The notes beneath the pieces are model-generated. The model ran no database searches and had not been told where the DNA came from. It saw nothing but the letters and a program-made list of their open reading frames with translations. This document shows positions 1 to 34,924 of a stretch of DNA of 34,924 bases, in pieces. Within the stretch, counting starts at the first letter, position 1. Each line of letters starts with the position of its first letter. The translations under genes were made by a program, and so were the position numbers. This DNA comes from a virus, in the IMG/VR virus record IMGVR_UViG_3300009515_000011, positions 1 through 34,924 of that record; one strand, 5' to 3'.

Positions 1-268
1 CCCTCCGGGCTGATGCCGAGGAGCCAATCGTCGGCGCCGTCACAAGGATGTGCTCCGCCTTTCCGGTTGTCGCTGGTACGAATGCCACGGCCCAGCCATC
101 GCTCGCCGGGTCCGTCAATGTGAACTGGGAGACGTTCGCATGGTTCCAGGAGAACAGAACCTGATATTCGCCCAAGTCCACAGCTGCCACCGAATCGTCG
201 ACATACTTCTTGGTCGAAGACTCTTGGTCTATCTGCGGCGCAGGAGTGCTCTGGTGTGCAAGCCTCAT
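1..268 (-). CDS. Tail fibre-like protein, N-terminal part (cut by window edge)
   Basis: The first 89 codons of a gene that runs off the left edge. The ATG at 268 overlaps the stop of the upstream glycosyltransferase gene as ATGA, which fixes the start and suggests translational coupling. The product begins MRLAHQSTP and continues with TKKYVDDSV, a sequence style common near the N-terminus of phage tail fibre and receptor-binding proteins. The xLxHQ opening is shared with the proteins starting at 8625, 11070 and 13224, so it probably belongs to the same set of distal tail proteins. The visible remainder is beta-rich with no recognised catalytic motif. Role as a fibre or adhesin is inferred from position and the shared leader; the missing C-terminus prevents a firmer call. 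Confidence 0.7.
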   Translation of the reverse strand, partial: MRLAHQSTPAPQIDQESSTKKYVDDSVAAVDLGEYQVLFSWNHANVSQFTLTDPASDGWAVAFVPATTGKAEHILVTAPTIGSSASARR

Positions 269-1698
269 GGAATGGCCCCTAGTCTATACCCTGATTGACG
301 AACCTGTCTTGCTGCCTCCAGCACGTCATCCCATGCCATCAGAAGCTTGCCATACTGCCTCGTCGCAAACCTTGTGATGTCCGCAGCAGCTTCGAGGCCG
401 TATCTTTCGCCAAGCTGCATCTCGACTGGGATTGAGTACCGCCCCTTGTCCTTGGCTCGCTCTATCGCGCGTAGAGCATTGTTTAGTGCAGACGGGTCTT
501 TGGCCTTGCTTGCTGCCTTCTCGATGACAGGGATGAGTTGCTGACGCCTCTGTTGGGCCACGAAGCCCAAGAACCCAGTGAAGTGCTTGAGTCCGCTCTC
601 TGCCTCGTTAAGAAGTCGTCGGCCGACTTCGCTCAGGGGCGTTCCTGCTGGAAGCTGCCCAACCACATAGCTAATTAGCTGGGGTAGGTGGACCTCTTCC
701 AGTCCGAAGTACTTAACCGCCTTGTCATAGCTACGCTCCTCAGGAGGATCGTGCCTCATTGCCCATGGAAGATGGGCAACCATCGATCCAGGACATGAGC
801 AAGCCATTAGCGCCCCGGTCAATGACTCGCCACCCAGTGTGTGCTCGTTGGATGACGTAGGCAGGCACGGCGGAATGCCATCGCGATTATCAAATGCAAC
901 AGGCTGTGAAGCACAAAACACCGTCGACGACAACACCACTTCCGGTGGCGCTCTGAACACATCTCGCGTAACCCCTGAATACCCGAGAACGGAAAAGTAC
1001 AAAGAGCTAGGGATGCCAGCATCGCCGACGGTTCCCGCCTGCACCGCGCGCACTACTCCGCCATCGGTTGGATAGCCACGAACCTGTCGCCACTTCAGCT
1101 TCATGCATCCCGCCGACGTGAGCCCAAGGGTCTCCTCGAACAGCGCGAGCACGTCCTGATTCCAGGCAAACTGAGTCCGACTGAATGACTCTTCCTTCGT
1201 CGAGAAGAAAGAGACACTGGTTGGATCGTTCGCATAGGGCAACGATCCACCACTCCGCAAGAAACGCACTGTTCGTTGCCCACCAGGCGTTCCAGCCACC
1301 TCGCATACCATGTCGTCGTCTACACTGAGAAAGCAGTCCCCAAGCGTGTGTAAGATCGCAGCATTTCGCGTACCTCCCACAGGACATTCAAGCCCCGGAA
1401 CTCCGCGAAGAGCAAAAAATGCCAGCCTGCGCGGCACGCCCCTCTGTGAGAGACGAGCAATGAATGAGTCCACCTCTCGGTCAACGGCGTAGTAAACGCG
1501 AAGCCTGTACTTGTCGTACAGGTCTCTGATGGCCTTCTTGTTCTGCCCCCTGATCTGATGAGTGCTCGACTTATCAAGCACAAAAAAGTCAACATCCCTG
1601 CCGTGAAGCTTGGCATTGACCATATGGCTACGCAGTGCCCGCTTGAAACTCTCTGGTCGGTCCTTTGTGGGAACCGCTATGGTTGCAATTCCTGCCAT
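265..1698 (-). CDS. GT-A family glycosyltransferase-like protein
   Basis: A 477-residue protein. The N-terminus IAVPTKDRPESFKRAL (residues 6-21) has the look of the beta1-loop-helix of GT-A (family 2-like) glycosyltransferases. Residues 109-133 carry GGTRNAAILHTLG followed by SVDDDM, matching the conserved RN helix and the acidic DxD metal/nucleotide-sugar motif (D127-D129). The C-terminal third is helical and not assigned. The expected role is transfer of a sugar from an activated donor, in the host cytoplasm. The acceptor is unknown; the location between fibre genes suggests a virion protein, but host surface glycan is also possible. The start at 1698 lies 2 bases past the stop of the LamG gene and has a weak ribosome binding site. 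The stop overlaps the next ATG. Family assignment is fairly secure; the acceptor is inference. Confidence 0.7.
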   Translation of the reverse strand: MAGIATIAVPTKDRPESFKRALRSHMVNAKLHGRDVDFFVLDKSSTHQIRGQNKKAIRDLYDKYRLRVYYAVDREVDSFIARLSQRGVPRRLAFFALRGVPGLECPVGGTRNAAILHTLGDCFLSVDDDMVCEVAGTPGGQRTVRFLRSGGSLPYANDPTSVSFFSTKEESFSRTQFAWNQDVLALFEETLGLTSAGCMKLKWRQVRGYPTDGGVVRAVQAGTVGDAGIPSSLYFSVLGYSGVTRDVFRAPPEVVLSSTVFCASQPVAFDNRDGIPPCLPTSSNEHTLGGESLTGALMACSCPGSMVAHLPWAMRHDPPEERSYDKAVKYFGLEEVHLPQLISYVVGQLPAGTPLSEVGRRLLNEAESGLKHFTGFLGFVAQQRRQQLIPVIEKAASKAKDPSALNNALRAIERAKDKGRYSIPVEMQLGERYGLEAAADITRFATRQYGKLLMAWDDVLEAARQVRQSGYRLGAIP

Positions 1699-1700
1699 AG

Positions 1701-2903
1701 CTACTGGCAGATCACCGCCGAAACAACGATGTTGGTCAGAGGGCCAGGGCCAGTGTAGTTGCTACCGAACTCATCAATGAGCGTGGACCTCCAGTACACT
1801 TCTCGCGACAGCGTAGTATCTGTTGCCCTCATGCGATAGATAAAAGCCGCCTGCTGAGCCGTGCCGGACAACTGCTCAAGTATCCCGTTGACAGCGTCGA
1901 ACGCGAAATCGCTGAAGTACGGCATGTCCTGGGGAAGTGTTCCGCCCTGCAGATCGCTGTTCAATCCGCCAGGATGCACATCCTGAAACCCTTCACCGCT
2001 GAAGTACGGCATGTCCTGGGGGAGTGTTCCGCCCTGCAGGCCTGTAACGATCGCCCCGTTGGTGGCGTCGGCAGAGTCCGACGATGCCGGTGCTGCGGTA
2101 GCTGGTCCGTTTATGTCCGCCCTGGCATCTACCTCCCCCGTGTCAAGCATGATCCCTGGAGGTTCATCGGCATCCTCTGCGATTGGCCCGTTCGTCTCCA
2201 AGTAAGTGTCTGGACCGCCGCTGCCTGTCCCGTGATCTATATGTCTCCTGCTGTTAAAGAGGCCTGTCTCTGTACCGACAGCAGGACCGCCCTTGTAAAA
2301 ATCGAGACCCAGAGTGGCCATTCCGTCAGAGTCCCTAAATATGAGCTGGTAGTTGTCTGAGATCTCCGTCCCGGTCCTTAGGTCAACCCACATTCGGAAG
2401 CTGAAAACGAGACCATCCACACCGTCGGTACCGTCGCCAAACAGGAATGATGTCCCATCCGCCGACGGAATCGATGAGCAATCCGTCCCACTCGTAACGG
2501 TTCCGTTGCCCTGGCTCACCGCATCGACGTACAGCTCAAACTGGGTAGCTGACGCGTTGCTGATGTCACAAACAACTGCCATGTGAACCCAGGTGGCAGC
2601 GCTGACAAGCCCGTTCAGGTTGAACGTGACTTCGTTGTGTTCATCTGCTGCGGGCCCCGCAGTCGTGACCTCCTGGATGTAGCAAACGAGGGTTGGATCA
2701 ACTGTGTCATCGGACTTGTAGATCCGAATCAACTCTCCACCGCTGGAGTGGTTCAGGGACCAAAAGAGCTGATCTTCACCATTGGTAAGAGACTCTGGCT
2801 TCCACCACCACTCTACGGTGAAGTCTCCAGTTGGGTGTACAGAGCCACCCGTCGGGTGACTAATGTACTGGCCACTGGAGCGCTCATAGTCTGCTGACGG
2901 CAT
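1701..2903 (-). CDS. LamG/concanavalin-like tail adhesin
   Basis: A 400-residue protein. Residues 1-210 look like a LamG/concanavalin A-like jelly roll: DFTVEWWWKPESL, a central ATWVHMAVVCD strand and a later FSFRMWVD strand are the usual landmarks of Laminin_G_3-type domains, which often bind glycans in phage tails. A proline/aspartate/alanine-rich linker follows, then two copies of LQGGTLPQDMPYFS (29 residues apart) that come from a 43-base DNA repeat. The C-terminal block (YRMRATDTTL to TGPGPLTNIVV) is homologous to the C-terminus of the protein at 6175-7101, so the two share a terminal module. No signal peptide or catalytic motif is visible. It is most likely a receptor-binding or decorating protein of the distal tail. 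Confidence 0.7.
   Translation of the reverse strand: MPSADYERSSGQYISHPTGGSVHPTGDFTVEWWWKPESLTNGEDQLFWSLNHSSGGELIRIYKSDDTVDPTLVCYIQEVTTAGPAADEHNEVTFNLNGLVSAATWVHMAVVCDISNASATQFELYVDAVSQGNGTVTSGTDCSSIPSADGTSFLFGDGTDGVDGLVFSFRMWVDLRTGTEISDNYQLIFRDSDGMATLGLDFYKGGPAVGTETGLFNSRRHIDHGTGSGGPDTYLETNGPIAEDADEPPGIMLDTGEVDARADINGPATAAPASSDSADATNGAIVTGLQGGTLPQDMPYFSGEGFQDVHPGGLNSDLQGGTLPQDMPYFSDFAFDAVNGILEQLSGTAQQAAFIYRMRATDTTLSREVYWRSTLIDEFGSNYTGPGPLTNIVVSAVICQ
1910..1952 (-). repeat. 43-base direct repeat, copy 1
   Basis: Inside the LamG gene. It matches bases 1997-2039 with one visible mismatch and encodes LQGGTLPQDMPYFS. The two copies start 87 bases apart, a multiple of three, so the reading frame is kept. 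Confidence 0.9.
1997..2039 (-). repeat. 43-base direct repeat, copy 2
   Basis: Partner of the repeat at 1910-1952, with a single base difference. Near identity at DNA level points to a recent in-frame duplication of an 87-base (29-residue) unit. Confidence 0.9.
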
Positions 2904-2909
2904 AGGAAC

Positions 2910-4208
2910 CTACGACAGAACCGGCACTGACCCATCCCAGGGGATGACAATGTCCTGAAGCACAAGGAATTGCCTACTGGAATCCGCCGGAATCGTCTGC
3001 CCCGGCAGCATGGATGTTGACACCCACCACATGTCCTTGATCTGCCCAATGCGACCGCGCGACGACAGCTGCAGGCAGGCAATACCCATCGGGAACATCG
3101 GCCACTCACCAGTCAGCTCATTCACCACGGTCAGGTTCTGACCGTTCGCGGACGAAATGAATCCCTCCGATGTCAGGTACAGGACGGGTACGTGCCGGTC
3201 GGCCACACCCGTAATCCCTGACGGAATCCGGCTTCCGGTGCAGTGAGCTGAGTCGTTGAACACTCCGTACGTTGCGCGGTTGGCGAGACTTCCCGACTTG
3301 CTCATGACAGAGATGTAGGCGTCCTCTATGGAAGACCAAACCGGGTGGGGCTCCTTGACCTTCTCGTCAAACCAAATCATGGGAACGGTGCCGTTGACAG
3401 CCCCGATAACCCTTGTGTGCTCCCCGTCACTGCTCATCATTACGTGCAAATTCGCAATGAAGTTCGTCCCCGCCGACGTCCCAATGAACCACTGGGACCC
3501 CGATGAGCTGTACAGCGTGTGGGCATCAGACGGCGACGTAGCCCCAGGGTCTGTGCGACTCGTACCCACGGGACTGCCGTCGAGAGAACCCCTTGCCAAG
3601 AACGTGTTCGGCGCCGTAGTCAGTATGAGCGTTCCGCGCCCCTGGTTGTTCAGATCGATGTCACCGGATATGCACCACTGTGTACCTGAGATTGTGTTCC
3701 TGAGAACGCAATAGGCATTGTTCCCTGTCGAGTAAAGGAAATCCGAGAAGGTAACCAGCCTGTCTACCTCATCTCCAGGGACGCCCAGGATGGCACTGGT
3801 GCCCGTCGTGTCCACAACCCATGGAACCACGGTGAAATTGCCACCCAGCACCTTGGCGCTCCCTGCAATCGCCTCGACGACAGCCGATGCGTTGACATAG
3901 TCCGCCGTCGTGGCGGTTGCCGCAGTGATGGTGAAGTCACCGTCATTGGCAGGCGAGGTCATGCCTCTGAGTCGCAGAGTCTTACCTACCATCGATCCGT
4001 CAAAGATTGACCCGACGTTCTGCACACGATACGTGGACCCCGACACAAGAGCGATGTCTCCGACCGCGTACTCATGGGCAATCGTATCTGTCAGTGCATT
4101 CTTGAGAGCCAGGGCGAACACCTGATGTGACGACTCGTAATCGTTCTTCGCGCATAGAATCTTCAGGTGCCGAAACTCCCATGTCTTTTCAAGTGCAGGT
4201 AGGGCCAT
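2910..4208 (-). CDS. MALP-type tail paralogue 3 (unknown function)
   Basis: A 432-residue protein and one of three paralogues in this cassette (with 4218-5558 and 7108-8169). All begin MALP(A/T)L(E/D)KTW and end with RQF...(I/V)PW(D/N)G; here the end is RQFLVLQDIVIPWDG. The middle has the shared MSSDGEHTRV strand (SDG/DDG followed by an R-hydrophobic pair). Residues about 50-125 hold a subdomain with TSPANDGDFTITA that is also in the 4218-5558 protein but missing from the 7108-8169 one. The sequence is beta-rich without a signal peptide or catalytic motif. The start is supported by AGGAGAG nine bases upstream, overlapping the stop codon of the preceding gene. I do not recognise the family; position and fold style suggest a distal tail or adhesion protein. 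Confidence 0.8.
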   Translation of the reverse strand: MALPALEKTWEFRHLKILCAKNDYESSHQVFALALKNALTDTIAHEYAVGDIALVSGSTYRVQNVGSIFDGSMVGKTLRLRGMTSPANDGDFTITAATATTADYVNASAVVEAIAGSAKVLGGNFTVVPWVVDTTGTSAILGVPGDEVDRLVTFSDFLYSTGNNAYCVLRNTISGTQWCISGDIDLNNQGRGTLILTTAPNTFLARGSLDGSPVGTSRTDPGATSPSDAHTLYSSSGSQWFIGTSAGTNFIANLHVMMSSDGEHTRVIGAVNGTVPMIWFDEKVKEPHPVWSSIEDAYISVMSKSGSLANRATYGVFNDSAHCTGSRIPSGITGVADRHVPVLYLTSEGFISSANGQNLTVVNELTGEWPMFPMGIACLQLSSRGRIGQIKDMWWVSTSMLPGQTIPADSSRQFLVLQDIVIPWDGSVPVLS

Positions 4209-4217
4209 CGTACTCTC

Positions 4218-5558
4218 CTAGCCATTCAACTGGGGCAAGCTTCCGTTCCACGGAACAACCATATGCCCAAGCTTGAGGAATTGACGGGATGTGTTGTTTG
4301 GGAAAGTGGCGCCCTGGTTTGGCGGACGGGAGATTTGGTCATTGACGAACCAAACATCTGACATCCGTCCGTGTCTCCCACGGTAGCCGACCGTCGTTGC
4401 GGCTAGTCCGATATTGAAGAACGGGAACTCGTCGTCGAGATCGCTCGGGTGATCTGGGAACTGTTCCGCAAGCATCCCTGACCCAAGCATCTCCTGGGTC
4501 ATATAGAGTGCCGCAAAATGCGGCCCCGTGGTCGCCGCATCCTTGTCAAGCGTCGCCCTCAGCTGTGCGCTGTCGTTCCACACACCGTGCGTCATGACGT
4601 TGCTGTCCGTAGCCTTCTCCCACGTCATGACATTCTGGCTGCCGTTCCATACGATCAGCGGCCCTGCCGTGATCGGATCCTTCGCCCTGTCGCAGAGAAA
4701 GAACTGCCCCACTCGACCCTGGGTGGCCAGGAACAGTCTGGTGTCCTCTCCGTCGTCGGAAATCATCACATTCCCAAACCAGACCTGGTTACTCACGCTG
4801 CCGTCCCCAAGCCATCTGTCACGGTCCTGAACAGTCACCTCATCAACTGCAGTCGGCCTGGAGTTCGTCCCGCCGCCGGTGAATCCAAGCTCAGGAGACA
4901 CGTAAACGCTGGCATCCCAAAAATCCTCATTCGAGAACGTGGAATAGTGCTCCAACAACAACTCAGCGCCGGTGATCTCGTTCTGCCACACGAACCAGGA
5001 ACGGTTGCCGCCCGTAGAGGTAGAGCCCTGCAGATCGCTGGTAGTCAGCCAGCGATCACGACCATCCATGGCCGCCCCCTTGCCTGTACTGCCCGCACCG
5101 GACCCCTTGCAAATCCAGGATGACCCAACGCCACCCGAGCCGCCCGAGAACTGCGCGTTGAAGACTTTGTAGCTGCCGGAAAATGCTTCGGCCACACCTG
5201 AGGCATTGGAGTACCGGATCGTATTGGTCCCTGGCACAGCCGTGATAGCGAACTTGCCATCATTGGCGGGCGAAGTGGCTCCAATGATTTCGATCGTTCT
5301 ACCAATCAGAGACGCATCAAAATCTGGCGAGGCCCCAAATGGGTCAATAGCAGCTTGCTCTGTGGCAACCAGCTCATAGGTCACGCCTGCAACGATCTCA
5401 TTGATGGTTCCGTCTAGCCCATGATGGGTCTGTCCCATGAGCAGATTCTTGACTGCCAGGGACAGCTGTGCACCGGCGGTCTCATCATTCGTCGTCGACA
5501 CCACCCAGCGCCTATTGACATCGAACTCCCAGGTCTTTTCTAGTGCAGGCAGCGCCAT
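4218..5558 (-). CDS. MALP-type tail paralogue 2 (unknown function)
   Basis: A 446-residue protein, the longest of the three MALP paralogues. It opens MALPALEKTWEF, identical over 12 residues to the 2910-4208 product, and ends RQFLKLGHMVVPWNG. Residues about 60-135 contain the TSPANDGKFAITA subdomain shared with the 2910-4208 protein. A further shared strand reads MISDDGEDTRLF. The sequence is glycine- and tryptophan-rich and beta-type, without signal peptide or enzymatic motif. The start has GGAG about 11 bases upstream. It most likely arose by gene duplication next to its neighbour and forms part of the distal tail. The molecular function is unknown. Confidence 0.8.
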   Translation of the reverse strand: MALPALEKTWEFDVNRRWVVSTTNDETAGAQLSLAVKNLLMGQTHHGLDGTINEIVAGVTYELVATEQAAIDPFGASPDFDASLIGRTIEIIGATSPANDGKFAITAVPGTNTIRYSNASGVAEAFSGSYKVFNAQFSGGSGGVGSSWICKGSGAGSTGKGAAMDGRDRWLTTSDLQGSTSTGGNRSWFVWQNEITGAELLLEHYSTFSNEDFWDASVYVSPELGFTGGGTNSRPTAVDEVTVQDRDRWLGDGSVSNQVWFGNVMISDDGEDTRLFLATQGRVGQFFLCDRAKDPITAGPLIVWNGSQNVMTWEKATDSNVMTHGVWNDSAQLRATLDKDAATTGPHFAALYMTQEMLGSGMLAEQFPDHPSDLDDEFPFFNIGLAATTVGYRGRHGRMSDVWFVNDQISRPPNQGATFPNNTSRQFLKLGHMVVPWNGSLPQLNG

Positions 5559-5561
5559 TGT

Positions 5562-5783
5562 CTATGACTCCAAGATGAGGTTCGGCCAGGGTGCATCGAT
5601 TACAGACGCATCGTCTGATGCGAACAGCTCTATAGAGTGAACCGGCAAGCGGTTCTCATGATCCATGCCGTTGGCTGGATCGACAACCCAACTAGTGTAC
5701 GCCGCATCTGCGGACGTCGGGTCGTCAGCTTGGACATAGAAACGATCTCTCGCCATGTCAGTCACTCTATAGAGATTCGCCAT
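5562..5783 (-). CDS. Small conserved-looking protein, 73 residues
   Basis: A 73-residue acidic protein beginning MANLYRVTDMARDRFYVQ. It has a good ribosome binding site (AGGAGTGAACGG before ATG) and sits 10 bases after the stop of the 118-residue gene and 3 bases before the next gene, so it is almost certainly translated as part of the operon. The pattern YRVTD...DRFYVQADDP resembles a small beta-strand domain. No family was recognised. It may be an accessory or linker protein for the adjacent adhesins, but this is only inferred from location. Confidence 0.65.
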   Translation of the reverse strand: MANLYRVTDMARDRFYVQADDPTSADAAYTSWVVDPANGMDHENRLPVHSIELFASDDASVIDAPWPNLILES

Positions 5784-5793
5784 CCGTTCACTC

Positions 5794-6150
5794 CTAGCTT
5801 GCCAGCTGCTTCAGCTCTGGACGCTGCGTGGAGGCATCCAGGACTGCCCTTAGGTAGCCCAAGATCTGCATCGCACCACCCGGAGAATAGCCGCCAGTCG
5901 GCTTTTCCACGATACCCCTCATTAGCTCCCACTCCTCCTTGGTCAGCTGCACAACGTCGCCCTCATTGACGTCCGCAAATTTTTGCCTGAGGTCATTTGC
6001 AAGGAATAGGGTAGAAGCATCCACTCCGACCTTCGCGTCTACGAGGATGATGTCTCGCGCCCAGCCACTGAACCTCATCGTCACATCGGTGTCAGAGCCG
6101 TCCGGCTTTTTCAGGGTAATATCTCCAGGTATCTGTATGTAGCGGTCCAT
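5794..6150 (-). CDS. Unknown 118-residue tail-cassette protein
   Basis: A 118-residue protein beginning MDRYIQIPGDITLK. It has a strong ribosome binding site (AAGGAG) upstream of ATG and lies between the LamG gene and the 73-residue gene. The N-terminal half alternates short beta strands (ITLKKPDG, VTMRFSGWARDIILV); the C-terminal half is helical (EEWELMRGIV, AMQILGYLRAVLDA). No signal peptide, membrane segment or known catalytic motif is visible. The strand-then-helix layout would suit a small assembly factor or chaperone for nearby fibre proteins, but no homology was recognised and that remains a guess. Confidence 0.65.
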   Translation of the reverse strand: MDRYIQIPGDITLKKPDGSDTDVTMRFSGWARDIILVDAKVGVDASTLFLANDLRQKFADVNEGDVVQLTKEEWELMRGIVEKPTGGYSPGGAMQILGYLRAVLDASTQRPELKQLAS

Positions 6151-6174
6151 CTTACTGATCTCCTTAGGTTTCCA

Positions 6175-7101
6175 TCACGTGCCGAGGACCTTGTGGACAA
6201 CGATGTCCGTCACCGGACCTGGGCCTCCGTACTCACTCGCATCAGAATCTACTTCTGTTGACCCCCAATAAACAATAGAGGTGAGGGTCGTATCATTGCC
6301 TCTCATGCGATAGACCAAAGAACCGCCACCCCCCACCGCGCCTGACTCGTTCACAACTTGTGCCTCAAAGTAGTTCAGGTTTCCACCACTGGCGCCGCCG
6401 TCGACTGGCACAAGGGACGTGCCGCCCTGGAAGCCATGCACCTCGCCTTCGATAAACGTCAGACTGCTGTTAGTCAGCGTGTTGGCGTTCCCTGAAACAT
6501 CAGTAAAATCATTGTCAAGGCCGAGTCCGATTTGGAGGTTGGTTGCCGACGCAACATCACTCAAGTAGTCGTCGAACATCTCCGAGTCTGTGCGCTCATC
6601 GTCAAAGACGCGAACCTGATCGATGTATCCCCGATACCCATCATCGCCGCCTCCATCCAGGCCACAGATGGTGAACGCGGCTGCGTTCACACGCACCGTT
6701 CCCGTTCCGCCGATCGAAACCGCCGATCCAAGAGGCAGCCCGTCCTGGTAGAACTGAACCTCGGGCGTTCCACTACGGAAAACAGCCCCGACCCAGGTCC
6801 ACCTGTCGACTACAAGACTGAGCCCCGACGAAACCGCAGAGAATGTGGCCAGCCCTGATCCTGTCGTTGAGTACGTGAACCCAAGCTCATCAGAGGCATC
6901 CAGCCCAAGCATGTAAGCCCAGTCCTGGTTCTCGACGACGGTGTCGACCTTCCCCATCAGCGTATACGCAGAACCGATCGAGGTTGGACGTATCCAGCAC
7001 GACAGCGTCATGGACGCGGCTATGTCTAGCCCCGTCTGAGACGCATCCGTAATGAATGCGCCTTGGTTGTCAGCTGTAGCCTGTGCTGAATGGGTACTCA
7101 T
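6175..7101 (-). CDS. LamG/concanavalin-like tail adhesin
   Basis: A 308-residue protein. Residues 1-195 form a clear Laminin_G_3/concanavalin A-like lectin domain: MTLSCWIRPTS, WTWVGAVF, VQFYQDGLPLG and GYRGYIDQVRVFD are the standard strands of that fold, including the YxDxVRVFxxE ending. The C-terminal block (YRMRGNDTTLTSIVYWG to GGPGPVTDIVV) is homologous to the end of the LamG protein at 1701-2903, and FQGGTS resembles the repeat unit LQGGT there. AGGGAGCC precedes the ATG, overlapping the upstream stop region. The likely role is glycan or protein recognition at the tail tip. No enzymatic residues were seen. Confidence 0.8.
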   Translation of the reverse strand: MSTHSAQATADNQGAFITDASQTGLDIAASMTLSCWIRPTSIGSAYTLMGKVDTVVENQDWAYMLGLDASDELGFTYSTTGSGLATFSAVSSGLSLVVDRWTWVGAVFRSGTPEVQFYQDGLPLGSAVSIGGTGTVRVNAAAFTICGLDGGGDDGYRGYIDQVRVFDDERTDSEMFDDYLSDVASATNLQIGLGLDNDFTDVSGNANTLTNSSLTFIEGEVHGFQGGTSLVPVDGGASGGNLNYFEAQVVNESGAVGGGGSLVYRMRGNDTTLTSIVYWGSTEVDSDASEYGGPGPVTDIVVHKVLGT

Positions 7102-7107
7102 GGCTCC

Positions 7108-8169
7108 CTAGAAAGCGTTCTCTGGAATGGTGCCATCCCAGGGTACGGCGATGTTCTCGGCTACCTTGTGAAACTGGCGAGTACCGTTCGCTGGGAACGT
7201 GTCTCCGTTTGCCCGAGCGTTTGTCACTAGCCAGATATCCTTCAAGCGACCCTTGGGGCCACGGACACCGGCGCTGTCGGTGTCCCACATGGAAATCTCA
7301 CCAAACACGGTTTCGCCTTCGACCTCGTCCCCGACCCCTGGAACTGTGGCTGCATTCCAGAGGGATACATTGCCCGATGAATGCACGTAGTTCAGGTAGA
7401 CGAACTTGTGAAAGTTGCCTACGCCTCGTACGTTGTCGCTGCTTCCGTGAAGCCATCCATTGGTAGCATCGTGTGTCGATCCGCACTCGATTGCTTGAGT
7501 ACTCGTGGACCAAATGGATCCGTAGAGGTTGTGAGCCGCAGAGGGCGGCGCATCTGCCGCCTCCCCGATTGCCCAAATGGTGTAACAGACGTTGTTGTTG
7601 AGCATGAAGATCCTCAGCTCAGCCCCGTCGCTACTCATCAAGACATGGAAGGCGCTGTCTACTCCGTTGGACGTCTGTCCACCGGCCCACCAGCCAACCG
7701 TTGTTCCAATGGTAATTTCATTTGTCTCGTCCGATGCCGTCGGCGCGTCTGTTGTAGATCCGCCCGTGTAGTTGCCTCCTGGAGAGATGGCAACGCGAAT
7801 ACTTTCCGGCTGGCTATCGGCTGTCGCGTTGTTGTTGTTGTCCAGATCAATGAGGACCTGAGCGCTGCCCCCGTTCATGCCTGTATCAAAGACAATCCAG
7901 CTATGAGGATCTCCGGGGCGGTCCCAGATGAGATCTCCTGTGGTCGTCCACCTATCGGTCGCGTCCATTCCAGCCGCTGTCGAGTCACCGGACCCAGCCA
8001 CGGTCCAGATGCCGGTTGGAGTCGTGTCCCACGCAATCGGCGGCGATGTATTGGCCAGGATGTTCTTGAGATCCAACATCATGCTCTTGTGCCAGGCCGC
8101 ATTGACGGCTGTAGCTTGCTTGTTGTTGATGTTGAATCGCCAAGTCTTATCCAGTGTGGGTAGCGCCAT
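7108..8169 (-). CDS. MALP-type tail paralogue 1 (unknown function)
   Basis: A 353-residue protein, the shortest of the three MALP paralogues. It starts MALPTLDKTWRFNINN and ends RQFHKVAENIAVPWDG, matching the other two at both termini. The shared central strand is LMSSDGAELRIF. It lacks the roughly 75-residue SPANDG subdomain present in the 2910-4208 and 4218-5558 proteins, so that subdomain was either gained before their duplication or lost here. The composition is Asn/Thr/Gly/Trp-rich and beta-type. The start has AGGGA upstream. Function is unrecognised; a distal tail or adhesin role is inferred from context. Confidence 0.8.
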   Translation of the reverse strand: MALPTLDKTWRFNINNKQATAVNAAWHKSMMLDLKNILANTSPPIAWDTTPTGIWTVAGSGDSTAAGMDATDRWTTTGDLIWDRPGDPHSWIVFDTGMNGGSAQVLIDLDNNNNATADSQPESIRVAISPGGNYTGGSTTDAPTASDETNEITIGTTVGWWAGGQTSNGVDSAFHVLMSSDGAELRIFMLNNNVCYTIWAIGEAADAPPSAAHNLYGSIWSTSTQAIECGSTHDATNGWLHGSSDNVRGVGNFHKFVYLNYVHSSGNVSLWNAATVPGVGDEVEGETVFGEISMWDTDSAGVRGPKGRLKDIWLVTNARANGDTFPANGTRQFHKVAENIAVPWDGTIPENAF

Positions 8170-8175
8170 GGGTCC

Positions 8176-8625
8176 CTATCCTATCGGTGAAATGAGAACC
8201 CGGATCTCTGCCGAGCCAAGCTCAATGGTGTCGGACGGGCCACCTGGCGCGTCCACGAAGATCCTCACCTCGTAAATCTTTGCCGCCGGGTCTATTTCGC
8301 CTGCTCCGCCCCCCTCCGTCAAAGCCACTTCGTCCTTCCCGGGAACTGTTGTATCGACGAAATCCAGGGTTGCGATGATCTCTGCGTCGGTGAGGTTGTA
8401 CAGCTGCACATGGGTGGTCAGTGGCGACACGCCATTGGCAGCAATGGCCCTGAACAACAGGGTCCTCGATCCGCCCTCCAGGTTGTACAAGGTCGGATCG
8501 AATTCGAACTGGCTCACCACCAAAGGTGTTGCGGAATCGTGGGACGCAGCCCCTCCGCATGGCACGATACTGATATACGTGTCCCCTGCTACGCCAGGCA
8601 GTATTTGGTGTGCAAGCCTTCCCAT
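8176..8625 (-). CDS. Small fibre-associated protein with xLxHQ leader
   Basis: About 149 residues from the ATG at 8625. An in-frame TTG two codons upstream is possible, but GAGGA lies seven bases before this ATG, and the resulting N-terminus MGRLAHQ aligns with the leader of three other tail proteins here. The body is a single beta-rich domain with alternating strands (RTLLFRAIAANG, HVQLYNLTDAEIIATLDF, YEVRIFVDAPGG, SAEIRVLISPIG), like a jelly-roll or immunoglobulin-type fold. No catalytic motif or membrane segment is seen. It is probably a small distal tail or fibre-tip protein. Confidence 0.65.
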   Translation of the reverse strand: MGRLAHQILPGVAGDTYISIVPCGGAASHDSATPLVVSQFEFDPTLYNLEGGSRTLLFRAIAANGVSPLTTHVQLYNLTDAEIIATLDFVDTTVPGKDEVALTEGGGAGEIDPAAKIYEVRIFVDAPGGPSDTIELGSAEIRVLISPIG

Positions 8626-8634
8626 AATCAATCC

Positions 8635-9342
8635 TCAGACAGCGAGCTGAATCCCATAGTTCACGTGAGCGCAGTCTCCCTGATCATAGTTCTGCTGCTT
8701 CTGAATAGAACCAGCCCCCGAACCAGCCAGCTCGTAGACCGACAGAATGACATCAGGCCTGGAGGTGGGGCCGGACACGCCGTCCAGAAGGATGCGCTGG
8801 GTCATTCCAGCCGGTGTGGCTGAGATGTTCACATCACTTGTACTGCTACGATTCACCCACCAAACAACCACATTCATGTCACCCGCTGGCGCATCGGTCC
8901 AAGAATTGGTGACCATGTTGTTCGACACGAAAATCGGCTGCTGCTTGACGGTTGGAACAGGAGACGACGTTGTATCAGCCCCCTCATACACAAGTGCGCC
9001 CATCGCCCTGTAGTTTACGCCCCCTGTTGACCAGGTAGCCTGAACACTCGATTCACCTCCGGCCGCCTTCTTCGCATACAGGTCAACAACGTTGTCGTTG
9101 CCATCATTGTTGTACTGTACGTCAACCTCTTTCGAGTACCCGCCGGTGAAGCCGGTGATGTCCAGGCTTGACAGTGATCCGGCACAGAACACAAGGATCA
9201 GGTCTCCTGAGACAATCCCACCCGGCAGTGTCAGGTCCGTGCTGACACCACCGCTGCCAAACATCTGACTGGCGGCCGACTTAAATGTCACCGGAGCAAC
9301 ACTCAATCCAGGGCTCAGCATGTTCACAGGAAACGTCAGCAT
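8635..9342 (-). CDS. Beta-sandwich tail protein, unknown
   Basis: A 235-residue protein. It has the strand sequence GGIVSGDLILVFCAG near residues 41-55 and later MNVVVWWVNR, a pattern typical of beta-sandwich domains in phage and bacterial surface proteins (GDLLLVFV-type strand followed by long loops). The ATG is preceded by GGACGGGACG. It sits immediately downstream of the 572-residue mosaic fibre protein and 10 bases before the gene starting at 8625. There is no signal peptide, although the first residues MLTFPVNMLSPG are mildly hydrophobic. It is likely a fibre or decoration protein. Confidence 0.65.
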   Translation of the reverse strand: MLTFPVNMLSPGLSVAPVTFKSAASQMFGSGGVSTDLTLPGGIVSGDLILVFCAGSLSSLDITGFTGGYSKEVDVQYNNDGNDNVVDLYAKKAAGGESSVQATWSTGGVNYRAMGALVYEGADTTSSPVPTVKQQPIFVSNNMVTNSWTDAPAGDMNVVVWWVNRSSTSDVNISATPAGMTQRILLDGVSGPTSRPDVILSVYELAGSGAGSIQKQQNYDQGDCAHVNYGIQLAV

Positions 9343-9351
9343 CGTCCCGTC

Positions 9352-11070
9352 CTATAGCTCATCGACATATCCAGTAATCCAGATCCACAAAGCATCCGAG
9401 GCATTGCTCACGCTGTACTCGACAACCTGACTATCGTCTGTCCATAGCTCAGTCTGAGTGAACGGGGATATGGAAGCTGCAGAATCGGTGTCAATCTGGA
9501 TCTGAATCGCACCTCCGGTCCCTTCGCGTCGAATGCGAGCCTGGTTCCCAGACGAGGCAGGGGAAAATTGGAATCCAGCAAAGGCCCGGAACGCAGTCTC
9601 AGGAATAGCTGATGACAGAGATACGTTTGTGAAACTAGTTGCCGATCCAGATGACAACACCTGGAAGTTGGCATAGTCGTCCCACTGGATCAGCCGATCC
9701 CGGCCGCCGCCGCGCATGTAAAAGATCTCGATGTCCGAGCTTCCATCATTCCTCACCGCTCCCACTCGCCGGAACACATCGTACCCGGCTGGCAGCGTCG
9801 GAGATGCGAAACTCACACTCAGGAGAGCTGCCGGAACCACCCCTGGCCCATCGATGACATAGAGGGCATACCAAGTCGATGAAGCCTCGGACCCGGTATC
9901 AAGACCATTCGCACCCGAAGCAGTGATGTCCGCCGTAAGCGACGCGTTGACTGTTATATCTCGCCTTCCCGTGCTGTCTTTGGCTGTGCCCGGAGCGATA
10001 TCCACCGTCGATGCCGTGTTGTATGACATCGCCAACCCATCAAGATGCCCCGGCGGGAAGCTATTCTCTGGGAAGTTCTGAGATCGAAGACGATAAAGAG
10101 AGAATGTCGACCCCGCCTCTATCGCTGAGGCTGCGTCGGCATGCACTTCTAGCGAGGTAATGTTTGTGGAGTCGTCGTCCCATCCCCCGCCGTAAAGCTC
10201 AACCGTACCTGAGGTTTCCAGCCCGCCAGAATGCCCTATGTATCCTCTCTTGGTCCCCGTCGCCGCCTCCATCTTGGCTTCAAAGAAGACCTCATTCGCC
10301 GTATTGTCAGTGAAAGCCACACGGAGATCGGTGTAAGAGTTCGCTCCTGCCCCTGACCCTCCTCTTCTCTGTGTAGTCTGGTTGGCGGTAATTCCATTCG
10401 GACGCATGACCAGGAATCGCGTAGCAGATGGCTTGGTCCAGTGACCTAGAAGGACATACCTCTCGTCATCGTCCCCGTTCAGCCCACTGAAGGTAACGGT
10501 CTGAACGGCAGACCCAGTGACTTCGATTGTCTCAATGAACTCCAGAGGACCAGCAATGGCAGGGCCGGAGATCTCTATGACCATGGCGAATGACCGCGTT
10601 GCGCTCACAAGCGAACCGGCAGTACCTGAGATCATCCGACACTCAACCTCAGTGTCCTCTTCCGGGGTGAAGACATACGTCACCATCGGCTGGGTTGACG
10701 TATGACCAGTACTGGTCTCAGTGTTTGAAGATGTCTCCTTTCCGATGTTCGCCGCAGTCGTGACGTTGTACCAGTTGCAGTTGATGTTCGCGGCAGCTGA
10801 ATGGTTGATACGGATGCCAGCCTGAAGGAAATAGGTACGCCCAGCCTTCAGCCCGGAGAACTTGCCCGCGCCATCGACGCTGATGCCACGACTACTGTCA
10901 ATGGTGTCAAAGGCAACAGCCGTGGAAGCCGCAAACGTGTCATCCCCAGAGAGGGATGCGTAAATGAACTCCGGTGCACCGCGCCCACCGAGACGCTCGA
11001 CAAATTGCTTTGTCCCTACATCTGAGGAGTCTACTGCCGTCGGAGCTTGCTGATGGCTAAGTTTGGTCAT
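9352..11070 (-). CDS. Mosaic tail fibre protein with C1q-like and shared beta modules
   Basis: A 572-residue protein. It opens MTKLSHQQAP with TKQFVERL, the xLxHQ leader followed by a tail-fibre-like TKxxVxxL motif. Residues about 36-172 form a jelly-roll-like module (LKAGRTYFLQAGIRINHS...VTYVFTPEEDTEVECR) that recurs twice in the next protein and resembles C1q/TNF-like trimeric heads. Residues about 174-333 (GPLEFIETIEVTGSAVQ to FSLYRLRS) form a second module shared with the 717- and 1198-residue proteins. The C-terminal part (340-572) is unique here, begins with a LSVSFASPTLPAGYDVFRRV-type fibre segment, and may be the specificity region. AGGAG precedes the start. It is probably a trimeric receptor-binding fibre. 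Confidence 0.75.
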   Translation of the reverse strand: MTKLSHQQAPTAVDSSDVGTKQFVERLGGRGAPEFIYASLSGDDTFAASTAVAFDTIDSSRGISVDGAGKFSGLKAGRTYFLQAGIRINHSAAANINCNWYNVTTAANIGKETSSNTETSTGHTSTQPMVTYVFTPEEDTEVECRMISGTAGSLVSATRSFAMVIEISGPAIAGPLEFIETIEVTGSAVQTVTFSGLNGDDDERYVLLGHWTKPSATRFLVMRPNGITANQTTQRRGGSGAGANSYTDLRVAFTDNTANEVFFEAKMEAATGTKRGYIGHSGGLETSGTVELYGGGWDDDSTNITSLEVHADAASAIEAGSTFSLYRLRSQNFPENSFPPGHLDGLAMSYNTASTVDIAPGTAKDSTGRRDITVNASLTADITASGANGLDTGSEASSTWYALYVIDGPGVVPAALLSVSFASPTLPAGYDVFRRVGAVRNDGSSDIEIFYMRGGGRDRLIQWDDYANFQVLSSGSATSFTNVSLSSAIPETAFRAFAGFQFSPASSGNQARIRREGTGGAIQIQIDTDSAASISPFTQTELWTDDSQVVEYSVSNASDALWIWITGYVDEL

Positions 11071-13224
11071 CTACTTCAGCTCCTTGATGTAGACCCTGGA
11101 GAACTGCGTCCAAGACACGAAGTTGACGTCGGACGTGATGTCAATCTTGATTTGCGTCTCAACTGAGGGTGTGAACACGTGAATCGACGATGAGTTGCCA
11201 TTGAGGTCGTGCCCAACGTTGTCGACGTGGACATGGATTTCCGCCTCCTCACCCGTGTCATCTATGAGCGGAGTATCAGCAGGATGTAGAGTCCACCGCG
11301 ACTGACTAGAGCCCTCGTTCGTTGTGGCCCCCAGGTGCGCATGAATCTCATACGTCTTGCCAGGTTGTAGCGTAAAAATACCTGCCGCCTGTCCGGCGCC
11401 AGCAGATAACGCAATTGCCGTACCCCTGCTCGACGAAGAGTCCCACTCAATATGGTTGTTGACATTCACGTTGGTGGTCTGAGCAGACGACAGGGTGGCA
11501 ATCATGTAGTCGGGGCCTGTCGGCGCCTTTATGAAGGCGTCGTTGGTCATCATGACGTTGACCATGATACCCGGGGTGCCAGCCCCTGCTGTCACCAGGC
11601 TGGTGGTCGAGATATCCACTTCGATAGCGTCACTGAAAGCCACCGGGATGACTCCAACCGGAGACGCGGCACGATGATACGACGTGTTCGTCGAATCCAG
11701 CGTTACTGTAAGAATCGTCGACCCAGCGACCTTGAACTCGACCGTGATGGAGCCCGACGACACGGTGTCATCGATAAGGGATGCACTCACGCCAACAGCG
11801 GACCCGCCAAAAGTGGCATGTCCTGTCGTGTACGTGGTGGCAGAGTTCGTTCCCTGTGCAACCACTGCCTGCACATTACGCTCATAGATGGAGGCGTTGG
11901 CCGTCTTGAGGTTGTTCCTCGTGCGACGCCAGAGAATAAACCGAGCGCCAACGGCGATGCCGCTAGCTACACTCGAATGGATCCTGAGTGACGTGACATT
12001 GGTCGTCTTATCCCCCCAGAAGCCACCGAAGTCATCTATGTGGAGATCGGTAGTTGTCGGAGGATCGGCATCATCGATGATTGAGCGAACCTGGTAGCCA
12101 CGCACCTCGCCAGTCGTTTCCGCATAGAACTCAACAGTTCCATGGGCGTAGCGGTTGGCAGTGAGCCCAGCAATGCGCAGATCGGATGACGTCTGAATGA
12201 CGTGCGAGGCACCGGCAGCGTGTCGCCCGGAGGCCTGCAACGTCGACGCAGAGTTGGGCTGCAAAGTGATATCTGGCGTCAACCCTGTGGCAGGAAGGAT
12301 GAACTCGATAAAGTAGGTCTGATCTACATCGCCATCGAGGGCCCGACCCAGAACCCCGTCTCCCCCTGTGCCGAAATCTACATCCTGCACTGCGGCGCCA
12401 GTGACCTCGATAATATCTACGAACTCCAGGCCGCCGACGACCTCGGCCTGCACCGCTCCTATCTCAGTAACCTGGAACCAGGATGCTTGTGAGTCTGCAT
12501 CAACATTGTCGGTTCCCGACCCAGCCCGAACTTCGACCAGCGAATCGACTGTGGGTGTGAATGGGAACGACAGGACCGGCTGGCTGGACAGGCTGGCTGT
12601 CTCATTTACTGTCCTCACCACGCTGCTGGAAGTCCCAATAGCGGCTGCGCCCGTGACGTCGTAAAAGTAGAACGATCTAGAAGCCGCCGATGAGTGTTGC
12701 AACCGCATGGCTGCCTGGAGCCAATACGTGCGTCCAGCCTTCAGTGAAACCTGATTGCTCGCCAGTGCGATAACACCACGCTGGGTTCGCACGGTATCCC
12801 AGGCCAGCGTTGCATCGGATGCGGAGACTCCGAGGTCTTGGTCACCACTCAGCACAACAACGATGTAGTCGCCGCCTGCCGCAGCAACAGGGCCGCTCGC
12901 AGCTACGTCTTGCCACGTGGCAGTCGTGGCGCTCGTCGCCACAAGAGCCTGGCCGGTCGTGGGAGGTGGCGCTGTAGAGACGTCGACATCCGCACCTGTC
13001 GTAGACAGAGCATCAGCTGCACCGCCGCCAGCTTCGTTCTGCCATGTCGCAGTCGTGGCGCCTGTCGCCTTGAGAACCTGGCCTGTTGTTGGGGGAGCTG
13101 CAGCGGCGACATCGACAGACGCACCTGTGGTCTGAAGCGACTCTGCGGCACCACCGTCAGCCTTTGTGGCTGCGTCGGTTCCATCTACAGGAGGAACTGT
13201 GCTCTGGTGTGGAAGCTTAGGCAT
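11071..13224 (-). CDS. Mosaic tail fibre protein with duplicated modules
   Basis: A 717-residue protein beginning MPKLPHQSTVPPVDG (xLxHQ leader). Residues 22-106 contain two roughly 43-residue tandem repeats, each ending PPTTGQ(V/A)LxAT...TATWQ, a motif often seen in phage tail fibres. Then follow a C1q-like jelly-roll module (about 120-256), the GGLEF(V)xxIEVTG module (about 264-437), the YERxxxF module (about 447-566) and a second C1q-like module at the C-terminus (about 572-717). The same modules are present in the proteins encoded on either side. No enzymatic motif is visible. The layout suggests a long, probably trimeric fibre assembled by domain shuffling. Confidence 0.75.
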   Translation of the reverse strand: MPKLPHQSTVPPVDGTDAATKADGGAAESLQTTGASVDVAAAAPPTTGQVLKATGATTATWQNEAGGGAADALSTTGADVDVSTAPPPTTGQALVATSATTATWQDVAASGPVAAAGGDYIVVVLSGDQDLGVSASDATLAWDTVRTQRGVIALASNQVSLKAGRTYWLQAAMRLQHSSAASRSFYFYDVTGAAAIGTSSSVVRTVNETASLSSQPVLSFPFTPTVDSLVEVRAGSGTDNVDADSQASWFQVTEIGAVQAEVVGGLEFVDIIEVTGAAVQDVDFGTGGDGVLGRALDGDVDQTYFIEFILPATGLTPDITLQPNSASTLQASGRHAAGASHVIQTSSDLRIAGLTANRYAHGTVEFYAETTGEVRGYQVRSIIDDADPPTTTDLHIDDFGGFWGDKTTNVTSLRIHSSVASGIAVGARFILWRRTRNNLKTANASIYERNVQAVVAQGTNSATTYTTGHATFGGSAVGVSASLIDDTVSSGSITVEFKVAGSTILTVTLDSTNTSYHRAASPVGVIPVAFSDAIEVDISTTSLVTAGAGTPGIMVNVMMTNDAFIKAPTGPDYMIATLSSAQTTNVNVNNHIEWDSSSSRGTAIALSAGAGQAAGIFTLQPGKTYEIHAHLGATTNEGSSQSRWTLHPADTPLIDDTGEEAEIHVHVDNVGHDLNGNSSSIHVFTPSVETQIKIDITSDVNFVSWTQFSRVYIKELK

Positions 13225-13227
13225 CTC

Positions 13228-13980
13228 TTACAACCCCAATGCGAACTTGTCGTTGAAGTAATCAAACACGGCTGTTCGCTCTGTGCCGTCCAGGCCCTTG
13301 TCCCATACCGCCATCTCAGCAATCTCCCCCTGAAAACTATGAGTACCTCCGATTGCCCCTCCTGTGTTCCCGGTGCCAAGGCGAAACGTTGCCTGCCACT
13401 GTTTCGAGAGCGTCTGCTGAGCGAACTGCGAGTTGTTGGCGTATCTGGTCATCTCGTTACCAACCATGGTCACGAGGTAGACTCCCCATTCGTTGTTGTC
13501 GAACGAAGATGAGGCAACTCCCGTGGACCGTGCGGCAGAGCCGAATGTCTCGTAGATAAGGTTGCTGTGCATGAAGTGAGGCTGCGTCGTGGATGACCCA
13601 AACACGTGCCACCCCTTGTTCCCGGTAGTTGTTCGCCTTACCACCAAGGCCATTGTTCCGTCGGTCGATCCAGAGATGAACGCAGACTGAGACATCTTGT
13701 CGTTGGCGCCATCAAACTGAACTACGGAGAGCCCGTTGAGAATGGACGCCGCCAGGGTTGGACCTCCTCCGCCGGATCCAGTGTCCTCCAACCAGTCATT
13801 GCCGTTGCCGCTCTGGTCTGCCCACACGGTAATAGGGCTACCTCCGGTCACCCCGGCCTCCGGGTCCCACAGGCCTAGTAGCTGGTCTGTCACAGGGAAT
13901 GGTGACCCTGATGCAGAGGACTTATTCATGGAGACGGCGAAGGTAAACATGGCTATTGGAGGTCCTGAATGACAGCGCAT
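13228..13980 (-). CDS. LamG/concanavalin-like tail protein
   Basis: About 250 residues. Residues 30-250 form a concanavalin A-like/LamG domain: LLGLWDPEAG, ITVWADQSGNGND, SVVQFDGANDKM, TMALVVRRTT and FQGEIAEMAVWDKGLDGTER are characteristic, the last being the usual final strand of Laminin_G_3-type domains. The start is uncertain. ATG at 13980 overlaps the upstream gene by 28 bases and has GGAG about ten bases before it. ATG at 13950 lies two bases past that stop codon but has no ribosome binding site; it would remove ten residues that are not part of the domain. The role is probably glycan recognition at the tail tip. Confidence 0.75.
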   Translation of the reverse strand: MRCHSGPPIAMFTFAVSMNKSSASGSPFPVTDQLLGLWDPEAGVTGGSPITVWADQSGNGNDWLEDTGSGGGGPTLAASILNGLSVVQFDGANDKMSQSAFISGSTDGTMALVVRRTTTGNKGWHVFGSSTTQPHFMHSNLIYETFGSAARSTGVASSSFDNNEWGVYLVTMVGNEMTRYANNSQFAQQTLSKQWQATFRLGTGNTGGAIGGTHSFQGEIAEMAVWDKGLDGTERTAVFDYFNDKFALGL

Positions 13981-16900
13981 TCCAGATTTGCTCCGTCAGG
14001 ACAGAATCCGGTAATGAGATCTACGGCGCTAGCTGTGGCTGTGATTGTCGGAGCTGTTCCTCCCTCGAACTTGTAGGCGGTACCAAAGGACAGGGTGTCC
14101 CCTCCACCGCCGCTCTGAGTAATACGGAAAATGTATGTGAATCCGGCAACCAAGTTGGTCGGGTTGTCGAGCTGTCCGGTTGAGCCGGATATGGTCAACG
14201 AAAAGCTGTTGCTCAGGCTGGCGTCGACCGAAATGTTTGCCCCATCGGCTAGCGCAGAGATGGCTGAACCCTGAGCCTTTGTGAAAGTCTGCTGGGTATC
14301 TGTCCGGGCTACCACGGTATCGTTGGACCCGTAGGCAACTGGCACTCCCGACGGGGCTACGGAGAGCCTGGTGATACCCGTAACAGTATTGCTGGCAGAT
14401 TGAACTGGATCTGTCGCAACCTTAGCCGCAAGACTCACATCAACAACGAGTCCCGAAGTCACCGATCCGGCGTTGTCGTAGCCAGTTGCGACTGCCTCGA
14501 CAGTGATTTCGTCACCGTTCGTCAGCTCATGGAGACCGACGGCTCCTGTGTCAAAGGCCACATCTGTGTCTGTCGTGTTCAGGGTAGCCGTCAGCTTGGT
14601 TACCGCATTGATCTTGACGTTGACAACAATGGAGCCCGCCGTGACTGCGTCCTCGATGTGTGCGGCAACGCCGATAAGTGAGCCTGGAAACTGGACGCGG
14701 CCTACAGTGGCTTCCTGGGTTGAGCCACCGACGGTCACGCCGAATGATGCGTGCCTCTCATAGACGCCGCCTGCAGAGGCGACGATCTCGGGGGACTCGA
14801 CGATCTTGAACAGGCGGAAAAAGGACCCTACACCGATGGCGGATGATGCCGCTTCGTTGATCTCCAGCGAGGTGATGTTCGTCGCCGTCTCGTTCCAGTT
14901 GCCCGTATAGAAGTGCGCCGTATTGTCCGGTACAGCATCCAAGGCCGAGCCACGCGCAATCACTGCTCGTCGCTGCCCTGTGACAGGCATGATGTCGATG
15001 ATGGCCCACAGGTTTGGCGAGCTGAAGTCAGCAATCGTAAGCTCAACCTCGTCTGAGCCTGTAACGCTAGCGCCGCCTGTGGCCAGCTTCTGGCTATCCT
15101 GATTTGTTGTCAGACCGTTCGGACGAAGTGTGAACGTCCGCGTGGTCGGCTGATCGTCGTTGACGATGTACGCCTCAAGCATGTAGCGCGTATCCGTGTC
15201 ACCATCGAGCCCGGTGAACACAACACTGCCCGTCGCTGCACCTGTCACCGTCTTGGAATCAACGAAGACCAGCGACCCTCCTCCGGCTACAACGGGCTCT
15301 GTTGCACCCGTGAGCAAGACGTTGACCGTTAGGCCAGTCGGAGCACTCCCGGCATTCGTGAAACCAGACGTAACCACTTCGACTGAGATCTCATCATTGG
15401 CTGCGACCGGGTCCTCGCCTGGGAGGGAGGTTGTGAGATTCGTGATGGTGTCGGTCGTGTTCAGGATCGTCGACATCACTGTCGAACCACCGACCTTGAC
15501 ATTGACTGTCACCGTACCGGCAGTGACCGCGTCCTCAAGACGAGCCGACACACCGATAACGGATCCTGCGCGCACCGCAGAGCCGAGGGTTGCCTCTACA
15601 GTCCCTGCTCCCTCAGGGATGCTGAATGTCGCAGCCCTTTCAGAGCCGCCGCCAGCACTGACTCCGCCACCACCGCCTGAGCCCACATCCGTGTCGGTGC
15701 CGGTGTCATCTGTCAAAACGAGCTGCGGCGTAGCATCGTTGCGTACCCAGAGAGTCGCCTTGCTTCCCGTCGGGGTACCACCTGGGACTGTAGCCTGCTC
15801 ATCGAAGACCATGCCGGTTGGATCGATAAGGCCCGCGACCGTAAGCTTGCCAGCCACGTCCAGGTCACCGGCCTGGTTTAGATTCATCACCGACGTGAAG
15901 CCACCGCCTGATGAAGTCTCGACCACGAAGTGCAGCTCGCTCGACAACGCCGCATCGACTGGCTGGTTCTGCAAGAGCCAGGTGTGCTGACGATCTGCAC
16001 CACCGTCATGGCCATGGCCGACCAAAGCAAGGGATGGTGAATACTTCGGATTCCCGGCCGTAGCCGTGGTTGTATTCCGCAACTCCACTGAAATGGTGTT
16101 GCGATCTGACTGTGTCGTGATCGCATCGTGGTCAGCTCGGAGGGCAGCCCCGTTGATCGCAACACCTGCACGAGCAATGTCAATGACAGGGACGATTCCT
16201 GTGGTCGTCTCTGTCCAAGTAATCGCACGATTCGCCGTCGACGACCCCCCAGACTGAGTCAGGGCCAGAGCCGTATTCGCACTATTGCTAGCGAACTGGG
16301 CAGCAATCATGTTCCCTGTATGGAACACGTTATTGGTCAGGTTGATGAGATTGCCCGAGCGGTCGCCGCCAGCCTGCGTCTTTGAAATCTCCAGCAGATT
16401 ATTGTTATCTGCCGAGGATGTGTTTCGGATAACAACCGCATCCGAAATCGCCTCCACAATCCTACCGACTCCGGCGCCGCCCTGGTTGTATGCACCCGTA
16501 AGCGTGTTGCCGCCGCCACCGGCGCCGAGCACGGTGTCAACATTCGTGTCATCCGTGAAGACCAGCACACTCGGGCTGTCTTGCCGCACCCATAGCAAAC
16601 CTCGACCACTAGGGATCGAGCGTACTGCCGCAGCACGCTCAATGAACTCGACACCATCATCGAGGCGAGAGACACCGTCATCTACGTGCAGTGCCGCCGG
16701 GTTAGTGATCGTCGCCAAGGCCCCTTCGGCCGGTGGCCCGGCGATATACCAGGTAGACGCATCGTCAACTACAGAAGCACCAGCGAAGGCGAGCGTCGGA
16801 GCCTGGACGATGGCTGCCCGGTGCTGAGCCAGCGCTCCGGTCGCGTAGGTGATCGTGCGCTGGAGGTTGAAAATGATATCCGAGTTCTCGGTGCTGGCTG

Positions 16901-17549
16901 TGATACCCGAGTGACCCGCCGCTGTAACACGCAGGGTCTCTTGCAAACCACTGACTGAGGCTTGAGGAGAGAGCGTGAGCGTCCCCAGGGCATCCCATAG
17001 AGCCGTCTGGGCGTTGTTGTTCGTGACAGCTAACTGGTTAGAACCAGGAGAGAACAAGCCCGTCTGGGCTCCGCCAAGGGATATGGCTGGGGCGGCTGCG
17101 GAACCGCCGGACGATAGGAGCAAGCTACTCCCCGAACCGTTCTGCAAGATCGATATGCCAGCGCCCGTCGCGTTGGCGCCCATTGACACAGACACTCCAG
17201 CACCGGATTGAGCCCCGGCCGGTGTCTTGGAAATCTCCAAGACATTATTGTTGTCCGCTGCAGCATTGGTGATTGAAACTGCGCCAGCATCAGCAGTGAT
17301 GGCACTGCCGCCGTTGTAGGCGTCATCGAGTGACCCGCCGCCGCCGGAACCCACCGCCGTCCAAGCAGTGTCAGCGGCCCCAGTCTTGAAGTAAACTTCT
17401 CCACCCGCTGCAACGTATCGCAGGAATAGCGACCCCTCAGGAGCCGCCAGGCCACCGCTGGAAGGATCCGCCGTACCCGAGACCAGTCGCGGGTCGGATG
17501 CCCCTCCGCTGACTACATCATATCGTACGCCTCTGAACGGTACAGACAC
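13953..17549 (-). CDS. Large mosaic tail fibre protein (1198 residues)
   Basis: The largest adhesin-like protein of the window. A repeated unit of about 280 residues covers the first half: (L)LWVRxDxxPxLVxTDDT followed by a glycine run occurs at about 315-348 and 596-628, with a weaker copy at 40-72, and ADNNNxLEISKT occurs at 98-109 and 380-391. Two YERxxxF beta modules (about 636-750 and 930-1044) flank one GSLVFVDSKTVTG module (about 757-915); these match modules in neighbouring proteins. The C-terminus (1045-1198) carries ITRLSVAPSG and QTFTKAQGS, phrases common in phage fibre ends. The start is GTG at 17549, supported by GGAGGA. It is likely a long tail fibre or fibre-network protein. 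No peptidase or chaperone domain was recognised. Confidence 0.8.
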   Translation of the reverse strand: MSVPFRGVRYDVVSGGASDPRLVSGTADPSSGGLAAPEGSLFLRYVAAGGEVYFKTGAADTAWTAVGSGGGGSLDDAYNGGSAITADAGAVSITNAAADNNNVLEISKTPAGAQSGAGVSVSMGANATGAGISILQNGSGSSLLLSSGGSAAAPAISLGGAQTGLFSPGSNQLAVTNNNAQTALWDALGTLTLSPQASVSGLQETLRVTAAGHSGITASTENSDIIFNLQRTITYATGALAQHRAAIVQAPTLAFAGASVVDDASTWYIAGPPAEGALATITNPAALHVDDGVSRLDDGVEFIERAAAVRSIPSGRGLLWVRQDSPSVLVFTDDTNVDTVLGAGGGGNTLTGAYNQGGAGVGRIVEAISDAVVIRNTSSADNNNLLEISKTQAGGDRSGNLINLTNNVFHTGNMIAAQFASNSANTALALTQSGGSSTANRAITWTETTTGIVPVIDIARAGVAINGAALRADHDAITTQSDRNTISVELRNTTTATAGNPKYSPSLALVGHGHDGGADRQHTWLLQNQPVDAALSSELHFVVETSSGGGFTSVMNLNQAGDLDVAGKLTVAGLIDPTGMVFDEQATVPGGTPTGSKATLWVRNDATPQLVLTDDTGTDTDVGSGGGGGVSAGGGSERAATFSIPEGAGTVEATLGSAVRAGSVIGVSARLEDAVTAGTVTVNVKVGGSTVMSTILNTTDTITNLTTSLPGEDPVAANDEISVEVVTSGFTNAGSAPTGLTVNVLLTGATEPVVAGGGSLVFVDSKTVTGAATGSVVFTGLDGDTDTRYMLEAYIVNDDQPTTRTFTLRPNGLTTNQDSQKLATGGASVTGSDEVELTIADFSSPNLWAIIDIMPVTGQRRAVIARGSALDAVPDNTAHFYTGNWNETATNITSLEINEAASSAIGVGSFFRLFKIVESPEIVASAGGVYERHASFGVTVGGSTQEATVGRVQFPGSLIGVAAHIEDAVTAGSIVVNVKINAVTKLTATLNTTDTDVAFDTGAVGLHELTNGDEITVEAVATGYDNAGSVTSGLVVDVSLAAKVATDPVQSASNTVTGITRLSVAPSGVPVAYGSNDTVVARTDTQQTFTKAQGSAISALADGANISVDASLSNSFSLTISGSTGQLDNPTNLVAGFTYIFRITQSGGGGDTLSFGTAYKFEGGTAPTITATASAVDLITGFCPDGANLECAVIQDLQ

Positions 17550-17550
17550 G

Positions 17551-18735
17551 CTATTCCTCCGCCACGAAGAAGTAGATTGTGTCGCCGTCGTCGAGTGCCG
17601 CCGACGTGTTCACAGTGAAGGATCCGACCGCCCTGCCCGATTCAGGAATATCTACCCCGACATGAGACGATACCGTCCCCAGGTTATGGATGACTATGTA
17701 TGCGACGCTCGGCATATCTGGGGAGAAAGATACAGTAAAAGAGTCACTGTCTGCAGGCTGCGAGATAGTCCGAATAATGCGTCGGTTCTCGTACAGTCGC
17801 GGATCGTTGTCGCCGACAGCGATTGGATCAATCGCTGTCACCGGATCGAGAGATAGCTTGGTAACACCCTTGACCGAGCCTGATGCATCCGGGACGCCGC
17901 CCGAGGGCAAGGAGACGCCCGTAGAAAACGTCGCGATGACTGTCAACCCCGCATCGAGGGTGTCCGCGTTGGTGTACCCGGCTGTGACTACTTCAATGCT
18001 GATGTCCGCATTGGGTGTTACAGGGTGACTGCCCGGAGCGGCGACAGTGAATAGGGTCGTCGGGTTCGCCAGATCAAGAACGACTGTCAGCTCAATGCTC
18101 GCCCCGACCTTAACGTTGACCGTGACCGTACCGGCCGTCACGGGGCGAGTCAGCTCGGCCGACAAGCCAATCAGCGAACCCTGCAAAATGATGCGACCGA
18201 GCGTCGCCTCTTGCGTATCCGAACCTTCGGGCACACCGAAGGTTGCAGACCTTTCGTATGTATCTCCCTGGTTCCCCGTACCTGGGACGCCAAAGATGTT
18301 GACCGTCTCCCCGGTCTCCACCTTAGACCCGTGACGCCAATAGATGGTCGTGCCCCTTCGGATGCACAAGGCAAAGGCGTCGTCTGTATTCGGGACCGTC
18401 GACGCGACGGTCTTGGCGATTGTGTTGTTTGTCTGCGGAGCCCGGGTCAGCACCGCATAGAGAATCTCCCCATCCAGGATGCTAATTGTGTCCGCAGGAA
18501 CGGTCAGCTTGAAGCCTGAGATAGGCGAGAACACCTCGATGTCCGCAGACCACGTCAGGGTATTGGCGCCCGCATCGAATGTAACGTCGTCGCCGCCGCC
18601 AAGAATGAGCTGACGATCTTCCCTGGAGGCATAGCCAGACCCGTCCATGGCCTCGACCATCGAGTCGAACTTCTCGAACCACGGATCACTGTCCTTGGCC
18701 GGAAACGGCCATCTCATCCTTGGAGAATCAGGCAC
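17551..18735 (-). CDS. Tail fibre/baseplate-proximal protein with YERxxxF module
   Basis: A 394-residue protein starting with GTG at 18735, eight bases inside the upstream gene, with GGAG six bases before it. The N-terminal 135 residues (DPWFEKFDSMVEAMDGSGY, LTWSADIEVFSP, FALCIRRGTTIYWRHGS) look like the baseplate-proximal attachment domain found at the start of many tail fibre operons. Residues 160-275 are a YERSATFGVPEGSD module shared with the 1198- and 717-residue proteins. The C-terminal 110 residues include KGVTKLSLDP and VGDNDPRLYENR, typical of phage fibre C-terminal repeats. As the first gene of the fibre block it may be the connector on which the others assemble; this is inference. 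Confidence 0.75.
   Translation of the reverse strand: MPDSPRMRWPFPAKDSDPWFEKFDSMVEAMDGSGYASREDRQLILGGGDDVTFDAGANTLTWSADIEVFSPISGFKLTVPADTISILDGEILYAVLTRAPQTNNTIAKTVASTVPNTDDAFALCIRRGTTIYWRHGSKVETGETVNIFGVPGTGNQGDTYERSATFGVPEGSDTQEATLGRIILQGSLIGLSAELTRPVTAGTVTVNVKVGASIELTVVLDLANPTTLFTVAAPGSHPVTPNADISIEVVTAGYTNADTLDAGLTVIATFSTGVSLPSGGVPDASGSVKGVTKLSLDPVTAIDPIAVGDNDPRLYENRRIIRTISQPADSDSFTVSFSPDMPSVAYIVIHNLGTVSSHVGVDIPESGRAVGSFTVNTSAALDDGDTIYFFVAEE
17555..17560 (-). promoter_or_regulatory. Ribosome binding site deciding a GTG start
   Basis: GGAGGA on the minus strand, five bases before the GTG at 17549 and inside the last codons of the upstream gene (GAG GAA TAG). It supports GTG initiation of the 1198-residue fibre protein and coupled translation. 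Confidence 0.75.
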
Positions 18736-19591
18736 TTACATCTCCATACTTCGCGAGTCCGTTTCGCTTGAGTACATCGAAGACCCTCTGATAGGGCCGT
18801 GCGTCTGGGCCCCCGAGGATCTCATTGCTCTCACAGGACGCCAGGATACCCCTCAGCCGCGCCATGACGCGCTTCGCGCTCGGGTCCATCCGGTAGTAGT
18901 TCATGCCCGTGAACGTGGACACACGGTTCTCCAGGACACGTAGAGGGACAAACCCGTACTTCCAGTACGAGATGGCAATACCCATCGCGTACCCGCGATA
19001 CTCAGACTCGGCACGCCAGTAAGCCCTCCATGGAGCCAAGGGGACCAGGGCGCCGCCCGCAAGGAAGGCCCACCAACCAGCAAGCCAAACAGACAAAGCG
19101 GCAAATGCGACAACGGACAGCCCGATCAAGGGGAAGAACACCCCGAGACGGACTTTCCTTGACTCAGTTCCCCTCATCGCAATCCACAGCGCCAAATACG
19201 ACACCGCCGCGCCACCCGCAACGACAGCGAGGGGAATCCAGGAGCCAAGGACAGCAAAGGCTGTCAGTCCTATGACCGCAAGCCACTGCGGAAACGCATA
19301 TCCGAGGTTGAACCGGATTGGCCTTTGCTCCCCGTCCCAAATGTGCACACGTTCATGCGCCAGAACACGGGCGTACTCTTCCCATCGCAGGCTCAGGAGT
19401 CTCCGGGAGGGGAAATACACGGTGCTACCAAGGGTTGTGACAAAGCCGTCCATGAACCTGTTGTTGAACGGGTACATGAGCACCGCGAGCAGCTTCATTA
19501 GCTTGCTCTCGTCTTTGAACCGCATGGAAAAGGAGGGATGAAGCTCCTTGATCTCTGCAGCGATTTGGTCGAATAGCTCTTTACCCGTCAT
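18728..19591 (-). CDS. Membrane protein with HExxH zinc metallopeptidase motif
   Basis: A 287-residue protein. Residues 77-83 read VLAHERVH, an HExxH zinc-binding motif (H79, E80, H83). A glutamate-rich helix WRAESEYRGYAMG (192-204) could supply the third zinc ligand. Between them, residues about 101-140 and 150-187 are strongly hydrophobic and could form two to four membrane helices. This layout (HExxH, membrane hairpins, ExxxY helix) recalls M48-like membrane metallopeptidases, though no family is certain. The gene lies between the BppU-like gene and the first fibre gene and overlaps the next gene by eight bases. AGGTGA precedes the ATG. The possible role is proteolysis at the host envelope or maturation of a tail protein; the substrate is unknown. 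Confidence 0.65.
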   Translation of the reverse strand: MTGKELFDQIAAEIKELHPSFSMRFKDESKLMKLLAVLMYPFNNRFMDGFVTTLGSTVYFPSRRLLSLRWEEYARVLAHERVHIWDGEQRPIRFNLGYAFPQWLAVIGLTAFAVLGSWIPLAVVAGGAAVSYLALWIAMRGTESRKVRLGVFFPLIGLSVVAFAALSVWLAGWWAFLAGGALVPLAPWRAYWRAESEYRGYAMGIAISYWKYGFVPLRVLENRVSTFTGMNYYRMDPSAKRVMARLRGILASCESNEILGGPDARPYQRVFDVLKRNGLAKYGDVSA

Positions 19592-19598
19592 GGCTCAC

Positions 19599-20018
19599 CT
19601 ACGGCAATCTGCAGACCGGCTCCTTGACCTTGAACTCGGACACCTCCACCACAGGAACCTGCTTTCCGCTACTCAGGACCACCCATACATCGAATACGTA
19701 TTCTCCTGCAGGGAGGTTCTTTGTGTCGTCAGGGACCAAGTGAATGAGGGCTAACCCGTCCGTTGCTGGAGTCAAAATCTCAATCTCCAGTGCGCTCCCT
19801 GAATCCTTGTCGATGAGAAGCTCTGGATCCCCCGTAGACCGTCGAACACAGAAGTAGACCGTTGACCCCGTTAGGTTGACAGGCTGCTCACTCTCGGTCC
19901 CGTCGGTCGCGGTTACGATAGTTGTAACCTCCAACTCAAGGTCCAGGGACTCTCCCTGGAACACCTCGATGGAGTTGGAACTCTTGGTGATATTTGAGCT
20001 GACAGAGGAAATCGACAT
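19599..20018 (-). CDS. BppU-like immunoglobulin-type baseplate protein
   Basis: A 139-residue protein. The pattern EVFQGESLDLELEV, NLTGSTVYFCVRR, ALIHLVPDDTKNLPAGEYVFDVWVV and a final VSEFKVKEPV strand resembles the N-terminal Ig-like domain of upper baseplate proteins such as BppU of Gram-positive siphophages, a fold also used as a fibre adaptor in other phages. AGGAG precedes the ATG and overlaps the region of the upstream gpJ-like stop. Its location between the wedge and fibre genes fits an adaptor linking baseplate and fibres. The family resemblance is by pattern only. Confidence 0.6.
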   Translation of the reverse strand: MSISSVSSNITKSSNSIEVFQGESLDLELEVTTIVTATDGTESEQPVNLTGSTVYFCVRRSTGDPELLIDKDSGSALEIEILTPATDGLALIHLVPDDTKNLPAGEYVFDVWVVLSSGKQVPVVEVSEFKVKEPVCRLP

Positions 20019-20027
20019 GAGCTTCTC

Positions 20028-22244
20028 CTAGGTGGTCACCACCGATGCCGCATCGACGACTTCGCTTGTCACTGTGATAGTTCCACGGGTCACCACCTCG
20101 AAGTCCTGTACTGGAAGGTTGCCGTCCGAATCGATGAGCGTTACGGGGCCCACGATCTTGATGTTAACGAAGTCAACACCGTCGATCTTGACGTCGTCAG
20201 GCGCCGGGGCGATGGGTGCATACAGCTCAGACAAACGCAGTGTTACGCCAAACTTTCGCCCTCTCAGCACCCCGAGAATCTCAGCCTCGACCTGGGACCT
20301 AACGGACGACTCATTAAACCCTGTCAAGATGCCGACATGCGCTGTAATCGATGCAGCGACCAGGAGGTTGCTAGCACCAGTCACCTTGACAACCTGAGTC
20401 ACCTCCTTGGCCGCATCGAGATACCTCTGCAACGAAGACTGAAGCCCGATAGTCGGAACCACGTAGAAGCCCTCTGAATCAAACGTGAGCACAGGGACCT
20501 CGATGAGGTTCGACTGACACTCATTCGACAAAAATGAGTCAACGTGGTCCGAGATGTCCGTCGTCAGCGTGGTCACATCATCACTGATGTCATCAATGTC
20601 TGTGTCCAGGGTTGTTGCCGTGGACTTCAGGGAGGTGTTGCTCGTTTCGATTGAATCGATGTCTGTACGAATAGAGGCCCGCAGGGTCTCCGAGCTATCT
20701 GCCTTCGCGTTTATGACATCGAGTTCCGTTGTGATGGATGTCGTGTTCGCAAGGATGGTTCCAGCCTGAGTCGTTACCTCTGAGTTTCTGGCATCAGCTG
20801 TAATTCTCGCAACATCCATTGTCCCGAGATACCCAAGAAGGGTCGACAGTAGGGTGGCCCCTATCTCCCCTGCACCAGCAGCAACCGGGGCTGCGTTGAT
20901 GTCGGTGACAATGCTGTCGTGCTGCGTGTCGATAGTTCCAAGGTCCGTACTGATGGAGATAGAGTTCGAGCTGATGACCCCTGCAGCAGTCCGAGTGCTC
21001 TCGTTGGCCGCTCGGGCCGATACTTCAGCCGTGGCGATGTCCGAGATGTCTGTCGCCAGGGAGGAATCATCCGTCTGCGCATCAGATACAGACGATGCGA
21101 TCGAGTCGCTGTCAGCGCTGATTGAAGTAACGGCCGCATTGACGGTCGGCACCACGCTGTCTGCTTCAGCTCGGATGGATGCAAGCTTCGAAGACAGGAA
21201 GGCATCGTCCGATGAGCCACGAACAGAGATTGCCTGAGCTACTGCAATGGAGCCAAACACCGGGTCCACGAACGACTGCGCACGGGCCTCGTAGTCCTCG
21301 ATGGTTACATTGACGTTGCGCGCCTTGAATACCGTGGGCGCATTTGCCTTGACGCTCTCAATGGTCTCCGGGTCACTACCCCCGCTGGTACCTTCAGGGT
21401 TCGTTACGACCAAGCCGATCTGCTCAAAGCTGACCACGAGTGGGACTACCGGGGAAGTGATCGTTCCCTCTGTCGCCTGGCCGTTGACACCGGACGTTAC
21501 AAAGAACGAGATGCGAACCTCTGCCCCGTCCTCAGGAATTTTGCCAGCGATACCGTCGCCAAACCGTAGCGTTGCCGGGTCATCGTTGTACCCAATCTCG
21601 AACTGTTCCGTATCGCCAAAGACAAGCAGCTCCTGTTCTTCCCAGGCGTTGCCGTCAACCTCCACAGTTACCTGTGAAACGTTCTCCGTACCTGGACCAA
21701 CAATGAACTTGCCGTCAGGAACGTTAGCGATCTTGAACACCTGGTTCGCCGAACCATCCGACGTGAACACCGTCGTAAGGGTCTCACCCTCGGATGCGGT
21801 AACCGTCTTTGTAGACGTGTCGGAGATCGAGAACTCCAAGTCCTCCTGGGTCTCAAAGACCAGGCCAGCAGGCCCCTGGAACTTGAAGCCAGCAGGGATG
21901 GGAATCGGAAACGTGTTCGCCTGATCTACAAGCGTGATACTGAGATCGACGCTGGACGCCGTTGAGGCACCAACCTTGTAGCCAAGCTGGCGGGCCAAAC
22001 GCGACGCCGACGACAGCGTCCTCGCGGTCGAGAGGAAGTTGTCGGTCGCTCGCCTGTCCAGGTAGAACGACAGCGTGTCCAACCCGAACGAGAAGATGTC
22101 CACAAGCATGATGCCCAGGGACGAGACAGCGAAGTCATTGAAGACCGTCGCGAACTTGACCTGCAAGCGCGAGAGGATCTCATCTTCATGGGTGTCGAAG
22201 TCGAGACCCGCGTACCGGACGCGTACTAGATTTGCACTCGCCAT
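20028..22244 (-). CDS. Baseplate wedge protein, gpJ/gp6-like, with coiled-coil insertion
   Basis: A 738-residue protein of the Baseplate_J family (P2 gpJ, T4 gp6), which forms the wedge ring around the hub. Supporting sequence: SLGIMLVDIFSFGLDTLSFYLDR (42-63), PIPAGFKFQGP (116-125), LRFGDGIAGKIPEDGAEVRI (226-245) with GVNGQA (252-257), and ARNVNVTIEDYEARAQSF (308-325). Normal C-terminal sequence resumes at about 600. Between residues 345 and 575 lies a Ser/Thr/Asp/Ala-rich, heptad-like segment absent from ordinary J proteins, probably a coiled-coil spoke projecting from the wedge. GGGGGAG precedes the ATG. It sits immediately downstream of the gp25-like gene, as in many myophages. Confidence 0.88.
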   Translation of the reverse strand: MASANLVRVRYAGLDFDTHEDEILSRLQVKFATVFNDFAVSSLGIMLVDIFSFGLDTLSFYLDRRATDNFLSTARTLSSASRLARQLGYKVGASTASSVDLSITLVDQANTFPIPIPAGFKFQGPAGLVFETQEDLEFSISDTSTKTVTASEGETLTTVFTSDGSANQVFKIANVPDGKFIVGPGTENVSQVTVEVDGNAWEEQELLVFGDTEQFEIGYNDDPATLRFGDGIAGKIPEDGAEVRISFFVTSGVNGQATEGTITSPVVPLVVSFEQIGLVVTNPEGTSGGSDPETIESVKANAPTVFKARNVNVTIEDYEARAQSFVDPVFGSIAVAQAISVRGSSDDAFLSSKLASIRAEADSVVPTVNAAVTSISADSDSIASSVSDAQTDDSSLATDISDIATAEVSARAANESTRTAAGVISSNSISISTDLGTIDTQHDSIVTDINAAPVAAGAGEIGATLLSTLLGYLGTMDVARITADARNSEVTTQAGTILANTTSITTELDVINAKADSSETLRASIRTDIDSIETSNTSLKSTATTLDTDIDDISDDVTTLTTDISDHVDSFLSNECQSNLIEVPVLTFDSEGFYVVPTIGLQSSLQRYLDAAKEVTQVVKVTGASNLLVAASITAHVGILTGFNESSVRSQVEAEILGVLRGRKFGVTLRLSELYAPIAPAPDDVKIDGVDFVNIKIVGPVTLIDSDGNLPVQDFEVVTRGTITVTSEVVDAASVVTT

Positions 22245-22246
22245 CT

Positions 22247-22624
22247 CTACACTCCCCCGGCTACCGAGACCTGTTGGACCTCGCCTGTCGTGACAATGGT
22301 GTACACGATGTCAATCAAGATCTGTCCAGGCTCTGCGATTGGGTCTGTGGTCACATCAACACTCTCAACTCGAATCCTCTTTTCCCACTTAGAGAGACAC
22401 TGTCTTACCTCTCGCTCTACATCCAGCCGGAAGGATTCTGTACTAGACTCGAATACAAACGTGAAGGCATCGCACCCAAAGTCCGGGCGCATGACCCTTT
22501 CCCCCTTGTTCGTTGTGATGATCTGAACCACAGAGGCAAAGATTGCATCTGTGTCCGTCGCCGGTGTCGGAAACGCCAGATCTCCCTTCTTGAAGGGGAA
22601 AGATATTGAACGTATGCGCGCCAT
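22247..22624 (-). CDS. Baseplate wedge protein, gp25/gpW-like
   Basis: A 125-residue protein of the GPW_gp25 family, part of the wedge core that connects to the sheath. The signature is IITTNKGERVMRPDFGCDAF (residues 35-54) followed by the VFE strand, where GERVxxPxFG is the conserved core of gp25 and P2 gpW. Length matches the family. It lies two bases before the gpJ-like gene and two bases after the preceding gene, the usual order. Despite historical 'lysozyme' labels for this family, no lytic activity is implied. Confidence 0.9.
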   Translation of the reverse strand: MARIRSISFPFKKGDLAFPTPATDTDAIFASVVQIITTNKGERVMRPDFGCDAFTFVFESSTESFRLDVEREVRQCLSKWEKRIRVESVDVTTDPIAEPGQILIDIVYTIVTTGEVQQVSVAGGV

Positions 22625-22626
22625 AC

Positions 22627-23088
22627 CTAGAAGATTGGCCCCGGAGGGAGAGGGGTTGGATTGGTCACAAAGACTGTCTTGGTCATTGCGTCAAGCGCCT
22701 GCGCAAGCGTCGACGCAGCGTTGCTGGAGTCTTTCACATTCACGCCAATCAAGCGACCTAGCCCCGCCTGAGGAATTACCGCTGTAACAACCCCGCCTGC
22801 CCCAGTCTGAACGGGTGGAGTCATCCAGAATCCAGAGATGGCATTGCCTATGGCGTTTGCAGCCTGCGGCTTTGGCAGCTGTCCCTTCATGAGGTTGAAC
22901 AGCGCCTGCTCAAAGAGCCTGCTCTCTGTTCCCCTGAGAATCACAGGGACGCCAGGGGGCGCCTGCGCTGTTGCCGCATAGGACTGGTACGCCTTCGCAA
23001 TCTGACGAGCTATGTCTGATATATCAGACAGTTGCTGGTCAAATACCCTCTGGATTCCAGAGGTAAGTGTGCCGATGACCAATGGCAC
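22627..23088 (-). CDS. Small baseplate protein of unknown family
   Basis: Read here from GTG at 23088, which overlaps the stop of the spike gene as TAGTG and gives 153 residues. A GTG at 23190 would add 34 residues but would overlap the spike gene by 103 bases. The protein begins VPLVIGTLTSGIQRVF. It has a helical N-terminus (SGIQRVFDQQLSDISDIARQIAKAYQSYAATA) and an Ala/Gly/Pro-rich C-terminus ending PTPLPPGPIF. No catalytic motif is visible. The position between spike and gp25 genes suggests a hub or wedge accessory protein, but I did not recognise a homologue. Confidence 0.65.
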   Translation of the reverse strand: MPLVIGTLTSGIQRVFDQQLSDISDIARQIAKAYQSYAATAQAPPGVPVILRGTESRLFEQALFNLMKGQLPKPQAANAIGNAISGFWMTPPVQTGAGGVVTAVIPQAGLGRLIGVNVKDSSNAASTLAQALDAMTKTVFVTNPTPLPPGPIF

Positions 23089-23759
23089 TAGCTCGTCTCC
23101 GTATCGTCGCTGAGAACATCGGACGGAATCGGCTGAATCGGCTTGCTCGTCGGCCCCCAGGAGTGAGGATGTGTGTGATTCTCCGCCCACTGCTTCCAGG
23201 CGTTACCCCTCACAAGAGGCTCGAATGAACCATCCTCCTTCCCTAGCTTGACCTTGTTCCCTTCAGTCCACTGGATGATGGTTCCGTTCTTGTGGCGAAT
23301 GGTGATCTTCTCCTCGCCACCCTTGTCGTCTAGGACAACGCTATGTCCACCAGGTGTCTGAAACCCCCTCTTCTTGGGAGCGCCATCGTCCTCGGGATCT
23401 AGCGAGTTATCCTTGTCTCCATCTGGGACATCCTCAGCGGCATACCAGCCGCCCATGTACGCCAGCGGGATGGTTGGATCCCCGTTTTCGAAGAAGACCC
23501 AGACGTACTCCTTCTCCTCGGGTGGCCAAAAGATACCCTGCGCACTACCGGCCCCCTGCATCATCGGCAGCACCCAGCTCGTATTCCCTGGACCTAGACG
23601 CGCACGCGGGCACTCCACAATGATACGCCCGAGCCCCTCGGGGTCGTGGTTGTTTATGACGAGCGCCTTGTACGGCCCATGGTAGCGCCGAAAGAATTCC
23701 AGCCCATACCTGTACAGGTACTCTATGAACGTCGTGAAGCTGTGATTCCAATCAGGCAT
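23088..23759 (-). CDS. Central tail spike protein, gpV/gp5-like OB-fold
   Basis: A 223-residue protein. Residues 26-107 form a gp5/gpV-type OB domain: YKALVINNHDPEGLGRIIVE, WVLPM, YVWVFFENGDPTIPLAYMGGW. Residues 133-173 (GFQTPGGHSVVLDD, ITIRHKNGTIIQWTEGNKVKLG) look like the start of the triple-stranded beta helix of spikes. The C-terminal ENHTHPHSWGPTSKP has three alternating histidines (H195, H197, H199), the sort of cluster that binds a metal ion in phage spike tips such as P2 gpV. There is no lysozyme domain as in T4 gp5, so the spike is the simple type. It pierces the host outer layer when the sheath contracts. Confidence 0.88.
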   Translation of the reverse strand: MPDWNHSFTTFIEYLYRYGLEFFRRYHGPYKALVINNHDPEGLGRIIVECPRARLGPGNTSWVLPMMQGAGSAQGIFWPPEEKEYVWVFFENGDPTIPLAYMGGWYAAEDVPDGDKDNSLDPEDDGAPKKRGFQTPGGHSVVLDDKGGEEKITIRHKNGTIIQWTEGNKVKLGKEDGSFEPLVRGNAWKQWAENHTHPHSWGPTSKPIQPIPSDVLSDDTETS

Positions 23760-23763
23760 ATAA

Positions 23764-25332
23764 TCAATCCGCTGGCGGAGTACGCCTAGTGCTCTTGGGG
23801 CTGCTCAGAGTGCCCGGCGACTCGCTGGATGGAAGGCTCTCATTCGGGGTAGGAGTGCTCTGCCCCACCTTCTTTGTCGCATCCGCAAACGCCTCTGGGT
23901 AAAAATTACTGATTGCCTTGAATCTGGTCTGGTAGCCACCAACGCCTACGGAATGGCGAACCTCGGTGATTCCGTACTTGCCGTTGAATATGTTCTTCTC
24001 GTCCCCGCTGACGCCTCGCTCCTCGAACCCGTGCAGCATGACGACTTCCCCTGGCTGAAGGCTTGGGATGCCGAGGGTTGAGACTTCCGCTGTGATGCCG
24101 CCCTCCATCTGCAGGGACTTCCACTCAGCCTTCATCTGCTCCCTGATGTTCTCCCTCCCCGGATTGCCCGGCATGTTCGCCGTTGCGTCCTGGGGATCCT
24201 TGTTGCTCAGGACCTTCGCATCTGGATCGCGAACAGAGTCGCCCCCCACCAGCGTATAGGGAACGTTGTCCTTGGAAACTGTCTCCTCTTTCTTGGTCTT
24301 CTCCTCGTTGATATCCTTGGAAACCCACTTGCCCATGCCGGGGTTCAGCCACACCGCCGTCGTCGGAGAACTGAACGACAGGATGGGGAACATGCTCCTC
24401 GTTGGATCAACTTCGCCGTGTAAAAGGAAATGCTTAATTCCTCCACCATCGGAGCCAAACCTCGCCTTTAGCCACTCCTTCGAGTCCGCAATGATGACTT
24501 TCTCTCCCAGGATGAACATGTTCAGTCCGAATCGCTTAACCGTCTCCTGGACGAACCACCAGTCATTCCTGGGTCCTACCTGAATCTTTACCTTGGGTTT
24601 CTTCTCAGGAGGGGGGTTCTTCTGCTTCTTCTTTTTCTTAGTCCCCGTATCCTCGTCCGTTTTTGGCGGGGGCGGCTCAGTACCAGGCAGCAAAGGCGGC
24701 TCCCTGAAAAATATGTGCCCATTCTGGGGGTCGCTTAACGGTGTCTTCCCGTCAGCACCCTTGGTCTCGTCAAAGAACTTGTACAGATCTTCGACATTGA
24801 ATACGCCTTGCTTGCCACCCGTGCTCACGTACTTCTCAAGCGTCTCCTTGACGGCCGTAGCAAATGACGCATTCTCACGGAACTCTCGTGCCTCGGACCC
24901 GCCTGTAATGTTCAACGCATAGCCAACCCCCAGTGCGTGTAGGGTAATGACCACATCGTTGCCAATCTTGACATCCGGCTTCTGCATAAAGCCGGTGAAC
25001 TGCAGCGTTTGCCTCTGTGACTCACCGTCCCCTGTTGTGCCTGTCGTGTAACCAAAGCTCAGTTCGAGTCGCCCAGTGCCGAAGTGAATGATCTCTGAGT
25101 TAATGAACTTCAGTCCGTCCTCGAACGGAGGTGTCAGCACCATACTCAGCTGGGCGTTGTACCCCAACCTGAATGCAACGTTGATTTGGGAGACGAAAGC
25201 CAATGCCCCCAGCTTGGAGAGCTGACTCTCCTCCTGTCCGACCCATAGGTCGATGACTCGCTCAGGCAGGTCCCCTCGCTGGGCCTGCCTGATTGCGCCG
25301 CGCAGCGTGACGCCAAAGAAATCGAGAGCCAC
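23764..25332 (-). CDS. Baseplate hub protein, gpD/gp27-like
   Basis: A 522-residue protein of the late-control gpD/gp27/XkdQ hub type, which forms the trimer between tube and spike. Supporting features are the N-terminal barrel (ERVIDLWVGQEESQ, LSMVLTPPFEDG, QTLQFTGFMQKPDVKIGNDVVITLHALG) and the C-terminal barrel (LGIPSLQPGEVVMLHGFEERG, NGKYGITEVRHSVGVGGYQTRFKAIS). Gene order, immediately before the OB spike, supports it. Residues about 211-249 are a proline/lysine linker with a KKKKK run, unusual for a hub. The start is GTG directly after the TAG of the LysM gene, with GGGAGGA upstream. The stop is four bases from the next ATG. Confidence 0.85.
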   Translation of the reverse strand: MALDFFGVTLRGAIRQAQRGDLPERVIDLWVGQEESQLSKLGALAFVSQINVAFRLGYNAQLSMVLTPPFEDGLKFINSEIIHFGTGRLELSFGYTTGTTGDGESQRQTLQFTGFMQKPDVKIGNDVVITLHALGVGYALNITGGSEAREFRENASFATAVKETLEKYVSTGGKQGVFNVEDLYKFFDETKGADGKTPLSDPQNGHIFFREPPLLPGTEPPPPKTDEDTGTKKKKKQKNPPPEKKPKVKIQVGPRNDWWFVQETVKRFGLNMFILGEKVIIADSKEWLKARFGSDGGGIKHFLLHGEVDPTRSMFPILSFSSPTTAVWLNPGMGKWVSKDINEEKTKKEETVSKDNVPYTLVGGDSVRDPDAKVLSNKDPQDATANMPGNPGRENIREQMKAEWKSLQMEGGITAEVSTLGIPSLQPGEVVMLHGFEERGVSGDEKNIFNGKYGITEVRHSVGVGGYQTRFKAISNFYPEAFADATKKVGQSTPTPNESLPSSESPGTLSSPKSTRRTPPAD

Positions 25333-25659
25333 CTATCCAATCCTCCCGGTCCTGGCAAACGCAATCAGCCTGTTCTGGACGAAGTTCTTTGAGGGAATGA
25401 GGAGCAGCTGCCCCTCCTTGAGATCTGTTGGGATGATCTCCAAGTCATTAGCCCAAGCAATCACCCACCAAAGAACTGGATCCTGGTAGTACCGCTGAGC
25501 GATCAGGTCAATCCGATCTCCGTCCTGCACCGGATGCACAATGTCATCGGCGCGGGCCGTGGTGCTCGGCAAGACAAGCGTGTCCCAGAATTCGACTCCT
25601 TCTGAGAGAAGCAACTCTGCGAACTGCAATCGTGATGACTGTGCGATGGATACTGCCAT
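25333..25659 (-). CDS. LysM-domain baseplate/tail protein
   Basis: A 108-residue protein. Residues about 41-92 form a LysM-like domain: HPVQDGDRIDLIAQRYYQDPV followed by WWVIAWANDL and LKEGQLLLIPS. Small LysM proteins (XkdP, P2 gpX, T4 gp53-like) occur next to the tape measure and hub genes of contractile tails and help attach the hub to the wedges or tube. The gene lies directly after the tape measure gene and immediately before the hub gene, the usual order. A peptidoglycan-binding role need not apply in this setting. Confidence 0.82.
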   Translation of the reverse strand: MAVSIAQSSRLQFAELLLSEGVEFWDTLVLPSTTARADDIVHPVQDGDRIDLIAQRYYQDPVLWWVIAWANDLEIIPTDLKEGQLLLIPSKNFVQNRLIAFARTGRIG

Positions 25660-25662
25660 TAC

Positions 25663-28600
25663 CTAGTCCTTCAAGGCGTCGATAGCTTCAGCGCCAAACT
25701 TCTGGGTGCCGATAACCGTCTTGAGCCTCTTGATTTCCTCAGCGATCTTATCGAGCTTGGTCGGAATCGTCTGACCATCCCGCGCCCACATTGGGTTGTT
25801 GACGGCCGTCCTGAGCGACATCACCGCCGACTCGCCCGTCCTTACCTGCTGGTCACCCTCATCCACCGCCGACCCGCCCGCTGTAGCAGACTCAGCCTTC
25901 TTCTGCGCCCGGAATTTGTCAGCCGCACCGAGGGCTCGCATGAAGCTCCTGTCAATGAGCTGATTGAAGACTGCCCCTCCGCCCGCAAACGCGAACGCCA
26001 GTCCGTCGATGATTCGGTTGGCCCAGTTTCTGATGTCATCGCTGCTGGCGAGAAGGTCGAGAATGTTGATGCTGGAGAAGATCGTTCGTACCGAGCCAGC
26101 TATCGACCGCGACACGCCCGCCAATCCACCGACGCCAGTCTTGGCGCTGTTGACAATGTCGGTCCACATCTTGTCGCTGGCCTGTTTGGCTGTGCGTCCA
26201 AACTTCTCAACGAGCTTCTCCTGGTCTTCCCAGCCCTTCTTGCTCTGCTCCCAGAACTTGTTGATGTTCTTGGCGGTGTTGTCGATAAGGTCCTTGACCT
26301 CTTTGTCCAGGGTGTCCAAGAACTTCTTGAAGCTCGCCGTCACGCGACGCATATTGCGCTCGAACTTCTTTGGATTGATGCTGGCAATCTTCCCAACTGC
26401 ATCGACAGCCGCATCCCCGGAGACACCGAACTCCTTCTCAATGGCCCCCGCCATCGCCTTGGACTTGACGCTGAGGTCCTTGTTCGTCTTGTCGAGCTTC
26501 GCGAGTAGGTCCTTGTTGAGGGCATCGAACCCCTCCGTTGAACCCTTGATCAAGTTCTGTTGGGCCGTCTGCGTATTCTTGGCTACATCGTCAGCCATCT
26601 GTGTGTAGTCGGCCTTGATCTTGTTCACCGCCGCATCAAGCTCTGCACCCTTGAGCTTCGTGTCCCTCAGGAAAACAAAGATTTCCTTGCGCTGGGCCTC
26701 GGCAATCTTGTCATAGACGCTCTGAACATGGGCCTTGGTGGCATCTGATGTGCCCTTCAGCGCACCTGCCACCTCTGAGCCCCTGGCCTTCATGGCATCT
26801 GCGTAGGTCTGAGCCGCACGCTCTGCAAACAACATCTGCTTATTGGCATTGCCAGCAAATTTGTCGAACGACTCCGACATGTTCTTGCTCAGAATATCGG
26901 AGGATTCCTTGATCTGATCTCTATAGGGCTGCCATCGAGCCTGGGCTTGCTTGATGTTCTCCTGATGCAGCGCGTAGTCTTCTTTTGTTCGCTTCTTCTT
27001 AGCCAGGTATGCAGCCTCCAGGGCCTGTATCTCTCTCGCAGCAGCATTGGCAGTTTCGGTTTGCTGCTTCATAAGGGCTGCGGCATAGCTGGAGTGTTCT
27101 TTGCTTATCTCTTTGATTAAATTCTTCTCAACACTGAACTGCTTGGACAGGATTTCGTTCCAGCCGGACGCCGCCTGTGCTGAGATGCCATGTTCCTTAC
27201 GGAACTCCCTGAACTTGCCTTGCCACTCATCAAGGTGCTTGCCGAACTCTTCGCTGCCCTGTCCATGCTCCTTGCGCATCCGGGCTGTCTCGGCTCGGAA
27301 TTGCTCCATCATCGCCTTGCCCTTCACGAAGGGCTCTTCGGTGATCTTGGCGAGCTGCATGTCTTTCAGCTCGTAACCAACCTTCTTGACTTCCCCTGCG
27401 GCGGTCCGGCTGAAATGAATCACCGCCTCCTCTGCTGCGATGATTTTTCCTGTAGTGGTAAGCACGCGCTGGTTTGCGTCGAGCTGCGCCTTGACGAGCG
27501 CCTTGACCTCGGCGTTGGCCGTCTTGTACTGCTTTTCGGTCACGATCAGGGCGGCCTGCTTCGCGATCTCTGCCTTGTGCCGCTTCTCGGCCTCTATTCG
27601 AGCTGCCTCGGCGGCTGCGGCGGCTGCGCCAGCTGCATCCTTCTGCTTCTTCTCTGCCTCGGCGATGGTTTTCTTGAGCGCATCGGAGATAGATATGGTC
27701 CCGGTGAACCAGCCCGACACAGTCGATCCAACGCTGGAGATGGCGCTGCCGACGCTACTGACTACGCTGCCGATAGCACTGCCGATGCCACCTAGCTTGT
27801 CCTTGATCCACCCGGCTGCGTCAGAAACGTAACCCCATAGCTTCCTGAACGGCCACGACAGCTTGTCGTAAAGCCACGACCCCATCGCCTTGATTTTCTC
27901 GCCTACCCACTTGAATGCACCGACGACTTTGTCGACGACCCATTTGACGATCTTCCACCACATCTGGAACGGCTTGATGATGACCCACTCAATGACCTTG
28001 AAGATGCCCTTGAAGATGGCTACGAGGCCCTGAAAGAGCTTCTTGACGGCCCAGACTATGGCCTTGAAGGTCCCTACGATGACTACGCGAACAGCGTGAA
28101 TGATGGCCTTCACGACATTGAAGAAGATGCGAATTGGCTTGGCGTATTCAGGGAATTTCTTCTGCAGATAATCGCTGATGCCGTCGAGCGCTCCGATGAC
28201 GAAGTCCACCAACTTGTTGAAGATGGTGAGGATGATCTCGGGCAGCTTCTTCATCACCTTGACGAAGGCCCCGATAGCGATCACCGCAATGGCGGCAAAC
28301 CACCCGCCCACCTTGCGACCGATGCCCTGCCAATCGAGAGAGGCTAGCCACTCGCCAATCTTGAACACAGCCTTGAAGGCGTACTCCACGATCTTGATGG
28401 CAATCTCCATCGCGTAGGAGAACGCCTTCCCAAGGAACTGACCAACCTTTGCCCACGGCGTCTTCTCGATGACGTAGATGACTACGTCCTTGAGAACGCT
28501 GAACGCATTGATGAGGGCAGCCTTAACAGCTGCAAAGATTTTCGGCAGGTTCTTCTTCAGCTTCTCAAGCCAAGGCCTGATGATGCTTTTCTCGCCCTTT

Positions 28601-30228
28601 TCCAGGTCCTTGAAGGCGAAATAGAGACCAGCAATGAGCCCAGCAACCAGGGTAATCGGACTGGCCAAAGCCCTGAACGCAATAGCTGCAGACGCCACAC
28701 CCTGAAGAACCGGGCCAAACTGCTTGGCCATCTCGGTCATCATGAAACCCCACTTGCTGGATGCAGCAAGGGTTCCACCAATGCCAAACACACGAAACTC
28801 AATGAACTTCTGAGTTAGCTTGCCAAGGACGCCACCCTTCTTGGCCTGCTCATTAAGCGCCTTCGTCAGCTCTGTTGTCTGCTTCTTGTACTTCGTGATG
28901 AACTCGGTATCGCTCATCACGCCGTGGACCTTCTTCATGTTCGTGAGAACCCGGTCCTGGGCAATCGCGAATCTCTCGGCCGCTGTACGTCCGTCGTGCC
29001 ACTTCTTCGCGTAGCTGGCGATGTCCTTGTCGCTGCCCTTGACCGTCTTCCCTGACTCGGCCAGCGACTTCTCAAGAGGGTCTAGCCCCTTGTTGATGAG
29101 GTTGGTCATGCCGGGGCCGAACGCCTCCCCCATTTGCAGGGAGAACCTGGAGGTCAGCTGTGTCGTGTTCTTGGCGACAGCATTCTGGAACTCCTTCATC
29201 CTGCCAGATGCCTCAATCGCCTCATCGGACATGCCACCGAACAGCTTCGTTCGCGTCTGTTCCTTGGCCAGCTCCTGAACCTTCTTGCTCATCTTGGCCA
29301 TGTGGAGCGCGAAGTCTTCAGGGCTCTTCTGAAGAGCCTCAAACGCGGCCTGCGGGTTCCCCAGGTGCTGGGTTAGGACATCCATGTCAACGCCAAGATC
29401 TGTTGACAGCCCAGCAAACAGGCTGTGCATGCCTGCCTGACCCTTGACTAGCTGCTGAGTGAATCTTTGAGACGTCTGCATCGCCTCAGATGATGTGCTG
29501 CCCATCTTGACGAGCGCGCCAGCCACCTTCAGCGTGCCCATCTGGTACTTCTTGATCTTCTCCGGCCCCCATTCCTTGAAGAAGCCTGCGGACTCCTCGG
29601 ACATGATCTTGGTAACCGCAGCCATGCCCTGGACGGCCTCCTTGCCCAGGTTGAGCTTCTTGCCCATAGCTGCAGTCGTCTGGATTAGGTCCTTGACAGC
29701 CTCATCCGTGAAACCGAACTCAGTCTTGAGCTTCTTCACACCAGCCGCAAACACTGTCGCATCAGTGCCTGTGACAGCCATGAACTTCTGGAACTCCTTG
29801 AAGCTCTTGAAGCCAATCTTCCGCACGTCGATACCAGACTGCTTCAGAGCCACCATCGACTTCGTCACGGTCGCGACATCGATATTCATAGAAAATGCAG
29901 TCGAGGAAATCTCAGACTTCATCTTCCTGAACTGCGTAGCAGTCAGATCGAGTCCAGCTAGACCGGCTGACGACACCTTGTTGGCCTGTACGCCATAGGC
30001 TTCCAGGTACGTCGTGGTCACCTTGACGTCATTGGCGAGATTCTGCATCCCACCAAGTGCCCCTTTGACGTTGGGCAACTTGAGCGTCATCTTGGCGCCA
30101 GCAAGGCCGATACCGATGACGGACTTATTGATGTCTGCGAGCCCAGACGCAGTCGTCTTGATGGACTTCCCGAGACCCTTGTCCTGGGATCCAAAGTTGA
30201 AGCCCAGGCCTAGAAAGTTCAGCCCCAT
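25663..30228 (-). CDS. Tail tape measure protein
   Basis: A 1521-residue protein. Residues about 80-420 match the PhageMin_Tail style of tape measures (ATQFRKMKSEISSTAF, SMVALKQSGIDVRK, KTEFGFTDEAVKDLI, SEEAMQTSQRF-type helices). Residues about 480-560 contain hydrophobic helices (VASAAIAFRALASPITLVAGLIAGLYFAF). Residues about 570-820 are a Trp/Lys/Ile-rich series of amphipathic helices, followed by coiled coil rich in Lys/Ala/Glu to the C-terminus, including an alanine run. No peptidase or lysozyme domain was recognised. It sets tail length and is ejected ahead of DNA. Strong GGGAGGGG precedes the ATG, and an intrinsic terminator lies upstream. Confidence 0.93.
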   Translation of the reverse strand: MGLNFLGLGFNFGSQDKGLGKSIKTTASGLADINKSVIGIGLAGAKMTLKLPNVKGALGGMQNLANDVKVTTTYLEAYGVQANKVSSAGLAGLDLTATQFRKMKSEISSTAFSMNIDVATVTKSMVALKQSGIDVRKIGFKSFKEFQKFMAVTGTDATVFAAGVKKLKTEFGFTDEAVKDLIQTTAAMGKKLNLGKEAVQGMAAVTKIMSEESAGFFKEWGPEKIKKYQMGTLKVAGALVKMGSTSSEAMQTSQRFTQQLVKGQAGMHSLFAGLSTDLGVDMDVLTQHLGNPQAAFEALQKSPEDFALHMAKMSKKVQELAKEQTRTKLFGGMSDEAIEASGRMKEFQNAVAKNTTQLTSRFSLQMGEAFGPGMTNLINKGLDPLEKSLAESGKTVKGSDKDIASYAKKWHDGRTAAERFAIAQDRVLTNMKKVHGVMSDTEFITKYKKQTTELTKALNEQAKKGGVLGKLTQKFIEFRVFGIGGTLAASSKWGFMMTEMAKQFGPVLQGVASAAIAFRALASPITLVAGLIAGLYFAFKDLEKGEKSIIRPWLEKLKKNLPKIFAAVKAALINAFSVLKDVVIYVIEKTPWAKVGQFLGKAFSYAMEIAIKIVEYAFKAVFKIGEWLASLDWQGIGRKVGGWFAAIAVIAIGAFVKVMKKLPEIILTIFNKLVDFVIGALDGISDYLQKKFPEYAKPIRIFFNVVKAIIHAVRVVIVGTFKAIVWAVKKLFQGLVAIFKGIFKVIEWVIIKPFQMWWKIVKWVVDKVVGAFKWVGEKIKAMGSWLYDKLSWPFRKLWGYVSDAAGWIKDKLGGIGSAIGSVVSSVGSAISSVGSTVSGWFTGTISISDALKKTIAEAEKKQKDAAGAAAAAAEAARIEAEKRHKAEIAKQAALIVTEKQYKTANAEVKALVKAQLDANQRVLTTTGKIIAAEEAVIHFSRTAAGEVKKVGYELKDMQLAKITEEPFVKGKAMMEQFRAETARMRKEHGQGSEEFGKHLDEWQGKFREFRKEHGISAQAASGWNEILSKQFSVEKNLIKEISKEHSSYAAALMKQQTETANAAAREIQALEAAYLAKKKRTKEDYALHQENIKQAQARWQPYRDQIKESSDILSKNMSESFDKFAGNANKQMLFAERAAQTYADAMKARGSEVAGALKGTSDATKAHVQSVYDKIAEAQRKEIFVFLRDTKLKGAELDAAVNKIKADYTQMADDVAKNTQTAQQNLIKGSTEGFDALNKDLLAKLDKTNKDLSVKSKAMAGAIEKEFGVSGDAAVDAVGKIASINPKKFERNMRRVTASFKKFLDTLDKEVKDLIDNTAKNINKFWEQSKKGWEDQEKLVEKFGRTAKQASDKMWTDIVNSAKTGVGGLAGVSRSIAGSVRTIFSSINILDLLASSDDIRNWANRIIDGLAFAFAGGGAVFNQLIDRSFMRALGAADKFRAQKKAESATAGGSAVDEGDQQVRTGESAVMSLRTAVNNPMWARDGQTIPTKLDKIAEEIKRLKTVIGTQKFGAEAIDALKD

Positions 30229-30233
30229 GGCGT

Positions 30234-30241
30234 CCCCTCCC
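30234..30241 (-). promoter_or_regulatory. Strong ribosome binding site of the tape measure gene
   Basis: GGGAGGGG on the minus strand, five bases before the ATG at 30228. It is one of the strongest sites in the window and suits a gene that follows a terminator. Confidence 0.7.
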
Positions 30242-30310
30242 TGGCCTTATCTACAGACGTCATCATCTATCACGACACTACAAAAATTCGCTAGATCCCG
30301 CCACCTACCT

Positions 30311-30353
30311 AAAGAAAAGGCGAGACACAGAGACCTCATCTCTTCATCTCGCC
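30311..30353 (-). terminator. Intrinsic terminator upstream of the tape measure gene
   Basis: On the minus strand GGCGAGA pairs with TCTCGCC, with an inner AGAGA/TCTCT stem separated by small symmetric internal loops; the hairpin covers 30319-30353. It is followed directly by TTTTCTTT (30311-30318). This is a standard Rho-independent layout. It lies 83 bases before the tape measure start in a 178-base gap (30229-30406) that otherwise holds only the tape measure ribosome binding site and no convincing promoter. Confidence 0.75.
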
Positions 30354-30406
30354 CTTGGGTTCATCACTGATGCGCGCAAGCACTTTCGCGCATCATCATC
30401 ATTGAG

Positions 30407-30544
30407 CTATCGTCTTCGAGCTGACCGTTCTTCGTTGCGTCGTCGCTCCTGCTCAAGTTCCTGCTTTTTGAGAATCATCCGTATGCGTCGAGTCGAAGGC
30501 ATCTTCATGATGGACTCGTATGTAAGCCCCCGAAAGCTTTCCAT
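30407..30544 (-). CDS. Short 45-residue protein in the tail chaperone position
   Basis: A 45-residue ORF whose ATG overlaps the stop of the preceding gene as TGATG. The product begins MESFRGLTYESIMKM and is then strongly basic and helical with many Arg/Glu/Gln residues (LKKQELEQERRRNEERS). It occupies the slot just before the tape measure gene where many phages carry a second tail-assembly chaperone or its frameshifted extension. Its frame is -1 relative to the upstream gene, and that frame is open for several codons before the ATG, but no canonical slippery heptamer is seen. A small tail assembly factor is the best guess; no homologue was recognised. Confidence 0.6.
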   Translation of the reverse strand: MESFRGLTYESIMKMPSTRRIRMILKKQELEQERRRNEERSARRR

Positions 30545-31320
30545 CAGAAAGAAGATTTCTTCTTCCAGGCCTTCAATGCTGCCGAGGGGTTGAAAAAACC
30601 CTCTTGGGAGATATCCAACTCCGTCTCGTATTCGTAATCACAGGTTGGGCAGCCAATCTGGATTGTGGTGTCGACGCCACCCTCATGGTCTTCCCAGGAG
30701 TTCTTCAGGAAGTTCCGGTCGATGAGTGGAAGCTGTTTGATGTCCTTCATCTTCGGCGGCTGGTCATCGATGGATTCGACACGGCAAAAGATGGCGGTCG
30801 TGATGATGTCCTTGCCCTTGTTGCTGGCCTTGGATATCGCGTCCTCTCCTGTGCCAGTGAGGGTCTTCATTCGGACCTTCTTGCCGGTCCTGGGCAGCTC
30901 CAGCTCGTAGAACCGCTGCTTTGGGTCGGGCATCGGCTTGATCTCAAGATCGCCGAGGTCGATGATGAACTGGCTCTCTGAGTCACAGCTGGGACACTTC
31001 GAGTTGAAGGGCATCTCGTCGCCGAGGCTCACCCTTCGGATGGCAAGGAGCAGGAAGATCCGGTCTCCCTGCATCAGGTGCGGGATGACAGACGGAATCG
31101 AAGGCCTGGGAAGTGGTCCGATGGACTCTGTGCAGTTCGCCAGCACCTTGTTGATCTTCTTGGTTACCGGCATATTCCGGGCGCCGAGAATCTCCTCTTC
31201 CTCACCCGTCATTTCCCGTAGTGTCACCTCCGTGTACAGCTCCCCCTCGTTGGTAAGAAGGCCGCACGGAAGCTCGTACGAATCAATGCCTGGCTTCGCG
31301 ACTGTAATCTGGTTATCCAT
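30544..31320 (-). CDS. T4 gp26-like baseplate hub assembly/tail chaperone protein
   Basis: A 258-residue protein. It opens with a beta-rich LPCGLLTNEGELYTEVTLREMTGEEEE segment and has two CPxC knuckles, C109-PSC and C224-PTC, each followed by an acidic beta strand (ESQFIIDLGDLEI, YEYETELDISQ). They are well placed to form one four-cysteine zinc site. This resembles the T4 gp26/T4_baseplate family, found before tape measure genes in many myophages and thought to help hub or tail assembly. GAGGTG lies upstream of the ATG. The stop overlaps the next small gene. The family assignment is moderately confident; the assembly role is inferred from gene order. Confidence 0.65.
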   Translation of the reverse strand: MDNQITVAKPGIDSYELPCGLLTNEGELYTEVTLREMTGEEEEILGARNMPVTKKINKVLANCTESIGPLPRPSIPSVIPHLMQGDRIFLLLAIRRVSLGDEMPFNSKCPSCDSESQFIIDLGDLEIKPMPDPKQRFYELELPRTGKKVRMKTLTGTGEDAISKASNKGKDIITTAIFCRVESIDDQPPKMKDIKQLPLIDRNFLKNSWEDHEGGVDTTIQIGCPTCDYEYETELDISQEGFFNPSAALKAWKKKSSF

Positions 31321-31328
31321 CTAGCACC

Positions 31329-31919
31329 TCAGTGACTTTCCTTGCTTCCGTAGCCATCAACCGCCACCAGCAGAAGACCCTTGAGCGCATCTGTGTAGCT
31401 GAGATTCCGCTCTTGACACATGCCCTTGAAGACTTCGTACTGAGCCCCATCAACCCAACCATTGACCTTCACATCAGAACCAGCGTCCTGCCAGCTCTGC
31501 AGATCTTCGTACAGCTCAGGCTGCGTGATGAACGACGTGATCATCGACCTCAGCAGAGCCGACACACTTCCGAACCTGGAGCCATTATGGGCGTAGGCAT
31601 GCACCGTCTGATGCAAGACGCCACTGATGAGAAAGTTGATAGGGGTCTTGTTGTCGATGCGCTGAGGGAGGACTCGCGCGCTCTCAGCGGCAATCCTACA
31701 GTCCCGACACACAACTACGCCGTTCGAACTGCGCAGCTTACCGCCCGCCTCAGGCGGAATCACAAAGCATGCAGCCACCCTGTCGCGCCGAGTGCAGTTG
31801 ACACACTCGTGTCCGCATCGCTCCAAGACCGCTTCCTTCCATTCCAGAAGGTCGGTCACGTCTGACAGTGGTCCGGGGTGGGGCTGTTTCAAGGGATACC
31901 TCTCAATGGAGATACCCAC
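31329..31919 (-). CDS. Degenerate HNH-type zinc protein with ribbon-helix-helix-like repeats
   Basis: A 196-residue protein starting with GTG, with AGAGG upstream. Residues 33-75 resemble an HNH endonuclease: CVNC (39-42), IPPEAGG (54-60), SNGVVVCRDC (65-74). The histidines that make HNH enzymes active are gone (VAAC replaces the usual xDHI; Arg follows the last Cys), so it is probably a zinc-binding, non-cutting fold. Residues about 93-131 (INFLISGVLHQTVHAY...SVSALLRSMITSFI) and 150-187 (VDGAQYEVFKGM...SYTDALKGLLLVAV) both look like ribbon-helix-helix units. It could bind DNA or another protein. It sits among the assembly genes between tube and tape measure, so either a regulator or a tail chaperone is possible. 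Confidence 0.55.
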   Translation of the reverse strand: MGISIERYPLKQPHPGPLSDVTDLLEWKEAVLERCGHECVNCTRRDRVAACFVIPPEAGGKLRSSNGVVVCRDCRIAAESARVLPQRIDNKTPINFLISGVLHQTVHAYAHNGSRFGSVSALLRSMITSFITQPELYEDLQSWQDAGSDVKVNGWVDGAQYEVFKGMCQERNLSYTDALKGLLLVAVDGYGSKESH

Positions 31920-31978
31920 TGTATTACCTCTAATATGATAGGTCCGTCAAGCTGTTACCTGAGGAACCTGCAGAGGTA

Positions 31979-32191
31979 TTACTTGTGATACTTGAACAAC
32001 TCGGACGGGTCGTCAAACCCTAGTAATTCAAAGTAGTCTGGGTCAATTACGTACTGACCCTGGGCTGGGTGGTGCCCGCCGGATGGGTGAACCATGTCTT
32101 GAGCTTGGGCATGGCTCCTGAGGTCTCGGTCGCTGTCCCTTGAGAAACACGTTGCTACCAGATCTAGGTAACTCCAGTCATCATTCGACAT
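31979..32191 (-). CDS. Unknown 70-residue protein
   Basis: A 70-residue protein beginning MSNDDWSYLDLVATCF. The ATG overlaps the upstream gene by 11 bases and follows GGAGGACG, a good ribosome binding site. It is acidic with several histidines (HPSGGHHPAQG) and ends in a helical ELLGFDDPSELFKYHK. No known motif was recognised. Position between the tube-like gene and tape measure would suit a small tail assembly factor. A 59-base gap downstream holds nothing clear beyond a seven-base inverted repeat. Confidence 0.6.
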   Translation of the reverse strand: MSNDDWSYLDLVATCFSRDSDRDLRSHAQAQDMVHPSGGHHPAQGQYVIDPDYFELLGFDDPSELFKYHK

Positions 32192-32399
32192 CGTCGTCCT
32201 CCGCGCTCTCGATCCCTACGATATGTTTCGCAATCCCAATGGCCTCGCGTGGATCCACTGATGCGACAGTCCGGTATTGGACCGGGCCCCGCTCAGAAAT
32301 CACGAACAAAACTGTCCCGTCGTCGAGCTTGATGACGTCAAGACTCGCCTTTCCGCCAAGGTCCACCTGATAGAGCTGATCTTTGCTGCGTCCGGCCAT
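32181..32399 (-). CDS. Unknown 72-residue protein
   Basis: A 72-residue protein starting in a TAATG overlap with the end of the tube-like gene, so translation is probably coupled. It has a small beta-rich core (LYQVDLGGKASLDVIKLDDG, TVLFVISERGPVQYRTVA) and an acidic C-terminal tail (ESAEDDDVE). No family was recognised. Co-location with the tube-like gene and the 70-residue gene suggests a tail assembly function. Confidence 0.6.
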   Translation of the reverse strand: MAGRSKDQLYQVDLGGKASLDVIKLDDGTVLFVISERGPVQYRTVASVDPREAIGIAKHIVGIESAEDDDVE

Positions 32400-33145
32400 T
32401 ATGGTTTCAGTCCTAGGCTGTATTCCTCGACAAACTCTGGCTGAACCTCAAGCTCCTGTATGGACACTTGTCCAGACGATGCATCGAAGTCATTGCCAGG
32501 ACGATAGCGCACTGGGATGCAGTTGTGTAGCAACCATGCACGAGCCGGAATGCGTGTCGCGAACTCGAACGGCCCCAGACCAAACCCCTGAGCTGCTGCA
32601 ACTCCAGCAACGGCTCCACCGGCTATCAAAGCCCCTCCGCCACTAGTAACAAATGACGCCGCAAACGTTGCAGCAAGACCAGCGGTGACAGCCGCCCCAG
32701 CATTCAGTAACGGATCGTCAGAGGTGATCGCATCCTTGATGTTGATGGTTGTGAAATGAATGACCAGCAGGTTCCGTCGAGGCGTAATCCTTGCGCCTCC
32801 AGACAGAAAACCGCCAACAGCTGCACCGACTTTTCCGAGCGCACCCCCGTCCCCCAGATATCCCTTGTCTCCGTGCAAGGCAAAGATGATCCACTCATAG
32901 AAGTCTGAGTCGAACATCGTCGCAGCTCTCGTGAACACGACCGGCCCAACCTCTCCGCCCTTGACCACGTTCCGGTTGTACAGATAGGTGCCGTCTTTGA
33001 ACGTCTCTACATTGACGTTGATCTCAGGAGACGTAACCGTAGAGAACCCGAAGAGCGGGTTAAACACGGGGACCCCTTCGTTGGTCGCATCAAATGCCCA
33101 GAAGACATGATCTTGAAGCACATCAAGTATGCGGCGACGCGGCAT
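32399..33145 (-). CDS. Second gp19-like tail tube protein with hydrophobic insertion
   Basis: A 248-residue protein related to the tube protein at 33216-33782. Both have the pattern F(S/N)(A)VT(S/T)PE followed by a (D/E)(G)...YxxK/N segment and end with the same strand pair (IPVRYRPGNDFDASSGQVSIQE here, FPIRHKVSSDLDATASEVSIQE there). It differs by glycine-rich residues 97-117 and a very hydrophobic Ala/Gly segment at 147-190, long enough for one or two membrane helices. In other contractile tails, extra tube-like proteins form the tube-baseplate junction or the tail terminator. The ATG lies only 15 bases past a terminator U-tract and has no visible ribosome binding site. Confidence 0.7.
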   Translation of the reverse strand: MPRRRILDVLQDHVFWAFDATNEGVPVFNPLFGFSTVTSPEINVNVETFKDGTYLYNRNVVKGGEVGPVVFTRAATMFDSDFYEWIIFALHGDKGYLGDGGALGKVGAAVGGFLSGGARITPRRNLLVIHFTTINIKDAITSDDPLLNAGAAVTAGLAATFAASFVTSGGGALIAGGAVAGVAAAQGFGLGPFEFATRIPARAWLLHNCIPVRYRPGNDFDASSGQVSIQELEVQPEFVEEYSLGLKP

Positions 33146-33160
33146 GCGGTGAGAGTAACA

Positions 33161-33192
33161 AAGAAAAGGCCACCACGACAGTGGCGGCCTTT
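33161..33192 (-). terminator. Intrinsic terminator between the two tube-like genes
   Basis: On the minus strand AAAGGCCGCCAC pairs with GTGGTGGCCTTT around a TGTC loop (one G-T pair), 33165-33192. It is followed by TTTTCTTT, the same T-tract as in the terminator at 30311-30353. It lies after the tube gene stop at 33216 and ends 15 bases before the next start codon. It would lower expression of downstream genes relative to the abundant tube protein. Confidence 0.8.
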
Positions 33193-33215
33193 AAGGGGAA
33201 GTTGGCTGCAGGTCC

Positions 33216-33782
33216 CTACGGAGCCCTGTTCTCGTCGATGATATTGAAGCTCTCGATGGCCATGTCGATTTCCTGGATCGACACCTCACTGGCAGTGGCA
33301 TCCAGATCTGACGACACCTTGTGTCGAATCGGGAACGCCTGATTGAGCCTGTACTCAATCCAGCCAGGGAGCCCGGCGCCGACATCGACCTTCTGGAACT
33401 CGTTGTTCGTATTGGCGTCAGAAGCTTGCTTCGAGTCCCTGTGAAGATGGAAGATCGACACATCGGCACGGTACTCAGCGTTGCCCTCAATGACATCCTT
33501 CATCCAGAGCCAGAACGTGCCATCGCCCAAAGCGACACCGCGCGACATGGTGATGTCGCTAACCGTCGGGATGCCGACGTATTTCTGGGTATAGATGAAG
33601 TGCCCCTCGCGATACTCAACCGCGTCATGGGTCGCTTCAGGAGTGGTCACTGCATTGAAACCAGCAGAGACGTCTGGAGCTGCAGTGCCCAGTTGAGGGA
33701 TACCCACGCCATCACCGAATCCACGTACTAGTACGTGAAACCGAAAATTGTGAAGGTAGTCAGTGCTTTTTGCTCTAGCCAT
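33216..33782 (-). CDS. Tail tube protein, gp19-like
   Basis: A 188-residue protein of the T4 gp19-like tube family, which stacks as hexamer rings inside the sheath. Supporting sequence: YLHNFRFHVLVRG (9-21), SAGFNAVTTPEATHDAVEYREG (39-60), the TMSRGVALGDGTFWLWMKDVI block and the closing ATASEVSIQEIDMAIE strand. Length is close to the family norm of about 150-190. AGAGG precedes the ATG. A terminator follows directly, which fits a high-copy structural gene. It lies just downstream of the lectin-like gene. Confidence 0.88.
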   Translation of the reverse strand: MARAKSTDYLHNFRFHVLVRGFGDGVGIPQLGTAAPDVSAGFNAVTTPEATHDAVEYREGHFIYTQKYVGIPTVSDITMSRGVALGDGTFWLWMKDVIEGNAEYRADVSIFHLHRDSKQASDANTNNEFQKVDVGAGLPGWIEYRLNQAFPIRHKVSSDLDATASEVSIQEIDMAIESFNIIDENRAP

Positions 33783-33848
33783 GGGTGCCTCTCACTTCCC
33801 GAAGTAACAGACTGAGTATATCACGCCTGAGGTAGCGAGCTACTCGGC

Positions 33849-34331
33849 CTAGTAGGTGGCCTTCCAGTTCAGGTCGTTCGTGTTACCCGCGTCGTTGGTG
33901 GTGACGTCGTAGTAGTAGTCGAACCCGGCGTTTGTGACAGCCTGAACCCAGATCTCACCACGGGCCGCAGCGCCGTTGGACTTGTCCAGGCACAGCGTGA
34001 CAACCGGAGTCACGCCCGTTGGAAACGGCTCGGCAAATGTCACAGTGGCCGTCAGCAACGCCACGGCGTTGACGTCGAGAGCCGCAACCTGACCATGCTG
34101 TTCCAGGGGAATGGACATCAGGTCAACATTGTCCGAAGACTGGACCGGAGAAACGCTGACTGTGCCTGCGTCCACCAGAGTCTTCAGGGCCCGCATCGAG
34201 TCCAGCTCTGCAACGGAGCGCTGGATATCGATACTGTCATTGGCTCCGCCAGCCGCGTCGAGGACGACATACGCCTCAGAGATAGGCGTGGGCGTGGCAG
34301 CCAGGTTCGTAATTGTAACGGTTACGCTCAT
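33849..34331 (-). CDS. H-type lectin-like protein between sheath and tube
   Basis: A 160-residue protein. The C-terminal part (about 94-160) follows the H-type lectin pattern: VTFAEPFPTGVTPVVTLCLD, IWVQAVTNAGFDYYYDV and a closing LNWKATY, matching the VxFxxPF...PxV...GFxxxxxT...W.A layout of that fold. The first 85 residues are of a different, beta/helix type with no known match. GGGAGA lies upstream of the ATG. H-type lectins bind sugars, and this gene lies between sheath and tube where such proteins are not typical. It could decorate the tail or head-tail region. The lectin call is by pattern only. Confidence 0.6.
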   Translation of the reverse strand: MSVTVTITNLAATPTPISEAYVVLDAAGGANDSIDIQRSVAELDSMRALKTLVDAGTVSVSPVQSSDNVDLMSIPLEQHGQVAALDVNAVALLTATVTFAEPFPTGVTPVVTLCLDKSNGAAARGEIWVQAVTNAGFDYYYDVTTNDAGNTNDLNWKATY

Positions 34332-34357
34332 CTTCTATCTCCCGTGTTTTTCGCCTG

Positions 34358-34924
34358 TTACGCGGTCAGAGTCTTCTGCGAGAACCGGAACCGAATGAAC
34401 TCACCCGGGCGGTTCGGAGCGATGCCGATGTCAACAACGACTTGGCCCGCGTTGACGACTTCCGGCGGGTTGTTTGTTTGATCAACGATGACAAAGAACG
34501 CATCGGATGGGGTGTTGCCCGCGAAGTGACCCGTGTTGTAGAGGTTCAGCAGGAACCCGTCGATGGTTGATTTGATTGATGTGTACAGCGAAGCGGTGAT
34601 CGACTCGAACACGAAGTTGTGAGTCGAATTGAAGACCGACTTCTCAACGAACTGGAACAACCTCACTGCGTTGATGTATCGGAAGATGTCGTTGGTCGCT
34701 GACAGCGTCCGCACGCCCCACACAGCCAAACCAGTCTGGGTGGTGTTGATGAGCGGATTGATGCGCGCCGGGTACACCAAGTCTCGCTCGCCCTTGTCGG
34801 GATTCGACTCAAGGCCAATGAGTGAACGTAGGGCACCGTCAACAGTTCCGCCGGGCGCCTTGCCGACATAAATCGTATCCGCGTCGCGCCGTGCATAGTC
34901 GAGCACGCCGGGCCCGACCAGCCG
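34358..34924 (-). CDS. Tail sheath protein, C-terminal part (cut by window edge)
   Basis: The last 188 codons of a gene entering from the right edge; the reading frame is open to base 34924. It is the conserved C-terminal domain of contractile sheath proteins: SLIGLES...RDLVYPARINPLINT, a GLAVWGVRTLS strand, FRYINAVRLFQFVEKSVF, NLYNTGHFAGNTPSDAFFVIVD and a final APNRPGEFIRFRFSQKT. These elements pack against the tube and link adjacent sheath subunits. The N-terminal and protruding domains lie outside the window. Confidence 0.92.
   Translation of the reverse strand, partial: RLVGPGVLDYARRDADTIYVGKAPGGTVDGALRSLIGLESNPDKGERDLVYPARINPLINTTQTGLAVWGVRTLSATNDIFRYINAVRLFQFVEKSVFNSTHNFVFESITASLYTSIKSTIDGFLLNLYNTGHFAGNTPSDAFFVIVDQTNNPPEVVNAGQVVVDIGIAPNRPGEFIRFRFSQKTLTA

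Follow-up and report, generated by a model that had tools for sequence, protein, structure and literature searches.

A glycosyltransferase-like gene packed between adhesin and fibre-like genes in a large myophage lineage, and its sparse bacterial family

A gene placed between an adhesin gene and a fibre-like gene of a contractile-tailed phage encodes a protein that belongs to a glycosyltransferase (GT)-like family with conserved donor-site motifs, and copies of this gene persist in the adhesin–fibre region of sister phages. We prefer the reading, at a rough probability of 0.43, that the protein is a captured peptide/protein glycosyltransferase acting on the co-expressed adhesins or fibre. The window, by which we mean the whole 34,924-nucleotide stretch analysed, is a linear virus fragment of 34.9 kb (IMGVR_UViG_3300009515_000011). 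It carries a one-strand tail module with genes for sheath, tube, hub, tape measure, and gp25- and gp6-like baseplate proteins, followed by adhesin genes. The features discussed below are as follows.

2–268, minus strand: N-terminus of a fibre-like protein, ORF truncated by the contig end (similarity to sister-phage gene starts)
265–1698, minus strand: predicted GT-A-fold protein, 477 amino acids, ATG start (ORF call and structure prediction)
1701–2903, minus strand: LamG-like adhesin, 400 amino acids (Pfam PF13385, E = 4.5e-14)
2910–4208 and 4218–5558, minus strand: two paralogous adhesin-like proteins (sequence comparison)
6175–7101, minus strand: second LamG-like adhesin, in the same operon as 1701–2903 (Pfam)
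7108–8169: third paralogous adhesin-like copy (sequence comparison)
20028–22244, minus strand: gp6-like baseplate wedge protein, used as the bait for sister phages

Gene position and predicted fold

The GT ORF sits 2 bp downstream of the LamG gene at 1701–2903, and its stop codon overlaps the ATG of the fibre-like ORF in an ATGA (−4 bp), which confirms the placement given in the preliminary description. From the contig end as far as the gp6-like baseplate gene, 19 genes, all in one direction, follow one another with gaps of no more than 24 bp, and the GT protein is encoded alongside virion structural genes. The truncated ORF begins MRLAHQSTPAPQIDQESSTKKYVDDSVA, and its residues 1–30 or 1–39 are 46–47% identical to gene starts in the sister phages L061 and L062; the fibre label, which derives entirely from this N-terminus, is a putative one.

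Other features of this region were observed in the adhesin genes themselves. The three adhesin-like paralogues at 2910–4208, 4218–5558, and 7108–8169 belong to one operon and are 27–30% identical to one another. The LamG gene contains a 62-nt direct repeat (1891–1952 and 1978–2039, 84% identical) that duplicates LQGGTLPQDMPYFS, and residues 260–284 of the adhesin form an A/S/T/P-rich linker that might, speculatively, serve as an acceptor. A 46-residue C-terminal module is common to otherwise unlike adhesins of the clade (1701–2903 and 6175–7101 in the window, L061:21541–21684, and L063:18698–18820). The idea that this module is a GT-specific partner was dropped, because it also ends adhesins away from GT genes. 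An HNH-endonuclease-like ORF at 31329–31919, within the tail module, is 69% identical in L062.

The GT protein begins MAGIATIAVPTKDRPE and contains SVDDDMVC at residues 126–133; its motifs are located at residues 111–113 (RNA), 127–129 (DDD), 270–272 (DNR), 309–313 (HLPWA), and 316 (His). In an AlphaFold2 model of moderate quality built from a nine-row alignment (pLDDT 66.6, pTM 0.65), D127-D128-D129 follows the strand at 122–125, as a DXD metal motif does, and the conserved H316 ends the strand at 305–316. A Foldseek search of the PDB returned 19 matches at E ≤ 1e-3, every one a glycosyltransferase. In the VIA-align comparison, GT75 enzymes ranked at the top (OsUAM2, Z 17.4 over 284 residues; MtdL, Z 16.6 over 287), followed by GT2-type enzymes with Z of about 15 or lower over about 200 residues. 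These matches support a predicted GT-A (Rossmann-like nucleotide-sugar) fold, and the earlier assignment of a GT-A-type protein with a DDD motif holds at the level of the model. The protein has no transmembrane-like stretch (maximum 19-aa hydropathy 1.11), making a membrane glycolipid enzyme less likely. The C-terminal transmembrane helices of the O-antigen-converting GtrB type are absent, and no adjoining gtrA-like ORF was seen by eye. The protein had no match in Pfam, PHROGs, NCBIfam, PDB sequences, INPHARED phages, or plasmids, including tblastn against INPHARED at E ≤ 0.01.

GT75, which includes the reversibly glycosylated polypeptides (RGPs), UDP-arabinopyranose mutase, and MtdL, is the best structural match (Z 17.4–16.1 over 253–290 residues). 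It shares with the new family a DXD motif, a conserved His ending a late strand, and, in the bacterial members, an R-x-x-D motif. However, the new protein has a long helical C-terminal region, the window copy lacks R-x-x-D, no Pfam RGP match was obtained, and no counterpart of the self-glycosylated Arg was seen by spacing. A profile of the family found no PDB sequence, so the link to GT75 is a structural one. The GT2 family (PF00535) has the same fold class, and weak PF00535 similarity was detected in 5 of 9 family members (best 7.5e-4), whereas the window protein had no match and neither it nor the family members reached the gathering score. The motifs DNR..PPF.P and HLPWAxxH were seen within the new family only.

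The bacterial family and its gene contexts

A DNA pattern for HLPWAxxHxP matched 14 loci across 84,980 genomes, eight of which were true homologues covering most of the length of the GT protein (E 4e-44 to 7e-13). They came from five Oscillatoriales cyanobacteria, a single Latescibacterota MAG (two loci), and a MAG labelled "uncultured proteobacterium"; in viral_contigs, all that the HLPWA pattern gave was chance matches. In profile searches, members were found in 8 of 188 genomes in the phylum of the "uncultured proteobacterium" MAG (the query's own source counted), in 1 of 299 Pseudomonadota genomes, and in 1 of 149 genomes in the phylum of a Phycisphaerae MAG, and one further member, weak and partial, was found in cyanobacteria. 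Judged from these sequence searches, the family is sparse and absent from Pfam, NCBIfam, and PHROGs. The full-length homologues (E to 4e-44), together with the adhesin-region copies in two sister phages, indicate that the GT ORF is not a chance reading frame. The family motifs are T..R, GxxRNA, DDD, GD, DNR..PPF.P, R-x-x-D, and HLPWAxxH, with DDD present in all bacterial members, and the window protein carries the core set T..R, GxxRNA, DDD, GD, DNR..PP, and LPWA..H.

Most bacterial members with a known full frame have an N-terminal extension of about 115–170 amino acids that Pfam does not recognise. The model of this domain is poor (pLDDT 50). Its top seven structural matches were all RiPP recognition elements (RREs), including TbiB1 with its leader peptide (Z 5.8), TigE, CteB, ThcOx, and LynD, and the first non-RRE match had a Z of 3.3. 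Such an RRE-specific pattern is unlikely to arise by chance, and the domain is predicted to be an RRE. The bacterial members would resemble RRE-containing RiPP enzymes (TbiB1, CteB, and LynD) in fusing an RRE-like N-terminal domain to a catalytic domain. They differ in that the cyanobacterial members lie beside NRPS and carrier domains, and all phage copies lack the RRE-like domain, the window protein starting at the GT domain.

In the cyanobacterial members, the GT protein also contains a carrier domain and adjoins an NRPS gene. At two Oscillatoriales loci (L025:4839–8000 and L012:5451–8000), the GT domain lies behind a carrier-protein and an RRE-like domain, directly upstream of the NRPS gene, making these loci candidate glycopeptide clusters. 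In the phylum of G003, the GT gene at six loci adjoins a same-strand gene for a lipoprotein or secreted protein, and three of the six neighbours combine MopE metal-binding repeats with a lamin-tail domain. These MopE-repeat and lamin-tail lipoproteins lie directly upstream of the GT genes (L049:9662–11419, L050:6406–7581, and L056:10175–12145). A crude lipoprotein test was positive for four of the six GT neighbours versus 21 of 152 background genes, a modest enrichment (chance 0.004, rising to 0.04 when a hit on either side is accepted). The RRE-like domain and the neighbour genes point to peptides or proteins as acceptors, the acceptors themselves being read solely from the neighbours, and the bacterial members look like, and probably are, peptide/protein glycosyltransferases.

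Copies in sister phages and the catalytic residues

Relatives of the window phage were found via the gp6-like protein. Three are close (gp6-like proteins 61–66% identical): L061 (197-kb record), L062 (194 kb), and L063 (110 kb). A family member is present in the adhesin–fibre region of three of these four large myophage contigs (the window, L061, and L063). The L061 copy, of 466 amino acids, lies between an adhesin and a fibre gene with the same ATGA overlap as in the window, and the fibre downstream of it, which is similar to that of the window, begins MRTAHQNVPTPQL. The L063 copy, of 294 amino acids, lies behind an adhesin and ahead of a fibre-like gene. No family member was found in L062, nor in twelve more distant phage records (gp6-like proteins approximately 40–55% identical), several of which are fragments. 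Profiles built without L061 and L063 still recovered both (5e-30 and 2e-11; best shuffle 0.03), and in the tree the window, L061, and L063 copies grouped together (support 88/82). This grouping, on long branches, tentatively fits one old capture. When the L061 and L063 copies were used as queries for close relatives, each recovered only itself. A podovirus-like contig has an intact stand-alone member with R-x-x-D (L026:2473–3891), located between the terminase and portal genes.

In MtdL, the third Asp of the DXD motif and the His ending the late strand bind Mn2+, Arg257 contacts the beta-phosphate, and the base is proposed to be Asp260 (PMC9937993). The spacing of DDD, H316, and R-x-x-D in the new family suggests that they correspond to these donor-site residues. 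Among 15 bacterial sequences, the Arg of R-x-x-D is present in all and the Asp in 14, and both residues are intact in the second phage, L026. In the window copy, R-x-x-D is replaced by SSNEHTLGGES, in a loop that is five residues longer and has no Arg; a possible substitute for the Asp is E291, and DDD, RN, DNR, H316, and R322 are retained. The L061 copy, which by eye has the same longer loop, has lost DDD (replaced by AST), RN, DNR, R-x-x-D, and the His but has kept its 466-aa length, the C-terminal motif, and the ATGA coupling. The L063 remnant retains DSD and a His. As far as can be read from the residues, the catalytic site is decaying across the sister phages, with open frames persisting beside the adhesin and fibre genes. 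The loss of R-x-x-D in the window and the degenerate sister copies mean that GT activity should not be assumed. The protein acceptor proposed in the preliminary description stands in part: it gains independent support at the family level, from the RRE-like domain (a low-confidence model) and the NRPS and secreted-protein neighbours, and glycosylation of virion proteins is a putative activity.

Possible roles of the phage protein

The strongest rival of a glycosyltransferase is a pseudo-enzyme, in which the GT-A fold is kept for its binding surface, as a non-catalytic chaperone or scaffold of the co-translated adhesin or fibre, with an active site whose residues are being lost or are already gone. 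Three related phages hold an intact ORF in the adhesin–fibre region. L061 keeps its length, C-terminal motif, and coupling with the catalytic motifs gone, L063 has a 294-aa member with DSD, and the window lacks R-x-x-D; the membership of L061 and L063 holds with profiles that exclude both, and the three copies group at 88/82. However, DDD, RN, DNR, H316, and R322 of the window copy fit a working donor site, and the absence of a copy from L062 implies that the role is dispensable or replaceable. The degenerate L061 and L063 copies are one sequence each, so functionless decay looks the same as a new function, and we regard the pseudo-enzyme as unlikely. A more specific history, in which a captured peptide-modifying GT, translationally coupled to the fibre, became a non-catalytic partner in adhesin or fibre maturation and its active site has been eroding step by step in the sister phages, seems unlikely too, and somewhat more so. 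Alternatively, the GT gene may be a passenger that the window phage carries in a hypervariable adhesin region without any selected role, as the mosaic region, the lack of the gene in L062, and the degenerate sister copies would allow. The long open frames, the tight junctions, and the presence of a copy in three of four related phages make this quite unlikely, and the GC content of the gene (56.0%, versus 56.6% for the phage) indicates that it is not a fresh import.

The preliminary description gave DNA modification and O-antigen conversion as the usual roles of phage GTs, which is too narrow, because GTs acting on virion proteins and GTs of tail-fibre regions have already been described. Mycobacteriophage capsids and tail tubes are glycosylated by phage GTs (Freeman et al. 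2023, as reported in PMC12619734 and PMC11600133). The window protein resembles these enzymes in being phage-encoded and proposed to act on virion proteins, whereas its gene is linked to those for adhesin and fibre, and the targets named in those reports are capsid and tail tube. Pelagimyophages carry GTs, mostly GT8, in tail-fibre hypervariable regions, interpreted as LPS-modifying (PMC7029224). The window gene likewise lies among the tail-fibre genes of a large myophage, but its family has peptide and protein contexts in bacteria. By analogy with the pelagimyophage interpretation, the window protein could modify a surface glycan of the host, or one of its peptides or proteins, so as to exclude superinfection or change the receptor, and could lie near the fibres since both concern host recognition. 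We consider this role unlikely, since the protein has neither a transmembrane stretch nor Gtr-like partners, the bacterial contexts indicate peptides and secreted proteins, and co-expression with late virion genes would be late for exclusion. Glycosylation of DNA bases against restriction, a frequent role of phage glucosyltransferases (PMC12619734), is very improbable for a gene in a tail operon: no base-modification gene was recognised in the window, tblastn gave no similarity to annotated phage GTs, one sister phage has no copy, and the bacterial kin occur in peptide contexts. Just as improbable is a GT75-type nucleotide-sugar mutase rather than a transferase. The top structural matches, OsUAM2 and MtdL, aligned over 253–290 residues, would favour it, but no conserved Arg was seen at the spacing expected for the self-glycosylated Arg159 of MtdL (PMC9937993), R-x-x-D is lost in the window, and neither the window protein nor the family members match the RGP Pfam family (PF03214).

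Under the preferred reading of a captured peptide/protein glycosyltransferase, the ORF at 265–1698 would encode a soluble cytosolic GT-A enzyme of a family undescribed in the libraries searched, whose bacterial members would modify peptides or proteins with the RRE-like domain as a guide. A large myophage lineage would have taken the catalytic part, without this domain, into its late adhesin/fibre operon, where tight packing and the ATGA overlap would couple synthesis of the enzyme to that of the LamG adhesin and the fibre. We infer that the protein would be active and would use a host nucleotide sugar as donor to glycosylate a co-expressed tail protein before assembly, and that this modification would alter receptor binding, stability, or recognition.

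Phage virion glycosylation (in mycobacteriophages) and GT genes in tail-fibre regions (in pelagimyophages) were already known. The new elements are the GT family, the RRE-like and secreted-protein contexts in which it occurs, the linkage of the phage gene to those for adhesin and fibre, and catalytic residues that are lost by degrees. Whether or not the phage protein is active, a GT family with an RRE-like domain occurs in cyanobacteria, Latescibacterota, and other bacteria outside Pfam, NCBIfam, and PHROGs. If the phage protein is inactive, an enzyme fold would have been recruited into tail assembly; if it is active, a phage enzyme would be sugar-coating the phage's own receptor-binding proteins, adding to sequence change a further layer of variation in host range or immunity.

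Follow-up and report, generated by a model that had tools for sequence, protein, structure and literature searches.

Predicted jelly-roll modules in near-fixed order in a putative family of receptor-binding fibres from an uncultured contractile-tailed virus

The receptor-binding proteins of phages are known for their mosaicism, in which homologous domains recur in adhesins next to unrelated partners (Smug et al., 2023; PMC10684548), and domain exchange is most frequent in receptor-binding and baseplate proteins (PMC10684548). Fibre gp24 of the myocyanophage Pam3, a phage with a contractile tail, possesses a TNF-like jelly-roll head that has been shown to be a trimer, and the Pam3 fibre comprises this one TNF-like domain together with a glycine-rich tip and a chaperone (PMC9608196). 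Chimeric fibres of Bdellovibrio carry exchanged tips, some of which are TNF-like and glycan-binding (PMC10769870). In the metaviromic islands of marine phages, genes for C1q-like heads lie beside tail fibre genes and a part in host recognition has been inferred for them (PMC3909814), while the Ackermannviridae have a multi-tailspike complex whose receptor-binding proteins are encoded side by side, gained and recombined (PMC11414711). Shuffled phage adhesins, TNF-like fibres, chimeric TNF-tipped fibres, C1q-like recognition genes and multi-spike cassettes are thus already known.

The window, that is, the whole stretch of DNA analysed here, is a 34.9-kb virus record with almost all of its genes on the minus strand. 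In the order of transcription these encode the tail sheath, tail tube, tape measure (a call that rests on gene length and position), hub, spike, gp25-like and wedge proteins, followed by the fibre region; the source is an uncultured virus with a contractile tail. An HNH endonuclease-like gene (31329-31919) is found inside the tail gene cluster, and the wedge protein contains a long insertion of repetitive, coiled-coil-like sequence (20300-21150), with 33-nt repeats at 20547 and 21039 as an example. The stretch 19599-20018 gives a weak match to a fibre-assembly family (phrog_3304, E 7.6e-4), and phrog_1084, which has no assigned function, fits better. Between the BppU-like gene and gpA, at 18728-19591, lies a protein of 287 aa that has hydrophobic stretches and an HExxH-like motif, AHERVH; it has no family match and is 43-49% conserved at the same place in L012 and L015.

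Relatives were sought by scanning IMG/VR with the module alignments described below, after which all loci were mapped by HMM. Outside the window, about forty contigs carry the module named G, eight carry C and five carry Y. The window phage has two true relatives among these contigs, L012 (G007) and L015 (G009): their wedge proteins are 61-63% identical to that of the window, and L015 also matches it in gene order and in its spike (62% identical). In all three phages the fibre genes come directly after the baseplate wedge genes. A further contig, L004 (G002), carries relatives of gpD, gpE and the gpH/K/L family, and no counterpart of the window wedge protein was found in the L004 record. Among cultured phages, tblastn returned no relative of gpD, G3 or Y2, and gpB was matched only in its shaft and C-terminal parts. 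The features on which the following argument is based are:

20028-22244, minus strand: baseplate wedge (J-like) protein, upstream of the fibre genes (PHROG baseplate wedge match)
17551-18735, minus strand: gpA, 394 aa, with a baseplate-type dock, Y1 and a C-terminal part (open reading frame; N-terminus conserved in L015 and L012)
18292-18735, minus strand: dock of gpA, aa 1-148 (53% to aa 1-148 of the L015 fibre, 50% to aa 1-157 of L012_0)
17911-18258, minus strand: module Y1 of gpA (alignment and profile)
13953-17549, minus strand: gpB, 1198 aa, with a shaft, Y2-G1-Y3 and a fibre C-terminal domain (open reading frame, modules)
16368-16610, minus strand: shaft segment of gpB, aa 314-394, common to other fibres (64% to aa 489-568 of the L015 fibre; parts also in L012_0 and L012_2)
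15300-15644, minus strand: module Y2 of gpB (alignment and profile; predicted structure)
14805-15281, minus strand: module G1 of gpB (alignment and profile)
14418-14762, minus strand: module Y3 of gpB (alignment and profile)
13977-14417, minus strand: C-terminal domain of gpB, aa 1045-1191, found in annotated phage tail fibres (tblastn; Caulobacter phage S2B, cyanophage PSS2, S-CBP2 and others)
13228-13980, minus strand: gpC, lectin-like (Laminin_G_3; concanavalin/laminin-G-like; PF13385, E 2.5e-6), free of C, G and Y modules
11071-13224, minus strand: gpD, 717 aa, with an HQ-type start, two linker repeats and C1-G2-Y4-C2 (open reading frame, alignment, profile; 44% identical to L004 gene 1 over 640 aa)
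13162-13224, minus strand: HQ-type N-terminal peptide of gpD, KLPHQ..VPPVD..D..TK (sequence listing)
12900-13161, minus strand: two linker repeats of gpD, TTGADVDV...GQVLKAT..TATWQ (72% DNA self-match over 133 nt)
12457-12867, minus strand: module C1 of gpD (alignment and profile)
11914-12435, minus strand: module G2 of gpD (alignment and profile)
11527-11886, minus strand: module Y4 of gpD (alignment and profile)
11074-11511, minus strand: module C2 of gpD, divergent (pairwise scores to C1 and C3; sister to C2 of L004 gene 1)
9352-11070, minus strand: gpE, 572 aa, with an HQ-type start, C3-G3 and a C-terminal domain (open reading frame, alignment, profile; 44% identical to L004 gene 3)
10555-10965, minus strand: module C3 of gpE (alignment and profile)
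10072-10551, minus strand: module G3 of gpE (alignment and profile)
9367-10056, minus strand: C-terminal domain of gpE, aa 339-568 (phrog_34307, no assigned function, E 2.6e-13)

All ten module copies read in frame at these positions. Their pairwise Smith-Waterman scores were compared with 300 shuffles, none of which equalled a within-class score: the Y copies are 35-54% identical (z 11-32), the G copies 35-41% (z 24-40), C1 and C3 41% (z 34), C1 and C2 25% (z 7.5), and C2 and C3 29% (z 4.4), while every cross-class pair stays at z 2.5 or below. The Y copies of gpA and gpB are the tightest (43-54%), Y4 of gpD being more distant. C2, the C-terminal module of gpD, is the weakest copy of its class and is nevertheless firmly placed there because it matches, at 41%, the module at the C-terminus of an L004 gene. 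Every copy was also found at E <= 2e-32 by profiles widened with outside homologues, which were built partly from the window copies themselves. The homology of four Y, three G and three C copies, as claimed in the preliminary description, is thereby borne out, and the lack of significant pairwise scores that it had named as counting against itself did not arise, with z of 4.4 to 40 within classes. Its phrase "four adjacent fibre proteins" holds for the region but not to the letter, as the module-free gpC sits between the second and the third.

By sequence, comparison of the modules with Pfam, PHROG and PDB gave nothing convincing, and a match of C to RsgI3 (6qe7, E 1.9e-4) was set aside because the 38-residue partial alignment is too short. 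The C1q profile PF00386 matched nothing in gpD, gpE, 12 C-module sequences or the whole record, so that the earlier label "C1q-like" for module C fails at the level of sequence; it is recovered for the gpD chain by structure comparison. The AlphaFold model of the C-G-Y-C chain of gpD is all-beta and of moderate confidence (pLDDT 70.5, pTM 0.45), its domain orientation not being reliable. In PDB, the best Foldseek matches are tandem TNF/C1q-like heads, namely single-chain forms of BAFF/APRIL, adiponectin and C1q (prob 1.00), and single heads in the model reach a TM of about 0.7 to 4-1BBL and the BclA tip; these matches support a TNF/C1q jelly-roll fold for the predicted chain taken as a whole. 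The same model matches many predicted phage tail proteins, and tandem heads of this fold are therefore probably widespread in phages. Module Y alone (Y2) is predicted as an eight-stranded jelly roll (pLDDT 91), with the trimeric cement protein of phage KHP40 as its nearest fold (TM 0.60), followed by C1q-like heads.

Module G is the C-terminal tip of proteins in distant phages. In five contigs (L003, L018, L020, L023, and L048) it is preceded by collagen-like repeats, a layout of stalk and tip that is that of C1q and BclA; no collagen-like run was found in the window fibre proteins. Collagen helices are trimeric, and these stalks thus support a trimeric G head, short of proof. In L003, L017, L018, L023, and L048, three or four neighbouring genes form an array in which every gene ends in G; from their sequences these arrays appear to be fibre-tip gene families in unrelated virus contigs, several of them collagen-stalked.

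The module chains of the window read Y (gpA), Y-G-Y (gpB), C-G-Y-C (gpD) and C-G (gpE). The preliminary description stated that module order differs between the proteins, which is loosely correct, but all of them fit the single order [C or G]-G-Y-[C or G], a regularity that became clear only when the relatives were added. Only five of the nine possible neighbour pairs occur in the 11 multi-module proteins (C-G seven times, G-Y nine, and Y-C, Y-G, and G-G three each), and the end slots of the chain, first and last, are taken by either C or G. The linkers are short, mostly 9-18 residues, two longer C-G gaps of 21 and 29 residues being due to the early end of the C match, and the joints are recognisable across phages, with EIGAVQANVIGGLEF at C-G and NNVRADSA.TYER at G-Y. 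Compared with shuffled architectures, the directionality has P 0.0005 with all proteins pooled, a value that is too small because homologous proteins are not independent, and P 0.027 when each phage is represented by a single protein; the window taken by itself gives no significance (P 0.11-0.19). Free module order was rejected on the pooled set, subject to the same non-independence. The near-fixed order and the conserved linkers thus indicate that the modules are not freely shuffled and that the internal C-G-Y run was inherited as a block, and exchange appears from these comparisons to be concentrated at the first slot, the last slot and the dock.

Reassortment is visible among the relatives. 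A 1316-aa fibre of L015 joins the gpA dock and the gpB shaft segments to a C-G-Y-G chain. The distal halves of this fibre and of L012_2 are 47% identical over 558 aa on different docks, as L012 puts its L015-like distal half behind the HQ-type start common to gpD, gpE, L004 genes 2 and 3, L012_2 and L013_2 (62% between gpD and L012_2 over aa 1-21). The gpA-type dock of L012 in turn bears the C-terminus of a different L015 protein, the tips on this type of dock are unrelated to one another, and a BppU-like protein of L001 carries a fused Y module. All three modules, as well as docks and shafts, are thus variously combined across the window, L001, L004, L012, L013, and L015, and docks and tips reassort among relatives. 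Shaft units of 420 nt stand in tandem in a fibre gene of L015 (L015:6396-7426, 83% identical over 611 nt), hence shaft length changes by tandem duplication.

A candidate for exchange of a single module is found in L004, where the DNA of the adjacent genes 1 and 2 is 79.7% identical within aa 623-750 and 43.8% identical outside. This block corresponds to module Y, with both breakpoints lying no more than about two residues from its ends (lnL gain 80). Identity at four-fold sites is 46% in the block and 25% outside it (P 0.024), which makes constraint alone an unlikely cause, although stronger constraint on Y may add to the block. The closest relatives of the gpD modules are also discordant: C2 groups with L004 gene 1 (support 100/99; the gene 2 alternative is rejected, AU 0.002), and G groups with L004 gene 2 (support 96/94; the gene 1 alternative is marginal, AU 0.08). 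In the window, the synonymous sites of module pairs are saturated and a DNA repeat search found no recent repeat linking modules; a recent DNA-level duplication was rejected on these grounds, and the window duplications are therefore old. Because of the saturation, exchange cannot show in the window itself, and the breakpoints at module borders that had been expected are seen in L004 genes 1 and 2, where selection on Y may contribute. Of the domain shuffling proposed earlier, dock and tip reassortment, the Y-BppU fusion and the L004 block stand, and free shuffling gives way to C-G-Y blocks kept with their linkers.

Several readings of the locus can be weighed against these data. Tandem duplication of an ancestral C-G-Y-C fibre gene, followed by divergence and truncation without any module exchange, would account for the near-fixed order, the conserved linkers and the age of the window copies, and the matches of gpD and gpE to L004 genes 1-3 preserve gene order. 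Such a history would not readily yield the dock and tip reassortment between L012 and L015, the C/G alternation in the end slots, the border-matched identity block in L004 or the discordant relatives of C2 and G in gpD, and we regard it as unlikely. That the jelly-roll modules decorate the capsid as cement proteins is suggested by the nearest fold of Y, yet in three phages these genes come straight after those of the baseplate wedge, L001 has Y fused to a BppU-like protein, and the C-terminal domain of gpB is of the tail-fibre kind; we consider this reading extremely improbable.

A more substantial question is whether the proteins are subunits of one composite serial fibre, as in T4 gp34-gp37, rather than separate fibres with different receptors. 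The L015 chain of 1316 aa unites a gpA-type dock, a gpB-type shaft and a gpD-type head chain, and gpA, gpB and gpD of the window may therefore be its split version. On the other hand, gpD and gpE have a start peptide of their own, shared with L004, L012, and L013 genes, and in L012 the gpA-type dock and the distal half that is shared with L015 belong to different genes, the latter to one of HQ type. A serial fibre is accordingly possible, if on the improbable side, and the start peptides favour separate fibres. It is also conceivable, though we hold it to be very doubtful, that the three unlike jelly rolls of C-G-Y, tied together in one chain by their short conserved linkers, fold into an intramolecular pseudo-trimer, a counterpart in nature of the single-chain trimers that have been engineered from C1q or BAFF. 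A single polypeptide would in that case offer three distinct faces for binding, and the geometry of the assembly would require the fixed order.

The preferred explanation is that gpA, gpB, gpD and gpE very probably form receptor-binding fibres, and that the locus is likely a receptor-recognition cassette of stacked trimeric jelly-roll fibres, shaped by block duplication, slot swaps, module conversion and dock/tip exchange. Each fibre protein has its own N-terminal dock or shaft, followed distally by one or more small, predicted jelly-roll heads of the C, G and Y families. Three chains would associate, in analogy to the trimers of TNF/C1q heads and cement proteins, with each module forming a trimeric head and the whole chain a stack of them, and the head loops would bind surface glycans or proteins. 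The family would have grown via ancient duplication of C-G-Y blocks and diversified as terminal slots were swapped; single modules would pass from one neighbouring gene to the other by exchange or conversion, the breakpoints falling in the linkers, and whole distal halves would move onto another dock. From this we infer trimers, their virion position, receptor binding and a benefit for host range, and the four proteins would be separate fibres on one virion.

Downstream of the fibres, a second paralogous family occupies 2910-8169 and consists of gpH (7108-8169), gpK (4218-5558) and gpL (2910-4208), which are 27-30% identical and have no match in Pfam or PHROG; L004 encodes two relatives, at 1029-3028, upstream of its fibre genes. 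Two further proteins of this region, gpM (1701-2903) and gpI (6175-7101), are Laminin_G_3 lectin-like, and their C-terminal 46 residues are 54% identical where the lectin parts are only 26% identical, a candidate for another module exchange on the evidence of this alignment. Within gpM, two 62-nt direct repeats (1891-2039, 84% identical, spacing 87) encode LQGGTLPQDMPYFS twice.

Taken together, the locus suggests an apparent grammar of phage adhesins in which the internal order and the joints are near-fixed and the terminal slots and docks are exchanged. If true, it helps to explain how receptors change without breaking fibres and to annotate fibres missed by current profiles; three unannotated head families are defined, of which G occurs in about 40 virus contigs, and L004 genes 1 and 2 provide a tractable case of apparent exchange borders matching domain borders. 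Like gp24 of Pam3, the proteins are predicted to be fibres of a contractile-tail phage with TNF-like jelly-roll heads, but with up to four jelly rolls per chain and with no glycine-rich tip or chaperone identified (PMC9608196). The Bdellovibrio fibres likewise form a family with exchanged tips, but they are bacterial and place a single TNF-like tip on a beta-helical shaft (PMC10769870). The heads of the marine islands are annotated as C1q (PMC3909814), whereas the modules here lack a C1q sequence match, and the Ackermannviridae proteins, encoded side by side like the putative fibres here, are tailspikes that recognise polysaccharides (PMC11414711). Compared with the mosaic phage adhesins (PMC10684548), one phage here combines three unannotated head families in repeated chains of near-fixed order, and there is also an apparent exchange block matching one module. 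What is new is therefore the repeated three-family head chain in near-fixed order together with this apparent, module-exact exchange block.
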